Assembly: GCF_000737575.1 (NCBI RefSeq)
Contig: NZ_CP006270.1
Location: forward strand, 1,119,163-1,183,162
Reading direction: 5' to 3'
Length of the DNA stretch: 64,000 nucleotides
Origin: Synechococcus sp. KORDI-49
GTDB lineage: Bacteria; Cyanobacteriota; Cyanobacteriia; PCC-6307; Cyanobiaceae
Shown here: positions 1 through 64,000 of the stretch, piece by piece
Numbering within the stretch: position 1 is the stretch's first letter
Layout: every line of letters starts with the position of its first letter
Program-made: the position numbers and the translations under genes
The notes under the pieces: generated by a model
What the model saw: only the letters and a program-made list of their open reading frames with translations
Database searches by the model: none
What the model was told of the DNA's origin: nothing

Positions 1-351
1 CATGGAGCAGCAGCTAGTCTCAGAATCAAGGCCTAAACATTCACGCACAAACAGAAGCGTTCTTGTGTTGAGTCGGAAAGCTTTGGGGTGAAGCAACCAA
101 GGCAAGAGATCCTGAATGATTTGCTTAAGCTGCTCTTTATGAACAGAGGTTGTGATCTCCAACTCGAGTGCCACAGGCAAACCTGCGTCAATCGCAAATA
201 GTGAGGATGCCTCGTCCAAAGGAATGGATCCATCCGACTGGATCCTCAATGAAACCAACCAGCCAGCGACCCCAAGGCATCTTGCGGCCTCGAGCGACTC
301 AGAGGCCTGAGCAACCTCCACAAGGGGCAGACGACAAAGCCAACGTGCCAT
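1..351 (-). CDS. unknown protein, 3' part outside window
   Basis: An open frame runs from an ATG at 351 to the left edge without a stop (117 codons seen). An in-frame TAA lies just upstream of the ATG, which fixes the start. The visible part begins MARWLCRLPLVEVAQAS and looks like a normal soluble alpha/beta protein. I recognise no family. It is divergent from the next gene, with about 50 bp between the starts. The overlapping plus-strand frame at 168-404 is judged to be its antisense shadow. Confidence 0.6.
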   Translation of the reverse strand, partial: MARWLCRLPLVEVAQASESLEAARCLGVAGWLVSLRIQSDGSIPLDEASSLFAIDAGLPVALELEITTSVHKEQLKQIIQDLLPWLLHPKAFRLNTRTLLFVRECLGLDSETSCCSM

Positions 352-400
352 GCCCTGACATTAGGCCGATCATGATGCCAGAACCGGTCGACGCCCCTAC

Positions 401-961
401 ATGACCTCTTGGAGTTCACCCTTCCCCTGCAACCAGCTGATCAGACAGCAGCTTGAAGATGCTGATATACAAAATATTGAATTTCCAGGGCCTCCGAATT
501 CCCTGATCGTGGTACCCAGACCGGATGATGTCTTAAGAATTTGGGCAGACGAGACAAAGGTTACAACTGACTTGCTGCAACAACTCGAACAAGGACTGGA
601 CCAGGTTCGCGTAATTCAACAGGCTGGAAGACACAAGGTTCTAGCTGAATGTCAAATACCAAATCACCTCGGCAAGCAAACCAAAAATGCCAAGGAACCT
701 GATAGCTATATCGCCTTTCTCCTGCTTCAATTGCCCGAACTGATCAAGACCTATTTAGACATTGATCCGGCCTATTATCAGCGACTCAAACAAGCATCAG
801 CAAGCACCAAATCCGTACTGCAGCAGTGGCTTTCCGTACAAAGCCAACTCGAGAAACAGCGATCAATCCATTCAAGGATTGAGTCGCTGATGGAACAACA
901 AAGAGATCAGCAACGCCGTATCCTTCGACTGCTTATTTCACTGAAGGGAAACGGCCAGTAG
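401..961 (+). CDS. unknown 186-aa protein with helical C-terminus
   Basis: Base composition is less GC-rich than the genes to its right. The first 90 residues look alpha/beta; the last 60 (from about KSVLQQWLSVQSQLEKQ) are rich in Q, R, E and L and probably form a coiled coil. There is no signal peptide or membrane segment. It converges with the next gene and overlaps its 3' end by about 29 bp. Its position beside a type I secretion operon hints at a link, but nothing in the sequence proves it. No family recognised. Confidence 0.55.
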   Translation: MTSWSSPFPCNQLIRQQLEDADIQNIEFPGPPNSLIVVPRPDDVLRIWADETKVTTDLLQQLEQGLDQVRVIQQAGRHKVLAECQIPNHLGKQTKNAKEPDSYIAFLLLQLPELIKTYLDIDPAYYQRLKQASASTKSVLQQWLSVQSQLEKQRSIHSRIESLMEQQRDQQRRILRLLISLKGNGQ

Positions 962-1943
962 GAGTTGCACCAAGTTGTGCGCTGATTTCTGAAAAAACGA
1001 TTTCTGATATCTCTACGGACAATTCCTGGTACTGCAACCAATCTGGAATAGCCCCCCAGGAAGAATCCTCCAAGCTCCGCCGCTTCTGCAAGACAGACAA
1101 CAAACCCATTTCGATCACATCACTGTCGGGATCCATCAGAAGCGCGTCACGTAACGAGCTCACGGCTTGATTCAGCTGACCAGACCGAGCCATCGCCTCT
1201 GCTTGCCGCACCCGTTCCAGCGCCAGACGTTGATTCCGCTGACGTTCCGCTGCGTAGTAGTAGTGCCCCAAAAGCCCCTCCACCATCGATTGGATCTCAG
1301 TGTCATCACTCGCCGCGGCCATCCCCCGCCAGGCGTCACAGGCTTCCTCTGCGCGCTCCAGCTGCACCAACGCTCGAGCCCGGTTGTCCTGCAGCCATGG
1401 AGATTGATACCCCTTCTCCAGAGCCAGATCCATCAACGCCAGAGAGAACTCAGCCTGATCCGCCTCCCGAGCCGCAATCGCTTCTTCCAGGAGAGCGTGT
1501 TCAAAAGCCGGTGAAGGCTGCTGCTCAGCAGTCAGCCGCTGCAGCCGCAAATCAAAGCTTGCCGCCAGCTGCTGCGCTGCTGCCAGAAAGGCAGGCTGTT
1601 GAGCCTCCAACTGCAGCCGCTTGAGCATGGCCTGAGCAGCTGTCTTCAAAGCGTCGTCCTGGCCAGCAGCCAGCTGCTGCCAGATCGCCTCGGCCTCCTC
1701 ACGCCGCTGCAGCTGCAGCAGGCACCGCGCCCGGTGGTCAGCAATCCAGCCGTGACGAAGCCCCCGAGCCTCAACAGCCTCCAGAAGTTGCAGAGCCAGC
1801 TCCGCCCGCCCCTCCTGCCAGAGCCCCTGGGCCTCCTTCAGCAGACCCTTCACGGGAGCGGCCTCTGCACCGGCGTCCTGTAGGTGCCGCGGCGCAATTC
1901 CCAGCCGATGGCAGTCCTCCAGCAGCTGCTCCAGCAGATCCAT
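933..1943 (-). CDS. TPR-like helical repeat protein
   Basis: The 336-aa product is almost entirely helical, with repeated A/L/E/Q-rich helix pairs such as ALQLLEAVEARGLRHGWIADHRA and later SLALMDLALEKGYQSPWLQDNRA. This suggests degenerate TPR-type repeats, which usually serve as protein-binding scaffolds. I chose the internal ATG at 1943 (MDLLEQLLEDC). The longer frame starts at 2006, inside the start codon of the divergent ABC exporter gene, leaving no room for promoters. It may assist the adjacent secretion system; that is inference from position only. Confidence 0.6.
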   Translation of the reverse strand: MDLLEQLLEDCHRLGIAPRHLQDAGAEAAPVKGLLKEAQGLWQEGRAELALQLLEAVEARGLRHGWIADHRARCLLQLQRREEAEAIWQQLAAGQDDALKTAAQAMLKRLQLEAQQPAFLAAAQQLAASFDLRLQRLTAEQQPSPAFEHALLEEAIAAREADQAEFSLALMDLALEKGYQSPWLQDNRARALVQLERAEEACDAWRGMAAASDDTEIQSMVEGLLGHYYYAAERQRNQRLALERVRQAEAMARSGQLNQAVSSLRDALLMDPDSDVIEMGLLSVLQKRRSLEDSSWGAIPDWLQYQELSVEISEIVFSEISAQLGATPTGRFPSVK

Positions 1944-2004
1944 GGCCTCAAGACACTGCGGGTACTTTGGGACGACGCGATCGCGAGGCGCACGCAGCAA
2001 CGCC

Positions 2005-4845
2005 ATGGGTCAGTCCTCCACCACCCTCACCTTGGAGGATTTGTTCGATGCACAGGGCGAAATCATTCAGCTCCAGCCTGGAGAGACCCTGCTCGAACCC
2101 GGCACAGCGCCTCCTGGCATCTGGCTGATCAAGAGCGGCAGCGTGCGCAGCCTGGCCCAGGTGCCTCCCAGCCGACAGTGGCGCACGATCGAGCGCCATG
2201 GCCCCGGAGAGCTGGTGGGATGGCTGAGCCTGCTGAACGGGCGACCGATTGAACATCTGCGCGCCGCAGAGGCCAGCGAGCTGCTGTTTCTGCCCGCAGC
2301 AGACTTTCAACAGTTCTCCAAGAACAAACCGGAACTCAGGCAGTGGTGTGCTCAACAGACCCCCGCGATTGAGGCGGTGCATCTGTTGCAGCAACTCGCT
2401 CATGCCGATCAGGGGCGCAGCCGGCAGCTGGAGCAATGGCAGCAACTACTGCCCCAGCTGCACTGGCTGGTGGATCAACCCCCGGGCCTGGCTGAGCTGG
2501 ACCTCCCCGGCCACTGGTACCGGCCGGACGCCAGCCTCTGGAGCCAGCCCGCCTCCGATCAACGGCTGCAGCAACGGCTGATCTGGCTGCCGGATCCCGA
2601 GCTGGAAGCCAATCGTGCCGCCTTTCAGGCGGAATTCGACGACCTCGTGCGCCCTGCCAAGGGTTCTGAATCAGCCAAGCGAGATCAGCCACTGCAGCTG
2701 AACCGGGCCAGCGGCCCCCGCGACATCCCGATGGCCATCTGCCAGGCGGTGGCCGAGGTCCACGGCGTGCCAGTCCACAAAGACAGCCTGTGGGATCAGA
2801 TCAACGGCCTGCTGGAGCGGCAACCGAGCCTGAATCTGTACAACATCGGCCAACTGCTGACGGGTCTGGATCTGTCGGTGGCCCTGATTCAGCTGCCCCT
2901 GCCCCAGCTGGCCCGCATTCCCACTCCGGCGGTGATCGAACACCAGGGCAGCATCGCCCTGATCGACGGCATCGACCCCGATGGCCAGCTGCGGCTGCTG
3001 GAACCGGAGCTGGGGCCACTGCGCGTGCCAGCGGCGGATCTGCTGCCCGAGGGCCAGGAACGGCTGCCGTTGCTGCTGATCCGGCGTCGCCCGGGCAGCA
3101 AGGAGAAGCGGTTCAGCTGGAGCTGGTACGGCCCCTACCTGCTGCCCCACCGCCAGGAACTGATCCAGGTGCTGGCCTGCTCGGCGGTGATGTCGGTGCT
3201 GGGCATCGTGATCGGCCTCGGCATCTTCCGCATGATCCAGGCCATCGGCGGCGGCACCGACGCCATCGATGGCGTGATCAGCATCGGCGTGATCCTGGTG
3301 GTGGCCTGCGTGCTGGAGGCGATCGTGACTGCCCTGCGCAGCCTGATCTTCACCGGCATCGCCAACCGGGTGGACATGGACACCCGCGAAACGATCCTTG
3401 ACCGGCTCGTGCGCCTGCCCCAGGGCTTCTTTGATGAACGCCCCGTCGGCCGCATCACCTACTACTTCACCCAGCTGGATCGGCTGCGGGACTTCCTGAT
3501 CGGCAAAGCCCTCACCAGCATTCTCGATTTCGGTTTCAGCTTTCTCTACCTGGCGGTGCTCTGGTGGATCAGCCCCACCCTCACCCTGATCACCCTCAGC
3601 GCCCTGCCCCTGTTCGTGGTGCTGGCCTTCATCGCCAATCCCTTGGTGGATCACCAGATCGACCGCACCGTGGCCGAGGGGGTGAAGACCAACAGCTACC
3701 TCACCGAAGCGATCACCGGCATTCAGACGATCAAGTCGCAGAACGCCGAACTGAAGACCCGCTGGGAGTTCCAGACCCGTTACGCCAGCTTCATTGGTGA
3801 GGACTACAAGCTCAAGGTGAGCGGCGAGACGATCCAGGCGCTCGCCAAGTTCATCAATGAACTGAGCTCGATCGCCCAGATGGTGGTTGGCATCTATCTG
3901 GTGTCGAGAGGTGATCTCAACATCGCGGCCCTGTTCGCCTTCCGGATCATGGGCAACAAGGTCACCGGCCCGATGATCCAGCTGGTGCAGACCTGGCAGG
4001 AGTTCAAGGTTCAGTCCAACAACCTCACACTGGCCGCCGACATCGTCGACCGCCCCACCGAACAGTCCGACCTTCAGGCCGCCAACATCCCGATGCCACC
4101 CATCGCCGGCAGCGTTTCGGTTCAAGGGGTGGACTTCCGCTACAGCGAGGACGGCCCTCAGATCCTCCACAACGTGTCGATGGAGGTGCCGGAGGGCACC
4201 TTCGTGGGCATGGTGGGCGGCTCCGGATCGGGCAAATCCACAGTGCTCAAGCTGCTCTCGCGCTTCTACGAACCAGAGAACGGCCGCATCCTGATCGACG
4301 GACTCGACATCGCCAAGGTGGAGCTTTATTCCTTGCGCCGCCAGATCGGTGTGGTGCCCCAGGACTCGCTGCTGTTCGACGGCACGATCAAGGACAACCT
4401 GCTGATGGTGAAACCGGATGCCAGCAGCGAGGAGCTGATCCGCGCCGCCCGGATCGCCTGCGCCCACGACTTCATCATGGAGCAGCCCCAGGGCTACAAC
4501 TCTCCGGTCGGCGAACGGGGTGCCGGGTTGTCTGGCGGGCAGCGGCAACGCATGGCCTTGGCCCGCGCTGTGCTGCAGAACCCCCGCCTGCTGATTCTGG
4601 ATGAGGCCACCAGTGCCCTGGATGCCCGCACCGAGCGCCAGGTGTGCCTCAACCTGTTCGACGCCTTCCGCGGCCGCACCGTTTTCTTCATCACCCACCG
4701 GCTGGCCACCGTGCGGCCGGCGGACATGATCGTGCTGATGGATCAGGGAGCGGTGATGGAGGTGGGAGACCACGCTGAGCTGATGCAGCGTCAGGGCTGG
4801 TATTACGGGCTCCATCAGAGTCAGCACCAGGAGGGGGTGAGCTGA
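2005..4845 (+). CDS. type I secretion ABC exporter, cNMP-binding-like + C39-like + TMD + NBD
   Basis: A 946-aa inner-membrane exporter. Residues 1-130 resemble a cyclic-nucleotide-binding fold (GETLLEPGTAPPGIWLIKSG). About 230-360 resembles a peptidase C39 domain but lacks the catalytic cysteine context, as in the HlyB C39-like domain that binds unprocessed substrates. About 385-640 holds six membrane segments. About 700-946 is the ATPase, with Walker A GGSGSGKST, signature LSGGQRQRMALARAVLQ and Walker B LLILDEATSAL. The start at ATG 2005 puts the first domain at the N-terminus. It overlaps the HlyD-type gene by one base (TGATG). Likely partners are that adaptor, an outer-membrane channel encoded elsewhere, and the RTX-like protein at 9.5 kb. 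Confidence 0.9.
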   Translation: MGQSSTTLTLEDLFDAQGEIIQLQPGETLLEPGTAPPGIWLIKSGSVRSLAQVPPSRQWRTIERHGPGELVGWLSLLNGRPIEHLRAAEASELLFLPAADFQQFSKNKPELRQWCAQQTPAIEAVHLLQQLAHADQGRSRQLEQWQQLLPQLHWLVDQPPGLAELDLPGHWYRPDASLWSQPASDQRLQQRLIWLPDPELEANRAAFQAEFDDLVRPAKGSESAKRDQPLQLNRASGPRDIPMAICQAVAEVHGVPVHKDSLWDQINGLLERQPSLNLYNIGQLLTGLDLSVALIQLPLPQLARIPTPAVIEHQGSIALIDGIDPDGQLRLLEPELGPLRVPAADLLPEGQERLPLLLIRRRPGSKEKRFSWSWYGPYLLPHRQELIQVLACSAVMSVLGIVIGLGIFRMIQAIGGGTDAIDGVISIGVILVVACVLEAIVTALRSLIFTGIANRVDMDTRETILDRLVRLPQGFFDERPVGRITYYFTQLDRLRDFLIGKALTSILDFGFSFLYLAVLWWISPTLTLITLSALPLFVVLAFIANPLVDHQIDRTVAEGVKTNSYLTEAITGIQTIKSQNAELKTRWEFQTRYASFIGEDYKLKVSGETIQALAKFINELSSIAQMVVGIYLVSRGDLNIAALFAFRIMGNKVTGPMIQLVQTWQEFKVQSNNLTLAADIVDRPTEQSDLQAANIPMPPIAGSVSVQGVDFRYSEDGPQILHNVSMEVPEGTFVGMVGGSGSGKSTVLKLLSRFYEPENGRILIDGLDIAKVELYSLRRQIGVVPQDSLLFDGTIKDNLLMVKPDASSEELIRAARIACAHDFIMEQPQGYNSPVGERGAGLSGGQRQRMALARAVLQNPRLLILDEATSALDARTERQVCLNLFDAFRGRTVFFITHRLATVRPADMIVLMDQGAVMEVGDHAELMQRQGWYYGLHQSQHQEGVS

Positions 4846-6101
4846 TGCAGCCCTGGAGCTTCAATCAGCCTGTTCTGCTCAACAAATCCCGGCGCAACCG
4901 CTCGGTGCTGGTGTGGACCATCGCCGGGGCCACCGCCTTCGCCGGAGCCTGGGCCTTTCTGGCACCGCTGCCGGAGACCGTGGCTCTGCAGGGCAAGCTG
5001 CAGCCGGCCCGACCGGTGCAGGACATTGAGTCCGCCGTGGATGGTCTGGTGGCTGCGGTTCCCGTGAAGGAGGGCGACAGCGTGGCGGTGGGCGATCTGC
5101 TGGTGCGCTTCGATCCCCGCGATGCCGAAACCCGCCTGCAGGCGGCCCGCCGCAAACGCGGCCAGCTGCAAAGCCAGATCGCCATCAACCGGGTGATCCT
5201 GGGCGAGCAAGCCGAAGCGGACCTCACGGCCAATCAACAACGGCAGCTGGAGACCCAGCGCCGCAAGTACAACAGCGACAACGTCGCCGCCCGCGAGGCC
5301 CTCGCCCGCAGCACCACCCGCCTCGAAGGCCTGCGTCAGTCACTGGAAACCGCCGAGAACATCACCCTGCGCTTCAGCCGGCTGCTCCAGGACGGTGCCG
5401 CCAGTGAAATGCAGGCCCTCAGGGCCCAAACCCAGGTCGACAACTTCCGCAACCAGATCGCAGCGGAGGAACGGGAGGTGGCCCGTCTGGAGGCTCAGGC
5501 CAGCTCCACCAGCGCCGGCAGCGAATCGGAGCTGCGTCGTGCCATCGAAACCAACCTGCGTGGCATCACCGACCTCGACCGCGAAATCCGTCAGATGGAG
5601 GTGCGCCTGTCGGTGATCGACGTGCGGGCACCGATCGCCGGCGTGGTCTTCGACCTCAGCGTCAGCCCCGGCAGCGTCGTAAAGACCGCCTCCGAAGAGA
5701 AACCGCTGCTGAAGATCATTCCCCAGGATCAGCTGCAGGCGAAGGTCTACATCCCCAACAGCGCCATCGGCTTCATCCAGCCGGGGCAGCGGGCCGATGT
5801 GGCCGTCAACTCCTTCCCCCGCGGCGACTACGGCTTCATCCCCGCCACGGTGGAGCGTGTTGGCTCCGATGCCCTCACCACAGCCGAACAGCGCCGGGTG
5901 CTGGGCACCGAGGAACCGGGCCTGTTCTTCCCCGCTGTGCTGAAGCTCAGCCGCCAGACCCTGCAGGCCGGCCAGCGGCAGGTGCCGCTGCAACCGGGCA
6001 TGAGCCTGGTGGCCGATGTGCACCTGCGCAACCGCCGCTTCATCTCCTCGATCGCCGGCGGGCTCGACAATCGCCTGCGCGCCCTGGAGCGGATGCGCTG
6101 A
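4845..6101 (+). CDS. HlyD-family membrane fusion protein
   Basis: The periplasmic adaptor that bridges the ABC exporter and an outer-membrane TolC-type channel. The 418-aa protein has one membrane anchor near residues 20-45, a lipoyl-type half domain (SAVDGLVAAVPVKEGDSVAVGD), a long coiled coil at about 100-235 and the matching lipoyl and beta-barrel part at about 250-400 (VRAPIAGVVFDLSVSPGSVV). It overlaps its upstream and downstream genes by one base each (TGATG), so translation is probably coupled. Confidence 0.92.
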   Translation: MQPWSFNQPVLLNKSRRNRSVLVWTIAGATAFAGAWAFLAPLPETVALQGKLQPARPVQDIESAVDGLVAAVPVKEGDSVAVGDLLVRFDPRDAETRLQAARRKRGQLQSQIAINRVILGEQAEADLTANQQRQLETQRRKYNSDNVAAREALARSTTRLEGLRQSLETAENITLRFSRLLQDGAASEMQALRAQTQVDNFRNQIAAEEREVARLEAQASSTSAGSESELRRAIETNLRGITDLDREIRQMEVRLSVIDVRAPIAGVVFDLSVSPGSVVKTASEEKPLLKIIPQDQLQAKVYIPNSAIGFIQPGQRADVAVNSFPRGDYGFIPATVERVGSDALTTAEQRRVLGTEEPGLFFPAVLKLSRQTLQAGQRQVPLQPGMSLVADVHLRNRRFISSIAGGLDNRLRALERMR

Positions 6102-6367
6102 TGCTGCATCCCCTCTGGCCCTACCGCCCGGCCAAGGCGAGGACGCCCTTCGCGCGCCTGCGACTGCGTCTGCGCCGCCTGTGGGCCTGGCTGAAGCAGA
6201 AGCGTCAGCGCATCGCGCTGGTGCTGATCGGCTACGTGCTGGTTTGGTCCATCCCGCTGCTGCTGGGGGAGCCGCTGCTCACCGTGTTCGCACTGCTGCC
6301 GCTGCTGTTGGTGCCGCCGGTGGGCCTGCTGATCTATCGCCTGGTGTGGAAGGAGTTCCACGCATGA
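6101..6367 (+). CDS. small two-TM membrane protein in secretion operon
   Basis: An 88-aa protein with a very basic N-terminal 40 residues (R/K-rich, RLRLRLRRLWAWLKQKRQR) and two hydrophobic helices (about 42-58 and 60-78). It is locked between the adaptor gene and the isomerase gene by TGATG and ATGA overlaps, so it belongs to the secretion operon. Function unknown; it could be an accessory of the exporter. Confidence 0.75.
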   Translation: MLHPLWPYRPAKARTPFARLRLRLRRLWAWLKQKRQRIALVLIGYVLVWSIPLLLGEPLLTVFALLPLLLVPPVGLLIYRLVWKEFHA

Positions 6368-7155
6368 GCGAAACGGACTGGATCGAACTCAGGCCGGGAG
6401 TTCCCTGGACCACAGCGACGGAACTGAACCGGATCGCGCGCCAGCAGGGGCTCTGCCTGGCGATGGCCCAGGCCAGCGTCTACGACGAGATCTGTCAGGT
6501 GATCGACCTGCCCGAGCAGATCGAGCAGCGCCTGGTGACAACCTATGAGGCGGGCCAGGGCATCAACACCAGCGATCAGCGCCGGCAGTTCCTGCAGCAA
6601 CGCGGCTGGAGTGCCGAGGATCTCCGCTACTTCGCCACCAAGGGCGAGCGGGTGGCGCGGTTCCGCCACCAGGTGTTCGCCGACGAAGTGGAGCTGCGCT
6701 TCCTGGCCAGCAAACTGGACCGTGATCAGATCCACTATTCCCTGATCCGGGTGCGCAATGGCGACCTGGCCTTCGAGCTGCACCAGCGGCTTCAGGAGGG
6801 AGAAGCCAGCTTCGAGGAGCTGGCTGCCTGCTATTCCGAAGGCGATGAGCGCCACAGCGGTGGTCGCGTCGGGCCTGTGCCCCTCAGTCAGGCCCATCAA
6901 CGGGTGGTGGAGACCCTGCGCATCAGCCAACCCGGCCAGCTCTGGCCTCCCTTCTTTCTAGTGGACATCTGGCTGATCCTGCGCCTCGACGCCTGGCAGG
7001 GAGCCCGCCTGGACGACGACACGCGCACGGAGCTGCTGCAGGAGCTCTTCGACGACTGGCTGCACCAACGCGTGATGCGGCTGCTCGACGGCGAGCAGCC
7101 CGACCCGTTACCGGTCCACCTGCTCGGCCGCGAGCTGAGCAGCGATCTCGCGTAA
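6364..7155 (+). CDS. parvulin-type (PpiC) peptidyl-prolyl isomerase
   Basis: A 263-aa protein whose region at about 110-200 matches a parvulin rotamase domain (EGEASFEELAACYSEGDERH followed by GGRVGPVPLSQ). Helical flanks resemble SurA/PrsA-like chaperone arms. There is no signal peptide, so it probably acts in the cytoplasm, perhaps holding the secretion substrate unfolded. Start ATG 6364 overlaps the preceding stop (ATGA). Parvulins linked to type I secretion operons are known in cyanobacteria. It converges with the next gene and overlaps it by 48 bp. Confidence 0.82.
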   Translation: MSETDWIELRPGVPWTTATELNRIARQQGLCLAMAQASVYDEICQVIDLPEQIEQRLVTTYEAGQGINTSDQRRQFLQQRGWSAEDLRYFATKGERVARFRHQVFADEVELRFLASKLDRDQIHYSLIRVRNGDLAFELHQRLQEGEASFEELAACYSEGDERHSGGRVGPVPLSQAHQRVVETLRISQPGQLWPPFFLVDIWLILRLDAWQGARLDDDTRTELLQELFDDWLHQRVMRLLDGEQPDPLPVHLLGRELSSDLA

Positions 7156-8169
7156 GTCGCGCGTCAGCCAATCCGGCAGCTGATCGGCAGACTCCACCGT
7201 GACGCTCTCCAGCGGCACAAACAGCAGCAGGGCAAGCAGATAGCCCGCAGCCCTGGGCTGGCTCAGGTCTCGCGCCAGCGGCAACAGCTCCCGGCGGGCC
7301 CGTTCATCGGTGGCATCCAACAGCTCATCACCGAAGCCCGCCAGCAACAGAGCACGGGTGATCGCACCAACGGCCGTCTGATGCAAGGTCTGCAGCTGGG
7401 CCACCTCCACATCCAGCCACAGCTGGGCCACCACCCGCCGCAGGCCACACAACTCCTCAAGGGTCTCCTGATCCAGAGGCGTCTGCTTGTACTGGCGGAT
7501 CAGCGCCCGCATCCGCGCCAGCACCTCGGCATCGCGGAACCAGGCCATGGCCTGCTCACCGCGGCGTTGCGTCAGCGGTACCGGTGCATCCGCCCCCGCC
7601 TTCAACAGACCGGCCGGCTGGTTCAGCTGCTCCTCCAGCTCCGGTGCGCAGTAGGCCACGTAATCCCCCAGCAACCAGTCGGGCAGAACCTGCAGCGGCT
7701 GGCTCACCTTCAACGCTCCGGGCCGGGTGTACGGCATCAGGGCCAGCACCCAGCTGATCTGCCGCACCTCCTCGCCGGGTTTGGCCATGCCGTGGGCCAG
7801 CTGATCACGCCAGCGCTGCTCATCACCGGCCAGATCCTGCTGCACCAGCGGCCCCTGCAACAGCAACCGCTGCAGCGTTCCCAGCTCACCCGCGTACAGC
7901 GCCTCCAGCTGATCCACGGGCGCGTCCAACCAGAAGCGCGAGAGCCGATGACGGGCCAGACGGGCCGCCTGCAGGGTGGTGACGGTCGGCTGATGCTCCG
8001 CCTCCCGCAGCAGATCCGTGAGCCGGGCCACGGACCAGGGGGCGGCGACAGGATCCAGCTGCAGGCCCGCCCTGGCAGGCGGTGGAATCTCCACCGGGCC
8101 GGGTGCCACCAGATCAATGCGGTGCAGGTCGCCGTTCAGCCGTTGACGGATCCAGCTGCGCAGCCCCAT
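7108..8169 (-). CDS. unknown 353-aa helical protein
   Basis: The predicted protein is mainly helical, leucine- and glutamine-rich, and without signal peptide or membrane helix. It begins MGLRSWIRQRLNGDLHRIDL. It lies on the opposite strand, is convergent with the parvulin gene, and is divergent from the glycosyltransferase 55 bp away. I recognise no domain. Full length and unbroken frame argue that it is a real gene. Confidence 0.65.
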   Translation of the reverse strand: MGLRSWIRQRLNGDLHRIDLVAPGPVEIPPPARAGLQLDPVAAPWSVARLTDLLREAEHQPTVTTLQAARLARHRLSRFWLDAPVDQLEALYAGELGTLQRLLLQGPLVQQDLAGDEQRWRDQLAHGMAKPGEEVRQISWVLALMPYTRPGALKVSQPLQVLPDWLLGDYVAYCAPELEEQLNQPAGLLKAGADAPVPLTQRRGEQAMAWFRDAEVLARMRALIRQYKQTPLDQETLEELCGLRRVVAQLWLDVEVAQLQTLHQTAVGAITRALLLAGFGDELLDATDERARRELLPLARDLSQPRAAGYLLALLLFVPLESVTVESADQLPDWLTRDLREIAAQLAAEQVDR

Positions 8170-8224
8170 GGGACCATCCGAGTCAGGAGCTGGAGATTAA
8201 GCCGATCGGCATAGGGTCCTCACC

Positions 8225-9424
8225 ATGCACCTGCTGCTGATCCACCAGAACTTCCCGGGGCAGTTCCGCGACCTCGCGCCCCTGTGGCTGGCAGCCGGAC
8301 ATCAGGTGCGCGCCATCGGCTCGGAACAGCAGCCCCCCCGCGGTGAGCACTGGGAGGGGCTGATCTACCACCGCTATCACTTCGAGAATCGGGATGAGCC
8401 CTCCTTGAAGGAGCGCGCCGCCGGAGTGGCCCTGCTCTGCCGCCAGCTGCTGGAGAGCGGTGTGCGACCCGATCTGGTGCTGGCCCACAGCGCCTGGGGG
8501 GAGGCCCTGCAACTGCGGCGCATCTGGGGATCTGCCATGCCGATCGTGGTGTACCCGGAGCTGTGGGGTCATCCCCGGGCCCTTGGCTTCGGTTTCGATG
8601 ATGCGCTGGCAGGTCTGGCGCCGGTGGGCGACGGCTTCTGCCGCCAGAATCTGTTGGCTGATCTGGCCCTGGCCCAGGCGGATGCAGCCGTGGTAGCCAG
8701 CCGCAGCCAGTTGGCGAGCTTTCCGGCTCCGCTGCAACGGCAGCTCATGCTGCTGCCCGAGGGGGTGGACCTGGAGCGGATCAAGCCGGACCGACAGGCA
8801 CGGCTGAGCCTGCCGGAGCACGGGCTGGAGCTGGCGGCGGGCCAACCTCTGGTGACCCTGATCTCACGGAACCTGGAGCCGCTGCGCGGCCTGCGCCAAG
8901 CACTGCGGGCCTGGCCCCTTGTGCGTCAGCACCTGCCTCAGGCACAGCTGCTGCTGGTGGGGAAACAGGAGCAGGGCTACGGCGTGGAACCGCCCCGGGG
9001 CAGCAGCCATCTCATGGATGCATTGGAGGGCATGAATGCCAGTGGCATCAGCGTTCTGAACTGGTTAGCCCACCCCCAGATGCTGCAGCTGCTGCGCTGC
9101 AGCGGCTGCCATCTTTCCCTCAGCTACCCCTACACCCTGTCTTGGAGTGTGCTGGAAGCGATGGCCTGCGGGGCACCACTGATCAGCAACATCGGCAGCC
9201 CGATCGCCGCCGATCTGGAACACAACAAGGACGCCCTGCTGGTGCCCTTCAACGATGTGGAGGCACTAGCTCAGGCCGTGGTGGCCCTGCTGCAGGAGCC
9301 AAAACGAGCGCAACAACTGGGAGATCAGGCCCGCGAGACCATGCAGCGCTCCTTCAACCTCGCGGCTGCCGCTCAGGCCTATGAGGATCTGTTCAGCCAC
9401 CTGATCAGTCCGAAAAAGCCATAA
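8225..9424 (+). CDS. GT4-family glycosyltransferase
   Basis: A 399-aa GT-B enzyme. The N-terminal half starts MHLLLIHQNFPGQFRDLAP, typical of glycosyltransferases that begin with a glycine-rich acceptor loop. The C-terminal half has the donor-binding stretch SWSVLEAMACGAPLISNIGS with the E-x7-E type spacing. It likely transfers a sugar from a nucleotide donor to a surface glycan or to the secreted protein. A short gap (94 bp) separates it from the RTX-like gene. Confidence 0.85.
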   Translation: MHLLLIHQNFPGQFRDLAPLWLAAGHQVRAIGSEQQPPRGEHWEGLIYHRYHFENRDEPSLKERAAGVALLCRQLLESGVRPDLVLAHSAWGEALQLRRIWGSAMPIVVYPELWGHPRALGFGFDDALAGLAPVGDGFCRQNLLADLALAQADAAVVASRSQLASFPAPLQRQLMLLPEGVDLERIKPDRQARLSLPEHGLELAAGQPLVTLISRNLEPLRGLRQALRAWPLVRQHLPQAQLLLVGKQEQGYGVEPPRGSSHLMDALEGMNASGISVLNWLAHPQMLQLLRCSGCHLSLSYPYTLSWSVLEAMACGAPLISNIGSPIAADLEHNKDALLVPFNDVEALAQAVVALLQEPKRAQQLGDQARETMQRSFNLAAAAQAYEDLFSHLISPKKP

Positions 9425-9518
9425 AAGCAAGGGCGTCAGGTGGTGAGGTGGCCACAAGAGGTGCATCTTTCATCCGAAAGCCTTACATTTCCGCGGAAGC
9501 GTCTCTATTCCATTCCCC

Positions 9519-10196
9519 ATGGCTACCTCCATTGAGGGTTCCGCCGGTAACGACCTGGTCATCCCAGATGATGCAGTCACCAGCGTTGCTATCAGCGCCA
9601 CTGACGAAGGTGCGCTTGTCGATGTCACCAGCAATGTTTCCGACATCAACATCAAGGTTGGAGGTGAAGCTCCAGTGAAGGTTGAAGGTAAGGCCGTCAA
9701 GAATTCAGTCGTTCGTCCGGCAGCTGCTGCTGGCGAAACCGCTGAAATCACCTTCGAAACCACCAAAGTTGAGTCCGTCACCATCGTCAGCGAAGGCGAG
9801 GGTGCTGTTGCTCTGGACGTGGAGAAAGGCACCTTCAAAAAATCCACCATCGACCTGTCCTCTGGTGCTGCCAAGGACTCCATCGCCTTCGGCGGTGACA
9901 CCAAGGTGGTTAAAACCAGCATCAGCCTGGGCGACGGCAAGGACACCGTCCAGTTCTCCGAAGGCATCAAGCTGAAAGGCGACACCGGCATCCGCGTGGG
10001 TGATGGCCGTGACGTGATCAAGGTTCCTGAGACCGTCAAAGGCGGGGGCCGCATCGGCATCAGTAATTTCTCCAAGCAAGATCGCCTGGTGGTCGACGGC
10101 CAGAAACTCTCCGGCAGCAAGCTCTACAAAGGCAAAAAGGAAGCTCCCTCCTTCATCACCATCCAGTTCGAAGACGGCACCGTCGTCGGCGGCTGA
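9519..10196 (+). CDS. probable type I secretion substrate, RTX-like
   Basis: A 225-aa acidic protein, rich in G, D, V, S and T, with no cysteine and no N-terminal signal peptide. It contains RTX-like turns (GSAGNDLVI near the start, GDGKDTVQF and GDGRDVIKV at about 140-180), the style of calcium-binding beta-roll proteins exported by type I systems through a C-terminal signal. The sequence is less GC-rich than its neighbours, with lysine-rich codons typical of high expression. It sits next to the secretion cluster and ends at a strong terminator. Substrate role is inference. Confidence 0.7.
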   Translation: MATSIEGSAGNDLVIPDDAVTSVAISATDEGALVDVTSNVSDINIKVGGEAPVKVEGKAVKNSVVRPAAAAGETAEITFETTKVESVTIVSEGEGAVALDVEKGTFKKSTIDLSSGAAKDSIAFGGDTKVVKTSISLGDGKDTVQFSEGIKLKGDTGIRVGDGRDVIKVPETVKGGGRIGISNFSKQDRLVVDGQKLSGSKLYKGKKEAPSFITIQFEDGTVVGG

Positions 10197-10214
10197 TCAT
10201 CGGGATCGTGTTCC

Positions 10215-10243
10215 AAGCCTCTCCTGCGGGAGGGGCTTTTTTT
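10215..10243 (+). terminator. Rho-independent terminator
   Basis: GC-rich hairpin (AAGCCTCTCC pairing with GGAGGGGCTT, two wobble pairs) followed by seven T, 18 bp after the RTX-like gene. Confidence 0.9.
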
Positions 10244-10293
10244 GTGCCACCACCACTCCATAGAGTCGTCGGGTTGTGCAACCGCGCAGGCCG

Positions 10294-11589
10294 TTGATCG
10301 AGCGTTACACCCTGCCCGAAATGGGTGCCGTCTGGAGTGAGCAGGCGAAATTCCAGAGCTGGCTGGAGGTGGAGATCGCCGCCACCGAAGCCAACTGCCG
10401 CCTGGGCAGGGTGCCGCAGGAAGCCGTGGACACCATCAAGGCGAAGGCGAGCTTTTCGGTGGATCGCATCCTGGAGATCGAGGCGGAGGTGCGTCACGAC
10501 GTGATCGCCTTCCTCACCAACGTGAACGAACACGTGGGCGATGCCGGCCGCCACATCCATGTGGGCATGACCAGCAGCGATGTGCTGGACACCGGGCTGG
10601 CCCTGCAGCTGAAGCGCTCCGTCGCCCTGCTGCGCACGGAGCTGGATGCCCTGGCCGCAGCCCTGCGCAACCTCGCTGGTGAGCACAAGACCACTGAGAT
10701 GATCGGTCGCTCCCATGCCATCCACGGCGAACCGATCACCTTCGGATTCAAGGTGGCCGGCTGGCTGGCGGAGACCGAACGCAACCGCACACGTCTGGAA
10801 CGACTGCAGCGCGATGTGGCCGTCGGCCAGGTGAGCGGCGCCATGGGCACCTACGCCAACACCGATCCCCAGGTGGAAGCGATCACCTGCGAGATCCTCG
10901 GCCTGACGCCCGACACGGCCAGCACCCAGGTGATCTCCCGCGATCGGCACGCCGACTATGTGCAGACCCTGGCCCTGGTGGGGGCTTCGCTGGAGCGCTT
11001 CTCCACCGAGATCCGCAATCTGCAGCGCACCGACGTTCTGGAGGTGGAGGAGAACTTCGCCAAGGGGCAGAAGGGCAGCTCCGCCATGCCCCACAAACGC
11101 AACCCGATCCGCAGTGAGCGCATCAGCGGTCTGGCCCGGGTGCTGCGCAGCTATGTGGTGGCGGCCCTGGAGAACGTGGCGCTCTGGCATGAGCGCGACA
11201 TCAGCCACAGCTCCACCGAACGGATGATGCTGCCGGATGTCTCCGTCACCCTGCATTTCATGCTGCGGGAGATGACCGCCGTGGTGCAGGGGCTCGGGGT
11301 CTATCCGGAGAACATGCGCCGCAACATGAACATCTACGGCGGCGTGGTGTTCAGCCAGCGGGTGCTGCTGGCCCTCGTAGAGAGCGGCCTGAACCGCGAA
11401 GAGGCGTACCGGATCGTGCAGCGCAATGCCCACAACGCCTGGAACACCACCGGAGGAGACTTCCGGGCCAACCTGGAGGCAGACCCAGACGTGAGCGCAA
11501 GGCTGTCAGCCGATCAACTGGCGGACTGCTTCAGCACCGCCCTGCATCAGGCCAATCTGGAGGTGATCTGGCAGCGGCTGGGGCTCTGA
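10294..11589 (+). CDS. purB: adenylosuccinate lyase
   Basis: Cleaves adenylosuccinate to AMP and fumarate, and SAICAR to AICAR, in purine synthesis. The 431-aa protein shows the fumarase/aspartase superfamily signature at about 255-275 (GSSAMPHKRNPIRSERISG) and the catalytic histidine regions HVGMTSSDVLDTG and GRSHAIHGEP. Start is placed at TTG 10294 because family members begin (M/L)IERYTLPEMG; a GTG six codons upstream is possible. It is a housekeeping gene between the secretion and capsule clusters, convergent with the export gene one base away. Confidence 0.95.
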   Translation: MIERYTLPEMGAVWSEQAKFQSWLEVEIAATEANCRLGRVPQEAVDTIKAKASFSVDRILEIEAEVRHDVIAFLTNVNEHVGDAGRHIHVGMTSSDVLDTGLALQLKRSVALLRTELDALAAALRNLAGEHKTTEMIGRSHAIHGEPITFGFKVAGWLAETERNRTRLERLQRDVAVGQVSGAMGTYANTDPQVEAITCEILGLTPDTASTQVISRDRHADYVQTLALVGASLERFSTEIRNLQRTDVLEVEENFAKGQKGSSAMPHKRNPIRSERISGLARVLRSYVVAALENVALWHERDISHSSTERMMLPDVSVTLHFMLREMTAVVQGLGVYPENMRRNMNIYGGVVFSQRVLLALVESGLNREEAYRIVQRNAHNAWNTTGGDFRANLEADPDVSARLSADQLADCFSTALHQANLEVIWQRLGL

Positions 11590-11590
11590 C

Positions 11591-12727
11591 TCAGAGCCCC
11601 AGCAGGCCGGTCATCGGCAGCCCTAGCAACCGGAAGATCGACGACACGTTCAGGATCGGATTGAGGGGTTGGAAGGCGTCCTCCAGCCCGTCGGTCACCT
11701 TGGCGAGCTGGTTGCGGTTCACCACCACCACATCGCCGTAACGCAGGGGCGGGTTGCTGGCACTGCTGAGCACGGAGGTGGGATCGAACTTGAGGCTTGT
11801 GACCTTCGGCTCGCCCTCGCCGTTCATGCGGATCAGGTCCACGGTGTTCTCGCTGCCGCGGCGGGTGATGCCACCGGCGGCCAGAACGGCGCCGGAGAGG
11901 GGCGCATTGGAGGGCACTTCGATCACTCCAGGACGTGCCACCTCGCCCACCACGTTCACTTGAATCGTCGCCGGAGCAAAATTGGAGGTCGCCGTGGTGA
12001 TTAGATCGGCATTCTCCAGATCATCCGACTGAAGAATGCGGATGCTGTCGCCGTCGTAAATCAGCGGATTGGGAGCATGGCCGCCCTCCCGCAACACCGT
12101 CAGGTAGTCAAAGCGGTAGGTCTGGGCCTTGCCGCCGGGCCGTGGAGAAGGCCGCAGCACTTCAACGCTGGAGAGATCCGCCGAGGCACTCACGCCTCCC
12201 GCCTGCTGCACCACATCCACCAGAGTCGGCCAGCCGCGGCCCTCTACAAGCCCCTTCGAAGGCAGCGAGAACACTCCGGGTCGCGCCACCTGGCCAGTGA
12301 CCGTCACCCGCACCGGACGGGCTTCCACCAGATCGAGATACACCAGCGGCCGCCGCAGGATCACGTCGTAGCCAGCGGTGATCTTGGCCTTGGCCTCCTC
12401 GAGCGTGAGGCCCCACACATCCACCGTGCCCAGACGCGGCAGGTTGATGGTGCCGTCGCTCAGCACCTCCACGGTGGCGGAGTAACCCTCCATCTTGAAG
12501 ACCGACATCGACAGCCGATCCCCAGGCCCCAGTCGGTAGCGGAAGACCTCGCTGCTGGATGGAACCTGGATCGTGCGCCCCAGCGCGCTGCTGCTCAGCA
12601 GCGTGGCCTCCTCAGAGCGAACAGCCTCTGCACGAACAGCCTCTGCCGGAGCCAAAGCCGCGCAGGTGAGCAGCCCCATCAAGACCAGTTGGCGAAAACC
12701 AGTGGCAGAGCGCAGGTTGGAAGGCAT
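11591..12727 (-). CDS. Wza-type polysaccharide export protein
   Basis: A 378-aa periplasmic/outer-membrane protein. It has an N-terminal signal peptide (hydrophobic run to about residue 30), a polysaccharide export domain (YRLGPGDRLSMSVF) and at least two SLBB domains (VTVTGQVARPGVFSLP and VNVVGEVARPGVIEVP). Such proteins form or gate the outer-membrane channel for capsule or exopolysaccharide. No lipobox cysteine is obvious. It is divergent from the acyltransferase gene, which starts a capsule-lipid cassette. Confidence 0.9.
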   Translation of the reverse strand: MPSNLRSATGFRQLVLMGLLTCAALAPAEAVRAEAVRSEEATLLSSSALGRTIQVPSSSEVFRYRLGPGDRLSMSVFKMEGYSATVEVLSDGTINLPRLGTVDVWGLTLEEAKAKITAGYDVILRRPLVYLDLVEARPVRVTVTGQVARPGVFSLPSKGLVEGRGWPTLVDVVQQAGGVSASADLSSVEVLRPSPRPGGKAQTYRFDYLTVLREGGHAPNPLIYDGDSIRILQSDDLENADLITTATSNFAPATIQVNVVGEVARPGVIEVPSNAPLSGAVLAAGGITRRGSENTVDLIRMNGEGEPKVTSLKFDPTSVLSSASNPPLRYGDVVVVNRNQLAKVTDGLEDAFQPLNPILNVSSIFRLLGLPMTGLLGL

Positions 12728-12805
12728 GGATGAGGAGCGTTGAAGGACTGGGACGTGTCAAAGCGGCATTAATCTTCCCTCAACTTGAGACGGAATGGGA
12801 CATCC

Positions 12806-13756
12806 ATGACACTGCCTTCTCCGTCCATCTCCGATCCGGAGATCCACGAGGTGACCCTCTCGGCGGAGCTGATCGGTCGCGAACTGCTGCAGTCGCGTCT
12901 GTTCTCGATCGAAGGGCTGGAGCTGCATCTGCTTCCCGGGGAACGTTTCGCCCCGGTGGCTGACGCGGTGGGGCTGCTGCGGGAGGCCACCTACCGGCAA
13001 CAGCTCTCCGGCTCCGGAGACCGGCGGGACCTCGACGGACGGGACAGCGCTTACGACCATCTGCTGCTGATCGAACCCGGCAGCGGTGCCCTGGCCGGTG
13101 CCGCGCGCCTGCAGTTCCTGCCCGGACAGTGCGGAACGTCGGACCTGCCGGACGGAAGCCAGTCCTATCTCGAGCACGTTTATCCCGGCATCAAGGCCCG
13201 GCTCACCTCCCTGGGGAACCATCTGGAGATCGGCCGCGTCGCCCTCGCCAGCCGTTTCCAGAAGCAGCCCCATTCGCTGATGGCCCTGTTCCGCGGTGGC
13301 CTGCTGATCGCCGCCCGCTCCGGGTACGACACCCTGCACGGACTCGTCTCCTACAACCACTTCGCCCACAGCGAACCGGTCAATCAGACCTTTCTCAGCG
13401 GGCTGATGCGGCCGCCCTACCTGCAGAGCGAGCCGACCCTGCCCGCACCGCGCCATCCGCTGACCACGGTGCAGAGCAGTGATCAACCCAACCCGATCGC
13501 CAACATCCAATCCCTGGAACTGAGCATCCGCGAGCAGCTCAGTGACAACTTCCGGCTGCCGGTGCTGCTGCGTCAGTACGTGAACCTGATGGATGCCAGG
13601 GTCTGCGGCCTCTCCCTGGCAAAAGATTTCAACCAGATCACCGAAATCCTGATGGCGGCCGATCTTTCCCGCATTCCCCTTGAACGTCTGAATTACTTCA
13701 TTGATGTGCCCCACGAGCCGATCTACCAGCACTTCAGCTGGTACCGAGGGGGCTAA
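12806..13756 (+). CDS. GNAT-type N-acyltransferase (OlsB/hemolysin-like)
   Basis: A 316-aa protein resembling ACP-dependent acyltransferases of the OlsB / COG3176 group: VGLLREATYRQQLSG, then a conserved acidic stretch, HLEIGRVALASRFQ and a C-terminal half that could bind a second acyl-ACP. The family usually transfers a 3-hydroxyacyl chain to an amine or hydroxyl. The following gene encodes an acyl carrier protein, which fits this role. Start chosen at ATG 12806; TTG 12785 is an alternative. Confidence 0.7.
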   Translation: MTLPSPSISDPEIHEVTLSAELIGRELLQSRLFSIEGLELHLLPGERFAPVADAVGLLREATYRQQLSGSGDRRDLDGRDSAYDHLLLIEPGSGALAGAARLQFLPGQCGTSDLPDGSQSYLEHVYPGIKARLTSLGNHLEIGRVALASRFQKQPHSLMALFRGGLLIAARSGYDTLHGLVSYNHFAHSEPVNQTFLSGLMRPPYLQSEPTLPAPRHPLTTVQSSDQPNPIANIQSLELSIREQLSDNFRLPVLLRQYVNLMDARVCGLSLAKDFNQITEILMAADLSRIPLERLNYFIDVPHEPIYQHFSWYRGG

Positions 13757-13805
13757 CGCTCAAGGCGTGGCTGGTACGTTAACCAGACCAAAAAGGAGCT
13801 GGGCC

Positions 13806-14087
13806 TTGGGTGAGGCGTGCCCTGACAAGCAGGAGCTGCAGGAACGTCTGATCGAGATCCTGCATCGCATCTCCGGCACTGATCCGGCTGCCATCACTCC
13901 GGATGCACGGCTGATGGAGGACGTGGGCATTGATTCCCTCGGTTTCTACGAAATCCTGATCGAGGCCGACACCTGTTTCGGCATCCGCATCAAGGAGGAG
14001 GAGCTGCTGCGATTCCGCACGGTTTCAGACATCCTCGATCACCTGGAAACGCTGGAGCTGCGGCCTCCCCATGCCGAAACCGCCTGA
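13806..14087 (+). CDS. acyl carrier protein
   Basis: A 93-aa carrier protein with the phosphopantetheine attachment motif EDVGIDSLGFYEIL (serine at about residue 47). Start is TTG 13806, supported by AAGGAG seven bases upstream. It is distinct from a housekeeping AcpP by sequence and by context: between an acyltransferase and a ketosynthase that overlaps its end by 17 bp. It probably carries a specialised acyl chain for the surface lipid or glycan. Confidence 0.85.
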   Translation: MGEACPDKQELQERLIEILHRISGTDPAAITPDARLMEDVGIDSLGFYEILIEADTCFGIRIKEEELLRFRTVSDILDHLETLELRPPHAETA

Positions 14088-15339
14088 GCGCATTGCCGTG
14101 GTCGGCTGGGGGTCGCTGTCCCCCCTTGGTGAGGACGCCGACAGCACCTGGGCCGCGGTCTGCGCTCGGCAGTCCGGCATCCAGACCATCCAGGAGACCT
14201 GGGCCGAGGATCTGAACGTCCGCATCGCCGGCCGTGTGGCCGAAACCGCTTTCGCGGACCTGGAACCCCTGCTAAGGCGTCGCGCCGATCGCTGCGCCCA
14301 ACTGGCCCTGCTGGCCGGCCGGCAAGCCTGGGCAATGGCGGAGCACAACCGCCGTGGCCTTGATCCAACCCGCATCGCTGTGGTGCTCGGCACCGGCATC
14401 GGCGGGCTGGCCACCATGCACGAGCAGCATTCCCAGCTCAGTGCAGGAGGGCCCAGCCGGGTGAATCCACTCACGGTGCCGATGCTGATCCCCGATGCGG
14501 CAGCCGGCCAGGTGGCCATCGACCTCGGTCTGCAGGGCGGCGCCCACACCCCCGTTTCCGCCTGTGCCTCCGGCGCCGAAGCCCTAATGCTGGCGCAATG
14601 GTTGCTGCAGGACGACCGCGCCGATCTGGTGCTGGCCGGGGGCAGCGAAGCGCCCGTGAACCGTCTCGGTCTGGTGGGCTTTTCGGCCATGCGCGCCCTC
14701 TCCCTTCGCAATGAGGCGCCGGAGCAGGCCTCCCGCCCCTACGGCCAGACGCGCGACGGTTTCGTGCTGTCGGAAGGGGCCGGCGTGCTGGCTCTGATGC
14801 GTCAGTCGGATGTGCCAGCCGGCGACGCCCTCGGCTGGCTGCTGGCCAGCGGCAGCAGCAGCGATGCGCACCACATCGTCGCCCCCGAGCCCCAGGGGCT
14901 GCAGGCCAGCCGGGCGATCGAGGAGGCCCTTCAGCGTGCTGACTGCAAGCCGGATGATCTCTGTGCCGTGCAGGCCCACGCCACAGGCACCAGCCTCGGC
15001 GATCTGGCCGAGGCCCGTGCCCTGCGCCGCAGCCTCGGCTCCGCCGCCGATCACCTGCCGGTGTATGCCCCCAAAGGGCAGCTGGGCCATCTGCTGGGGG
15101 GCGCTGGCGCCGTTGAGACGATCCTGGCGCTGCAGTCCCTGCGGGCCGGGATGGTTCCCTGCAGCATGAACGCCGATCCCCTCGATCCCGAGGTGGAGCT
15201 CGCGGTGACGGGGAGCGGACCGGTTGCCCTGCCCGACACCGACCGTGAACGTCTGCTGCTCAAGAACGCCTTCGGCTTCGGCGGCCACAACATCAGCCTG
15301 GTGCTGGCTGCACCGCCTCAGCCCAGCGCCCGGGCGTAG
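14071..15339 (+). CDS. beta-ketoacyl-ACP synthase (FabF-like)
   Basis: A 422-aa condensing enzyme with the Cys-His-His triad visible: cysteine in PVSACASGAEA, histidine in QAHATGTSLGD and histidine in GQLGHLLGGAGA. It extends acyl-ACP with a malonyl-derived two-carbon unit. It overlaps the ACP gene and so works with that dedicated ACP rather than general fatty acid synthesis. It converges with the KpsS-like gene, overlapping its 3' end by 22 bp. Confidence 0.88.
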   Translation: MPKPPERIAVVGWGSLSPLGEDADSTWAAVCARQSGIQTIQETWAEDLNVRIAGRVAETAFADLEPLLRRRADRCAQLALLAGRQAWAMAEHNRRGLDPTRIAVVLGTGIGGLATMHEQHSQLSAGGPSRVNPLTVPMLIPDAAAGQVAIDLGLQGGAHTPVSACASGAEALMLAQWLLQDDRADLVLAGGSEAPVNRLGLVGFSAMRALSLRNEAPEQASRPYGQTRDGFVLSEGAGVLALMRQSDVPAGDALGWLLASGSSSDAHHIVAPEPQGLQASRAIEEALQRADCKPDDLCAVQAHATGTSLGDLAEARALRRSLGSAADHLPVYAPKGQLGHLLGGAGAVETILALQSLRAGMVPCSMNADPLDPEVELAVTGSGPVALPDTDRERLLLKNAFGFGGHNISLVLAAPPQPSARA

Positions 15340-17345
15340 TAGGTCTGCACCACGCGGGTGAACCCATCGCGATCCCTGGGATCATCCGGAAGCACCAGAT
15401 CACTGGACCGCCCGCGCTGGCAGTGAATCGTCCCCAGCGGCGCCGTGAGCCGGCTGAGCAACAGCCGCCAGGGCCGGTAGCGCGCCCCCAGGGCCTCCTC
15501 CATGCCGTCGTAGCGGAACACCCAGGGCACCACCCGGCCGCCGTAGTGACGCGCCAGCATCCAGGCGCTGGGAGACACCCGCGCTTCGATCGGCGTCACC
15601 AGGGAACCGTTGGGAGCCAGCATGATCTGGCCGTGCTCCCGCAGCAGGGTGGAGGCCTGCAGCATCCCCTGCATGCGCGACTGGGGTTGGCGGTGGTCCA
15701 GCACCACCGAGCCGGCGTTGCGGGCCGCCGCTCCGTAACCGGGCAGCACCCACTTGAGATGCAGTTGGGCCGTGGTCATCCCCGGCAGCTTCAGCACCCC
15801 CTGAATCACCAGGCCATCGCAGGGGCTGCGGTGGTTGAAGATGTGCACCAACGGCACCTGCGGCTCCTCGCTGCGCTGGCTGTCGTCCACCACCACCTGC
15901 ACCCCGAGCGCCCTCAGCGCCACTTCGGAGGCCCAGGTCATCAGCTGCGCCGCCCACTTGGGACGACCCAGCAGCAACGCCGGCAGCTGCAGGCCGTAGA
16001 GCACAAAACCCAGGGATGCCCAGCCCAGCCTGGCCATCACCCGCGCCGGAATCACCAGGGGATTGGCGGGTCGCGCCGGCCGCAGCGGCGGCAGCTGCGG
16101 CAATGGCTCCAACCGCCGCGCCTCCGGTCCGATCGGGAAGGTGATGCGGAAGGGGAACTCCCCATCGAAGTTGCCGTTCACCTGGGTCGTCATCACCAGG
16201 TGTTTGTAGAAACGCCAGAACAGGGGCCGCTCGCTGGGCTGCGGATCGCGCCAGAAGTCATCCAGCGGTTTCTGATCCGTCAGGCCGTCGAGGTTGTAGA
16301 AGGTGTCGCCCATCGTCTTGGTGGGCACGGCATGGAACAGAGCCTGCAGCCCCACGGTGCTGTTCACGGTGATCACACCGCGACAGGTGCGCAGGTAACG
16401 GCTCAAGGGTCCGTCGTGGAAGTAGTGCACCCGGCCACTGACGCCGTAGCGGCGTGCCAGCAGGGCGATCAGGGTGGCGTAGCTGTTGTATCCGCGGTCC
16501 CGCGGATGGTGCTTGAAGGCCAGGTGATCCGACGCGTGGGCATGACCGGCGAAGGAGCGGATCACGTCCTCGATGAAGTCGTGCATGCCCCGGTAAGGCG
16601 ATCCCATCTGGATCTGGGAATCGCTGGAGACCTGCAGCACCGCCAGGAAGAACGACAGATGCTCCAGCAGTCGGCGCTTCAGCGCCCGCTCCTGCCAGCG
16701 GTACAGCCAGTAGCGCCAGCTGCCGCGTAGCTGGCACCACAGGAACCCCGGTGAAGGCTGCAGCTTGTGCTCCCCCTCGATGATCGGGTAACGGGTGAAG
16801 GCGTGCTGGATGAAGGTGGGTGCCTTCCAGACCTTCCGCCAGCGCCAGCCGGGATCCAGCATGATCCCGCCGGGCAGTCGGTCCGCCGGCGGCAGATCCC
16901 GGTAGAAGTCCACCGGGCGGTTGAGATTGGAGCGGGCATTGACGCGATCCCGTTCCAGGGTCACGTAATTGGGGCGCAGGTACCCGAGTTCGAACACCCA
17001 GGCTTCCACCCCCAGGGCGCGGGCCTCCTCGATGGCGATCCGGTGGGGAATGATGAAATCCCCGTACATGAAGATGTGGCGGATGCCGCGTTCCGTCAGC
17101 AGCTGGCGCAGGAACGGTCGCCAGCCCTCCATGTCGCCGTCGTAAGGCACCCGCACCTCGGAAGGGAAGCCGAATTCCCGCAGCGGAAACGCCACCTTGG
17201 TGACCGGAATGCCGCAGCCCCGCAGGTAGCTACAGAAGCGGGCGAAGAACAGGCCGATCGGCCCCATCAGCAGCAGCACCGGGCCGTCTATGCGCACCTG
17301 CACCAGGGCTGGAGCCCTTCCCCTGCTCAAATCCCTGGCCAGCAC
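15318..17345 (-). CDS. KpsS-like Kdo transferase fused to PlsC-like acyltransferase
   Basis: A 675-aa fusion. Residues 20 to about 400 resemble KpsS, which adds the first Kdo to lyso-phosphatidylglycerol at the base of group 2 capsules: LLLMGPIGLFFARFCSYL, GDFIIPHRIA, ELGYLRPNYVTLE. Residues about 430-660 resemble a 1-acylglycerol-phosphate acyltransferase, with NHRSPCDG at 504-511 giving the H-x4-D motif; the usual FPEGTR motif is replaced by LAPNGSL. A hydrophobic segment near 440-460 may anchor it. The fusion could acylate the lyso-lipid anchor. The start is uncertain; internal GTG codons fit KpsS length better. Confidence 0.8.
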   Translation of the reverse strand: MLARDLSRGRAPALVQVRIDGPVLLLMGPIGLFFARFCSYLRGCGIPVTKVAFPLREFGFPSEVRVPYDGDMEGWRPFLRQLLTERGIRHIFMYGDFIIPHRIAIEEARALGVEAWVFELGYLRPNYVTLERDRVNARSNLNRPVDFYRDLPPADRLPGGIMLDPGWRWRKVWKAPTFIQHAFTRYPIIEGEHKLQPSPGFLWCQLRGSWRYWLYRWQERALKRRLLEHLSFFLAVLQVSSDSQIQMGSPYRGMHDFIEDVIRSFAGHAHASDHLAFKHHPRDRGYNSYATLIALLARRYGVSGRVHYFHDGPLSRYLRTCRGVITVNSTVGLQALFHAVPTKTMGDTFYNLDGLTDQKPLDDFWRDPQPSERPLFWRFYKHLVMTTQVNGNFDGEFPFRITFPIGPEARRLEPLPQLPPLRPARPANPLVIPARVMARLGWASLGFVLYGLQLPALLLGRPKWAAQLMTWASEVALRALGVQVVVDDSQRSEEPQVPLVHIFNHRSPCDGLVIQGVLKLPGMTTAQLHLKWVLPGYGAAARNAGSVVLDHRQPQSRMQGMLQASTLLREHGQIMLAPNGSLVTPIEARVSPSAWMLARHYGGRVVPWVFRYDGMEEALGARYRPWRLLLSRLTAPLGTIHCQRGRSSDLVLPDDPRDRDGFTRVVQTYYARALG

Positions 17346-17365
17346 TCAAAGAATCCTGGCACGCC

Positions 17366-19351
17366 CTAGCGACGCCGCAGCCGCCCCCAGTGGCGGAACA
17401 GGGCCTGCACCAGCGTTTGACGCGGCGGCGGGCCGTCCCGCCAGGCCAGCAGCTCATCGATGGCCTGCTCCGGTTCGATGAACCAGCCGCTGCGGCGACT
17501 CACATAGCGGGGGTAGGCGATCAGGGCGGCATGGACGAGGGCGTCGAGGGGCAGCAAACGGCCCCGGCGAGAGCAGGCCAGGCGGTCCTGCGTCAGCCCC
17601 CAGCCGGCGTAGAACGGCAGCCCCCAGCAGTGCACCTCCAACCCGCGCAGCAGCGCCTCGAACCCAGCCAGTGAGGTGAGCACATGCAGGGCATCCACCT
17701 GGCTGAACAGCTGCTGGATCGAACCGCCCGTGAGCACGGCGTCGCAATAGCTCCGGCTCTGGTCCTCGCCGGCGCCGGCCCGGCACAGCCCCGCCACCAC
17801 ATCCGGATGCGGTTTGTACACGAGATAGGCCTCCGGTTCCGCTTGCCGCACCGCCTGCAGCAGGGCCAGGTTGCTGCGCAGCTCGGGAGCACCGAAGCGG
17901 ATCGAGGCATCGGTTTCCACCTGCCCCACCACCAGCACCACCCGCTGCGCCGCCGCCGGCCGTTGCCAGGGGGCATCGCTGAGGTTGTATTTGGTGATCG
18001 CCTCGGCCACCAGCCGCTGCCGCAACGCTGCCGCGCGCGACAGCTGCGGCTCGGTCCAATGGCCGGTCGCCAGCACCGCCTCCAGGTCACTGGGGGAGGT
18101 GGCGTCGTAGTAAATGCCGCTCTGATCCACCACCCACGAGATCGGATCGATCAGCTCGGCACCGAGGCCCACCGAGCGCAGGAAACCGTCCTCCACCTGC
18201 AACAGCGGCAGCCCCCGGGCCTCGACGGCCGCCAGCAGCCGTGGCCGGGCTCGCCGGCCCCAGACAGCCACCGCCTCGGCCCAGCGACCGGGACGTGCCC
18301 GAGGCAACCGGAATCGCAGCGTGCTTCCCGCCAGGAACCGCCGCAGATTGCGCTGCTTCCAGGGGGTGAAGCCGAAGGCCTCCAGCCGGGCGGCGGGCTG
18401 GCTCTGCAGACGCCGTTGCAGACCGATGGCCCGCATCAGATCCTCGATCGGCGCAGGCTGAAGGCTGTGGGGATCAAGGCAGCGGCTGCCGGCGATCAGA
18501 GCGGCGTGCACCAGCGCCTCCAGCCCCGGCCGGGCCGTGCGTCGCTCCGGTGGCCTCAGTCGGTCCTGCGTCAGCCCCCAGCCCGCATAGAAGGGCATAC
18601 CGAAGCAGTGCACCGGGCGCCCCCACAGCAACGCCTCAAAGCCCATCTGGGAGGTCACGACATACACCGCCTCGGCACGCTCCAGCAGGGCGGCGGGGTG
18701 CCACCCATCGGCGCAGAGACGAATGCGCGGATGCTGCAGAGCGTCAGGGCTGAAATGACCACGGGCCCGGCCCTGGATCACATCCGGGTGCACCTTCACC
18801 ACCACGGTGCAATCGGGATGGTCCGCCAGGGCCGCCCGGAGCATCTGCTGGAAACTCTGCGGTCCCGCCAGTCCCAGAGGGATCGAGAGATCCCCTGCGG
18901 ACTGATCCACCACCAGCACAAAGGGCTGCTCCGGAGCCGGCGACTCCCGTGGCGGATTCAACTTGCTCAACCGCTGGGTGCACCACAGCAGCTGCACCAC
19001 CCGGGCCCGGTCGCGCTGCTCGGCGCTGAGCGATGCAGCGATCCGCTGCTCCAGACGGCTCGGGGCGGTGGCATCGAAATGCACCCCCAGATCATCCACC
19101 AGCAGGCAGAGCGGTGGATGGCGACGCCCTTTGGCCAGCGACCGCAGCAGACCGTCCTCCAGATGCCAGACCGGCAGGCCACGACGCTGGGCGAGCCGCT
19201 CCACACGCCTGGCGCTGGGCCGCCGCCCCCAGGCCAGCAGCGCGTCCACATCCCGGCTCCGCCCCGGCAGCAGCTGCGCCGGAGCCATGAGGGCCGGCAG
19301 CGTCCGATGCGCCAGCATCCCGGTCTCTGGAACCCCCAGCCGGTCGTTCAT
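17366..19351 (-). CDS. KpsC-like capsule Kdo transferase
   Basis: A 661-aa protein with two related halves, as in KpsC, which builds the poly-Kdo linker on the capsule lipid. Repeated motifs are HLEDGLLRSLAKG / QVEDGFLRSVGLG and FYAGWGLTQDR, found twice. Start chosen at ATG 19351; the frame extends ten codons further. It is 20 bp upstream of the KpsS-like gene on the same strand and divergent from the cytidylyltransferase gene. With KpsS it implies a Kdo-linked capsule. Confidence 0.88.
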   Translation of the reverse strand: MNDRLGVPETGMLAHRTLPALMAPAQLLPGRSRDVDALLAWGRRPSARRVERLAQRRGLPVWHLEDGLLRSLAKGRRHPPLCLLVDDLGVHFDATAPSRLEQRIAASLSAEQRDRARVVQLLWCTQRLSKLNPPRESPAPEQPFVLVVDQSAGDLSIPLGLAGPQSFQQMLRAALADHPDCTVVVKVHPDVIQGRARGHFSPDALQHPRIRLCADGWHPAALLERAEAVYVVTSQMGFEALLWGRPVHCFGMPFYAGWGLTQDRLRPPERRTARPGLEALVHAALIAGSRCLDPHSLQPAPIEDLMRAIGLQRRLQSQPAARLEAFGFTPWKQRNLRRFLAGSTLRFRLPRARPGRWAEAVAVWGRRARPRLLAAVEARGLPLLQVEDGFLRSVGLGAELIDPISWVVDQSGIYYDATSPSDLEAVLATGHWTEPQLSRAAALRQRLVAEAITKYNLSDAPWQRPAAAQRVVLVVGQVETDASIRFGAPELRSNLALLQAVRQAEPEAYLVYKPHPDVVAGLCRAGAGEDQSRSYCDAVLTGGSIQQLFSQVDALHVLTSLAGFEALLRGLEVHCWGLPFYAGWGLTQDRLACSRRGRLLPLDALVHAALIAYPRYVSRRSGWFIEPEQAIDELLAWRDGPPPRQTLVQALFRHWGRLRRR

Positions 19352-19383
19352 CGGGTAAGACGGGGCACACCGAATCCTCACCG

Positions 19384-20064
19384 ATGACGGCCGCTGCCGC
19401 TGCCCTGGCTCTGATTCCCGCCCGCGGCGGGTCGAAAGGCATCCCCGGCAAGAACCTGCAGGAGGTGGAGGGCGTTCCGCTGGTGGGCCGCAGCGTTCAG
19501 GCGGCTCTGGCCAGCACCCGGGTGAGCCGGGTGGTGGTCAGCACCGACGACGACGCCATTGCCGCCGCGGCCCGCAGCCATGGAGCGGAGGTGGTGCGGC
19601 GTCCCGAGCATCTGGCCGGAGACACCGCCAGTTCCGAGTCGGCCCTGCTGCATGCCCTGGAGCAGCTCTCCACGGCAGGTCCGCTGCCTCCGCGGCTGGT
19701 GTTTCTGCAATGCACCTCGCCGTTCACCAGCGGCGAGCAGATCGATCAGGTGCTGGCGGCCCTGGATGCACCAGCGGTGAACAGCAGCTTTGCCGTCGCC
19801 CCCTGGCACGGCTTCCTGTGGCGGGGCGATGGCCGTGGCATCAACCATGACCCGCAGCAACCCCGCCAACGCCGCCAGGACCTGGAGCCCGCCTATCTGG
19901 AAACCGGAGCGATCTACGCCATGGACACGGCGGCCTTCCGCGCCGTCGGCAGCCGGTTCTGCCCCCCCTGGCAGCCGGTTGTGCTCGAGCATCCCGGCCC
20001 GGAGATCGACACACCCGCCGATCTGGCGCTCTGCCGCGCACTGGCTCAGGCGGCACCACGGTAA
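19384..20064 (+). CDS. NeuA-like CMP-sugar synthetase
   Basis: A 226-aa cytidylyltransferase with the nucleotide-binding start ALIPARGGSKGIPGKN, characteristic of CMP-N-acetylneuraminate synthetases, followed by VVVSTDDDAIAAAA and FLQCTSPF. It activates a nonulosonic acid with CTP. CMP-Kdo synthetases are close relatives, but GGSKGIPGKN favours the NeuA side, and a NeuB gene lies in the same cluster. Confidence 0.87.
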   Translation: MTAAAAALALIPARGGSKGIPGKNLQEVEGVPLVGRSVQAALASTRVSRVVVSTDDDAIAAAARSHGAEVVRRPEHLAGDTASSESALLHALEQLSTAGPLPPRLVFLQCTSPFTSGEQIDQVLAALDAPAVNSSFAVAPWHGFLWRGDGRGINHDPQQPRQRRQDLEPAYLETGAIYAMDTAAFRAVGSRFCPPWQPVVLEHPGPEIDTPADLALCRALAQAAPR

Positions 20065-20090
20065 TTTTGCCGAGTTCCCGAGCGAGGCCG

Positions 20091-21398
20091 ATGGCCGCTG
20101 CAGCCGACAAGCGCCTGGCCGGCCGCACCGTCGCTGCTGTGGCCTGCTTCGACTCGTTCGGAAAGATGGCGATGACCCTGCTGGCGGCCTGCCGGCGCCA
20201 GGGGGCGGACACGACGCTTCACCTGCTGGAGATCAACAACCGGGCCCTGTCCAGACGGCAGCGTCTGGAGATCCGCCGCACGGATCCGCGCACCCGCATC
20301 GAGAAGCACCGCTGGAACGAATTCCGCCAGCTCACCCGTGCGATGGCAGGAAACGTCGATGTGCTGGTGCTGGGGCTGGATGGCCGCCGCAGCCGGGATG
20401 CCCTGCTGATGCTCGCTGCGGAGTGGAAGGAGACGAGCCGTCGCCCCCTGCTGGTGAGTGCCTATCCCGGCATCCTGTTCCGCTTTGCCCTCGAGGGCAT
20501 GCTCGACCGCTCCGGCGTCGATCTGCTGTGCCTCAACAGCAACCAGGATCTGGAGCTCTACCAACAGGGTTGCCGCGCCCTGGGCCAGGACAGCGGCAAT
20601 GCCGTGGTCACCGGACTGCCGATCCTGTGGAGAGTGCCGCAGCATCAGCCCCCTCCGGATCGCCCCTCGATCGTCTTCTTCGAGCAGCCCTCGATCCCCG
20701 TGCACCCGCTGCAGCGCCACTTCCTGTGCCAGGAGCTGAAACACCTGGCGGAGGCCTGGCCGGAGCATCCGGTGATCTTCAAGCCGCGCACCTCCAGCAT
20801 CGAGAGCACCCTGCATCGGCGCCACGGCGAAATGGCGGGGGTGATCGACCGGATGTCAGAGACGGTGCCGAACCTGGAGCTCAGTTTCAAACCGGCCACC
20901 CGCCTGCTGCGCCACTGCGGCTGTGCCATCACCGTGTCGTCCACCGCGGCCCTGGAAGCGATGGCGATGGGGGTAAGCACGCGCATCGTTGGTGACCTTG
21001 GTGTCACCGAAACCCTCGGCAACCACTTCTTTGCCGCCTCCGGCGCCGTGGCGGAGTTCGCCTCAATCCGCAGCGACCCCTTCAGCGTGACCCATGACCC
21101 CCTGTGGCTCCAGCAGCAGGGCTTTCAGGCGGATGGCGCCGACCGCTTCGTCAACGCCCTGCAGGAACGCCTGGCACACGGCCTGCCCGCCCTGCCCAGG
21201 GGGGGCACCGGTCCAGCCAGCTGGGGCAGCCGCAGCTGGCAGCGCTACGCCGTGAGCGAAGGCGGACGCCGCATGCTCAGCAGCGGCGGCGCCCGCTCCA
21301 GCCAGCGCAAACGCCATCAGACCCGTAATCTCCTGCGACGCTTGCGCGATGGGTTGGTGGGCTTCGGCTGGCTGTCGAAACTGCTGCGGGAACGATGA
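20091..21398 (+). CDS. putative GT-B glycosyltransferase, paralogue 1 of 3
   Basis: A 435-aa protein resembling putative capsule glycosyltransferases (DUF6716-type, from memory). A C-terminal donor-site-like stretch reads VSSTAALEAMAMGVSTRIVGD, and the middle has IVFFEQPSIPVHPLQR and FKPRTSS. Start at ATG 20091 is preceded by AGCGAGG. Its stop overlaps the next start (ATGA). The three consecutive paralogues probably act in order on the polymer or on the nonulosonic acid donor made by NeuA/NeuB. Confidence 0.65.
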   Translation: MAAAADKRLAGRTVAAVACFDSFGKMAMTLLAACRRQGADTTLHLLEINNRALSRRQRLEIRRTDPRTRIEKHRWNEFRQLTRAMAGNVDVLVLGLDGRRSRDALLMLAAEWKETSRRPLLVSAYPGILFRFALEGMLDRSGVDLLCLNSNQDLELYQQGCRALGQDSGNAVVTGLPILWRVPQHQPPPDRPSIVFFEQPSIPVHPLQRHFLCQELKHLAEAWPEHPVIFKPRTSSIESTLHRRHGEMAGVIDRMSETVPNLELSFKPATRLLRHCGCAITVSSTAALEAMAMGVSTRIVGDLGVTETLGNHFFAASGAVAEFASIRSDPFSVTHDPLWLQQQGFQADGADRFVNALQERLAHGLPALPRGGTGPASWGSRSWQRYAVSEGGRRMLSSGGARSSQRKRHQTRNLLRRLRDGLVGFGWLSKLLRER

Positions 21399-22447
21399 CG
21401 ATCGTTCTGATCAGCGACGGCGGCGCCGAGCAGCATGCCTGCCGCCTGCTGGCCGACCGTCTCGAACAGCAGGGGCAGCCCTGCCTCACCATCGGCGCTC
21501 CCGCACCCGGATGGCACAGCCCCTGGCCGGCGGTGCGGCCCCAGCTGGAGATCCCTGCCGATGCCCTGCTGGGCACCACCCTGCTGGAAGAGGCGACCGC
21601 CATCGGCCTGTTTCTGCAGGACACCGACCAGCTCGATCGGCTCGTGCATGGCTACCGAGAGCTCTGCCGCCACCGAGGCAGGAAACCGGCCCCGGTGTTC
21701 AGCGGGCCGCTGGCGCCCGTGGTGGGCGACAAGCTGATCAGCGAACTCTCCAGCCGCCACCTCTGCGACCTGGTGCTGCTGCATGGCGAGCGGCAGCGGC
21801 AGGAAGCGGCCGCCATGCGTTTCAACTGGCCGGCGTCCTTGAAGGCACCACCGCTGGTCTGCGGTGGCTTCTGGTTCATGCCGGAGCGCCCGCACCTGGG
21901 CTGCCTCAGCGGTGGACTCAGCACCCCCCCCTACAGCCTGCTGGTGCTCGCACAGCAGAGCATCCCCACCCAGATCGGGGCCAAGTCGCAGATGCTGCGG
22001 CAGCTGATCCGGTGGGCGGAGGCATCCCCGCAATGGCGTGTGGTGATCCAGCGCGACCATGCCTGGAACGACGACGAACCCTGGATTCCCTTCTATGAAC
22101 CGGAGGACTGGACGCTGCCGCCCAACCTGGGCTTCGGGGAACCGGGCCAGATGCTGACCCTGCTGTCGAACTGCACCGCCTGTGCCGGCGTCAGTTCCCC
22201 CTGGCTGTTCACGGCGATGGCCTGGGGCCGGCGCGCCATGGTGATCGGCGATTTCGGCATCCACTCCAGTCAGGGCACCAGCGGCTTCTTCGGCAGTGGC
22301 GCCATGCACCGGCTGCGCTCCATCCATCAGCTGGACCAGCTGCTGGATCTGCCGAAGCCCAGTCAGAGCTGGCTGGAATCGATGGGCTGGGCCGTGCACG
22401 ACGGGCCGGCGCGGTTGCGCCGCGCCCTAAAGGAGATCACACCGTGA
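21395..22447 (+). CDS. putative GT-B glycosyltransferase, paralogue 2 of 3
   Basis: A 350-aa protein, shorter and more diverged than its neighbours but with the same layout: LLVLAQQSIPTQIGAKSQML in the position of the donor-domain start and VSSPWLFTAMAWGRRAMVIGDFGIHSS near the end. It overlaps both neighbours by four bases (ATGA and GTGA), so the three are translated together. The classical SST motif is altered to SSP, so activity or donor may differ. Confidence 0.6.
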   Translation: MTIVLISDGGAEQHACRLLADRLEQQGQPCLTIGAPAPGWHSPWPAVRPQLEIPADALLGTTLLEEATAIGLFLQDTDQLDRLVHGYRELCRHRGRKPAPVFSGPLAPVVGDKLISELSSRHLCDLVLLHGERQRQEAAAMRFNWPASLKAPPLVCGGFWFMPERPHLGCLSGGLSTPPYSLLVLAQQSIPTQIGAKSQMLRQLIRWAEASPQWRVVIQRDHAWNDDEPWIPFYEPEDWTLPPNLGFGEPGQMLTLLSNCTACAGVSSPWLFTAMAWGRRAMVIGDFGIHSSQGTSGFFGSGAMHRLRSIHQLDQLLDLPKPSQSWLESMGWAVHDGPARLRRALKEITP

Positions 22448-23754
22448 GCCGTCCGTTCCGCCTTCTGCTGATCGGTGACAGCGACAGCCAGCTGCTGGCC
22501 TGCGAATCGCTGTGCCGCTTCCCGGTCGAGCTCGCCGTGGAGGTCACGATCAATGCCATCCCCCGGAATGGAACCCCCGCGCCGATTCTCAAGCGGGCGC
22601 AGGCGCTGGGGCGTCTGTGGCGCCATGAGATGGGTCAGCTGCTCACCCATCCGGAGCTGATGCAGTTCGATGCCATCGGGGTGTTCCTGACGGGCAGCAA
22701 GATCAGCGACTTCCGTCTGGCCCTCGGGCTGCTCCCCGCCAGCGAGCGGCCGCTGCTGTTCTGTGGCTTCAACGGCGTGGTGCTGGAGAAGTTCATGGAA
22801 GGCATGAGCTGGCGGCTTGGCTACGACCTGATCTGCCTCAGCGGCGAACGCGACCGGGAGGCGCTGGAGAGGATGGTGGCCAGCACCCCGTTCCTGCGGC
22901 AGCAGACCGTGCTCACCGGCCTGGGACGCAGCACCCCAGCCACATCGCCGTTGCCCAACGATGACCGCCCCCGCCGCCTGGTGTTCGCCGAGCAGGTGGT
23001 GATGCCGGCTGCTGCGCGCGACCGAGCCGAGATGGTGCGGATCCTGGCCGAACTGGCCCGCCGCTCCCCCGACTGGGAGGTGCTGATCAAACCGCGCATC
23101 GCGCCCGACGAGGCCACCTTCCACGCCAGCGACTCCCACATCAGCAGCACCCTGATGCAGACCCTGGGCCACCCCCCGGCCAATCTGCAGCTGGATTACC
23201 GCCCGCTGCCGGAGCTGCTCAGGCACGCCCGGTTGATGGCGACCGTTTCATCCACCGCGTTCTTCGATGCCCTCGACCATGGGTGCCGCCCGGTGGTGAT
23301 GGCGGATTTCGGCATTGCTCCCTCCAGCGGCAGCCACGTGTTCGCCGGCAGTGGGGTGTGGCGGGCGCTGGCGGAGGTGGAGGATCTCGACGCCCTGGAT
23401 CAGGAGCTGCCCCTGCCGGACCCGACCTGGCTGGCCTGGATGGGCTACGGCACCGACGCGGGGCCGGCTGCGCTGATCCGCGCGCTGCAGGCGCTGAAGC
23501 AGGACCCTCCTGCCGTGATCAACGAGAGTCCTGGCCACATGAGCAATGCCAATCTCAGCTTCACCCAGCTGCGGCGCAGCGCTGAGGAGGCCATCGTGGC
23601 GAAGAACTGGGAGGAAGCCCGCAGCCTTCTGATGCTCGCCACCCTGCTGCGCCCGAAGCACCGCAACGCGGCGCGGCGCCTCTGGGCGGTGCAGTGGCCC
23701 AACCGACTGATGAGGCGCCTTCTCGTGGCCATCACCTACAGGGATGTGGGGTAA
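22444..23754 (+). CDS. putative GT-B glycosyltransferase, paralogue 3 of 3
   Basis: A 436-aa protein, GTG start in a GTGA overlap. The first 360 residues align in layout with paralogues 1 and 2 (RRLVFAEQVVMPAAARDRAE, IKPRIAPDEATFH, TVSSTAFFDALDHGCRPVVMADFG). The last 70 residues form a separate helical tail (AEEAIVAKNWEEARSLLMLATLL) like a TPR hairpin. Likely a capsule sugar transferase; substrate unknown. Confidence 0.62.
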   Translation: MSRPFRLLLIGDSDSQLLACESLCRFPVELAVEVTINAIPRNGTPAPILKRAQALGRLWRHEMGQLLTHPELMQFDAIGVFLTGSKISDFRLALGLLPASERPLLFCGFNGVVLEKFMEGMSWRLGYDLICLSGERDREALERMVASTPFLRQQTVLTGLGRSTPATSPLPNDDRPRRLVFAEQVVMPAAARDRAEMVRILAELARRSPDWEVLIKPRIAPDEATFHASDSHISSTLMQTLGHPPANLQLDYRPLPELLRHARLMATVSSTAFFDALDHGCRPVVMADFGIAPSSGSHVFAGSGVWRALAEVEDLDALDQELPLPDPTWLAWMGYGTDAGPAALIRALQALKQDPPAVINESPGHMSNANLSFTQLRRSAEEAIVAKNWEEARSLLMLATLLRPKHRNAARRLWAVQWPNRLMRRLLVAITYRDVG

Positions 23755-23793
23755 GGTCTCACGGTTCACCAGCTGACTGGCCAAAGGCGAACT

Positions 23794-26052
23794 GTGAAGG
23801 GCATCCAGATCGAACGGAACTTCACCCAGTTCGTGGTCTTCGCCGAGGACAGCATTCTCTCGGCCCTCAGCAAGATCACCGCGAACCAGTCGCGGCTGAT
23901 CTTCGTGGTGTCGGAAGCCGGCATCCTCCAGGGGGTGCTCACCGATGGTGATTTCCGCCGCTGGATCGCCAGTTGCGGCGACATCGACCTGAACCTCCCG
24001 GTGACGGCGGCGATGAATCCCAACTGCCGCAGCGCCCCGGAGGGCACGCCACCGGCCGAGCTTTCGGGGCTGCTCACCTCCAAGATCATCGCCCTGCCGC
24101 TGCTGGACAGCCACGGCCGCATCGTGGCGGTGGCCCTGCCCGCCACCGATGGCCTGCAACTGGGCAGCCGCCGCATCGGCGACGGCGAACCGAGCTTCGT
24201 GATCGCCGAGATCGGCAACAACCACAACGGCGATATCGGCATCGCCCTGCAGCTGATCGATGCCGCCCATGCCGCCGGCGCCGACTGCGCCAAGTTCCAG
24301 ATGCGGGACATGAGCAAGCTGTACAGCAACGCCGGCGACAGCAACGACATGGCGTCCGATCTGGGGACGCAGTACACCCTGGATCTGCTGGAACGGTTCC
24401 AGCTCAGTGACGACGAACTGTTCCGCTGTTTCGACTACGCCGCCGGCAAGGGACTGGTGCCCCTCTGCACCCCCTGGGATGAAACCAGCCTGGAGAAACT
24501 CAACCGCTGGGGCATGGAGGGCTTCAAGGTGGCCTCGGCAGACTTCACCAACCACGCGTTGATCAGTCAGCTGGCGGCCACGGGCAAACCGCTGATCTGT
24601 TCCACCGGCATGGCCAGCGAACTGGAGATCCGCTCCGGCATCCGTCACCTGCAGCAGGAGGGGGCGAATTACGTGCTGCTGCACTGCAATTCCACGTACC
24701 CCACACCGTTCAAGGATGTGAACCTTCGCTACCTGGAACGGCTGCGGGAACTGGCGGATGCACCGGTCGGCTACTCCGGCCATGAACGGGGCATTGAGGT
24801 GCCGATCGCCGCGGTGGCGATGGGTGCTGCGGTGATCGAAAAGCACATCACCCTTGACCGTGGCATGGAGGGCAACGACCACAAGGTGAGCCTGCTGCCG
24901 GAGGAATTCGCCCAGATGATCCAGGGCATCCGCCGGGTGGAGGAATCCATGGGCCAGGGCGGTGAACGCAGCATCAGCCAGGGCGAGATGATGAACCGCG
25001 AGGTGCTGGCCAAAAGCCTGGTTGCCGCCTGCGATGTCCCGGCCGGAACGGAGATCACCGAAGCGATGGTGCGCATCCAGAGCCCGGGGCAGGGGCTCCA
25101 GCCCAACCGGTTGCCCGACCTGCTGGGGCGACGGCTGCCGGTGGCCAAGGCCCAGGGCGAGGTGTTCTTCCCCTCCGACCTGGAAACTCCCGCGGCGACT
25201 CCCCGGACCTACCGCTTCCGCCAACCCTTCGGACTGCCGGTGAGATATCACGACATCAAGGTGTTCTCCAAGGTGAGCAACCTCGATCTGGTGGAGATCC
25301 ATCTGAGCTACAAGGATCTCGAAGTGGATCTGGATCAGGTGCTGCCGGAGCGCCAGGAGATCGGCCTGGTGGTGCACGCTCCCGAGCTGTTTGCCGGTGA
25401 TCACACCCTGGATCTGTGCACCGCCGATGAGGGCTACCGCGATCACTCCGTCAGGGAACTGCAGCGGGTGATCGACATCTCAAGGGATCTGCGGGGTCGC
25501 TTCCGCTGCCCGGCCCCGGTGCTGCTGGTCACCAACGTCGGGGGCTTCTCCGAACATCGCCACCTCGATCGCGACGAACGGAAACCCTTGCAGCAGCGGC
25601 TGATCGAAAGCCTGGGACGGCTGAACTGCGGCGGAGACGTGGAGATCATCCCCCAGACGATGCCGCCGTTTCCCTGGCATTTCGGTGGGCAGCGCTTCCA
25701 CAACCTGTTCGTGGACCCGGGCTTCATCCACAGCTTCTGCGAGCAGCAGGGGATGCGGGTCTGCCTGGATGTGTCGCACTCCAAGCTCGCCTGCAACCAT
25801 CTGCACCTGCCCTTCCGGGACTTCCTCAATCGGATTCTTCCCTTCACCGCGCACCTGCATCTGGCGGATGCCCGAGATGTGGATGGCGAGGGGCTTCAGA
25901 TCCAGGACGGTGAGATCGACTGGGTGCAGCTGTTCGAGCAGATCAATCAGCACTGCCCGCAGGCCTCCTTCATTCCGGAGATCTGGCAGGGCCACAAGAA
26001 CGGCGGCGAGGGCGCCTGGCTGGCGCTGGAACGCCTGGAAGCCGCTGCATGA
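23794..26052 (+). CDS. CBS-NeuB-SAF-TIM barrel nonulosonate synthase fusion
   Basis: A 752-aa fusion. Residues 1-125 form a CBS-domain pair (VVSEAGILQGVLTDGDFRRWI). About 135-390 is the NeuB synthase that condenses phosphoenolpyruvate with an N-acetylhexosamine (VIAEIGNNHNGDI, KFQMRD, VLLHCNSTYPTP, GYSGHERG). About 400-470 is a SAF/antifreeze-like domain (DVPAGTEITEAMV). About 480-752 resembles a xylose-isomerase-type TIM barrel (VCLDVSHSKLACNHL, HLHLADARDVDGEG). GTG start with AAAGGCGA upstream. The extra barrel could be an epimerase/isomerase supplying the hexose; no separate NeuC is seen nearby. Confidence 0.88.
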   Translation: MKGIQIERNFTQFVVFAEDSILSALSKITANQSRLIFVVSEAGILQGVLTDGDFRRWIASCGDIDLNLPVTAAMNPNCRSAPEGTPPAELSGLLTSKIIALPLLDSHGRIVAVALPATDGLQLGSRRIGDGEPSFVIAEIGNNHNGDIGIALQLIDAAHAAGADCAKFQMRDMSKLYSNAGDSNDMASDLGTQYTLDLLERFQLSDDELFRCFDYAAGKGLVPLCTPWDETSLEKLNRWGMEGFKVASADFTNHALISQLAATGKPLICSTGMASELEIRSGIRHLQQEGANYVLLHCNSTYPTPFKDVNLRYLERLRELADAPVGYSGHERGIEVPIAAVAMGAAVIEKHITLDRGMEGNDHKVSLLPEEFAQMIQGIRRVEESMGQGGERSISQGEMMNREVLAKSLVAACDVPAGTEITEAMVRIQSPGQGLQPNRLPDLLGRRLPVAKAQGEVFFPSDLETPAATPRTYRFRQPFGLPVRYHDIKVFSKVSNLDLVEIHLSYKDLEVDLDQVLPERQEIGLVVHAPELFAGDHTLDLCTADEGYRDHSVRELQRVIDISRDLRGRFRCPAPVLLVTNVGGFSEHRHLDRDERKPLQQRLIESLGRLNCGGDVEIIPQTMPPFPWHFGGQRFHNLFVDPGFIHSFCEQQGMRVCLDVSHSKLACNHLHLPFRDFLNRILPFTAHLHLADARDVDGEGLQIQDGEIDWVQLFEQINQHCPQASFIPEIWQGHKNGGEGAWLALERLEAAA

Positions 26053-26837
26053 GCACATCACCGGAACATTTCATCCTGTTCCGGGATCTGCCGCTGATGT
26101 ACGGACGGGTCCCGAAGGTGGCGAACTCCTCGATCAAGGTCGCCCTCTGCAAGCTGCTGTCCAACCGGCCGGAGGAGGGTCTGCGCAAGTCGGCCGATCG
26201 CTTCTGGCGGGAGAACACTCACGGCGAAACCACTCTCGTGACACCGGAACAGGCCAGGGATCTGCGCCGCAGCCACTTCAGCTTCAGCTTCGTTCGCAAT
26301 CCCTTCGATCGGCTGGTGGCGGCTTACAACAACAAGCTGATCGAAATCCAGGAGGTGCCGCAGCCGATGCAGAGGATGGGGCTGTTCCATGGCATGGCCT
26401 TTGAGCAGTTCATCGCCTGCCTCGGCAGCATCGAACCCGAACTGATGGACAACCACGTTCGTCCGCAGGCGGACCTGCTGTTCTGCGAGAACGCCCTTGT
26501 TCCGAAATTCGTGGGACGCATGGAGCACATGCGCAGCCATTGGCGCAAACTCCGCCACCGCATGACCCTCGAAGGCCTGCCAGCGGTCGGGCGTCTGCCG
26601 TTCAAGAACGTGCGGCGTCGCGAGAGAAGCGACATCCACAGCCTGTTCTCCAGCACGGCCCTGATCGACCGGGTGCTGTGCATGTACGAGAGAGACTTTC
26701 AAACCTTCTATCGCGACTACTCGGTGGAGCAGTTGCTGCAGGGTGATGCGCTGCCACCCAGCCGCCCCATGCAACGGGGGCGCGGCAAAGCCAGGCGCCG
26801 CCACCGCCGTCAGCTCGCCGCCAGCATCCCCGCCTGA
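26049..26837 (+). CDS. sulfotransferase family 2 protein
   Basis: A 262-aa protein of the Golgi-type carbohydrate sulfotransferase family. The 5'-phosphosulfate-binding region is RVPKVANSSIKVALC and the 3'-phosphate region is FSFSFVRNPFDRLVAAYNN. It transfers sulfate from PAPS to a glycan. It overlaps the NeuB fusion by four bases (ATGA), so sulfation is probably part of the same capsule pathway. The C-terminus is highly basic. Closely related to the third sulfotransferase at 27.7 kb. Confidence 0.85.
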   Translation: MSTSPEHFILFRDLPLMYGRVPKVANSSIKVALCKLLSNRPEEGLRKSADRFWRENTHGETTLVTPEQARDLRRSHFSFSFVRNPFDRLVAAYNNKLIEIQEVPQPMQRMGLFHGMAFEQFIACLGSIEPELMDNHVRPQADLLFCENALVPKFVGRMEHMRSHWRKLRHRMTLEGLPAVGRLPFKNVRRRERSDIHSLFSSTALIDRVLCMYERDFQTFYRDYSVEQLLQGDALPPSRPMQRGRGKARRRHRRQLAASIPA

Positions 26838-26838
26838 G

Positions 26839-27663
26839 ATGAAAAAGATCATCAACCAATGCATCAAGGAAGGCATCAACCTCCGGCATCAGACAGTGGT
26901 GGATGAAAACAGAGCTGTGCTGCCGAATTTCATCATCATCGGCGCCGCCAAGTCGGCCACAACCACGCTCGCCAACGCACTGAAGCGTCACCCCGACATC
27001 TTCATCAGCAAACCCAAGGAACCGAAGTTCTTCGGGCGCAATTACGCCAAAGGATGGGATTGGTACATCTCACGATTTCGCAAGGGGGAAGGCATCAAGT
27101 TTCGCGGCGAAGCCAGCACGATGTACGCCAGCCAGCTGCGCAGCTTCCGGAAAGCACCGAAGTTGATGTCGATCTACCTGCCTGATGTGAAGTTGATCTA
27201 TATCGTTCGTCATCCTCTGGAGCGCATCGTGTCGCAATGGCGCCATTACAGCAGCCCCGGGCGCCATCCCAACTGTGCCGACTTCTCAGCCTTGATGAGT
27301 GATCGTCGACTGCGAACATTGATTGTGGGCTGTTCGATGTATTACAAACGCCTGAATCAGTACAGAAAATTCTTCCCTGACGAACAGATTTACTGCATGA
27401 CCTTTGAAGACCTGCTCGATTCACCGCGAAGCAGTCTTCGCAAGATGCTGAAGTTCATCGGAGCCCGGCCCAAAACAAGAAAACTGCTGGATGCCGATGG
27501 ATCCCTCCCCAAGGACAATCAAGCCGGAGCCAAAGGGCGCGGGCATGTGGACGTTCCTGAATGGACGCCATCGGTCCGGCAGCAGGTGACCCGAATCATC
27601 CAGCCGGATGCTGAACGTATGCTGGAGTACATGGGCAAACCACGGGATTACTGGACGCTCTGA
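26839..27663 (+). CDS. PAPS-dependent sulfotransferase (Sulfotransfer_1 type)
   Basis: A 274-aa protein. The PAPS loop FIIIGAAKSATTTLANALKR is followed by KEPKFFGRNY and YIVRHPLERIVSQWRHY. This is the heparan/NodH-like subgroup, different from its two neighbours. Starts at ATG 26839, one base after the previous stop. The coding sequence is less GC-rich than the capsule genes upstream, suggesting more recent acquisition. Confidence 0.87.
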   Translation: MKKIINQCIKEGINLRHQTVVDENRAVLPNFIIIGAAKSATTTLANALKRHPDIFISKPKEPKFFGRNYAKGWDWYISRFRKGEGIKFRGEASTMYASQLRSFRKAPKLMSIYLPDVKLIYIVRHPLERIVSQWRHYSSPGRHPNCADFSALMSDRRLRTLIVGCSMYYKRLNQYRKFFPDEQIYCMTFEDLLDSPRSSLRKMLKFIGARPKTRKLLDADGSLPKDNQAGAKGRGHVDVPEWTPSVRQQVTRIIQPDAERMLEYMGKPRDYWTL

Positions 27664-27671
27664 GGTGTGCG

Positions 27672-28409
27672 ATGGAAGGCCCAAGAATGCGCAACCCACG
27701 CCACTTCATCGCCTTTGAAACCTTGCCGCTGCTGTACGGACGTGTGCCGAAAGTGGCGAACACTTCGATCAAAGCCGCTCTGCACACCCTGTTGAAGCAG
27801 AAGGCGGAGGAGGGGTTCCGTTCCACTTCAGATGGTTTCTGGCTTGAGGCCACCCATGGCGAAACCAGAATGATCACGGCGCGGACAGCCCTGATGCGCC
27901 GTGGGACGCATTTCAGCTTCAGCTTTGTGCGCAATCCCTACGACCGACTGGTGTCGGCCTACAACAACAAATTGCTGGAACTGGAGACCTTGATGCCTCA
28001 GATGCAGGACATGGGACTGCATCGCAACATGCCTTTCCAGGACTTCCTGGAATGCACCGCGAACACCCCGGCCTCCGCACTGGATGTGCACCTGCTGCCG
28101 CAGAGCATGATCCTCTGCGTTGAGGGCACGCTCGTCCCCAGCTTCATCGGGCGGATGGAAAGCATGCAGAACGACTGGGATCTCCTGAATCGGACGCTGA
28201 GGAGAGAAGGACTGCCGGAACTTGGCAAGCTTCCGAAGAAGAACATCCGCCGTAGCGGCGACCGCAGCGATGTGGGCCACTACTTTCAGGATCCTGGGCT
28301 GGTGCGACTGGCGCAATCGCTGTATCAGACGGATCTCGATCTGTTCTACGGCGATGTAAGCCCATCGGATCTGATCCAGGGGGATCTGAAATCCATCAGA
28401 GATCGGTAG
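27672..28409 (+). CDS. sulfotransferase family 2 protein, second copy
   Basis: A 245-aa paralogue of the 26.0 kb sulfotransferase. It shares GRVPKVANTSIKAALH, the FSFVRNPYDRLVSAYNNKLLE phosphate-binding region and the same order of conserved blocks. Start at ATG 27672, with ATG 27687 (MRNPRHFIAFE) an alternative closer to the paralogue. It is the last gene of the capsule island; small unrelated genes follow. Confidence 0.83.
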   Translation: MEGPRMRNPRHFIAFETLPLLYGRVPKVANTSIKAALHTLLKQKAEEGFRSTSDGFWLEATHGETRMITARTALMRRGTHFSFSFVRNPYDRLVSAYNNKLLELETLMPQMQDMGLHRNMPFQDFLECTANTPASALDVHLLPQSMILCVEGTLVPSFIGRMESMQNDWDLLNRTLRREGLPELGKLPKKNIRRSGDRSDVGHYFQDPGLVRLAQSLYQTDLDLFYGDVSPSDLIQGDLKSIRDR

Positions 28410-28499
28410 CAACAGCATCCCTTCAATATCTGGTACTGATCACAAAGATGGCGAAGCGCCACCCAGGAGGATTAGCAAGAAAGTCGATACTGTCCGGCC

Positions 28500-28682
28500 A
28501 TGACGCGTTACGTTCTACGCAATGGAGAAGTTGTGCATTCACGCCGCCAACCCGACGGCCTTGATGTGTACTGCTACCAGACCGGCTACAACCACCACAC
28601 CTGCCTGCTGCTGTCTGATCAAGCAGAAGCCGATTTCCTGATCAATTATGGAACCGAATTGAACGTAAGGTTTGCTCGATAA
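28500..28682 (+). CDS. unknown 60-aa protein
   Basis: Begins MTRYVLRNGEVVHSRRQPD; beta-rich, soluble, ends NVRFAR. A small cyanobacterial-style hypothetical gene at the start of the variable island. An AGGAG-like stretch lies well upstream (28468). No family recognised. Confidence 0.5.
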   Translation: MTRYVLRNGEVVHSRRQPDGLDVYCYQTGYNHHTCLLLSDQAEADFLINYGTELNVRFAR

Positions 28683-28770
28683 TTCACCATCTCTTCCACT
28701 TTGATTTGTAAAGGCGCCACTTCTCAACAGCAAGGCCGCCGACCATCGTGTAAGCAATCGTCCAGGCCCC

Positions 28771-29001
28771 GTGGCACAGTCATCGCCTCGTGAACGACTC
28801 GGCCAGCTGCTGGAGCGGCGTTACCGGGACATGGGGCAGCCGTCCCTGATCCAGCAGAACGCTTACCGCGCATTGCTGTCCACGATTCAACTGGAAAAGA
28901 AACTGGTTGCCATCGAGCTGCTGGATCTGATGCTCGACGAAGTGAATCAGAGCCTGTCTGCACAGGATGTCGCGTCAGGCCCCCGCCAGGCGGCCAGCTG
29001 A
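28771..29001 (+). CDS. unknown 76-aa helical protein
   Basis: GTG start. The product is helical and charged (SPRERLGQLLERRYRDMG, then TIQLEKKLVAIELLDLMLDE). GC content matches the host. No domain recognised. Confidence 0.5.
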   Translation: MAQSSPRERLGQLLERRYRDMGQPSLIQQNAYRALLSTIQLEKKLVAIELLDLMLDEVNQSLSAQDVASGPRQAAS

Positions 29002-29374
29002 TCCGTCATCGCTGATACAGCCAGGGGGTACCGCGCTCGCTTGCAATGACGATTGGCGCGTTGAACCATGGTAATCCCGCATAGCCTGATCTTCTTATCC
29101 CTGCTACCAGGGCTGCTGCAGGGCAATCTCGGCTTGTTCAAGCAGCTGAACAGTGAGCTTGGTGTTTTATGCCAGAACCCACCATCACAAGCTTTGAACG
29201 TCTGCAGGATCCACGCAAAATTAGTGAGCCGATGAAACAGTTCTGTATCAGATATTCCAAAAGACCCATCAATCCGTGCTTTTGATAACCAATTAAGCTC
29301 GTCGATCCGGGTTTCAGCAATCATCGGCAGAAAGTACTCAGCATCGCCAGCATGCAACGAGATTCCCGGCTGTC
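29002..29374. other. stretch without a convincing gene
   Basis: About 370 bases. The only sizable frame is on the minus strand (28947-29357, 136 aa). It begins MHAGDAEYFLPMIAETRID and reads plausibly for 60 residues, then becomes cysteine- and arginine-rich and overlaps the previous gene. It may be a decayed fragment; I see nothing else. Confidence 0.3.
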
Positions 29375-29680
29375 ATGCTCAGTCCGAAAACCCGCCTGAT
29401 GCTTCAGGACATCCTGGCCCGCCTCTCCAGGAGTGAGCAGGTCTCGCTGAAAGAAAGAATTCTGGTGCAGAAATATGCCGACAGAAACTCAACCGTCTAT
29501 TCCTGGCTGCGCAAGGCACGGTCGATCCAACGGGAAGGACATCTCGAACAGGGGTCCATGTCCGGATTCATGCAGAACCTGAATCTGGCTGGACAAGACA
29601 CGGAAGACCATTTCCACAGGTCCAGTGACGACATCGGCGACTGGTTTCAAGGATCGCCGGGATGGGTTCGCCGCAGTTGA
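29375..29680 (+). CDS. unknown 101-aa protein
   Basis: Begins MLSPKTRLMLQDILARLSR; a helical N-terminal half with a basic middle (LVQKYADRNSTVYSWLRKARSIQ) and a polar tail. No signal peptide. Typical of the small variable genes in this island; function unknown. Confidence 0.5.
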   Translation: MLSPKTRLMLQDILARLSRSEQVSLKERILVQKYADRNSTVYSWLRKARSIQREGHLEQGSMSGFMQNLNLAGQDTEDHFHRSSDDIGDWFQGSPGWVRRS

Positions 29681-29718
29681 TGGCCACACCCTGATCACAA
29701 TCGTTTTCCGACGTTCGA

Positions 29719-30024
29719 TCAGATGTCGATGGTCGGTTCACCCAATGTGACTCGACCTTGCCTGATCTCATTCCAACACCCTTTGGAGAAAAAATAAACC
29801 GCCCCAGGGATGGTCATCGAAAGGTTGAACAGCTGATTGGTGCGTTCCATGCTGTCGCTGGAGACAAAACGCTGACGCCGCGTTGCCAGTGATGCGATGA
29901 AGCGAAGAGCTTTGTCGCGACTGTTGAACTCACCACCAAGGCCGTTCAAAGATTCGAGATCAATGGCATGAGGGAGTCGCACCCATTCCACAAACTCCGC
30001 ATGCATCACGGCGATGATATTCAC
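29719..30024 (-). CDS. unknown ~100-aa protein, third of a coupled trio
   Basis: A GTG start at 30024 overlaps the stop of the upstream small membrane protein gene (GTGA), which decides the start. The product begins MNIIAVMHAEFVEWVRLP and is soluble alpha/beta. The three-gene chain 30355 to 29719 is translationally coupled throughout, suggesting one function. No family recognised. Confidence 0.55.
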   Translation of the reverse strand: MNIIAVMHAEFVEWVRLPHAIDLESLNGLGGEFNSRDKALRFIASLATRRQRFVSSDSMERTNQLFNLSMTIPGAVYFFSKGCWNEIRQGRVTLGEPTIDI

Positions 30025-30152
30025 CCTCTGATCAGCTGAACCAGCACCCACGCCCCCGCGGCAGCAAGGATCCAGTACATCCAAGCCAACTGGAAGGTCA
30101 ATGCCATGGCGAGACCGATGAGGAAAAGGATCAGAAACGTACCGAGCGTCAT
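30021..30152 (-). CDS. 43-aa single-pass membrane protein
   Basis: ATG at 30152. The product is almost entirely hydrophobic: residues 4-22 (GTFLILFLIGLAMALTFQL) and 24-40 form one or two membrane helices. The start overlaps the upstream stop (ATGA) and the stop overlaps the downstream start (GTGA). Confidence 0.55.
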   Translation of the reverse strand: MTLGTFLILFLIGLAMALTFQLAWMYWILAAAGAWVLVQLIRG

Positions 30153-30355
30153 GTCAGTCCATCGGAAGGGGGGTCAGACCAAAGGAAGCTCTGATCAATG
30201 TCTGCATCTGGATGGAGCTTCAGGACCATCCACAGCAACATCGCGGAGCAATGCCTGTCATCGGCACCGTAGTCATATTTCCAGTCCTTCACCATCGCCA
30301 CCAAGTCCTGCTGAGCATTGGTGATGAAGTCGTCCGTCCACTCCTGCATGGCCAT
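30149..30355 (-). CDS. unknown 68-aa protein, first of a coupled trio
   Basis: Begins MAMQEWTDDFITNAQQDLV; acidic and aromatic, with WKYDYGADDRHCSAMLLWMV in the middle. The longer upstream frame looks like noise, so ATG 30355 is preferred (30349 possible). Its stop overlaps the start of the membrane protein gene. Confidence 0.5.
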   Translation of the reverse strand: MAMQEWTDDFITNAQQDLVAMVKDWKYDYGADDRHCSAMLLWMVLKLHPDADIDQSFLWSDPPSDGLT

Positions 30356-30572
30356 CAGCTCAACCGAGAGAAGCCCTTCGGGCCAGCGTGCAGACGAGGG
30401 TCTCCAGCACCGGCCCCCGGAAGCCCAACCTTGTATCACTCTGCCGGCGCAGTGGAGTTGTGTCACCACGCAAGGGTCGCCCCTGACAACCGGAGGGAAG
30501 CAAATGGAGAGAACGGCTACCGCAGCCCATCGACAAACCTATTTAGACCGTTTTTAAGAGACCTCATCACTG

Positions 30573-30719
30573 ATGAAACTGGATCTCGCCCATGCCGAAC
30601 CGATGGGAACCCTGATCCATGACGGAACCCACGCTCCGTTCCGCGCCCTGGCATGCCCGCTCGTGCCGCGCAAGGCCAGAGAGGACCATGGACTGATCAG
30701 CCTCTACAAGCAGAAATAA
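30573..30719 (+). CDS. unknown 48-aa protein
   Basis: Begins MKLDLAHAEPMGTLIHDG and ends in a lysine-rich tail; soluble. A small host-like reading frame with sensible composition. Weak support, no recognised family. Confidence 0.4.
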   Translation: MKLDLAHAEPMGTLIHDGTHAPFRALACPLVPRKAREDHGLISLYKQK

Positions 30720-30763
30720 CCCTGCATCGCGTCTAAGTTCAAAGGCGACCTGATCGGTGTGCC

Positions 30764-30958
30764 GTGAACAAGCTTGCAACTCTGCTGGGAGCTCTCACCA
30801 TGCTGATTGCCGGCGCTGCGTCTCAGGCATCGGAGTGCACCACGGTGATGAGCCCAATCGACCCCGGCCAGAACAACGACGCCGTGGTCTGCAAGCGTGT
30901 CGCTCGCAACAGCGCCAACGGAAACATCAGCGTCTGGCGCTGCTGCCCAGGCGAATGA
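30764..30958 (+). CDS. small secreted cysteine-containing protein
   Basis: A 64-aa precursor with a clean signal peptide (MNKLATLLGALTMLIAGAAS, cleavage probably after ASQA). The mature part of about 40 residues has four cysteines (ECTT, VVCKR, WRCCP), probably forming two disulphides in the periplasm. Function unknown. Confidence 0.6.
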   Translation: MNKLATLLGALTMLIAGAASQASECTTVMSPIDPGQNNDAVVCKRVARNSANGNISVWRCCPGE

Positions 30959-31052
30959 CGCTCCAGATCGGCAGTCAATCCGATGAGCTGTAACTCTTGA
31001 AACAGAAGCCGGGAAGCGAATTGCTTCGAATGACCAAAGCAATATCGTGACC

Positions 31053-31328
31053 ATGATTGACAACTCCGAAACGTATCAACGGGCACTTGATCTGTTCACA
31101 GAATCAGTGATCAAACCCGATTACGAATTGCGTGCCAATGCAAGTTATGCAGGATGCTACTTCGAACTGATGGAGATCCGGCAGCACTGCCTTGCCTATC
31201 TGAAAACCCTCAAGGAGATTCATCAGATTGAGACCGGTGATGAAAGCGATGCGATCGAAGCCGAAAAATCACTGATGACAAAAACGGCATCTCGAAAAAT
31301 CGCCTTCACCCATGGAGAGTTCATGTAG
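31053..31328 (+). CDS. unknown 91-aa helical protein
   Basis: ATG 31053 begins MIDNSETYQRALDLFTES. Mostly helical and acidic, with one or two buried cysteines (YAGCYFELMEIRQHC). No signal peptide. A variable-island gene of unknown role. Confidence 0.5.
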   Translation: MIDNSETYQRALDLFTESVIKPDYELRANASYAGCYFELMEIRQHCLAYLKTLKEIHQIETGDESDAIEAEKSLMTKTASRKIAFTHGEFM

Positions 31329-31492
31329 CTCCGGGCCAATCCGTAGAGGCGATGGCAGGCCTGCTTCCAGCGAAAGCCTGCCGCATTCTCCCGAAAAACG
31401 CTGAGTCCCTGACAACGCCAACAGAACGTTGCCTCGATAACAATTCAAAGGCGAACGCATCGCTGAGATGGCCGCATCTGTTTTCAACCTCT

Positions 31493-31714
31493 GTGGATCA
31501 AGTCGAAATCAACTACTGGGCCAAGATCGCTGTCGATCTGGAAGTCGCCGGCGACATCGACAGCATGTATTACGAGCATGCAAGAGCCATTGCACTGGGG
31601 GAACAGCTCGACGCAAGCCCCACAGCAAGCCTCCGACGACCACTGACCATGGCCTGTCAGCGAACCCGACGATCGGACGAAGCCAGCTTGCAGATCCCGC
31701 ATCGCAGCAGCTGA
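31493..31714 (+). CDS. possible 73-aa protein, doubtful
   Basis: A GTG start gives VDQVEINYWAKIAVDLEVAG followed by a helical, alanine-rich stretch; the last 25 residues look like random arginine-rich translation. Another frame overlaps it on this strand. Possibly a decayed gene. Confidence 0.3.
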   Translation: MDQVEINYWAKIAVDLEVAGDIDSMYYEHARAIALGEQLDASPTASLRRPLTMACQRTRRSDEASLQIPHRSS

Positions 31715-31772
31715 GCCGATCAGGGATCGATACCATGATGTTGACCAACGTTGACAACCTTCCGGTCTGATC

Positions 31773-31991
31773 ATGCGATTCCTGGCAGCGATGGCGGTGA
31801 TGTTTGTCATGGGCAGCCACGCAGCCGCCCATGAAGGCAAAGCCACGGCTCAGGGAGTGACCGAAATGTTCGCAACGGGGGAAGCCATGCGGCTGGTCCC
31901 CAAAGGGGCCACCGTGACGGACACCACCTGCAAGAGCATTGATGTGGCAGCCGACACCCGCTACCAGTGCACGGTGACATACAGCGATTGA
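31773..31991 (+). CDS. small secreted protein
   Basis: A 72-aa precursor. The signal peptide MRFLAAMAVMFVMGSHAAA is followed by a short mature domain ending TCKSIDVAADTRYQCTVTYSD with two cysteines that could form a disulphide. Probably periplasmic. No family recognised. Confidence 0.6.
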   Translation: MRFLAAMAVMFVMGSHAAAHEGKATAQGVTEMFATGEAMRLVPKGATVTDTTCKSIDVAADTRYQCTVTYSD

Positions 31992-32157
31992 ATCGATCGC
32001 CGCTGAGATTGGAGACAGGACAACCAAGGACACTGCACTCCACCGGATCCTGTAGCCCAGCGAACTAATTTAGATTTTCTCCATAACTTTGTGCCGCCAG
32101 GAACGTTGCTAATTCAGAAGAGCTGGGCAAATGTACTCATGAATTCTCAACTTCATG

Positions 32158-32334
32158 ATGCAGCTGACGTTTCTTGGCAACACCTACACCAAAAACTCAG
32201 ACCTGCGCGTTGCTCCAAACGTTGAACTCAAATATCAGGGCAAGACCTACCGGGCAAGACAGGAACAGGCTGCACAACAGGTTGCCCAAAGTGACATCGT
32301 GTTGACCTACCGAGGCATCAACTACGTCAAGTGA
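32158..32334 (+). CDS. DUF4278-type small beta protein
   Basis: A 58-aa protein with the repeating beta pattern of DUF4278, a short cyanobacterial family: MQLTFLGNTYTKNS, LKYQGKTYRARQ and LTYRGINYVK. The start at the second ATG fits the family's MxLTxxGxxY opening. A strong terminator follows 35 bp later. Confidence 0.7.
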   Translation: MQLTFLGNTYTKNSDLRVAPNVELKYQGKTYRARQEQAAQQVAQSDIVLTYRGINYVK

Positions 32335-32368
32335 TTGACGACTCCAGCCTTTCAGCGGCTTCGGATCC

Positions 32369-32399
32369 AATAACCCAGGCCCATGCCTGGGTTATTTTT
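32369..32399 (+). terminator. Rho-independent terminator
   Basis: A perfect 12-bp stem (AATAACCCAGGC / GCCTGGGTTATT) with a 4-base loop, then TTTTT. The leading run AATAA also allows weak function on the other strand. Confidence 0.92.
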
Positions 32400-32465
32400 A
32401 TGTTGCAACGGATACAGAGGCCCACCCTGACCCTGTGATGGGGTTAACGACGCTTCCCTTAGACC

Positions 32466-32954
32466 ATGACCGATAAAGCCGGCTTCTGCACGAGGTTGAT
32501 CGACGTTCTGGCGCACGAGTCATTCGGAGCGGACGCCGCTGTGGAGGAGATCCGAGGCTTTGACGGGAAATCACCGTGGGAAGGCAATCAATACTGCTGC
32601 GTTGATGCCACTGAACAACAGTCTGAATTCCGAGGGCTGGTGACAGTCGATAAACATCTGTATTGCTTCGTGGCTCAGATCAACTCCAATGATCAACATC
32701 GATCTCGTTTCATTCCTGCTGCTGAAGTGCTGGAGGACCCATCCGGCACGCCACGCAAAATGCAACCTCTCATTCAGGAGATGATCCTGGGCCGCAAACG
32801 TGGGGTGATGCTGATCCCTGAAACGGAAACAGACGCCGTTGATGTTGTTGCCGGCCTGGTGGAGCAGGGCTTCAGTGAATTGGCCAGCCAATACCGGGAT
32901 TTCATCATGCGGCAGCTGGAGAAATCCAAGGCTGCTGCAAAGCCAACGGCATGA
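32466..32954 (+). CDS. unknown 162-aa protein
   Basis: Begins MTDKAGFCTRLIDVLAHESF. Soluble alpha/beta with an amphipathic basic C-terminal helix (RQLEKSKAAAKPTA). It starts 67 bp after the terminator, so it has its own promoter. I do not recognise a domain; the length and codon pattern support a real gene. Confidence 0.6.
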   Translation: MTDKAGFCTRLIDVLAHESFGADAAVEEIRGFDGKSPWEGNQYCCVDATEQQSEFRGLVTVDKHLYCFVAQINSNDQHRSRFIPAAEVLEDPSGTPRKMQPLIQEMILGRKRGVMLIPETETDAVDVVAGLVEQGFSELASQYRDFIMRQLEKSKAAAKPTA

Positions 32955-33188
32955 TCGGAACGGACCTCACCCCAAGGTGCGGCCATTCCATCCCCAAGGG
33001 GAATCCCGATCGCGTTCTCATGGGGACGCCTCCTTCAAACAGGGACATCCCATAGGCCTCGGGTTTGCCCGTTGCCTTGGCCAGTGCTGCAGACAGCTGT
33101 TGAAGCCGCGAATGGTGAGGGCTCACAGACATCCGTTGATTTCAGGCCACGAGGTGAGCCACGACAAAGGGGATCACACCAACAACCG

Positions 33189-33320
33189 ATGGCACGCAGA
33201 CTTCAACTCCCGAAGAGCCAGGCCAATTCCTCAGATCTCGCAGCATGGACTGCCGTGGTCTTCGCTTCGATCACTGCACTGGTGCTCTGGGGCGTCGCCA
33301 ACGCCTATCCCTCTCTCTGA
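33189..33320 (+). CDS. 43-aa single-pass membrane protein
   Basis: MARRLQLPKSQANSSDLAAW is followed by a membrane helix (TAVVFASITALVLWGVANAY). It looks like the small single-helix proteins common in picocyanobacteria. Start chosen at ATG 33189. Confidence 0.5.
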   Translation: MARRLQLPKSQANSSDLAAWTAVVFASITALVLWGVANAYPSL

Positions 33321-33396
33321 GCACCAAGAAGAAGACAGCGTCAGCAGACGGCGCTCACGATCTGGCTTCGGAAGGTCACTGTCGAAACTTGAATAC

Positions 33397-33684
33397 TTGC
33401 CGCCGTTGATCCTGCTGGCTTGTGCAGCAGCCTTGTATCTAGGCTCAAGAGAAGGATTCGATGCTGTCATTCCGGAGGTCCCCGAAGAGAGCTTGCCTGC
33501 CATCTTCTTCCATGGACACTGCATGGAACGATCAGACCAGATCTACCAAAACGAAATCGCAATCCATAGAAAAACTGAGAAGATTGTTGGTTACGGGAGA
33601 TTTCGAGACGACATTCATGGAAAGGGGCTGACTCGAATCACGACAGAACGACTTGAGCGCGAAGAACAGTGCAAACAGAGCTGA
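33397..33684 (+). CDS. membrane-anchored unknown protein
   Basis: TTG 33397 gives a hydrophobic start (PPLILLACAAALYLGS) and about 75 soluble residues rich in H, R and E. The frame is open further upstream, so the start could be earlier, near 33343. No family recognised. Confidence 0.4.
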   Translation: MPPLILLACAAALYLGSREGFDAVIPEVPEESLPAIFFHGHCMERSDQIYQNEIAIHRKTEKIVGYGRFRDDIHGKGLTRITTERLEREEQCKQS

Positions 33685-33824
33685 GCAAAACCAGAAAGGC
33701 GAACAAAGACAGACCGCATCAAGTTCGCACTGGAGTGATTAAGAGAATCAGAAAGATCAGGAGCGCAAGGATTGACAACAGGAAAGCATTCGTTATTTTC
33801 GGCGCATCATATTGCTGTTCATCA

Positions 33825-34028
33825 ATGGATTTCCCAAAATGGTTTGCTGAGGTGATCCAGCGGAATGCTCAGCCGCAACCCATGAGCGCAGCGATGGAAG
33901 CGACATCTCCTGCGTTCAAAGCCGACAAATCAACGCCGACAATCGACACGTTAACCGTTTATGTTGGCCCCAAAGGAGGCAAGTATCGGTTCAACGAAAA
34001 GGGTAGAAAGATTTACCTCAGCGCCTGA
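33825..34028 (+). CDS. small protein with GPKGGKY basic adaptor-like motif
   Basis: A 67-aa protein. The C-terminal TVYVGPKGGKYRFNEKGRKI matches the short basic adaptor motif best known from chlorella viruses (PBCV-specific basic adaptor domain), also seen in phage and bacterial small proteins. The N-terminus (MDFPKWFAEVIQRN) is a short amphipathic helix. Start at ATG 33825; upstream sequence in frame is unlike protein. Confidence 0.55.
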   Translation: MDFPKWFAEVIQRNAQPQPMSAAMEATSPAFKADKSTPTIDTLTVYVGPKGGKYRFNEKGRKIYLSA

Positions 34029-34031
34029 AGG

Positions 34032-34193
34032 TCACTCATAGTCTGCCAATTCCACAAACTCACGCTCCAACGCATCTGCATCGCCATATCTCTCTTCGTT
34101 GATGAGATCGATAATTCTCTCCAGAATGATTCCGTGCGTGATCCGGCTTGGCCCTTCAAACGAAAAATGGAAATTGCGGTGAAGGCTTCTCAT
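34032..34193 (-). CDS. small helical protein, paralogue of the 34.3 kb gene
   Basis: A 53-aa protein beginning MRSLHRNFHFSFEGPSR and continuing IIDLINEERYGDADALERE. It has the same plan as the gene immediately upstream (aromatic beta start, then helix-turn-helix ending D-A-x-A-x-E-x-E-F). Tandem duplication with divergence is likely. Function unknown. Confidence 0.5.
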   Translation of the reverse strand: MRSLHRNFHFSFEGPSRITHGIILERIIDLINEERYGDADALEREFVELADYE

Positions 34194-34274
34194 GAACAAG
34201 ACTTCAGACTGACATAGCTTCGCCGAAGAGGCTGTCATTTGTAGTATCACCTGATTCCTTTAGGGAACCAATAA

Positions 34275-34448
34275 TCATTTGGAGAAATACCTGGTCTCTA
34301 CATGGTCCTCAAACTCACTTTCGAATGCCCTGGCATCATCAAGCCTGCCCTCATCCAGCAGTCGATTGAGGTGTTGATAGACATAATCAAGATTTCCCTT
34401 GTTCAGATAGTCAAACGAAAATCGAAGCGAATTACTTGAAGAAGGCAC
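34275..34448 (-). CDS. small helical protein with homologue in the integrated element
   Basis: GTG start (AGAGGT upstream), 57 aa. It contains FDYLNKGNLDYVYQHLNRLL followed by DEGRLDDARAFESEF. The gene at 58253-58432 in the AT-rich element encodes the same blocks (FDFLNKGDIDYVFQHLNHLL, EEGRYDDARAFEEEY). The two are clear homologues despite very different GC content, so the family moves between host and element. Function unknown. Confidence 0.65.
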   Translation of the reverse strand: MPSSSNSLRFSFDYLNKGNLDYVYQHLNRLLDEGRLDDARAFESEFEDHVETRYFSK

Positions 34449-34632
34449 AGGAATTACCTCTTTACAATTTCATGGTAGTCATCCTGCTTTCGATGCTGAT
34501 GTGTTCGCCGCATCGCTTTCGCACCTTTAAGGTATTAAGCGGCACACTTTCACACGAACAAAAGCATTGATCATTCGATCGGTTGCCTTCAGCTCACACG
34601 ACAACGCGCTGATGCTTCGCGGACCCTTAACT

Positions 34633-35025
34633 GTGAAACGATGGCTTGCGCTACTGCTGCTGCTTCCACTGGGATTAACAAGCCCTGTGAAAGCCTTTGA
34701 CGGAGGGGGTCTCGACAACGAGAAGGCCATTGAAATCTCTGACGACAAGTCAGAGATCATCCTGCCTGAATACTCGGTTTATCATGCTTCTTGCATGGAC
34801 ATTCAGTTAAGAATGTGGGGTGAAGTTGCAGAGTTGATGGAGGATCTGGCGACTGCTCACTGTTACTGCGAATATTCCAAACTGGAACAACTCGATGAAT
34901 TGACATTCGCACAACAGCAAGACGTGGAGGCCAGTTGCGCACGGGAAGGAACCATCAACAAAAAAGAAGCCTTCATCTGGTGGGCGCTTCCACTTCATTG
35001 GCAGCGCTTGAAAGGCGAGAACTAA
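34633..35025 (+). CDS. secreted protein of unknown function
   Basis: About 130 aa from GTG 34633 (ATG 34612 is an alternative). A clear signal peptide (MKRWLALLLLLPLGLTSPVKA) is followed by an acidic mature part with four cysteines (HASCMDIQ, AHCYCEY, ASCAREG). Probably periplasmic. A hairpin follows at 35070-35099. No family recognised. Confidence 0.6.
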   Translation: MKRWLALLLLLPLGLTSPVKAFDGGGLDNEKAIEISDDKSEIILPEYSVYHASCMDIQLRMWGEVAELMEDLATAHCYCEYSKLEQLDELTFAQQQDVEASCAREGTINKKEAFIWWALPLHWQRLKGEN

Positions 35026-35623
35026 GCATTGCCATCGTTCACGGGATGACGCCGGTCCAAGAAAGAGGAAGGCCGCCCCTCCCGCTGGAGAGACGGCCTA
35101 GCTCGCTCGTTTGTGCATTGCTCAACCCGTGAATGGATCAGGGGTTGAGAGGCCAGCCCACCTACGACAGGAATGGGGTGACCTCTCTTATTGCTCGCTT
35201 CCGACACCCCTGTGATGACGGGAACAGGGGCCATGCCGCATGCCATTGCTGGCGCAGGGCGAAGTGTCGGGCTTTCAGGTGCCTGGGGCCTTGACGTCCA
35301 GGTGTGGGGCTGGTCTCCCGCGGGGCACCTGTGAACGGTGCTGAGGAGAGTCGTCAAAGACGAGCAGCCCACGGTTGGGTGGAAACTGTTGGAGCAGGGA
35401 CCTAAAAGTCAGGCGACTTCTAAGACCTGCTCGGTTGGACCGTCGTCTCGCATGGACGCCTCCGATCTCGATGGACACACTCTCGTCAGCGGACACGCAC
35501 CCCGGCAATCAGCCTTAACGCTCATTGCCTTCTGAGCCCGACCCGTCTGATGTTGGATCTGTTGTGCCTGATCACAGACGGGGGGAACGACAGCCAGATT
35601 CAGCCGACATGCAGAGTGCTGGC
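35026..35623. other. 598-bp region without convincing gene, two hairpins
   Basis: It contains a hairpin at 35070-35099 (AGGCCG/CGGCCT outer stem, CTCC/GGAG inner stem) that may end transcription of the upstream gene. An 8-bp perfect inverted repeat (CAGGTGCC at 35276, GGCACCTG at 35324) encloses GC-rich sequence and could be part of a structured RNA. Small frames here have no support. Confidence 0.35.
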
Positions 35624-35851
35624 ATGAAACAGATCAACGTCCAGCAACTCCGATCGCTTCGTCTCCTTGCACTTGCCCGCGATGACAGGGCTGTCGCTGA
35701 ACTGAATTCACGAATCTCCAACTCACCCGACTACCTCGTGGAGGAGCTGATGAACCGCCACGGGTGGGCCGCTCACGAAGCGCTCTGCGCCGTTCAGCAG
35801 TTGCAGGAGGAAGCCCTTCGCAGCACCAGTGATCAGCAGACTGCTGCCTGA
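35624..35851 (+). CDS. unknown 75-aa helical protein
   Basis: MKQINVQQLRSLRLLALARD followed by two more helices (DYLVEELMNRHGWAAHEALC). Host-like codon use. Possibly a small regulator, but no motif is recognised. ATG 35609 is an alternative start. Confidence 0.5.
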   Translation: MKQINVQQLRSLRLLALARDDRAVAELNSRISNSPDYLVEELMNRHGWAAHEALCAVQQLQEEALRSTSDQQTAA

Positions 35852-35932
35852 CACAACTCTTGCTCCAGTGAGTCATCGAAGGGTTGCCAAGCCTCGTTGA
35901 GACGCTGCAATCAATCCAATCGGAGCCTTGAG

Positions 35933-36097
35933 ATGACGACCCAGTTGACCAACCTTCCCTGCGGCACTGTTGAGGTCAGAGTCTGTGCCGATCAGATCTG
36001 CGCCACCGGTTGGGTCAGCTCCCACCACCTGGTCCCGACAAAGGAGGCTCAACTCAGGGAATGCGTCACTCGAGACATGCAATCAACAGCCGAGTGA
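35933..36097 (+). CDS. unknown 54-aa protein
   Basis: MTTQLTNLPCGTVEVRVCAD begins a short beta-rich protein with three cysteines. It converges with the DUF1651-type gene three bases away. Confidence 0.4.
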   Translation: MTTQLTNLPCGTVEVRVCADQICATGWVSSHHLVPTKEAQLRECVTRDMQSTAE

Positions 36098-36100
36098 TCG

Positions 36101-36373
36101 TCATCGCACCGGCGGCGAGCACTTCCGCCAGCCTGTTTTCAACATCGTCTCCCAGGCTTCGATGGCGTTGTGCCGAAGCATCCGCCGACGTGTCTCGGGG
36201 ATCGGGTAGTCAGGCGGCCGCCAGTGAAAGGTCCGCAGGATCACCCACTGACCATGGGCGGTTGGCGTGTCGGACTTGAACTGAACGACCTTCTGCTGGT
36301 CAACACTCACCAGCCAACCTTCTCCACCGGATTTCTCCGGAGGGTCGTTGGTGGCGCCGTCCTTGTTTGGCAT
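36101..36373 (-). CDS. DUF1651-type protein
   Basis: A 90-aa protein matching the DUF1651 pattern typical of marine Synechococcus and Prochlorococcus: GWLVSVDQQKVVQFKSD, then RRRMLRHNAIEAWETMLKTG and WR. Function unknown; these genes are multicopy and sit in variable islands. Confidence 0.75.
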   Translation of the reverse strand: MPNKDGATNDPPEKSGGEGWLVSVDQQKVVQFKSDTPTAHGQWVILRTFHWRPPDYPIPETRRRMLRHNAIEAWETMLKTGWRKCSPPVR

Positions 36374-36434
36374 GCGGTTGAGTCTGGCCGCCTCTGTTCA
36401 CAAACGGTGGCGCTGCCATCGGTTCCAAGGTTGA

Positions 36435-36720
36435 AGGGGCCTTCCAGCCCCCATGAGTCAGTTGGGTGATAAGGCTGACTTCACCCCATCTCCCCTAAGG
36501 GTCAGGCAGCAACAGGGGCTGCTTGACGGGAGAAACGAACGATGTTGTTCGCAGTTACGGGTTTGCTCTCACCGAGCAGGCTTCAGTCACCCTCCTCATG
36601 CCCCGTCGAAACCATTGCAGCCCCGGGATGGGGGAATGGAGCTGAGCGGAATCGAACCGCTGTCCGAAACACTGGTGTGGATCACCTAGTCCGGAGAACC
36701 GGACGCTGCCATTCTGTCAG
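36435..36720 (-). ncRNA. ssrA: two-piece (permuted) tmRNA
   Basis: Rescues stalled ribosomes. The gene is circularly permuted. The acceptor piece comes first (about 36720-36637) and ends in the T arm AGCGGTTCGATTCCGCT and acceptor CAGCTCC plus discriminator A; CCA is not encoded. A 12-base spacer follows. The coding piece starts at 36624 with GGGGCTGCAATGGTTTCGAC. The acceptor stem has the G3-U70 pair that specifies alanine. The tag frame 36552-36505 encodes ANNIVRFSRQAAPVAA, followed by TGA. This form and tag are typical of marine picocyanobacteria. Outer ends are approximate; a GGGGC/GCCCC hairpin lies near 36437-36452. Confidence 0.93.
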
Positions 36721-36765
36721 CAGTGGTGACCTGGAGCACAACCACCTTTGGGTCGTGAGAACCGG

Positions 36766-37890
36766 ATGCCCGGGGTGGCGGTTCTGCCCCAGGGCCTTGA
36801 AGAGGCCGGCAGCATTGAACTGGAACGTCTCGGGGCCGGATCGGTGCGGCCGCTGCGCCGCGCCGCCGCTTTCGAAGCCGACATGGCCTGTCTCTACAGG
36901 CTGCATCTGCAGGCACGCCTGCCCTTCCGGCTGCTGCGGGAGATGGGACGCTTTCCCTGCTGCAGTCGAGACGAGCTGTATGACGGCATTCAGCACTGTC
37001 TGGACTGGGAACGCTGGCTGCACCCATCCCAGACCTTCCGGGTGGATGTCACCGGCATCACCCCGGGGCTGAATCACAGCCACTATTCCGCTCTTCAGGT
37101 GAAGAACGCCCTGGTGGACCGACAACGAGACATCTGGGGAAAACGCTCGTCGATCGATCTCGATGCGCCGGACCTGGCCCTGCATCTGCATCTGGCGCGC
37201 GGTGAAGCCGTCTTGAGTCTCGATGGCAGTGGCGGCAGCCTGCATCGCCGCGGCTATCGGGCTGCCATGGGAGCAGCTCCGTTGAAGGAGAACCTGGCCG
37301 CCGGACTGATTCAGCTCACGGGCTGGGATGGCCGTGTTCCTCTGGTGGATCCCTGTTGCGGATCGGCGACGCTGCTGATCGAGGCCGCCACCACGGCGCT
37401 TGAGATGGCCCCCGGGCTCAACCGCCCCTTTGCCCTCGAGGGCTGGGCGGATTTCAATCCCGATCTCTGGCAGCGGGAACAAACCCGGGCCCGCGGACGG
37501 AAACGACCCGATGCTGAACTGCCGGCGCTGCTCGGGTTTGAGCAGGATCCCGACATCGCTGACCAGGCGCGTGACAACGTCCGGGCCGCCGGGCTCCAGG
37601 GGCTGATCGAGATCCGCAGCGGCAGCTTCGAAGGCCAGCAGCTGCCGCCAGGCCCGGGCGTGCTGGTCTGCAACCCGCCCTACGGCCAGCGCATCGGGCA
37701 TGAGGCCGATCTCGAACAGCTCTACGGCGCACTGGGGCGGTTCACCCGCAGCCAGGCCTCAGGCTGGCAGCTGTGGCTGCTCAGCGGCAACGCCAACCTC
37801 ACTGGAGCCCTGCGCATGAAGGCGAGCCGACGCATTCCGGTGAGCAACGGCGGCATTGACTGCCGCTGGTTGCAGTACGCAATCCGCTGA
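36766..37890 (+). CDS. RlmL-type 23S rRNA guanine-N2 methyltransferase
   Basis: A 374-aa protein: an N-terminal ferredoxin-like and THUMP region (1-150), then a SAM-dependent methyltransferase with DPCCGSATLLIEAA (SAM loop) and the catalytic NPPYGQRIG. By family it methylates a guanine N2 in 23S rRNA. Start at ATG 36766 (MPGVAVLPQGLEEAG) rather than TTG 36748. It follows the oppositely oriented tmRNA by about 45 bp. Confidence 0.88.
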   Translation: MPGVAVLPQGLEEAGSIELERLGAGSVRPLRRAAAFEADMACLYRLHLQARLPFRLLREMGRFPCCSRDELYDGIQHCLDWERWLHPSQTFRVDVTGITPGLNHSHYSALQVKNALVDRQRDIWGKRSSIDLDAPDLALHLHLARGEAVLSLDGSGGSLHRRGYRAAMGAAPLKENLAAGLIQLTGWDGRVPLVDPCCGSATLLIEAATTALEMAPGLNRPFALEGWADFNPDLWQREQTRARGRKRPDAELPALLGFEQDPDIADQARDNVRAAGLQGLIEIRSGSFEGQQLPPGPGVLVCNPPYGQRIGHEADLEQLYGALGRFTRSQASGWQLWLLSGNANLTGALRMKASRRIPVSNGGIDCRWLQYAIR

Positions 37891-37891
37891 T

Positions 37892-38275
37892 TCAGCGCCC
37901 CAGCAGCGCCCGCACCGTCTTCATGATTCCCTCGAGGGTCTGAGGCAGGAAAGGACCCTTGAGCACCTGACCACCGATCCTGAGACTGATGCCCGCCAGC
38001 ACCAGGTTCGCCACCGCCAGCGCCAGCAGCGCCTGCATCAGCGAAAGCTCCCAGGCCTGCTGAATCCAGAGCACGAGAGCCACCTCACCGGCCGCCATGG
38101 CGATGAGCATCGCGACGCCACCTGTCGCGAGAAACAGACCGCCGCTGATCAACCGGCGCTTCTCGCGATCCACCTCCTGCAGAGCCATGCGCACATGCAG
38201 GTCCATCACCGAGGCCGCCAGAGCCGTGGCCCGGGCCGCTGCACCGAGCCCACGGGGGCGTTGCGTGTCGCTCAT
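37892..38275 (-). CDS. phage-holin-like / DUF1469 membrane protein
   Basis: A 127-aa protein. An N-terminal amphipathic helix (residues 10-45) is followed by two membrane helices (about 45-70 and 80-100) and a short tail. The layout matches the Act_holin/DUF1469 family of cyanobacterial envelope proteins. It overlaps its upstream partner by four bases, so the two form a pair. Confidence 0.7.
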   Translation of the reverse strand: MSDTQRPRGLGAAARATALAASVMDLHVRMALQEVDREKRRLISGGLFLATGGVAMLIAMAAGEVALVLWIQQAWELSLMQALLALAVANLVLAGISLRIGGQVLKGPFLPQTLEGIMKTVRALLGR

Positions 38276-38697
38276 CGATCCCGCCGACCACCGCTGAGCA
38301 TCGTGCCGATCAGCACTCCCACGCCCAGAGCAACACCCACGGCCAGCAGCGGCCGCTGACGCACCGGCTTCTCGATGCGCGGACGCAGGGTGCTGTTGAG
38401 TTCATCCAGCAGCTGCTCCAACTGCTGCTCAAGGGGGTCGAGGTTGTCCGCCAGGGTGCGGCCATGCTCTTCAGCCGCCTGCATCAGCTCCTCCAGCTGT
38501 TCCCGCACACCCTCAGGCGTCAGGCCGGTGTTTTTCTCGATCAGGCGCACCACCTCATCCATGCTTCCCCGGGTCGCCTCCAGAGTGTGATGCGCCAGAT
38601 CAGGCCAGCGCTTCTGAATCGTGGGCAGAAGGCTCTCGAACCGCTCACGGAAACGATGCTCGGACGTGCCGTTGGACCGCGACGAGGGCGCATCCAT
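38272..38697 (-). CDS. DUF883/YqjD-like membrane-anchored protein
   Basis: A 141-aa protein: a long amphipathic/coiled-coil region (70-110) and one C-terminal membrane helix (LLAVGVALGVGVLIGTMLSG) followed by RRDR. This resembles the ElaB/YqjD ribosome- and membrane-associated family. ATGA overlap with the next gene. Confidence 0.65.
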   Translation of the reverse strand: MDAPSSRSNGTSEHRFRERFESLLPTIQKRWPDLAHHTLEATRGSMDEVVRLIEKNTGLTPEGVREQLEELMQAAEEHGRTLADNLDPLEQQLEQLLDELNSTLRPRIEKPVRQRPLLAVGVALGVGVLIGTMLSGGRRDR

Positions 38698-38799
38698 GAG
38701 GTCTGAGGGATCAGGTGTTCTCAGGTTAGGGACGCTGGCCGATCAGACCAGCTGCAGCCTTGCGAGACTCACCTCAGGTCATGGATGGGGAACGAAGCG

Positions 38800-39798
38800 A
38801 TGACCCGGGTGGTGTTGCACATCGGCATGCACAAGACCGCCTCCACTTACATCCAGAAACGGCTTCAGGCGAATCAGCCCCTGCTCCGGCAGCACGGCAT
38901 CCGATTCGATGACGACAGCAAGAACCGGCTCAAGATCGCTGCCCGCAGAAGCGACTTCAAGCCCTGGAAGACAAGGTTGAAGCAGGCCAGGGACCGCAAC
39001 GCCTATCTGCTGATCTCCAATGAGGTGCTCAGCCATCTGCTGGCTCAGCCCCGCGACGAGCGACCCGAGGAATGCATCGGTGACTGGCTGGTGCGTCAGT
39101 TCCAGCGCCATGGTTGCGAGATCACCCTGGTCGCCTTCCTGCGCGATCAACCGGGCTACCTGAATTCCCACTACGCCCAGCACATCCGCAATTTCGCCTT
39201 GCACTGCCCGTTCGAGGCCTACGCCGAGGCGGTGATGAACCACCGGCATCCCCGTGGGCAATGCGACCCGGAGCGTCTCTTCGGCTGGATCCGGCACCAC
39301 GCGCAGCTCGAGGCCCGCTTTCTGCCCTACGGCGGCCACTGCAGCGGCGACCCCTTCCTGCAACTCATCGAGATCGTCGGTGGTCCCGCAGCGGCGGACT
39401 GGCAGCCCATCGCCCCGGAGAATTCCCAGTCCGGACGCCTGGCGGTGGCGACATCAATCCGCGTGCAGGAGCATCTGCAGGCCCGCGGCATCCGGCTCTC
39501 AAGCAAGACGGCAAGACGCGGTGCCACCCATGCCCTGCTGCGCCGCTCCCGGCGATATGGCTGGGAGCGGGACCGCTTCAACGGTTTGACGCCTGAGCTC
39601 TACCAGCGCATCCGGGATCACTACCGGCCGATGAACGACCGCTTCGCCCAGGCTGTCTGGGGTCTTGCCAGCTGGGCCGAGCTGTTTCCGGCCGATCCAC
39701 CATCCGCACAGGCACCGCTTGGACGTTGGCCGCGCTGGCGGGTGGAGTGGGAAAGCCGGGATCTGGTCCGCCGGCTGACCGCCACGACGCCGAGGTGA
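38800..39798 (+). CDS. sulfotransferase-like P-loop protein
   Basis: A 332-aa protein beginning TRVVLHIGMHKTASTYIQK, the phosphosulfate-binding loop of sulfotransferase-like proteins. Later TLVAFLRDQPGYLNSHYAQH corresponds to the 3'-phosphate site. It is the fourth sulfotransferase-like gene in the window, away from the capsule island. Start at ATG 38800 (38785 possible). Its stop overlaps the next start (TGATG). Confidence 0.75.
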   Translation: MTRVVLHIGMHKTASTYIQKRLQANQPLLRQHGIRFDDDSKNRLKIAARRSDFKPWKTRLKQARDRNAYLLISNEVLSHLLAQPRDERPEECIGDWLVRQFQRHGCEITLVAFLRDQPGYLNSHYAQHIRNFALHCPFEAYAEAVMNHRHPRGQCDPERLFGWIRHHAQLEARFLPYGGHCSGDPFLQLIEIVGGPAAADWQPIAPENSQSGRLAVATSIRVQEHLQARGIRLSSKTARRGATHALLRRSRRYGWERDRFNGLTPELYQRIRDHYRPMNDRFAQAVWGLASWAELFPADPPSAQAPLGRWPRWRVEWESRDLVRRLTATTPR

Positions 39799-40178
39799 TG
39801 AGCGATCCCATGACGCCCCTGCTCCGCTACAGCCTGTTGCGCCACACCGGTGCCCCGGACGACCCCAGCGGCTGCCACTACGACCTGCTCCTGGAGGACG
39901 GCGAGACCTGCCGCAGCTGGCGGCTGCCCGACATTCCCCCCCTGAACGGAACCTCCCAGGAGGCCACCCCTCTGGCTCCCCACCGGCGGGTTTGGCTGGA
40001 GCCCCGGAGCGCTGCCGTCTCCGGAGACCGGGGCTGGGCGGAACGGGTGATGGCCGGCCGCTACCGGGGAACCCTGCCCGCCGATCCCGACGCGGCCGTG
40101 CAGCTCGACCTGGTGGATGGCGCGTTGAGAGGACAGCTGCGGATCACGGCAGGACGCTGCTCGCTGACGCCCCCTTGA
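39798..40178 (+). CDS. LigD 3'-phosphoesterase-like small protein
   Basis: A 126-aa protein. The stretch GCHYDLLLEDGETCRSWRLP resembles the H-Y-D-x-R-L-E core of LigD-type 3'-phosphoesterase domains, but the conserved arginine is replaced by leucine, so catalytic activity is doubtful. It overlaps the preceding gene by one base. The assignment is tentative. Confidence 0.5.
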   Translation: MSDPMTPLLRYSLLRHTGAPDDPSGCHYDLLLEDGETCRSWRLPDIPPLNGTSQEATPLAPHRRVWLEPRSAAVSGDRGWAERVMAGRYRGTLPADPDAAVQLDLVDGALRGQLRITAGRCSLTPP

Positions 40179-40228
40179 GCTTTCGGACAGCTCCGCTACT
40201 TTCGGCTCGCTGAAAGCCCGAAACCCTG

Positions 40229-43200
40229 TTGGTTCATATCAATCAGGTCGGGCTGACACAGTTCAAATCCTTCGGCGGGGCGATGACGATCCCGCTGGAG
40301 CAGGGATTCACCGTGGTCACCGGGCCGAACGGATCCGGCAAGAGCAACATCCTTGACGGCGTTCTGTTCTGCCTCGGCCTGGCGACGAGCCGCGGCATGC
40401 GCGCCGACCGTCTGCCGGATCTGGTCAACAGCGGCGTGCTCAAGGCCGGCAAGTCGGCCGAGACCACCGTGAGCGTGCGCTTCGATCTCAGCGACTGGAG
40501 CCCCGACGCTGCCGAAGAGGGTCTGGAGCCGCCGGAGGAGGGGCCCTGGATCCGCCCGGATCAGACCGAATGGACCGTCACCCGAAAACTGCGGGTGATG
40601 CCGGGGGGCTCCTACAGCTCCAGCTACAGCGCTGATGGGGTGGCCTGCAACCTGCAGCAGCTGCAGACCCAGCTGCGCCGGCTGCGCATCGATCCGGAAG
40701 GCAGCAACGTGGTGATGCAGGGGGACGTGACCCGCATCGTGTCGATGAGCAACCGCGACCGGCGCGGACTGATCGATGAACTCGCCGGTGTCGCCCTGTT
40801 CGACACCCGCATCGAGCAGACCCGCCGCAAGCTCGATGACGTGCAGGAACGGCAGGACCGCTGCCGGATCATCGAGCAGGAACTGCTGGCCAGCCGTCAG
40901 CGGCTGGAGAAGGACTGCGCCAAGGCCCGCCAGTACCAGGAGCTGCGGGAACGCCTGCATCTCGGCCGTCGGCAGGAGATGGTGCTCGCCTTCGAGGCAG
41001 CCCGGCAGGCACTGGGGGATCTCGGCAGCCGCCAACAGGCGATCGAGGCACAGGAGCAGCGCGACGCCACCGCCATCGCCGGCGCGCGCGAGACCCTGGG
41101 GAAGGCCACCGGCGAGCTGCAATCCCTGCAGGAGCAGGTCAAGGCCCTCGGAGAGGACCAGCTGCTGGCGGTGCAGGCGGAATTGCTCGGACTGGAGACC
41201 CGCGGCCGCGAACTGGATCGCCAGGCCACACAGCACCAGGAGGAGGGACAGCGGCTGCAGGGTGTGCGCCATGACCTGGCCAATCGCCGCCAGCAGATGC
41301 TTCAGCAACAGCGGGAGCTGGAGCAGGACCCCGGCACGCAGGCCCTGGAGCAAGCGGAGACCACCTGCCGCAGCGCTGAAGCCGCTGTGGAGATGTCCCG
41401 CCGCCGCCTCTCCGATGTGGCCGGCCGCTCCGGAGCCTGGCTGGAGCAGCAGAAACAGCGCACCGAGCGCCGCCAGCAGCTGCAGAGCAGCCTCACACCT
41501 CTGCTGCAGGAGCAGCAGCAGCTGCAGGAACGGCTGCGGCAGGACGCGGAACGGCTGGAGGAACTCGGCGGGGAACAACAGCAGGACGGCGCCGATGAAC
41601 AGGCGGTGCAGGAACGGCTCAGCCAGCTGGACAGCGAATGGCAGACCGTGCTGCAGGGCATCAGCAGCGGCAAGCAGGCGCTGCAGCAGGCCGCTGACTC
41701 CCTTGCTGTGCAGCAGCGCACCCGCACTCGGCTGGAGCAGGAGCAGACCCGGCTGGAACGGGAGATCGCACGGGTGGACAGCCGCCGCGATGCTCTGCAG
41801 GAGAGCCGGGGCACCGGCGCCCTGCGGCTGCTGCTGGAGGCGGGACTCGACGGCATCCACGGCCCGGTGGCCCAGCTCGGCGAGGTGGAGGAGCGGCACC
41901 GCTTGGCGCTGGAGGTGGCCGCCGGGGCCCGCCTCGGCCAGGTGGTGGTGGAGGACGACCGCATCGCAGCCCGCGCCATCGAGCTGCTCAAGAGCCGTCG
42001 CGCCGGCCGGCTCACCTTCCTGCCGCTCAACAAGATCCGGGCCCCCGGTGGTGTTGGCGGGGCGGCATTCGCCCGCGGCGCCAGACCCGGTGCAGGGGAC
42101 GCTGGAGCGGGCCTGATCGGTCGCGCCGTCGAGCTGGTGCGCTTCGAGCCGGTGTACGACCAGGTGTTTGCGTACGTCTTCGGGGACACGCTGGTGTTCA
42201 GCGATCTCGGCAGCGCCCGCCAGCAGCTCGGTCGCTCCCGGGCGGTGACGCTGGAGGGAGAACTGCTGGAAAAGAGCGGTGCCATGACCGGCGGCAGCCT
42301 CTCCCAGCGCAGCGGCGGACTCAGCTTCGGTCGCAGCAGCGATCAGGACGAAGCAGAACCGCTGCGGCGGCGGCTGCTGGAACTCGGGGAATCGCTGGTG
42401 GTCTGCCGGCGCGAGGAAGCCAAGCTCTCCCAGGCGGTGGAGCAGCAGCGGCCCGCGCTGCGGGATCTGGAACAGCGCCAGGCGGCCCTGGTGGCGGAAC
42501 GCAATGCGGCCCGTCGCAACCATGGCCCCCTGCTGGAACGCAGCCGTCAGCGTCAGGAGCGGCTCAGCCGCCTGCAGCAGGACCGCGGGGTGCAGCAGGA
42601 ACGGCTGGAGCTGATCGCCCAGCAGCTAACACCGCTCAGCAGCGAACTGGCTCAGCTGGACGCGGCGGAGCGCAGCAGCGACGGACACGACGACGCCTCC
42701 GCCTGGAAGCAGCTGCAGCAGGACCTGGAATCCGCCGATGCTCGGCTGGAAGCGGCCCGCAGCGAACGGGATGCCCTGCTCAACGCCCGGAGAGAACGGC
42801 AGCTGGCGCTGGAACGGCTCGGTGATCAGCAGCAGACCCTCAGCAACGAAGAGACCCGACTGCAGGAGGCGGTGCAGGCCCTGGCGGGCGCCCATGGAGC
42901 CTGGCGACAGCAGCAGCAGGACCTGCAGCAGCTGCGCGAGAAGCTGACTCAGCAGCAGCAGGAGCTGCAGGAGAGCTTTGGAGCCCAGCGCCGGGCCCGC
43001 GATGCGGCGGAAGCCGAGGTGGCCCGCCAGCGCCAGGCCCTGCAACAGGCCGAGTGGAACCTCGAGCGCCTGCGGGAGGAGCGCGACGGGCTGATCGAGG
43101 AGCAGCGCAGCGGCGCCATCCGGCTGCAGGAGATGGAACAGGCCCTGCCCGATCCCCGCCCCGAGATCTCTGAAGCGCTGCGTCTGGCCGGCCTGGAAGC

Positions 43201-43837
43201 GCTGCAGGCGGATCTTCAGGCGATCCAGGCCCGCATGGAGGCCCTGGAGCCGGTGAACATGCTGGCGCTGGAGGAACTGGAAGCCCTCGAACAGAGGCTG
43301 ACGGAACTGAACGACCGCTTGGAGGTGCTCAACAACGAAAGGGAGGAACTGCTGCTGAGGATCGAAACGGTGGCCACCCTGCGTCAGGACGCCTTCATGG
43401 AAGCCTTCACCGCTGTGGATGGGCATTTCCGTGAGATCTTCGCCTCCCTCTCCGATGGCGATGGCCATCTGCAGCTTGAGAATCAGGAGGACCCCCTGGA
43501 GGGGGGCCTCACGCTGGTGGCCCATCCCAAGGGCAAGGCGGTGCGGCGTCTGGCAGCCATGTCCGGCGGAGAGAAGTCGCTCACCGCCCTCAGCTTCCTG
43601 TTTGCCCTGCAGCGGTTCCGGCCTTCCCCCTTCTATGCCCTCGATGAGGTGGACAGCTTTCTGGATGGCGTGAATGTGGAGCGGCTGGCTGCTCTGATCG
43701 CGCGACAGGCCGAGGACGCCCAGTTCATGGTGGTCAGCCACCGCCGGCCGATGATTGCCGCCTCCGAGCGCACGATCGGCGTCACCCAGGCCCGCGGCGC
43801 TCACACCCAGGTGGTCGGTCTTCCCGATGCCGCCTGA
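40229..43837 (+). CDS. smc: chromosome segregation ATPase SMC
   Basis: A 1202-aa condensin subunit. Walker A is GPNGSGKSNILD near residue 33. Coiled coils cover about 170-500 and 670-1020, with a hinge at about 520-660. The signature LAAMSGGEKSLTALSFLFAL and Walker B FYALDEVDSFLDG are near the C-terminus. TTG start. It binds and organises chromosomal DNA as a dimer with ScpA and ScpB. The hinge contains a glycine-rich insert (APGGVGGAAFARGARPG), common in cyanobacteria. Confidence 0.96.
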   Translation: MVHINQVGLTQFKSFGGAMTIPLEQGFTVVTGPNGSGKSNILDGVLFCLGLATSRGMRADRLPDLVNSGVLKAGKSAETTVSVRFDLSDWSPDAAEEGLEPPEEGPWIRPDQTEWTVTRKLRVMPGGSYSSSYSADGVACNLQQLQTQLRRLRIDPEGSNVVMQGDVTRIVSMSNRDRRGLIDELAGVALFDTRIEQTRRKLDDVQERQDRCRIIEQELLASRQRLEKDCAKARQYQELRERLHLGRRQEMVLAFEAARQALGDLGSRQQAIEAQEQRDATAIAGARETLGKATGELQSLQEQVKALGEDQLLAVQAELLGLETRGRELDRQATQHQEEGQRLQGVRHDLANRRQQMLQQQRELEQDPGTQALEQAETTCRSAEAAVEMSRRRLSDVAGRSGAWLEQQKQRTERRQQLQSSLTPLLQEQQQLQERLRQDAERLEELGGEQQQDGADEQAVQERLSQLDSEWQTVLQGISSGKQALQQAADSLAVQQRTRTRLEQEQTRLEREIARVDSRRDALQESRGTGALRLLLEAGLDGIHGPVAQLGEVEERHRLALEVAAGARLGQVVVEDDRIAARAIELLKSRRAGRLTFLPLNKIRAPGGVGGAAFARGARPGAGDAGAGLIGRAVELVRFEPVYDQVFAYVFGDTLVFSDLGSARQQLGRSRAVTLEGELLEKSGAMTGGSLSQRSGGLSFGRSSDQDEAEPLRRRLLELGESLVVCRREEAKLSQAVEQQRPALRDLEQRQAALVAERNAARRNHGPLLERSRQRQERLSRLQQDRGVQQERLELIAQQLTPLSSELAQLDAAERSSDGHDDASAWKQLQQDLESADARLEAARSERDALLNARRERQLALERLGDQQQTLSNEETRLQEAVQALAGAHGAWRQQQQDLQQLREKLTQQQQELQESFGAQRRARDAAEAEVARQRQALQQAEWNLERLREERDGLIEEQRSGAIRLQEMEQALPDPRPEISEALRLAGLEALQADLQAIQARMEALEPVNMLALEELEALEQRLTELNDRLEVLNNEREELLLRIETVATLRQDAFMEAFTAVDGHFREIFASLSDGDGHLQLENQEDPLEGGLTLVAHPKGKAVRRLAAMSGGEKSLTALSFLFALQRFRPSPFYALDEVDSFLDGVNVERLAALIARQAEDAQFMVVSHRRPMIAASERTIGVTQARGAHTQVVGLPDAA

Positions 43838-43873
43838 ACGGACGCCGCAGATGCCTTGCGCCAGAATGGTCTG

Positions 43874-44839
43874 ATGACTCCGACCCCTTCCTCGAACGAC
43901 GCCCTCGCCACCATTCCGAGCGATCGCCTCTGGCTTCGCTCCGAACTGATGGGTACCCAGGTGATCACCCGTGACACGGGTCGTCGCCTCGGTGTGGTGG
44001 GAGAGGTGATCGTCGACATCGATCGCCGCGAGGTGGTGGCGGTGGGCCTGCGCGACAACCCGCTCACCCGATTCCTGCCCGGGCTGCCCCGCTGGATGCC
44101 CCTGGACCGGATCCGTCAGGTGGGGGACGTGATCCTGGTGGATTCCGCCGATTCCCTCAGCGAGGGCTTCAACCCCGAGCGCTACAGCCGGGTGATCAAC
44201 TGCCAGGTGATCACCGAATCCGGCCGCCAGCTGGGGCGGGTGCTGGGCTTCGCGTTCGACATCGAGACCGGTGAGCTCACCACGCTGGTGATGGGGGCCC
44301 TCGGTGTTCCCCTGCTCGGAGAGGGTGTGCTGAGCACCTGGGAGATGCCGGTGGAGGAGATCGTCAGCAGCGGTCCCGATCGGATCATTGTTTACGAGGG
44401 AGCCGAAGACAAGCTCAAGCAGTTGAACAGCGGAGTGCTGGAGAAACTCGGGGTCGGTGGTCCGAGCTGGGAGGAGCAGGAGCGGGAGCGGTACCGGGTG
44501 AACCTGGTGCCGGTGGAGAACCAGCTGAGCTCCGGTCAGCCCGTGGAGCAGGAGCAGCGGCGTCTGCAACCCTCCGAGAGTCAGCGGCTCGAGGTGGACG
44601 AGGAACTGGAGTACGTGGAGCTGGAGGAGCGGCGGCAGGAGGCACAGCCGCAGCGCCTCTACATGGACGAGACCGATGAAGGGAACTACCCGGAGCCCTA
44701 CACGGAGGAGTGGACGCCCCGCCGCCCCGTGCCTGCCTCCCGTCGGCCGGTGCAGCAGCCCGGCGAACCGCTGGATGTGGAGCCGCTGGAGGATCCGGTC
44801 AGACCGCCTGCCGAGAGCGACCTCGACGATCCCTGGTGA
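43874..44839 (+). CDS. PRC-barrel domain protein
   Basis: A 321-aa protein with two PRC-barrel-like domains at about 15-85 (GTQVITRDTGRRLGVVGEVI) and 100-175 (NCQVITESGRQLGRVLGFAF), then a glutamate-, arginine- and proline-rich disordered tail. PRC barrels in cyanobacteria are linked to envelope and photosystem functions; the exact role is unknown. Confidence 0.82.
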   Translation: MTPTPSSNDALATIPSDRLWLRSELMGTQVITRDTGRRLGVVGEVIVDIDRREVVAVGLRDNPLTRFLPGLPRWMPLDRIRQVGDVILVDSADSLSEGFNPERYSRVINCQVITESGRQLGRVLGFAFDIETGELTTLVMGALGVPLLGEGVLSTWEMPVEEIVSSGPDRIIVYEGAEDKLKQLNSGVLEKLGVGGPSWEEQERERYRVNLVPVENQLSSGQPVEQEQRRLQPSESQRLEVDEELEYVELEERRQEAQPQRLYMDETDEGNYPEPYTEEWTPRRPVPASRRPVQQPGEPLDVEPLEDPVRPPAESDLDDPW

Positions 44840-44877
44840 TGCGGTTCAATGCGCGGGTGTGACAGCCCGGATCCCGC

Positions 44878-45183
44878 GTGACGACTGCGCCTCTCCGCCG
44901 ATCCGCCAGACCGCTCCGGGCCGTGTCCAGGCCGGCGCGGCCGGTTCCGGACCTTGCTCAGTGGCTCTACCGAGGGACCGTGGTGGTGCTTCTGGGTCTG
45001 ATCGCCCACGCCATCGCCAAACCGACGGCTGTGGAGCGCTGCATCGATCGCCGCTATCAGCAGGTGCTCGACAGCCATCAGCTCAAGGAAGGTCAGATCA
45101 CCGAGGCGATCCGCATCAGCGAACGCAACAAGGCCACCAACTTCTGCCACGGCGGCAGCGGCCGTCAGAACTGGAGCCGCTGA
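44878..45183 (+). CDS. unknown 101-aa single-pass membrane protein
   Basis: GTG start. A basic N-terminus of about 30 residues, one membrane helix (LYRGTVVVLLGLIAHAIA) and a soluble tail with two cysteines (VERCIDRRYQQ and NFCHGGSG). Unknown function; host-like codon use. Confidence 0.55.
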   Translation: MTTAPLRRSARPLRAVSRPARPVPDLAQWLYRGTVVVLLGLIAHAIAKPTAVERCIDRRYQQVLDSHQLKEGQITEAIRISERNKATNFCHGGSGRQNWSR

Positions 45184-45186
45184 AAC

Positions 45187-45588
45187 TCAACCCGCCCGGA
45201 AGTCGAGCGAGGCGCTGTTGACGCAGTAGCGCTGCCCCGTGGGCGCCGGACCATCGGGAAACACGTGACCGAGATGGGCGTCGCAACGGGCGCAGTTGAT
45301 CTCGACCCGCACCATGCCGTGGGTCAGATCACGCTTGGTGGTGATCGCCTCGGGGGTTACACCGTCCCAGAAGCTGGGCCAGCCCGTGCCGGACTCGAAT
45401 TTGGTCTGCGAGCTGAACAGAGGCGCCCCGCAACAGACGCAGTGGTACATCCCCGTGGCCTTGTTGTCCCAGTAGGCACCTGTGAAGGCCCGCTCGGTGC
45501 CCCCGCAGCGGGTCACCTGGAACTGCTCGGGCGTGAGCGTCTGCTTCCAGTCCTCACTGCTGCGCTCGATGCGATCGGAGCTGGTCAT
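45187..45588 (-). CDS. msrB: peptide-methionine (R)-S-oxide reductase
   Basis: A 133-aa enzyme that repairs methionine-R-sulfoxide. Zinc-binding CxxC pairs are CVCCGAPLF and [12 protein letters not shown]. The catalytic region RYCVNSASL carries the active cysteine near the C-terminus, and TGWPSFWD is conserved. Confidence 0.95.
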
Positions 45589-45615
45589 CTCGGGGCTGAT
45601 CGGAGCTCCGGAACC

Positions 45616-46887
45616 TTAGGCAGATCCGAGCGCGCGAGGCAGCAGAGAACGCACCTCCTCCGCCAGAGCCTCCACCGCTCCGGGCTTGCCGCGCAGGGCC
45701 CGCAGGTCCTGACGCTGGCCCTCAAGCCGTTGCGGAGCTGCCAGCCAGTCCGCCGCCTCCGCCGCGATCTGCTCCGGCGTGATCGCCCCGACACGCTCCG
45801 GCACCACCGCACGGCCGGCCGAGATGTTGGGCCATGCCATCAGGCCGTTGTTCCTCAACCGCCACAGGGTGAGCAACGCACCGATCAGACGCCGCAGCCC
45901 CGGCAGCCGGGCCAGCAGCCCCAGCCCCCCATCCCAGGCCTGCATCACCTCGAGGTGCTGGGTGGGCACGATCACGATCATCGGCACGGCCAGCGCCCCC
46001 AGCTCGGCGGTGTTGGCACCCACGGTGGTGAGGGCGAGATCGCACTGGCTCAGGGGCCCGTGGGCTGGATGCTGCTCCAGCAGCTGGATGCGGGTGCCCG
46101 CAGCGGTGATCAGAAGACCGTCGCGATGCTCGGCAACGACAGCGCGATAGCGGGCGGCGATCGGATTGGCGTCACCGGCAAAGCGCAGCAGCTGGGCCGC
46201 ACTGGTGGTGGGGGCCACCGGCAGCAGAAACCGGCAACCGGGCCGCAGCTGGGCCAGCCGATCCGCCGTCTCCAGCAGAAACGGCATGCCCACGCAGAGC
46301 TTGGCGGCCTTGGAACCGGGCAGCAGAGCCACCCAGTCGCCCTCAGGCAGCGGATCATCCCGGCGGGCGAAGCCCGAGAGATCAGCCATCAGATCTCCCA
46401 CCACCCGGCAGCGATGCCGATGGCGCGGGGGCAACTGCAGGCGGACCTGTTCCGACATGGCGGCAACCCGGTCGTTCCACCCGGGCCAGCGGGCCACCCA
46501 CTCGGCGTAGGTGATGTGGCGGTAGCCGAGGCGGGCCGACAGCAGCACCGTCCAGAACTGATCTCCTCCGAGGAAGACCACCACGCCCCGGCGCGGCCAG
46601 GGGCCGTAACGGCGCGGCCGCAGCAGCAGATCCCAGAAACGCCGGGCCGGCAGGATCCGGTCGAACTGCCCCCAGGGCCTGGCCGCCTCCGCTTCCAGCC
46701 CGGTGGCGTTCGGGCAGGGCACCAGCACCAGCTGCAGGGAGGCGGTCGCCGCCGGTTGACGCGGTCTCAGCAGCAGAGACGCGTGCAGTCGTTCCGCCAG
46801 GGGGCGGACCCAGGTCGTGAGCTCGCCCGGGCCATTGGAGACGAGAACGATGGCGAGTCCGGGGTCAGCTGTCGCGGGACTGGCCAA
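45616..46887 (-). CDS. LpxB-like glycosyltransferase of unknown substrate
   Basis: About 423 aa. Layout resembles lipid-A-disaccharide synthase: a start with IVLVSNGPGELTTWVRPLA, a middle with VALLPGSKAAKLCVGMPFLL, and SQCDLALTTVGANTAELGALAVPMIVIVP near the donor site. Cyanobacteria carry such LpxB-related proteins besides the true enzyme. The longer frame reads through tRNA-Leu, so the start is placed at TTG 46887, just after the tRNA. Confidence 0.75.
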   Translation of the reverse strand: MASPATADPGLAIVLVSNGPGELTTWVRPLAERLHASLLLRPRQPAATASLQLVLVPCPNATGLEAEAARPWGQFDRILPARRFWDLLLRPRRYGPWPRRGVVVFLGGDQFWTVLLSARLGYRHITYAEWVARWPGWNDRVAAMSEQVRLQLPPRHRHRCRVVGDLMADLSGFARRDDPLPEGDWVALLPGSKAAKLCVGMPFLLETADRLAQLRPGCRFLLPVAPTTSAAQLLRFAGDANPIAARYRAVVAEHRDGLLITAAGTRIQLLEQHPAHGPLSQCDLALTTVGANTAELGALAVPMIVIVPTQHLEVMQAWDGGLGLLARLPGLRRLIGALLTLWRLRNNGLMAWPNISAGRAVVPERVGAITPEQIAAEAADWLAAPQRLEGQRQDLRALRGKPGAVEALAEEVRSLLPRALGSA

Positions 46888-46897
46888 GAGAATGGAG

Positions 46898-46979
46898 TGC
46901 GGATGGCGAGACTTGAACTCGCAAGGCCGAAGCCACACGCCCCTCAAACGTGCGTGTCTACCAATTCCACCACATCCGC
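46898..46979 (-). tRNA. tRNA-Leu (GAG)
   Basis: An 82-nt class II tRNA: acceptor GCGGATG/CATCCGC plus discriminator A, D arm with GGTAGACACG, anticodon loop TTGAGGG giving anticodon GAG, a short variable arm with a TTCG loop, and T arm GCGAGTTCAAGTCTCGC. CCA is not encoded. Confidence 0.95.
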
Positions 46980-47097
46980 GTGGTCGACTCCACCGCGCGG
47001 GCTTCGTCGAAGAAAGATCATACCGACCGAGGGGCCTCGCACCGGAATCCCTGGCCTGCACTGATACGATCCGCCCTCAGGCCTGAAGTGCTGAAGG

Positions 47098-48444
47098 ATG
47101 CCCATCGGCAAAGTGCTGATCGCCAACCGTGGCGAGATCGCGCTCCGGATCCTTCGCAGCTGCCGGGAGCTCGGGATCGCCACCGTCGCGGTTTACAGCA
47201 CGGTCGACAAGGACGCACTGCACGTCCAGCTGGCGGATGAGGCGGTCTGCGTCGGCGAATCGCTGAGCAGCAAGAGCTACCTCAACGTTCCCAACATCCT
47301 GGCGGCCGCCACCTCCCGCGGGGTCGACGCCATCCACCCCGGCTACGGGTTCCTGGCCGAGAACGACAAGTTCGCCGAGATCTGCGGAGACCACGGCATC
47401 ACCTTCGTCGGCCCCTCCCCCCATGCGATCCGGTCGATGGGGGACAAAGCCACCGCCAAGGCCACGATGCAGGCTGTCGGTGTGCCCACCGTGCCGGGCA
47501 GTGAAGGGCTGCTGTCCAGCCCTGAGGAGGCAGCGGAACTGGCGGCTCAGATGGGCTACCCGGTGATGATCAAGGCCACGGCCGGCGGCGGTGGACGCGG
47601 CATGCGGCTCGTGCCCGGCCCCGATCAGCTGGACAATCTGTTCAAGGCAGCCCAGGGAGAGGCCGATGCCGCCTTCGGCAACCCCGGGCTGTACATGGAG
47701 AAATTCATCAACCGCCCCCGCCACGTGGAAGTGCAGGTGCTGGCCGACCGCCACGGCAACGTGGTGCATCTCGGGGAGCGGGACTGCTCGATCCAGCGGC
47801 GTCACCAGAAGCTGCTGGAAGAGGCTCCCAGCCCAGCGCTGGATCCGGAACTGCGCCGCCGCATGGGAGAGGCCGCGGTCGCCGCGGCCCGCAGCATCCA
47901 GTACGAAGGAGCCGGAACGGTGGAGTTCCTGCTGGACCGGAGCGGCGGCTTCTACTTCATGGAGATGAACACCCGGATCCAGGTGGAGCATCCGGTGACG
48001 GAAATGGTCACCGGCATCGATCTGATCGCCGAGCAGCTGCGCATCGCCGGCGGGGAGCCGATCAGCGTGCGCCAGGAGGACGTGCAGCTGCAGGGGCATG
48101 CCATCGAATGCCGCATCAATGCCGAAGACGCCAGCCACAACTTCCGTCCCGCCCCCGGACGCATCACCGGCTGGCTTCCTCCAGGTGGACCCGGCGTGCG
48201 CGTCGACAGCCACGTGTACACGGGCTACGACATCCCGCCGTTCTACGACTCCCTGATCGGCAAGCTGATCGTCTGGGGGCGGGATCGCCCGATGGCACTG
48301 ACCCGGATGAAGCGCGCCCTGAACGAATGCGCCATCACGGGGATTCCGACCACGGTCGACTTCCACCTGCAACTGCTGGAACGGCCGGAATTCATCAACG
48401 GCGACGTGCACACCAAGTTCGTCGAGCAGGAAATGCTCGGCTGA
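47098..48444 (+). CDS. accC: acetyl-CoA carboxylase biotin carboxylase subunit
   Basis: The 448-aa ATP-grasp enzyme that carboxylates biotin on AccB for fatty acid synthesis. It begins [20 protein letters not shown]. The ATP loop is [14 protein letters not shown], the metal/catalytic region is [16 protein letters not shown], and [12 protein letters not shown] is conserved. Full length. Confidence 0.97.
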
Positions 48445-48461
48445 ACCAGACCGGGTGAACC

Positions 48462-48800
48462 TCAGGCCGTCATTTGAGCGCGCATCAGGATCTGGGAGAG
48501 CAGACCCTGCTGCCCCACCAGCAGTTCCCGCACCAGGCTGATCAGGCCGACCCAGATCACCGGGGTCACATCCACGCCGCCGATCGGAGCCACGACCCGT
48601 CGCGTCAGGGCCAACACAGGCTCGGTGGGCCAGGCGATCAGGGGCCAGGCCCCCTGCTTCAGATCCACCTGGGGATACCAGGTGAGCACGATCCGAAGCA
48701 GAAAGGCGAGGGTCCATGCCGCCAGCAGCAACCCCAGCAGCAGGTGGACCGTCGGCAGAACCTGCAGAAGCAGCGGCGTCACAAAGCTCAACGCATTCAC
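48462..48800 (-). CDS. YggT-family membrane protein
   Basis: A 112-aa protein with two or three membrane helices and the family signature (TWYPQVDL, TEPVLALTRRVVAPIGGVDVTP). Cyanobacterial and chloroplast homologues act in thylakoid or cytochrome b6 assembly and nucleoid distribution; the exact role here is not shown. Confidence 0.88.
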   Translation of the reverse strand: MNALSFVTPLLLQVLPTVHLLLGLLLAAWTLAFLLRIVLTWYPQVDLKQGAWPLIAWPTEPVLALTRRVVAPIGGVDVTPVIWVGLISLVRELLVGQQGLLSQILMRAQMTA

Positions 48801-48869
48801 GGGCGCATCGTAGAAACCAGGCCCTGATCCTTAGGATCATCGCGGCTTTGATGCAGACGGCCCTCCGCC

Positions 48870-48992
48870 ATGACTCCCTCCCTCTCCAACTTCCTGAGCA
48901 GCCTCATCTGGGGAGGTGTGATCGTCGTGGTACCCGCCACGATCGCGCTGATCCTGATCAGCCAGACCGACCGGCTTGACCGCAAGCTCTGA
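48870..48992 (+). CDS. psbX: photosystem II protein PsbX
   Basis: A 40-aa single-helix subunit: [20 protein letters not shown] followed by [20 protein letters not shown]. Length, central membrane helix and SQTD-R-L-x-R ending match PsbX. It lies between accC/yggT and ycf66, as in other picocyanobacteria. It binds photosystem II near cytochrome b559. Confidence 0.9.
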
Positions 48993-49040
48993 TCCGCACT
49001 GGCGCCACTCGTAGACTGAACTCCACGCGGAGGCGCACCC

Positions 49041-49976
49041 TTGGTTAACGCCAGTCTGAATTGGGCCAGCATCGTCGGCATCGTGCTGGCCGTCGGCGGG
49101 GCGATGCTGTACTTCATGCGGTCGTTCAAGCCAGCGCTTGCCCGCGATTACGACGTGTTCTTCGCAGCCATCGGGCTGCTGTGCGGCGGCATTCTGTTTT
49201 TCCAGGGCTGGCGGCTGGATCCGATCCTCCAGTTCGGTCAGTTCCTACTGGCGGGCACCACGGTGTTCTTCGCCTACGAGAGCGTTCGTCTGCGCGGCGT
49301 CGCCACGGAGCAGGCGCGACGTTCCGCCTACTTCGAGGATGAGCCGGCCCCCGTCCGCGGCGGACCCGCCTCCGGCGGACTGCGTGGCGGCTGGGATGAC
49401 GATTACGAGCGTTTCGACGAGCCCCAGCCCCTGCGCCGGCGCTTCGGCGGTCGCGAGGATGAGCGGGAGGAGCGCCCCGAAGAGGACTTCTACCGTCCGC
49501 GGCGCACCAGCCGTGCCGCCATCCCAGAAGAAGCCGCCAGTCGCCGCCCCCGGGGACGGGACGACGACCAGGATCAGAGCTGGGGCGCCGATGATGAACG
49601 CAGCCGTCGCATGGCCCGCTTCCGGGCCGGCGAGGAACGCGCAGAGCGTCGCAGTGATTTCGGCGAGCGTCGCAATGAACGCCAGGATCAGCGGCGTGGC
49701 AGCCGTCCCTCAGGCCGACCGTCCTCCGAACAGGCGCAGCCGCCGTCGGCTCCACGCAGCACCCCGGCGAAATCAGCCGCGGAGGATGCCGCCTTCACCC
49801 CGAGCAGCCGTTCCTCCGGCCGCCCGGCAGCTGCCGGGAGCCGCTCGGCACCGCGCAGCTCCCGGCAGGGCAGCGGCCCGGTTCAGAACGGCAGCACCGG
49901 GAGCACCCCTCCTTCAAGCAGCAGCCGACAGCAGACCAGCCGCCCACGGGACAACAGCTCCCGTTTCGACGACTGA
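49041..49976 (+). CDS. ycf66: Ycf66-family protein
   Basis: A 311-aa protein. Three membrane helices in the first 100 residues (MVNASLNWASIVGIVLAVGG, then FFAAIGLLCGGILFFQG and FLLAGTTVFFAYESVRLRG) match Ycf66. A long, hydrophilic R/S/P/E-rich tail follows. TTG start is required to match MVN. Function in thylakoids is not settled. Confidence 0.9.
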   Translation: MVNASLNWASIVGIVLAVGGAMLYFMRSFKPALARDYDVFFAAIGLLCGGILFFQGWRLDPILQFGQFLLAGTTVFFAYESVRLRGVATEQARRSAYFEDEPAPVRGGPASGGLRGGWDDDYERFDEPQPLRRRFGGREDEREERPEEDFYRPRRTSRAAIPEEAASRRPRGRDDDQDQSWGADDERSRRMARFRAGEERAERRSDFGERRNERQDQRRGSRPSGRPSSEQAQPPSAPRSTPAKSAAEDAAFTPSSRSSGRPAAAGSRSAPRSSRQGSGPVQNGSTGSTPPSSSSRQQTSRPRDNSSRFDD

Positions 49977-50002
49977 GCCGCCAGGTCGGCCCTCTGCTGC
50001 TC

Positions 50003-50512
50003 ATGGTGCTGGCGCTCTGCGTCAGTGCCTGCAGCAGCCGCCAGGAACAGGCCGCTGGTGGATTGATGGATCGCAGCCAGGAGGATCCAGCCCTCAGCGG
50101 TGACGGGCGCCTCCTGGCCGTGATCAGCCCTCAGCGGGGGCGACCCACCGTGCAGCTGCGCTCCCTGTCGGACGGACGGCTGCTGCCGCTTCCCAGCCTG
50201 AAACGGCATCAACCCCACAGCTCCCCCTCCCTGAGCTGGAACGGCCGCTATCTGGCCCTGGTCACCCAGCGGGGCCGCCGCCGACTGGCGGTGGTGGCCG
50301 ATCGTCTCAACAACCGCCTGCATCCCCTGCCGCTGCCGGGCGGCCGCGATCCTGTACGGGTGAGCCTCTCCCCGGATGCGCGTCAACTGGCGCTGCAGGT
50401 GGCCGACCAGGGGCGCTGGCGCGTGGAACTGCTGGACCTCAGCGACCTGCTCGAACCGGACCGCCCTGCTGGCGCCGGTCTCACCACCCCACCACTGGAG
50501 CCGCAGCGATGA
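50003..50512 (+). CDS. TolB-like beta-propeller lipoprotein, copy 1
   Basis: About 169 aa. It has a short signal peptide with lipobox VSAC, then beta-propeller-like repeats (ALSGDGRLLAVISPQRGRP, SLSWNGRYLALVTQRGRRR, SLSPDARQLALQVADQGRW). In-frame upstream codons starting near the ycf66 stop would give a better, basic n-region (SRQVGPLLL) but lack ATG, GTG or TTG. Overlaps copy 2 by four bases. Confidence 0.75.
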   Translation: MVLALCVSACSSRQEQAAGGLMDRSQEDPALSGDGRLLAVISPQRGRPTVQLRSLSDGRLLPLPSLKRHQPHSSPSLSWNGRYLALVTQRGRRRLAVVADRLNNRLHPLPLPGGRDPVRVSLSPDARQLALQVADQGRWRVELLDLSDLLEPDRPAGAGLTTPPLEPQR

Positions 50513-50997
50513 GCCGATGGCTGGGCTGGATCGCCATGGCAGGCGTGCCGCTGCTGTTGCTGGGCTGCCGGACGCCTCAGCCCAGACCGCTGCTGGAGCT
50601 CAACGGACTGTTGCGGCAATCGGTGAACAGCCGCCGGGCACCGGATCTGGGACAGCGCTGGCTGGTCAGCCTGGGCGAGCGAGGCGGCCGCGAACGGGTG
50701 GAACTGATTGACCTGACCCGCCGACGACCGGTGACACTTCCAGGTCTCAACCGAGCCGATGCCCAACCGATCAGCGCCAGCGTCAGCGCCGACGGCGAGC
50801 GGCTGGCCGTGGTACAGCAGCGGGACGGGCGCACCGAACTGCTGCTCTACCGCCGCAGCGTCGCGGCGGTGCAGCGGTTGCCTCTCGACCCCCCCGGCGT
50901 GCCCAGGTCCGTCAGTCTCGATGGCTCCGGCCGCCGGCTGGCGGTGCAGGTGAGCCGCGACGGACGCTGGCAGGTGGACCTGATCCGTCTGCCCTGA
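50509..50997 (+). CDS. TolB-like beta-propeller lipoprotein, copy 2
   Basis: 162 aa. A clean lipoprotein signal (MSRWLGWIAMAGVPLLLLGC) is followed by repeats similar to the previous gene (SVSADGERLAVVQQRDGR, SLDGSGRRLAVQVSRDGRW). Adjacent and translationally coupled, so probably a duplication. Likely outer or inner membrane anchored; partners unknown. Confidence 0.78.
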   Translation: MSRWLGWIAMAGVPLLLLGCRTPQPRPLLELNGLLRQSVNSRRAPDLGQRWLVSLGERGGRERVELIDLTRRRPVTLPGLNRADAQPISASVSADGERLAVVQQRDGRTELLLYRRSVAAVQRLPLDPPGVPRSVSLDGSGRRLAVQVSRDGRWQVDLIRLP

Positions 50998-51186
50998 TCA
51001 GGGCAGCAGACCGGCCCAGTGCAGAAAGGTGTCACCGCTGAGGGCTTCGATCAGCAGGATCGCGGCGAACCCCACCATCGCAAAGCGACCGTTCACCCGC
51101 TCGGCATAACCGCTCCAGCCGAAAGCCGGCACATCGGAGGTCGTCGCCGATGTAGACGGGGTGGTGGTCTCGCTGGGGGAGGTCAT
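50998..51186 (-). CDS. hli: high-light-inducible (Hlip) protein
   Basis: A 62-residue single-helix chlorophyll a/b-binding-like protein. The core is GYAERVNGRFAMVGFAAIL, with the E-x2-N-G-R-x-A-M-x-G motif that binds pigment. The N-terminal 20 residues are S/T-rich. It photoprotects photosystem assembly under high light. Confidence 0.93.
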   Translation of the reverse strand: MTSPSETTTPSTSATTSDVPAFGWSGYAERVNGRFAMVGFAAILLIEALSGDTFLHWAGLLP

Positions 51187-51195
51187 CCGGCCGGA

Positions 51196-53181
51196 TCAGG
51201 GACGCCCGAAGTCATAGCTGGTCGCCGGGAGCAGTCGCCATCCCCCATCACCGCTCAGCTCCAGCACGGTGTCGTGATAGTCCTTCAAGGTGGGGCGGTG
51301 GCCGATGCTGATCACCGCCAGCTCCCGCTGACGCAGCAGCGCATAGAGGTGATCCTCCGTGGCCACATCGAGAGCACTGGTGGCTTCATCCAGCACCGCG
51401 AAACGGGGAGCGTTGAGCAGCAGCCGTCCGAAAGCCAGCCGCTGCTGCTCTCCGAGGGACAGGATCCGCGGCCAGTCCTGTTTCACATCGAAGTCGGGGT
51501 AGCGGGCGGAGAGGGTGGCCAGATTGACCTCCTCCAGCACGTGCCGCAGCTGATCGTCACTGAAGCGGCTCTCATCGGTGGGGTAGCAGAGCTGTTCGCG
51601 CAGCGATCCCAGCAGCATGTAGGGCTTCTGAGGGATGAACAGCAGTTCACCGGTTGCGGGTCGTTCCACCGCTCCCCGGCTCGGGGCCCAGAGCCCGCTG
51701 ATCATCCGCAGCAGTGACGTCTTGCCGCAGCCGGAGGGTCCCACCACCAGCAGTCGGTCGGCCTCACTGACGCTGAGGCTCAGATCCCTGAGGATCGGCG
51801 TGCTGCTGCCGGGGGGCGTCAGATCGGCATGACGCACCACAATCGCGTTGGTTCCAGCGTGGAGGGTTTCCTGCTGCGGAGCCTGTTGACTGACCTGCTC
51901 CACCTTGCTCTGGAAGCCCTCGAGACGGCTGATGCCAGCGGTGAACTGGGCCAGTTCCTCGATCTGATTGACGACATAGAAGAGAGATCCCTCCACCATC
52001 CCGAAGGCGAAATTGGCCTGGATGAAGCCGCCGTAGTCGATCTCCCCCGCGAAATAGGGGACCGCCATCACCAGGTACGGGAAGAAGTTGCCGGCGTAGC
52101 CGATGGAGCGCCGCATCACATCGATGATCACCCGCCAGATGATCAGCAGATTGAAGTTGCGCACCACCGAGCTGAGGCGGCGGCGGGTTTCGCTGGTTTC
52201 CGGCTCCTCCCCCGCGTAGAAGGCGATCGACTCGGCGTTGTTGCGGATGTGCACAAGGCCGTAGCGGAAGTCGGCCTCGTATCGCAGCTGATCGAAGTTG
52301 ATCCGCACCAGCCGGCGGCCGGAGATCACCAGCACCGCCGTGGCGAAGGAGGCATAGCCGAACAGGGAAAGCGTCAGCGTGGTGCTGATGCTCCAGAGAA
52401 TCAGGATGTTGAGCGAGAAGGTGAGCAGGGCATCGAACACCCCGAGGGTGAACTGCAGGCTCTGCGCCGTGAACGACCGGGTGTCGTCGGTGATGCGCTG
52501 GTCGGGGTTATCAACATCCGTGGACTGTTCATCGTTGGGGTTGAGAACGTAGTAAGCGCGATTGCGCATGTACTCCCCGATCAGGCTGCGAGACAGCCAG
52601 TCGCGCCAGATGATGCCGAGCTTGAGGGTGAAGAAGATCTGGGAGACCCGGATCGGCAGCGCCACCACAAAGCAGCAGGCGTAGATGATCAGGATCCGGT
52701 AGAAACCCTCCTCCTGCTTCGCCACCAGAGCGTTGGTGAGATCGCGGGCAATGAAACCGATCCCGGCATTGATGCCGTTCACGGTGAGCAGCATCAGCAC
52801 GATCACGCCGAGCATCAGCCAGTGCAGCCAGCGGCGGCCGCGCAGCTGCTGGCGCATCGCGAGGAAGGCGGACGCCCCCAGCAGAAACAGCCCGCTGAAG
52901 CCAACCCCCCACCAGCTTCTCCAGATGCCGCTGATGGTGGCGGCCACACCGCCGAAGTACTTCTCGGTCAGGGCCGGCACCAGCTGCTGAAGCAGCTCGA
53001 TCAGGCCCGTGAGGGCCACCAGAACCAGACCCCCGACACAGAACAGCAGGGCGACCAGCAGACCGGCGAACTGCCAGCCCGTGGCCTGATCGAGGGGCAG
53101 GAAGAAAGGCTGGGCCAGATTCCTCAGCTTGTTGAGCTGACTGCGGAGACCGGCGCGCGGTGCCGTGGCGGTGACTGTCAT
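51196..53181 (-). CDS. ABC transporter, SbmA/ABCD-type fused permease-ATPase
   Basis: About 661 aa. Six membrane helices in the first 370 residues with the SbmA/BacA-like and peroxisomal ABCD-like sequence DNPDQRITDDTRSFT, then an ATPase with Walker A VVGPSGCGKTSLLR and a signature altered to LSLGEQQRLAFGRLLL. Substrate unknown; relatives move peptides, vitamin B12 or acyl-CoA. Start at ATG 53181. Confidence 0.9.
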   Translation of the reverse strand: MTVTATAPRAGLRSQLNKLRNLAQPFFLPLDQATGWQFAGLLVALLFCVGGLVLVALTGLIELLQQLVPALTEKYFGGVAATISGIWRSWWGVGFSGLFLLGASAFLAMRQQLRGRRWLHWLMLGVIVLMLLTVNGINAGIGFIARDLTNALVAKQEEGFYRILIIYACCFVVALPIRVSQIFFTLKLGIIWRDWLSRSLIGEYMRNRAYYVLNPNDEQSTDVDNPDQRITDDTRSFTAQSLQFTLGVFDALLTFSLNILILWSISTTLTLSLFGYASFATAVLVISGRRLVRINFDQLRYEADFRYGLVHIRNNAESIAFYAGEEPETSETRRRLSSVVRNFNLLIIWRVIIDVMRRSIGYAGNFFPYLVMAVPYFAGEIDYGGFIQANFAFGMVEGSLFYVVNQIEELAQFTAGISRLEGFQSKVEQVSQQAPQQETLHAGTNAIVVRHADLTPPGSSTPILRDLSLSVSEADRLLVVGPSGCGKTSLLRMISGLWAPSRGAVERPATGELLFIPQKPYMLLGSLREQLCYPTDESRFSDDQLRHVLEEVNLATLSARYPDFDVKQDWPRILSLGEQQRLAFGRLLLNAPRFAVLDEATSALDVATEDHLYALLRQRELAVISIGHRPTLKDYHDTVLELSGDGGWRLLPATSYDFGRP

Positions 53182-53205
53182 TCGCCCATTCTGACGAGGC
53201 AAACC

Positions 53206-53547
53206 TCAGCCGGGCGGCCAGGCCAGAGGACGACCACCGAGCACATGCACATGCAGGTGGAACACCGTCTGCCCCGCTGCTGCGCCACTGTTGATCACCG
53301 TGCGCCAGTCCTCCAGGCCCTCCTGCTTGGCGACGCGCGCCGCCACCAGCAGCAGGTGGCCCAGCAGATCCCCGTCCTCGGCGTCCGCGGACCGCAGGCT
53401 CTCGATCGGTTTCCGCGGAATCACCAGCACATGCACCGGAGCCTGGGGCGCAATGTCCCGGAAGGCCAGGCATCGGTCATCGCTGTAGACCTCATCGCAG
53501 GGAATCTCACCGCGAAGGATCTTTCCGAAGATCGTGTCGTCCGCCAT
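53206..53547 (-). CDS. HIT-family nucleotide-binding hydrolase
   Basis: A 113-aa histidine-triad protein. The catalytic motif HLHVHVLGG is near the C-terminus, and the start TIFGKILRGEIPCDEVYSDD is typical. Such enzymes hydrolyse AMP-linked phosphoramidates. Divergent from comM by about 58 bp. Confidence 0.93.
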   Translation of the reverse strand: MADDTIFGKILRGEIPCDEVYSDDRCLAFRDIAPQAPVHVLVIPRKPIESLRSADAEDGDLLGHLLLVAARVAKQEGLEDWRTVINSGAAAGQTVFHLHVHVLGGRPLAWPPG

Positions 53548-53604
53548 GGAACTGGTGTTGTGACGGGTGGGGCATGAACGCCATGCACCCTTGGATCGAT
53601 CCCG

Positions 53605-54561
53605 ATGCTGGCACGTTGCCTCAGCGCCTCCCTGCAGGGCCTTGACGCCCGGCCGGTCACCGTCGAGGTGGACATGGCACCGGGGCTGCCGGGCATTCAG
53701 CTGGTGGGGCTGCCGGACAAGGCGATCCAGGAATCCCGCGAGCGGGTGCGCTCAGCCCTGCGCAACAGCGGCTTCCGGGGACCGCTGGTGCGGGTCGTGA
53801 TCAATCTGGCGCCGGCCGACCTGCGCAAGGAGGGCCCCGCCTTCGATCTGCCGATCGCCCTGGCACTGCTGGCCGCCAGCGGCCAGCTGGATCAGCCACG
53901 GCTGAGAAACATCTGGTGCGCCGGAGAACTGGGACTGGACGGCAGCCTGCGGCCCTGCCGCGGCGTGATCGCCTTGGCGGAACTGGCATCGGATCAGGGG
54001 GCCCGGGCCCTGATCGTGCCGCCGGCCAATGCCGAGGAAGCGGCCCTGATCCCGGAACTGACTGTCCTCAGCGCTCCTGACCTGCGCCAGGTGGTCGAGC
54101 AGCTGCAGCAGCGAGGCCCGCTGCTGCGCACGATGCCCCGCAGCACGGCCTTTGAGGCTCCCGAGCCGGAACCGCCTGCGCAACCCGGCGTGGAACAGAG
54201 CCTGGCCGCACGGGCTCTGGCTCTGGCAGCGGCGGGCGGCCATCACCTGCTGCTGGTGGGCCCCCCGGGCTGCGGCAAAACCCACCTGGCGCATCAGCTG
54301 CCCAGGCTGCTGCCGCCCCTCAGCCGGAGCGAAGCCCTCACCATCACGCGGATCCAATCGGTGGCCGGCCTGCTGCGCAATCCCGGCACCCTTCCCAGAA
54401 CACGGCCGTTCCGGGCGCCCCATCACAGCTGTACCGCCGCTGCACTGCTCGGCGGCGGCATCAGTCCGCAGCCGGGGGAGCTCAGCCTCGCCCACGGCGG
54501 CGTGCTGTTTCTCGACGAGGTATCTGATTCCAGTTTTTACCTACCACATCCCTTGCTATGA
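53605..54561 (+). pseudogene. comM: comM (yifB) truncated at Walker B by the inserted element
   Basis: ComM is the MCM-like helicase that promotes branch migration during natural transformation. The first 305 residues are intact: the LonC-like domain (MLARCLSASLQGLDARP, KEGPAFDLPIALALLAASG), Walker A LLVGPPGCGKTHLA and the run up to GGVLFLDE of Walker B. Homology stops at about 54519; the frame then runs 13 meaningless codons into AT-rich DNA and stops at 54561. The remaining roughly 200 residues of a normal ComM are missing from the window, so the gene should be inactive while the element is in place. Confidence 0.9.
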
Positions 54562-55736
54562 CTGGTCTTTACATCTCGTTATAGAGGTTGGTATTTGGTT
54601 GGTATTGGACGAAACCCTGATTTTGTCTCCCATTCAAACTCCGGTTCGCTCTGTCGCGAACTGATGTGTGTGAAAAATGGATGGACACTAGATATGGTGT
54701 GTTCTCATTCTTACCACCATATGTGGTGTTAGTTGGAGAAGAATACTAATCATTCATATCCAACTACTCAATCATCCACTACAAATCAGTCCTTTCATCA
54801 AAAGAAGAGAACCAATAACCTCTCAACTAATCATTCTTTCTCAACTCAACATCCAACATTTCCACAACCTTCTCCACATCCTCTGCGTCTGTAAGTAAAT
54901 CTACTCACTAACAACAGGCGCAAAGTCAGTATGAGCGGAGTATTGATTACACCAGAACTAACACCACTCAATCACGGCAGGACTTTTCCAGCGTGGTTGG
55001 TATGGATAAATGGATAAGTTGGTATCAACCTCTCTACTCTCACCAGATAACGCTGTAAGGGACGGAAGAACTATCAACCATCCAATCTATCTAACACATC
55101 CTATCGTTCAATACAGACGATTACAGACGCATCTGACGGACACACCAGTAAGTTCGACTAGATTGGTAATCTAACTCACCTTGCGTCAGCGTCCTTGGTG
55201 CGAAAAACGCGGAGGTGGGTAGAAATAATAAATAACACAAACTCACAAAGAGATATTGTTATCGACTCGCATACAAAGGAACACGCGTGCGGAAAAGCGC
55301 ACCCGGGTATAGGGAGGATTTTCGTCCTTGAGGCATCGATAATAGGGTTCACAAATTTTTATCATTTTTTATCGGGTTTACTGGGTTCTGACTACATAAA
55401 ACAAGGTAGATGAACAAACCCATACCAATAGTCCTAACAATAAAAACAGGCGCAAAGAGGATAAAAAACAGGTTCAAATCCCAGTAGATTGACCTCTATT
55501 CCTCGCCGCAGACAAACACTTGTAATGGTTGAGGTGAGATGGTTTCACGGGTTCTGATTGGGACTGAATATAGTCCTCAACAATATGTGTCTCCTTTTCA
55601 TTTAGAGTGATACCACTATAAAGGAGTTCGTGAAGGTATAAAGAGTATTTCATAGGTGGTTAGTAATGAGGTATTTATGACGAACAGGTAAGACAACACA
55701 GACGCACGGAAGGTGTGGATGTGTTGTCTATCCCTA
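54562..55736. other. left end of element, ~1.2 kb without convincing gene
   Basis: Five copies of the ACAG(A/G)CGCA word (54884, 54914, 55123, 55446, 55698). A hairpin GTGCG-GAAAAG-CGCAC lies near 55287-55302, followed by TATAGGGAGG at 55308-55317, which looks like the start of a T7-type promoter but lacks its upstream part. The 72-codon frame at 55195-55413 has no good start or composition. This may hold the element end, control signals or an RNA. Confidence 0.4.
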
Positions 55737-56276
55737 CTACTTGTTCTTACTGCGAAGACGATTACGGACATACTCCAAAGCGTCTCGTCGTGTCTTCTCC
55801 ATCTGTTCCCGCGCTTTCTTCACTTTGTTGCCGTAGTCCGTGCCGGAGTTAGAAATGAAGTGTTCGGCAACGGCAAGAGCGGTAGTAGCGAGTTGTCCCT
55901 TACCAACACCTTTCGCACTACCTTTGATTTTCTTACCTTTGTTGAACTTGGCGAGGTCTTTAGAAGAGTGAGCGGGACCACCCTTCTTCGCTCGCAACTT
56001 TGTGTCGTTGAACTCATCAACACCAGCGGAAGTAGTTCTGGCGATGTAGGTGCGTCTATTGCGAGTAGCGGTTTTATTCCTTGCCTTTGCGAGGTCTCGT
56101 TTCAGGTTCTTCAAACCATCCTTTATCCGTTTAGTTTCAAGGACAGGACTATTGGGTTTATTACCCTGCGCTTTGCGGATGTTGTTCTTTGGTTTAGTCA
56201 GGTTTGACTTACGGACATTATTGGAAGGTTTTGGTTTGCGTCCTGTTGGTTTGCGTTTGTTATATGGTTTAGACAT
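55737..56276 (-). CDS. very basic 179-aa protein
   Basis: Begins MSKPYNKRKPTGRKPKPSNN and is lysine/arginine-rich throughout, ending in a basic helix (EQMEKTRRDALEYVRNRLRSK). The first 50 residues look disordered. Probably binds nucleic acid; in a phage it could be an internal virion or DNA-condensing protein. It is the last gene of the minus-strand series, five bases after the next gene's stop. Confidence 0.7.
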   Translation of the reverse strand: MSKPYNKRKPTGRKPKPSNNVRKSNLTKPKNNIRKAQGNKPNSPVLETKRIKDGLKNLKRDLAKARNKTATRNRRTYIARTTSAGVDEFNDTKLRAKKGGPAHSSKDLAKFNKGKKIKGSAKGVGKGQLATTALAVAEHFISNSGTDYGNKVKKAREQMEKTRRDALEYVRNRLRSKNK

Positions 56277-56281
56277 AACTA

Positions 56282-56431
56282 TTAGAAGGTAAGGCGAGCG
56301 GAACCACCAGAGACAACAGGTTTAGGAGTAAAGGGTTGTCTTACTACTGGCGTGTTCTTTGGAATAACAGGCGCAGAGGTGGTTGCGTTTGTTTGAGTAG
56401 TTGTAGGGATACGGAGATTAGTTCGATTCAT
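56282..56431 (-). CDS. unknown 49-aa proline/threonine-rich protein
   Basis: MNRTNLRIPTTTQTNATTSA followed by PVIPKNTPVVRQPF. Low complexity and basic. Its start lies inside the 3' end of the upstream gene (14-bp overlap). It contains one copy of the repeated word, read as TSAPV. Confidence 0.5.
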   Translation of the reverse strand: MNRTNLRIPTTTQTNATTSAPVIPKNTPVVRQPFTPKPVVSGGSARLTF

Positions 56432-56570
56432 TATCAGTAGGTTGTTTGAGTTCTTTGGTTAGTTGGTTATGGAGTTGTTGTGAGAACTGAAAGAGTTCAT
56501 CTGCCTTTGAAGAAGGAAGATGTGATAGTTCCCTTATGAGTTCGTCATATCTGTCCTTATCAGTCATCAT
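56418..56570 (-). CDS. unknown 50-aa helical protein
   Basis: MMTDKDRYDELIRELSHLPS continues as an amphipathic helix (ADELFQFSQQLHNQLTKELK). A good ribosome site (CAGGAG) precedes the ATG, and the start overlaps the upstream stop, so it is part of the same operon. Confidence 0.6.
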   Translation of the reverse strand: MMTDKDRYDELIRELSHLPSSKADELFQFSQQLHNQLTKELKQPTDNESN

Positions 56571-56890
56571 TCACTCCTGCGTGTAACAGGATGTTCATCC
56601 CTATCAATAGGTAGATAGTCCAGCGAACCAATCCTGAACTTCATCGTTTGAAGAGTTGGAAAAGTATTGACTTCTATTGGTGGTTCACCTTCCAATCTCA
56701 TCGAAGGTGTCTCTTCGTAGATATTGATTACCTGACCTTTTTTTAGGTTCGTCAGTTGAACGACATTATCGGTAATGGTGTAGTCAGTAGTTTTTACACC
56801 ATCGACTTTGAGAACCAGTAAATCAGGGTTGAAAGGAATGGTGATTTCTAACTGAATAACTTCGGCGTCATAGGGTATCGTCGCTTTCAT
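56567..56890 (-). CDS. small protein with phage-fibre-N-terminus-like beta domain
   Basis: About 107 aa. Residues 10-60 (IPFNPDLLVLKVDGVKTTDY, TITDNVVQLTNLKKGQVINI) show the beta pattern 'x-V-x-V-D/N-G-V-x-x-x-D-Y ... V-x-L... G-x-x-I-x-I' found in N-terminal domains of T7-type tail fibres. Start at ATG 56890 (TTG 56896 possible), overlapping the upstream gene by 23 bp. A structural or adhesin role is inference. Confidence 0.55.
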   Translation of the reverse strand: MKATIPYDAEVIQLEITIPFNPDLLVLKVDGVKTTDYTITDNVVQLTNLKKGQVINIYEETPSMRLEGEPPIEVNTFPTLQTMKFRIGSLDYLPIDRDEHPVTRRSE

Positions 56891-57131
56891 CTTCAATAGT
56901 AGTAATGGTTATTTTGTGTCCATCCTCTAAAGGTTTATCCAGGACAACAACAGACGCAGAGAATAAAAAGTCAGTTGTTTCTGTATCGTTGATTAGAACC
57001 TTTACCTTGTGTCCTGATGGAATGGAGAATGGAACAATCCAGTTGCGGTAACGAAGGTTGTAACGCTGGTTAGGACTCGGATAAGGGAAGACAGGTTTAT
57101 TGATATATGAGATGGATGGATTATCAGTCAT
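56868..57131 (-). CDS. second small beta protein of the same style
   Basis: About 87 aa from ATG 57131. NWIVPFSIPSGHKVKVLIND, TETTDFLF and KPLEDGHKITITTIE repeat the fibre-like beta pattern of the following gene. The two neighbours may have arisen by duplication and could form one structure. No strong ribosome site. The 280 bp upstream hold two facing copies of the repeated word. Confidence 0.5.
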   Translation of the reverse strand: MTDNPSISYINKPVFPYPSPNQRYNLRYRNWIVPFSIPSGHKVKVLINDTETTDFLFSASVVVLDKPLEDGHKITITTIEDESDDTL

Positions 57132-57314
57132 ACAGGAAATCGAGTAGATGTTCGTAGTCGTCCAGTAGTGGGAAATAAACAACACCCAAAAGAGATGAGA
57201 GTCGATAGTAATACAACATTTGATTGATTAGATAAAAGGAAGTAAGAGGAGTTCAACCTCAATACATTTGAGTTCCACCCTTACTCAAAAATAGTCAGCG
57301 GACACTTCCGAAGG

Positions 57315-57348
57315 ACAGACGCAGAGGATGTAAAAGAACTGCGCCTGT
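57315..57348 (-). repeat. hairpin made of two facing repeated words
   Basis: ACAGACGCAG (57315) faces CTGCGCCTGT (57339-57348) across 14 bases, in the gap between the genes at 57131 and 57411. In minus-strand RNA the stem pairs fully with one G-U. It may act as a terminator or processing site; no T run follows. Confidence 0.5.
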
Positions 57349-57410
57349 GTTGTCGAACTTTCCAGTGGGAAATCTATACTTGTTTAGTGTCGCAATAGAA
57401 CGACAATCAA

Positions 57411-57722
57411 TCAAAAACAATCCAGCGCGTCTTCATTACCACTCGCCAACATTTGAGCGGCGTGAGATTCCCAACCAGTCAAAGGACTATCTTCACCAAC
57501 AGACGCAAGGTAATCTTTGACTTCACCAGATGAACCTTCTTCAATACCTTGTGATTTACCAGATGTCCTAACTGGTTTCATATAGTTAGGTGGTGGTTCC
57601 GGTTTATTCATCGGTTTCTTTCTCGTCACATTCGTTGGTTGATTTAGAGGTTGTTCAACACGAAGACGAGAGGAGAGTGGTTTGTATTGTTTGTAGTTGG
57701 ATGAGTAAGGATGGTTCGTCAT
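57411..57722 (-). CDS. unknown 103-aa protein
   Basis: ATG 57722 (MTNHPYSSNYKQYKPLSSR) lies one base after the upstream stop. The N-terminal half is basic and proline-rich (KKPMNKPEPPPNYMKPVR), the C-terminal half acidic (GEVKDYLASVGEDSPLTGWE). Probably a flexible adaptor. Not recognised. Confidence 0.55.
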   Translation of the reverse strand: MTNHPYSSNYKQYKPLSSRLRVEQPLNQPTNVTRKKPMNKPEPPPNYMKPVRTSGKSQGIEEGSSGEVKDYLASVGEDSPLTGWESHAAQMLASGNEDALDCF

Positions 57723-57723
57723 C

Positions 57724-58107
57724 TCACTTACAATCCTCTTCCGACTTACTCCACGAATAATCGCAGTAATGGGAACACGCCTCAATAATCTCCTCTTTGG
57801 TAATCAGTTCTACTCCTAATACATTTTGGAGTTTGAGAGCGATATTGAGATTCATACTATCGCGAGAGTTGATGATGTCGCTGAACACAAGGTTGGAGAA
57901 ACCAAGTTTCACATCCAGTTCATTCATCCCACCATATGAAGTAGAGACGGCGAGTCCTCCTCTACCGACACTCTCTGCGGGTTGTAGGGAGTTCTTCCGA
58001 GCGTAATAAGAATCCTTTACCGCTTTTCGTTGTTCGTTAGTGAGTCGGATGCGAGCGGAGAGAAGGATAGGCAAAGGGTTATCAACCCATTTATTTGAAT
58101 AAGTCAT
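57724..58107 (-). CDS. unknown 127-aa protein, possible HTH
   Basis: The C-terminal half (FSDIINSRDSMNLNIALKLQ, NVLGVELITKEEIIEACSHY) has the helix pattern of XRE-type DNA-binding domains, with a usual 'LGV' turn. The N-terminal half is basic (RIRLTNEQRKAVKDSYYARK). It could regulate the element, but the match is by eye. Start ATG 58107; TTG 58116 is possible. Confidence 0.5.
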   Translation of the reverse strand: MTYSNKWVDNPLPILLSARIRLTNEQRKAVKDSYYARKNSLQPAESVGRGGLAVSTSYGGMNELDVKLGFSNLVFSDIINSRDSMNLNIALKLQNVLGVELITKEEIIEACSHYCDYSWSKSEEDCK

Positions 58108-58155
58108 ATCAGTCAAAAAGGTAATAATAATGAATACTTTGTATATTATAAATAT

Positions 58156-58172
58156 GGAGTTGTTGATACTCC
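58156..58172 (+). promoter_or_regulatory. AT-rich promoter-like region and hairpin for plus-strand gene
   Basis: TTTGTATATTATAAATATGG (58138 onward) is the kind of AT-rich -10 region used by host sigma-70 polymerase. Immediately after it GGAGT-TGTTGAT-ACTCC forms a small hairpin. Downstream are AAAGGAGG (58204) and the two plus-strand frames. Confidence 0.4.
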
Positions 58173-58212
58173 AAAGACAAGAATAGGATGCGATAACTAC
58201 ATCAAAGGAGGA

Positions 58213-58290
58213 ATGTGTCTGATTACCTTGAAAGAGTCAATCGGTAATCTCTATGAATCCTCCACCTCAAAATCTGCGCTACACATTTGA
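58213..58290 (+). CDS. possible 25-aa leader peptide
   Basis: Strong ribosome site AAAGGAGG five bases before the ATG. MCLITLKESIGNLYESSTSK and five more residues, then stop. It overlaps the start of the conserved 59-aa frame in another reading frame. That frame lacks its own ribosome site, so translation may be coupled to this leader. Confidence 0.35.
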   Translation: MCLITLKESIGNLYESSTSKSALHI

Positions 58291-58432
58291 TTTCCTAAAC
58301 AAGGGAGATATCGACTATGTGTTTCAACATCTCAATCACCTGTTAGAGGAAGGTAGATATGATGACGCAAGAGCGTTTGAGGAGGAATACACAGAAGACA
58401 TAGATACAGAGACATTCTCTAAAATGTTATAA
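58253..58432 (+). CDS. 59-aa homologue of a host island gene
   Basis: MNPPPQNLRYTFDFLNKGDI, then DYVFQHLNHLLEEGRYDDAR and AFEEEY. Aligned with the host gene at 34275-34448, most of about 48 residues are identical or similar without gaps. It is on the plus strand, against the main gene direction, so it is probably transcribed separately. Homology across the GC divide proves shared ancestry; the role is unknown. It overlaps the neighbouring minus-strand gene by six bases. Confidence 0.7.
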   Translation: MNPPPQNLRYTFDFLNKGDIDYVFQHLNHLLEEGRYDDARAFEEEYTEDIDTETFSKML

Positions 58433-58753
58433 GTTCTGTGATTTCAAAGATTTCGGTTTAGGGATTTTGATGTTGGAAGGTCTGTTAGATACACCGCGCT
58501 TACGCAAGTCCTCTTTGATTACCTTCTCCATCTCATCAGTCATTTCCACAGGCGCGGAGTCAGGTTCCGTAGATTCCTCTGCGTCTGTGTTTGGAAGTGG
58601 TTCCAATACATACTTACGGCGTGGTTCTGTCTGTTGGTTACGCTGATACTCTCGCTTACGAAAGTCCGTATCCTCCATATTTACCCACTCACCGCCTACG
58701 TTAGTTTCAACCTTGAGAAATGATTTCTCATCAATCGGATGTATCGGCATCAT
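58427..58753 (-). CDS. unknown 108-aa protein
   Basis: MMPIHPIDEKSFLKVETNVG begins a charged, largely disordered protein with an acidic centre (NTDAEESTEPDSAPVEM, where TDAE and SAPVE come from two facing repeated words) and a basic tail (KIPKPKSLKSQNL). Start overlaps the upstream stop. Confidence 0.55.
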   Translation of the reverse strand: MMPIHPIDEKSFLKVETNVGGEWVNMEDTDFRKREYQRNQQTEPRRKYVLEPLPNTDAEESTEPDSAPVEMTDEMEKVIKEDLRKRGVSNRPSNIKIPKPKSLKSQNL

Positions 58754-59127
58754 CCTCTCCTCGCCATTCCAGTAGGTGCGTTAATCTTCTTTCCTGCGAC
58801 TTTGACGCCAGACAAGTTAGAAGGTGCGGAGATGAGAGGTTGTCCTACATTCGACTCTAGGAACATCTCTTGGATTTTAGACAACAGAAACTCTTTTACA
58901 CTTTGGTTTTTTACAGACGCCATTCTCGTAAGTTGTGCGTTTTCACTACCGGACAAGGTAAGAGTAATCTTCGCTGGTTTGAGTTCCTTGATTGCCGTCT
59001 CTGTTGCCTCTTTCTCCACATCCGTAGATGGTTTTAGAACATCAGAGTTTAGAAGTTGAGTGAGAGTTTCTTCATCACTCAAATCAAGTTCGGGTGTATT
59101 TTCATTATTGTTGTGATTTAGTTTCAT
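58750..59127 (-). CDS. possible ribbon-helix-helix DNA-binding protein
   Basis: 125 aa. Residues 52-90 (KITLTLSGSENAQLTRMASV, KNQSVKEFLLSKIQEMF) have the strand-helix-helix pattern of CopG/Arc-type domains. The N-terminal 50 residues are acidic and the C-terminus is basic (GVKVAGKKINAPTGMARRG). It may bind operator or word sites in the element. Tentative. Confidence 0.5.
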   Translation of the reverse strand: MKLNHNNNENTPELDLSDEETLTQLLNSDVLKPSTDVEKEATETAIKELKPAKITLTLSGSENAQLTRMASVKNQSVKEFLLSKIQEMFLESNVGQPLISAPSNLSGVKVAGKKINAPTGMARRG

Positions 59128-59220
59128 TATTCAGTCGTGTAAAGATTAGATAAGTTGAGTAGTTTCGGGACACAGGTAATGTTTTGCCTCACTACATTAC
59201 AAACAACTAATAATAAGAAG

Positions 59221-59367
59221 ATGGTTGTAAATCCATCAACCGAATATCAGATAAACATTATTAAGGCAAAATCTGCGGATACGGAAGAGGAGTATCAGAA
59301 ATACCTGTCCATCGCTATCCACTTTTTAGAAAAGATAGAAGAACATAAACTAAAAGAAGTTTCCTAA
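59221..59367 (+). CDS. unknown 48-aa helical protein on the plus strand
   Basis: MVVNPSTEYQINIIKAKSAD then a lysine/glutamate helix (EEYQKYLSIAIHFLEKIEEH). A purine-rich ATAATAAGAAG precedes the ATG. It converges with the next gene, overlapping its stop by four bases. Like the 58.3 kb gene it opposes the main operon. Confidence 0.5.
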   Translation: MVVNPSTEYQINIIKAKSADTEEEYQKYLSIAIHFLEKIEEHKLKEVS

Positions 59368-60041
59368 TCTCTGATTAGTTGTTCATAATAAGGTTTGAGT
59401 TGCGCTGGTGAATAGCGTTCCAATAGTTCTCCTATCGCTTGAGATTGGTCTATTTCGCCTCTATGAAATCGAGCGGTTTGGTGAGCGATAGCGGAAAAGA
59501 TAGGATTAGATTCCTTGTATTCAACCGCCTGTTCCATCCAAGAGAGAGCGACTTCATCACCGCCTGATTCCTGTGAGTTCAGGTAATCAACGGCAGAATC
59601 AATCTCATCTTGTGAAACATTCTCTGCGTCTGTTAGTTCTTCTTCAACAGGCGCAACTGAAGATTGGGAACGATACTCTTCAACAAGTTCCTCAATCAAA
59701 GGGACATAGTTCCCGTAATCACCACTATCTATTTTATTGTTGAAATCAAGGATATATTCAGGTGATTTGTTATCCCTTGCGTAGGCGAGAGCGTCCATCA
59801 AATCAGGGTATGCCTGCGTCAAGGCGATAACATACTCTGCGTCATTATCAGGTTGATAATCTTCATCCTGTTGTAGGTCTCGCTCTTCAATCAAATACTG
59901 GCGCTGTCCTGTTGCCTCATCCTCTTGATAAGGACTTTCATAACTTCCACCAGAGCGTCCTACAGAGACACTCCCATTATTCACATCATAAGTTCCATCA
60001 TCATTGATTGATGGACTAAAAGTCATCGGTCTGTTCGGCAT
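59364..60041 (-). CDS. acidic 225-aa protein, possibly scaffold-like
   Basis: Strongly acidic, with a G/S-rich N-terminus and helical blocks. The block YPDLMDALAYARDNKSPEYI plus LDFNNKIDSGDYGNYVPLIE resembles the helical repeat of phage capsid scaffolding proteins ('...A-x-x-N-x-x-x-x-x-I-x-x-F-N-x-x-x-D-S-G-D...'). A second helical block ends in LLERYSPAQLKPYYEQLIRD. Two facing repeated words are read as APVEEE and LTDAEN. Identification is tentative. Confidence 0.5.
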   Translation of the reverse strand: MPNRPMTFSPSINDDGTYDVNNGSVSVGRSGGSYESPYQEDEATGQRQYLIEERDLQQDEDYQPDNDAEYVIALTQAYPDLMDALAYARDNKSPEYILDFNNKIDSGDYGNYVPLIEELVEEYRSQSSVAPVEEELTDAENVSQDEIDSAVDYLNSQESGGDEVALSWMEQAVEYKESNPIFSAIAHQTARFHRGEIDQSQAIGELLERYSPAQLKPYYEQLIRD

Positions 60042-60106
60042 AGTAAATCTCAGTTCAAATCAATCACATCAGTATTATTCCTAATATGAAAGGTATAGTT
60101 TTTAGA

Positions 60107-60148
60107 AGGTAGATAGGCAAACCCACAAGCGAATGGAAACCTATCTAC
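60107..60148. repeat. perfect 10-bp inverted repeat
   Basis: GGTAGATAGG (60107-60116) and CCTATCTACC (60139-60148) with a 22-base loop. A second stem, GTTAGG / CCTAAC, follows near 60162-60186. Both lie between the genes at 60041 and 60354 and could end transcripts, be processed, or bind a protein. Confidence 0.6.
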
Positions 60149-60210
60149 CACCGGAAAGAAGTTAGGCACAACATATAAAACCTAACCACAAAAGTAGAGA
60201 ACTAATAACA

Positions 60211-60333
60211 TCAGGCAAAAAGAACTAAATACCTACTGACGGCGTTATTAGTAAGAAGTGTTGAGTTGAGTTTATCGACTTCCTCAAATGGTCGTCCATC
60301 TTCACTACTAGAAGAACTATCTTTTAGAGACAT
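60211..60333 (-). CDS. possible 40-aa protein
   Basis: MSLKDSSSSSEDGRPFEEVD then KLNSTLLTNNAVSRYLVLFA. It lies in the direction of the operon, 20 bases after the upstream stop, but has no clear ribosome site. Confidence 0.35.
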   Translation of the reverse strand: MSLKDSSSSSEDGRPFEEVDKLNSTLLTNNAVSRYLVLFA

Positions 60334-60353
60334 AAGGTTCTTTGGTCTGTTAG

Positions 60354-60854
60354 TCAGAAGTCAATATCAAACGGACTATCTGGATTCTCCTCTTCCTCTA
60401 TCTGAAACTGCGTGCGTCTGTCTTCTTCGTAGAAATCAAGATAATCAATATTGAAGAGAACACTTCCATTATCAAGGTCTCGAAAATGTCCAGATACACT
60501 TACCTTCCGATTTGGTAGATAGTCAGGATATTCAACATCAATATTTAGTTTCGGTGGAAAGAGTTGAGAGGCGACAATCAGACCTTTTCGTGTCTCATAT
60601 TGTTTAGTCGCCACCTTGCGAGAATAAGAGGACTTCAACATATCCACTAACATCAGCGACTTCTCACCAACCTCCATAAATAGTTGATGGTCATTCATAG
60701 TAAGTGGAATATAGGTAGAGACGAACTCGTTATTACTATTAGGTTTCAGAAGGTAATCCGCATCCTGTAATATCGCCTCGAACCTTATTTGTGTTTCGCT
60801 CGGTTCTAGAAGTGTTTCCTCCTGATAAAGAGGTTCATTTTGATAAGTCATCAT
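60354..60854 (-). CDS. possible single-stranded DNA-binding protein
   Basis: 166 aa. A beta-rich centre (LNIDVEYPDYLPNRKVSVSG, HFRDLDNGSVLFNIDYLDFY) could form an OB fold. The end is an acidic tail finishing in phenylalanine (EEEENPDSPFDIDF), the signature of SSB-type proteins including T7 gp2.5. In many T7-like phages the ssb gene lies soon after the RNA polymerase gene, as here. The fold is not proven by eye. Confidence 0.5.
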   Translation of the reverse strand: MMTYQNEPLYQEETLLEPSETQIRFEAILQDADYLLKPNSNNEFVSTYIPLTMNDHQLFMEVGEKSLMLVDMLKSSYSRKVATKQYETRKGLIVASQLFPPKLNIDVEYPDYLPNRKVSVSGHFRDLDNGSVLFNIDYLDFYEEDRRTQFQIEEEENPDSPFDIDF

Positions 60855-60888
60855 AAGTCAGTATCATTCAGTTTATTCACTCAAATCA

Positions 60889-61191
60889 TCAGACACACAA
60901 TACGGCGTCATCACCATAGGTTTCAGCGAACCTTTTCACAACACTAATAAGGTTGCGTTCTTCATTCTGTTCTTTGATTCCTACTACTCGATTCACTTGA
61001 AGTGATTGAGGAATCGCAGAGTTATAACCAGAGTTGATAGAGGCAATCCGTTTCGCTGGATTGTTCGCTTGTCCTATACAGAATCGTCCGTCGTGGAGTT
61101 GAACCACGAAGACATAATCTGCGGTGTATTTCTTTTCTTGTCGCTGATGGGTGGTTGATGATGTAGCGGAAACAAAAGAAGTATTCATCAA
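60889..61191 (-). CDS. GIY-YIG-like protein
   Basis: 100 aa. ADYVFVVQLHDGRFCIGQAN followed by NPAKRIASINSGYNS matches the first half of a GIY-YIG domain (Y-V-x-x-L, then x-C-I-G-x-x-x-x-P-x-x-R-I). Later parts (RVVGIKEQNEERNLISVVKR) fit the domain's helix with the catalytic glutamate. Might be a small homing or phage nuclease, or an inactive relative. Confidence 0.6.
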   Translation of the reverse strand: MMNTSFVSATSSTTHQRQEKKYTADYVFVVQLHDGRFCIGQANNPAKRIASINSGYNSAIPQSLQVNRVVGIKEQNEERNLISVVKRFAETYGDDAVLCV

Positions 61192-61619
61192 AGTAATGAT
61201 AATAAAGTGATTAGTTGTGTTCCTAAACCATTATGTTTAGATAAAATAAAGTGGTTTAGAAACGGGTTTAGTAAGAACTGAATACAGACGCAAAGGAAGT
61301 GGTATAGATACAATAGGTAGAAACCTGTGTTATCAGTAGAAACACCAACAACGCCACACCTTCGGTGCGCCTGTTGTTTTAGTTTCACCTAATCTTCGTT
61401 TCCAGGATTGTAAGGATTCAGTTCCTGTCTAACCAGTAGGGATACAGAACATTCGCTGCCGCGAATAACCTGTATATCCTGACTGGATTTTTGTTGTCTT
61501 TAGAGAGATTGTTGTCTCCCTTACCCTATATATGGACTTTTATTTTCTATTCCTTCTCCCTTTAGATAGATTTTTATTTTCTATACGGGAGAAGTCAGTC
61601 AGGGTAAGGGTTTTCATAA
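61192..61619. other. 428-bp non-coding region behind the polymerase gene
   Basis: It holds an 8-bp inverted repeat (CTAAACCA / TGGTTTAG, about 61222-61259), two facing repeated words (61284, 61366), a perfect hairpin ATTCGC-TGCC-GCGAAT (61451-61466) and two 34-bp tandem repeats. No gene is visible; probably the control region for the downstream operon. Confidence 0.6.
61516..61583 (-). promoter_or_regulatory. two 34-bp tandem repeats, candidate phage-polymerase promoters
   Basis: 61516-61549 and 61550-61583 are exactly adjacent and agree at 26 of 34 bases. On the minus strand each reads TAGAAAATAAAA, then a variable spacer, then TA(A/T)AGGG and purines. The AT-rich block plus TATAGGG-like core has the size and shape of a T7-type promoter, and transcription would run into the operon starting at 61191. 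No cognate promoter is known for this polymerase. Confidence 0.45.
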
Positions 61620-64000
61620 TCAGGCAAAGATGTATTGACTATCTCTAACAACCTCTAAATCAAGTGTATTGGACTTTGGAAAATCTGTTGCCGGTTCAAT
61701 AGGTAATCCATTCAGTTCTCTGAACCTATCCCAGATGTCCATACCTACCGCTTGGATATAACCTTCCTTCAACCTGTCCAACATCGTGTTCATCGCTCCT
61801 GTCGCGTAAGTATGAGCGGCGTCGTGGATGGTGGAGAAGGAATATTCAAAGTCGTGAAGAGCGATAACCATAATCGCGCTATCAGTCATATGTGTCGCAT
61901 TCGCTGTAATCGCTCTCTTCCACGCTTTCAAGTCGGGTTTTCCCGTTGGTTGTCTCTCGGTAAATCTTCCGTTGTGGAATGAGACAACCCGCTTCGGTGT
62001 TTCATATTCAGGATATTTCATAACCTGAACCGCTCCGGCAGCGTTAGGGATAAGAACCTCTTTCTTACCCATATCATAGATTTCCTTTACTCTATCCTGG
62101 AACCAACCAATAACACTATCAACAGACATAGATGATTGAGTTGTTTGTTCCCAGAGTTTCCAGAGTGATTTGATTTCATCCCGATTCATTTGAAGTGATT
62201 CATCTATCTCATCGTGGATTTTGTAGAACTCACTCATTTGTTTTCGAAGTCCTGCCGAGTATTGAAAAACCATAATCATCTTCTTCGCGACATTCCGTCC
62301 ATAACCAAGTGTCGTCCATTCGTCCAACAGGGTGGTTCTAATCGGTGGAACAGGGTAAGACCTATTCACCTCTAACAATCGGTTCCAGACGCGAAGGTAG
62401 AGGTCTTGTGGCGTGTTTGACGGAGTGATATTCACCGCCTCTGCGTCAGCGGCGTCTAACTTCCAACCAGCGTGAATACCGGCAGCGGAACAGGACATAT
62501 CGACACCACATCGAATGGTGGTAGTGGTTCGTTCTCTCGTGATAAAGATTCGATAGAACTCTTCGCAGGCGGCAGCGAACTGGAAAGGTTTATCAATACC
62601 TTCCAAATAGGACAGCGCCTGTTGTTCATTATCTTTCTCAAACATAGTCGCAATCATTTTGATGTCTTCTATGTTCTGAATAACCCACTCAACTCTCTCA
62701 CCAAACGAAACCTTATCCTTACCGGCATTATTCGCAATCTCTACACATAACCAGAACTTTGTATGTTCATCTATTGGTTGTGGTTCAGCGAACATAATCG
62801 CCGCCTTTTGATAATCGGTTCCCTGTGGTTCTGGTGATGTTTTACAAAGACAATACGCTCTGCCTCTGAAATCCCACATATGAGGATAGTAAAACCTATC
62901 AAGTTTTTGTAAGTCGTTGAGAATGTTATAAACCTGACGAGACCTCCTTCCTTTCTCAACCTTCATCAGTTGTCGAGCGTGTTCATTAGACCAGTTCTTT
63001 TTCGCTTGTCTAAACTCCTCTTCTTTCGCTCGCAGTTCCTTTCCTTCCTGTTCGTAATCACCTCTTCTAACCACACCTATCGCTTGCGCTAAATCGATTG
63101 GTTTCTGATAGATGTGAGGAACGAACTTACCTAACTTGAGGTTGCGGTTGTAAAGGTAAGAAAGGAGTTGAGTAATAAAGGGATTGACTTTGTAAGGAAC
63201 ACTCTGTAATCGGTTGATGTATTCCAGATACAAGGGACTTGTTCTCAACTCACCTTTATGTTCCTGTGGTTTAAGAAGGTCTGCGGAAAGTATCCAACTA
63301 CCAAAGTGTTCGTTTGTTGCCTCAACCGGAACACACAACATAGGTAAATCATCGAAACACCATTTCTTTTGTTGTGCGATGTAATGGTCTTTCCATCTCT
63401 CTGCGGCGTCTGTAAGAACTACATAAACCGCTTTTTGATTACCTTCGATTTGTTTCGTATGTTCCTCAAACAAATCACTTCCATACTTTAGACAACCAGA
63501 CAACAACCACGAACCTATGTGTTTTCTATCAGCGCCAAATGGTTTCCATTCCATCGCTTCCGCTTCTGTAATCCTTCCTTCTTTCCGTAGTTCTTCTCCC
63601 TTCCTTTTCAACGCTCTCATCATATTGTATCGCCAATAGAAAGAAGAACTGCGAGGTCTATCATCACCACCAGAACAGAACTTATCGATGTCTGCGAAGT
63701 ATTCAGGAAAACACTTTTCTACATACTTGAAATAGATTTGTTGTTCTACTCTCTTCGCAATCTTATCTATAAGGTTTGACCTATCCACCGCAGGATAGAC
63801 AACCTTCTCTTGTCCTGTTTTCTTATCCACCATCTTTTCTTTCATAGGTGGAGACATAGCGTTATCCAAAATGATTTGAAGTGCGACGAAGACAGCGAGG
63901 TCTAAATCAAAATAGTTTGACCTCTCATCACTTGGTTGGATTTCCTTTTCGCCTGTGTATTTATTTTTCTTGTAGGTTAGGTTTAGTCCTAAACATCTTT
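61620..64000 (-). CDS. T7-type single-subunit RNA polymerase, 5' end outside window
   Basis: The frame is open to the right edge. From the internal TTG at 63869, 749 residues are seen, and 43 more codons extend upstream (T7 enzyme: 883). Numbering from that TTG: D-x-R-G-R at 333-337 (MWDFRGRAYC); motif A Asp457 in GVDMSCSAAGIHAG; motif B Arg525, Lys529, Tyr537 in RNVAKKMIMVFQYSAG, with the same spacing as T7 R627/K631/Y639; motif C His682-Asp683 in STIHDAAHTY; and a C-terminus YIFA like the T7 FAFA. All catalytic residues are present, so it should be active. It is very diverged from T7 and would transcribe the element from its own promoters. Confidence 0.95.
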   Translation of the reverse strand, partial: RCLGLNLTYKKNKYTGEKEIQPSDERSNYFDLDLAVFVALQIILDNAMSPPMKEKMVDKKTGQEKVVYPAVDRSNLIDKIAKRVEQQIYFKYVEKCFPEYFADIDKFCSGGDDRPRSSSFYWRYNMMRALKRKGEELRKEGRITEAEAMEWKPFGADRKHIGSWLLSGCLKYGSDLFEEHTKQIEGNQKAVYVVLTDAAERWKDHYIAQQKKWCFDDLPMLCVPVEATNEHFGSWILSADLLKPQEHKGELRTSPLYLEYINRLQSVPYKVNPFITQLLSYLYNRNLKLGKFVPHIYQKPIDLAQAIGVVRRGDYEQEGKELRAKEEEFRQAKKNWSNEHARQLMKVEKGRRSRQVYNILNDLQKLDRFYYPHMWDFRGRAYCLCKTSPEPQGTDYQKAAIMFAEPQPIDEHTKFWLCVEIANNAGKDKVSFGERVEWVIQNIEDIKMIATMFEKDNEQQALSYLEGIDKPFQFAAACEEFYRIFITRERTTTTIRCGVDMSCSAAGIHAGWKLDAADAEAVNITPSNTPQDLYLRVWNRLLEVNRSYPVPPIRTTLLDEWTTLGYGRNVAKKMIMVFQYSAGLRKQMSEFYKIHDEIDESLQMNRDEIKSLWKLWEQTTQSSMSVDSVIGWFQDRVKEIYDMGKKEVLIPNAAGAVQVMKYPEYETPKRVVSFHNGRFTERQPTGKPDLKAWKRAITANATHMTDSAIMVIALHDFEYSFSTIHDAAHTYATGAMNTMLDRLKEGYIQAVGMDIWDRFRELNGLPIEPATDFPKSNTLDLEVVRDSQYIFA

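Follow-up and report, generated by a model that had tools for sequence, protein, structure and literature searches.

The comM locus and its insertion

The window, the whole stretch of DNA analysed here, comprises 64,000 bp of the Synechococcus sp. KORDI-49 genome (G000:C1:1119163-1183162) and lies inside a single contig of 2,585,813 bp. Positions to its right are given in extended coordinates, which continue the numbering of the window. The features that define the insertion are as follows.

53605-54519, plus strand: 5' part of comM, residues 1-305, to the FLDE of Walker B; joins the 3' part in frame
54509-54519, plus strand: attL core TTCTCGACGAG; exact second copy at extended 71335-71345, the element's right end
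54520-64000, no strand: integrated element, left 9.5 kb of 16.8 kb, continuing to extended 71334 (L005:1-7334)
54587-54604, plus strand: arm-type repeat GTTGGTATTTGGTTGGTA, presumably an arm site of the integrase; found at the equivalent place where comM is interrupted in genomes G174 and G242
Extended 68834-70249, right end of the element: tyrosine recombinase (Pfam Phage_integrase, 6.6e-7)

As the original prediction had stated from the sequence of the window, ComM homology runs up to position 54519, the FLDE of the Walker B motif, and low-GC DNA follows directly. The parts that it had proposed to look for further to the right are present as well: the 3' half of comM (Mg_chelatase_C) is found at 1190847-1191101 on the same contig as the 5' half, 16.8 kb rightward, with the gene restarting at extended coordinate 71335 (L005:7335); an 11-bp direct repeat, TTCTCGACGAG, which codes for the Walker B FLDE and is the meeting point of both comM halves, stands at both ends of the element as an att core; and a tyrosine recombinase gene with the motif residues R282/R403/H426/Y435 lies near the right end. 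The insert measures 16,826 bp and has 40.7% GC, compared with about 65% in the host. Joining the comM halves at the repeat yields an in-frame ComM of 514 aa with no stops, and neither half shows decay.

A sharp GC break inside a gene could also arise from a chimeric assembly, in which case the missing half of comM would be attached to other host DNA. The probability of this is negligible, as the halves lie on one full-genome contig and rejoin in frame, and two other genomes have independent insertions at this very point. In G174, an 8.4-kb element splits comM at exactly the same position; it shares the arm repeat, has an integrase 64% identical to that of the 16.8-kb element, and carries different cargo. 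In G242, comM is split at exactly the same position and holds a 0.5-kb scar with the same arm repeat. In both insertions GTTGGTATTTGGTTGGTA lies 69-70 bp inside, as it does here. The uninterrupted gene that had been sought in sister strains is found in at least 11 other genomes of the genus. Because the G174 and G242 genes are split at the same position with the same arm repeat, comM is, on the basis of these sequence comparisons, a recurrent attachment site in the genus and not an assembly artefact. With a recombinase gene near one end, direct-repeat cores (attL and attR) flanking the insert, a target gene that is intact when joined, and reuse of the same comM position within the genus, the insertion is best described as site-specific integration.

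The integrase has no match among 50,697 phage records and shares 37-38% identity with integrases found in members of the family that have small genomes. Scans of genome and viral contigs with the polymerase described below and the integrase found no close relative, except for one integrase in Synechococcus sp. AG-683-C23.

Insertion into comM was proposed to protect the element from loss by transformation, which fits published work on Acinetobacter comM (PMC11472951). Since the comM halves are undecayed, a reversible switch by excision is as possible as such protection. In a host-level switch, excision would restore ComM when competence is needed and relations to phages would be secondary; the Listeria comK prophage is an excision-type switch for competence. 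Besides the halves that rejoin to a full ORF, it is in keeping with a switch that the host has comEC and dprA, whereas several members of the genus that lack the element have a frameshifted or partly lost comM. Undecayed halves would, however, also be expected from a merely recent insertion, and we regard a host-level switch as very improbable.

Gene content of the element

The features of the element inside the window are listed below.

54885-63413, both strands: dispersed motif ACAGRCGC(A), in-window copies (20 of the 33 in the element)
55737-56276, minus strand: 179-aa very basic protein, no family match
56567-56896, minus strand: 109-aa beta-rich protein, weakly resembling T7-type tail-fibre N-terminal domains (phrog_6953, E 0.021)
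56868-57185, minus strand: 105-aa protein
57411-57785, minus strand: conserved small protein, homologue in the G156 element
57724-58116, minus strand: conserved small protein, homologues in the G156, G123 and G215 elements
58427-58753, minus strand: 108-aa protein
58750-59127, minus strand: conserved small protein, homologues in the G156 and G123 elements
59364-60041, minus strand: 225-aa acidic protein, putative T7-like (gp9) scaffold domain at residues 76-126 (E 1.3e-4)
60354-60854, minus strand: 166-aa protein, acidic C-terminus ending in an aromatic residue, conserved in the G156 and G215 elements
60889-61191, minus strand: 100-aa protein, 56% identical to its G156 homologue
61517-61584, minus strand: 34-bp repeat in two tandem copies with the ends TCTAAAGGGAGA / TATAGGGTAAGGGAGA; lies immediately downstream of the gene for the polymerase, whose candidate promoters it would provide
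61620-64000, to extended 64277, minus strand: single-subunit T7-like RNA polymerase (full ORF 61620-64277, 885 aa)

The single-subunit RNA polymerase that had been read from the low-GC DNA is confirmed by an 885-aa ORF with PHROG and Pfam matches (PHROG_414, 1.7e-99), in which the T7 catalytic motifs are kept as GVDMSCS, VAKKMIMVFQYS and IHDAAHT (equivalents of T7 D537, K631/Y639 and D812). It is only about 26% identical to the polymerases of T7-like cyanophages. No counterpart of the promoter-like repeat is visible in the G123 element.

The element also encodes a gp2.5 single-stranded DNA-binding protein, 62% identical to that of S-RIP1 and about 60% identical to those of T7-like cyanophages. 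It has no acidic tail; in 80 of the 80 phage gp2.5 homologues checked, an acidic tail followed by a terminal aromatic residue is present. The loss of the tail coincides with an overlap with the downstream gene, with no visible frameshift. In T7, gp2.5 lacking its tail has increased affinity for single-stranded DNA and its contacts with the replication machinery are abolished (PMC2965674, PMC5686142), and the natural tail-less protein thus resembles a laboratory deletion known to lose replisome contacts. The 60354-60854 product, with its acidic tail and terminal aromatic residue, was considered as a second gp2.5; profile comparison gave no support for this, and its single-sequence fold was unusable (pLDDT 43).

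There is moderate evidence that the 59364-60041 product carries a gp9-like scaffold domain: the match of about 50 residues was the best of 562 (E 1.3e-4), the best of 561 control ORFs reaching E 3.1; the syntenic gene in G156 is assigned to PHROG head assembly/scaffold at E 1e-15; and the domain is also found in G089 and G123. The 56567-56896 product may, weakly, be tail-fibre-like, with tail fibre proteins dominating its weak fold matches, none of which falls below E 0.001. The 60889-61191 product is perhaps, again weakly, GIY-YIG nuclease-like (G156 homologue: phrog_18411 homing endonuclease, E 0.076). About half of the element genes are without known function; a search of phage records with two conserved small proteins, one represented by its G156 homologue, gave no match. 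Searches against Rfam and for tRNAs found nothing in the element, and no defence-system family was matched in it. GC skew shifts within the element although all main genes share one strand, and an 83-bp array lies in a non-coding stretch of 1.7 kb.

The 9-mer ACAGRCGCA occurs in 26 copies in the element versus only 45 in the other 2.57 Mb. This is a clear statistical fact, as yet without explanation. A switch of its strand along the element was not significant (permutation p 0.06 and 0.13). As a pointer to a helper phage it was rejected: only 6 copies occur in 683 kb of T7-like contigs, and with the motif near-absent there, no link to a helper follows from it. When viral contigs were scanned for pairs of the motif, the hits were chance matches and repetitive Gly-rich coding repeats.

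A probable satellite of T7-like cyanophages

At E 1e-3, no T7-type DNA polymerase, primase-helicase, portal, capsid, tail tube or terminase was found in the element, and only the RNA polymerase and gp2.5 match as for an Autographiviridae prophage. Syntenic relatives with the same architecture lie outside comM in other picocyanobacteria (G156, G215 and G123); among the 25 families listed for the 66 ORFs of five related loci, head assembly/scaffold PHROGs are the sole virion assignments. Because T7 replication-core and virion genes are missing and relatives of the same architecture sit at other sites, the element resembles a satellite more than a prophage. The claim that a phage-like element interrupts comM thus stands as regards a site-specifically integrated mobile element with a phage-type polymerase, while "phage-like" was too broad for an element without those genes.

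We consider the insert an intact integrative element for which comM is the chromosomal attachment site, and probably a capsid-hijacking satellite of T7-like cyanophages; on the satellite step, which we infer, the scaffold domain (E 1.3e-4) and the tail-less gp2.5 are suggestive. The recombinase would insert and excise the element as a circle at the TTCTCGACGAG core, and ComM would be off while the element is integrated, until excision. Upon infection by a T7-like phage, the element would be expressed, partly by its own T7-type RNA polymerase acting from the candidate promoters just downstream of its gene. The tail-less gp2.5 may then compete with helper gp2.5 on single-stranded DNA and, being unable to contact the helper polymerase and helicase, bias replication, and the gp9-like scaffold, possibly with the tail-fibre-like proteins, could redirect helper capsid and tail to package the element.

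A decayed T7-like prophage of which only the RNA polymerase and gp2.5 survive would also show two T7-type genes, and in T7-like cyanophages such as P-SSP7 an integrase gene immediately precedes that of the polymerase. However, the polymerase and integrase ORFs are both intact, the integrase is unlike any in the phage records searched, the tail of gp2.5 was lost with a gene overlap rather than a visible frameshift, and a block of small genes is found in unchanged order in other genomes, where a scaffold is the only virion gene. Furthermore, identities to T7-like cyanophages of about 26% for the polymerase versus about 60% for gp2.5 argue that the gene set was assembled and is not the remnant of one phage. 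Decay of a prophage is accordingly a distinctly unlikely origin.

Somewhat less unlikely is an autonomous, plasmid-like integrative element that is transcribed by its own polymerase and is spread in vesicles or through transformation or transduction, with no capsid hijacking. No virion gene is certain in the element, its skew shift is as in a separate replicon, and the non-coding stretch with its array could be an origin; yet no replication initiator was recognised, and in the absence of a T7-like helper there would be little use for a scaffold-like protein or for a gp2.5 that lacks its tail.

Extending the satellite reading, a whole class of picocyanobacterial satellites might carry their own T7-type RNA polymerase and use a gp2.5 without the tail, together with a hijacking scaffold, to interfere with T7-like helpers, with one branch residing in comM and the 9-mer marking the genome of this member for self-recognition, uptake, packaging or replication. 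We offer this tentatively and hold it to be doubtful as a whole; we know of no satellite in which a dispersed 9-mer serves such a function. Among the viruses that kill marine picocyanobacteria, T7-like cyanophages are important, and to our knowledge no satellite of theirs has a defined mechanism. The element supplies concrete parts for one: an RNA polymerase of its own and candidate promoters for it, gp2.5 in a tail-less form, and a scaffold-like protein with no accompanying capsid.

Comparison with known systems

P4 Sid, SaPI CpmB and PLE TcaP are capsid-redirecting factors of satellites. Like the KORDI-49 element, these satellites are small, have a site-specific integrase, and carry a scaffold-like gene but none for a capsid. 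The gene sets and hosts of P4, SaPI and PLE are unrelated to those of the element, and we know of neither a T7-type RNA polymerase nor a helper SSB without its tail in any of the three. T7-like cyanophages (Autographiviridae: P-SSP7, S-RIP1, S-CBP4) share the single-subunit RNA polymerase, gp2.5 and scaffold homologues, whereas the element differs from them in having no replication core or virion set and in its divergent polymerase.

Tycheposons and VEIMEs, some of them proposed phage satellites, are described in PMC11389934, PMC10803314 and PMC10872708 as marine integrative elements of picocyanobacteria; as here, one end holds a tyrosine recombinase, the cargo varies, and spread by phages is presumed. 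In these texts, which make no mention of an RNA polymerase, tycheposons are placed at tRNA genes, whereas the KORDI-49 element lies in the protein-coding comM, with no tRNA gene at either end. An element of Prochlorococcus and Synechococcus (PMC10187409), compared by description, is likewise defined by a tyrosine recombinase, but resides at tRNA-Phe or tRNA-Cys rather than comM.

The insertions in Acinetobacter comM (AbaR islands and others; PMC11472951) likewise consist of mobile elements interrupting this gene. AbaR islands are Tn7-like, and no Pfam family of the Tn7-like tni transposition genes was found in the element ORFs scanned; the KORDI-49 element instead has a tyrosine recombinase, an 11-bp core in the Walker B codons and phage-derived genes. 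In cyanobacteria, comM thus serves as an attachment site by a mechanism unrelated to that of Acinetobacter AbaR, which bears on why competence genes so often harbour mobile elements.

Site-specific insertion at comM

From its start at 53605, comM keeps its homology as far as 54519, right after FLDE; there the GC content falls from ~65% to ~41%, confirming the original observation of a break at about this position with low-GC DNA beyond. The source (G000:C1, window 1119163-1183162) is a single contig of 2,585,813 bp with a completeness of 99.98%, and when the DNA to the right of the window was fetched, the missing 3′ half of comM was recovered from the same contig, with the Mg_chelatase_C domain at 1190847-1191101. 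The att-like repeat sought is an exact 11-mer, TTCTCGACGAG, present in both flanks at 54509 and 71335 (positions above 64,000 continue the window numbering past its right edge), and joining the flanks there restores a 514-aa ComM with no stop. As both halves lie on one contig and rejoin in this way, a chimeric assembly was ruled out as far as sequence allows. The insert measures 16,826 bp (GC 40.7%), and these junctions mark the insertion as site-specific.

Among 300 genomes drawn from the family, at least 11 members of the same genus have comM in one uninterrupted piece, the intact copy that was to be sought in sister strains. G174 and G242 have the gene broken at precisely the same residue, the former by an insert of 8,384 bp and the latter by a scar of roughly 0.5 kb. 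The G174 insert lacks an RNA polymerase and carries different cargo, and its integrase, likewise located at the right end, is 64% identical to that of KORDI-49. The same G174 locus (L089, G174:C1:2472500-2484500) contains four tandem paralogous small secreted-type proteins. In all three insertions the repeat GTTGGTATTTGGTTGGTA lies 69-70 bp in from the left end; with at most one mismatch allowed, just 9 of 400 genomes contain it, which marks it, very probably, as the arm site of this integrase subfamily. Sequence comparison thus shows that comM has served repeatedly as an attachment site in the genus. In several other genus members comM is frameshifted, truncated or lost without the element, so ComM is frequently dispensable in that genus; such decay was seen in the family members G089, G207, G225, G071, G075, G162, G112 and G261, mostly insertion-free. 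Neither comM half shows decay in KORDI-49, which also has comEC and dprA.

A second GC-poor stretch of the window (27001-36000; 0.47-0.59) ends near the tmRNA gene at 36411-36726. The tmRNA gene is a classic integration site, and this stretch may be a further island.

Gene content of the element

Features of the comM element, right to left
70250-70957, minus strand: unknown protein, 235 aa
68834-70249, minus strand: tyrosine recombinase (R282, YSLR 400-403, AGH 424-426, Y435), the integrase sought to the right of the window
67501-68157, minus strand: protein whose homologues in other elements lie near integrases
66936-67424, minus strand: gp2.5, ssDNA-binding protein (PHROG_112, 3.4e-16)
between gp2.5 and the NikA-like gene: 1.7 kb of non-coding DNA that holds four 83-bp copies in an array
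64687-64929, minus strand: NikA-like small protein
61620-64277, minus strand: single-subunit RNA polymerase (PHROG_414, 1.7e-99)
from below 61620 to 55737, minus strand: block of small genes

The array (L145:11214-11545, extended 65222-65553) consists of four tandem units with the core TTCCAGCGCAGTYGATTTCAAGGAA and is possibly an origin or a structured RNA. The RNA polymerase aligns to that of T7 across the catalytic motifs and the C-terminal FA, with only ~26% identity to cyanophage polymerases. Besides this gene and gp2.5, the T7-type replication and virion genes of the cyanophage P-SSP7 found no match in the element. The product of 56567-56896 has a beta-rich predicted fold (pLDDT 65) whose weak matches are mostly T7-type tail fibre proteins, those of Synechococcus podoviruses among them. 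By their sequences, the integrase and polymerase are intact and the T7 replication-core and virion genes absent. We consider a prophage relic improbable and an autonomous element unlikely, and favour, with some confidence, a satellite that parasitises T7-like cyanophages and borrows their capsids.

The element gp2.5 shares 62% identity with its counterpart from Synechococcus phage S-RIP1 and ends at ELFGKIDGYKIG, where the phage proteins run on to an acidic tail ending DDF. A terminal aromatic residue follows the tail in 80/80 homologues fetched from viral contigs. No such tail was found in other reading frames past the element stop, which the adjacent gene overlaps. Loss of the tail from T7 gp2.5 is reported to increase ssDNA affinity and to leave the protein unable to contact the replication machinery (PMC2965674, PMC5686142). 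We infer that the element protein may inhibit a helper.

A profile built from the core domains of phage gp9 (scaffold) together with sequences from G156 and G089 ranked the product of 59364-60041 first of 562 (E 1.3e-4; best of 561 control ORFs, 3.1). The product of the syntenic G156 gene is of the T7 head assembly/scaffold type (PHROG_1052, 1e-15; PHROG_1018, 1.7e-12) and has two domain copies; G089 and G123 also carry the domain, and G225 and G249 match it more weakly. Across 66 ORFs of five such loci, head assembly and scaffold were the only virion PHROGs among 25 families listed of 46. We place moderate confidence in a scaffold domain in the element.

Related polymerase loci and a dispersed motif

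Single-subunit polymerases were detected in 26/300 family genomes (19/196 good ones). Among the loci inspected, those of G025 and G273 contig 12 clearly contain T7-like phage genes; most others had no further T7 gene within ~10 kb, and an integrase usually lies near these. Parts of the element's small-gene block recur in each of G156, G215 and G123. Immediately past the end of the polymerase gene, the element, G156 and G215 all have a purine-rich run leading into AGACAACAA, which G123 lacks; in the element this region contains two 34-bp repeats in tandem that look like T7-type promoters, and it is a candidate promoter. The polymerase elements of G267 (L097) and G156 (L108) both adjoin purK, pointing to a further attachment site used in common. 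Long genes of short coding repeats occur near the polymerase loci L102 (G173), L110 (G282) and L103 (G056).

The element holds 26 copies of the motif ACAGRCGCA, 13 on each strand, between G000:C1:1174046 and 1190417 (window 54885 to extended 71248). Of 71 genomic copies, 45 fall in the remaining 2.57 Mb, making the element ~88-fold denser. The shorter ACAGRCGC has 33 copies (mean spacing 511 bp) and few one-mismatch variants; 15/33 lie in ORFs, which make up 66% of the element. No comparable enrichment was found in the other loci of at least 8 kb compared, in P-SSP7 or in 80 T7-like phage contigs, nor, by total counts, a comparable excess in other family genomes. That the copies are exact, occur in both orientations and are depleted from ORFs points to a recognition site that is maintained and whose role could equally be uptake, packaging, replication, self-marking or DNA organisation.

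Proposed life style and comparison with known systems

As a satellite, the element would be excised and inserted by its recombinase, with ComM inactive during integration. Infection by a T7-like cyanophage would activate it, its own polymerase would transcribe it, its gp2.5 would interfere with helper replication, and its scaffold-like protein would redirect helper heads.

Our literature search found no description of an RNA-polymerase-bearing cyanobacterial satellite; as it did not extend to the primary tycheposon and VEIME papers, novelty is provisional. Marine satellites called VEIMEs and tycheposons are already known (PMC11389934, PMC10803314). Tycheposons sit at tRNA genes (PMC10872708), whereas no tRNA was found at either end of the KORDI-49 element, which is accordingly not classed as one. 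Acinetobacter comM is also a target, of Tn7-like AbaR and other elements (PMC11472951), but AbaR insertion proceeds by a different mechanism from that of the KORDI-49 element.
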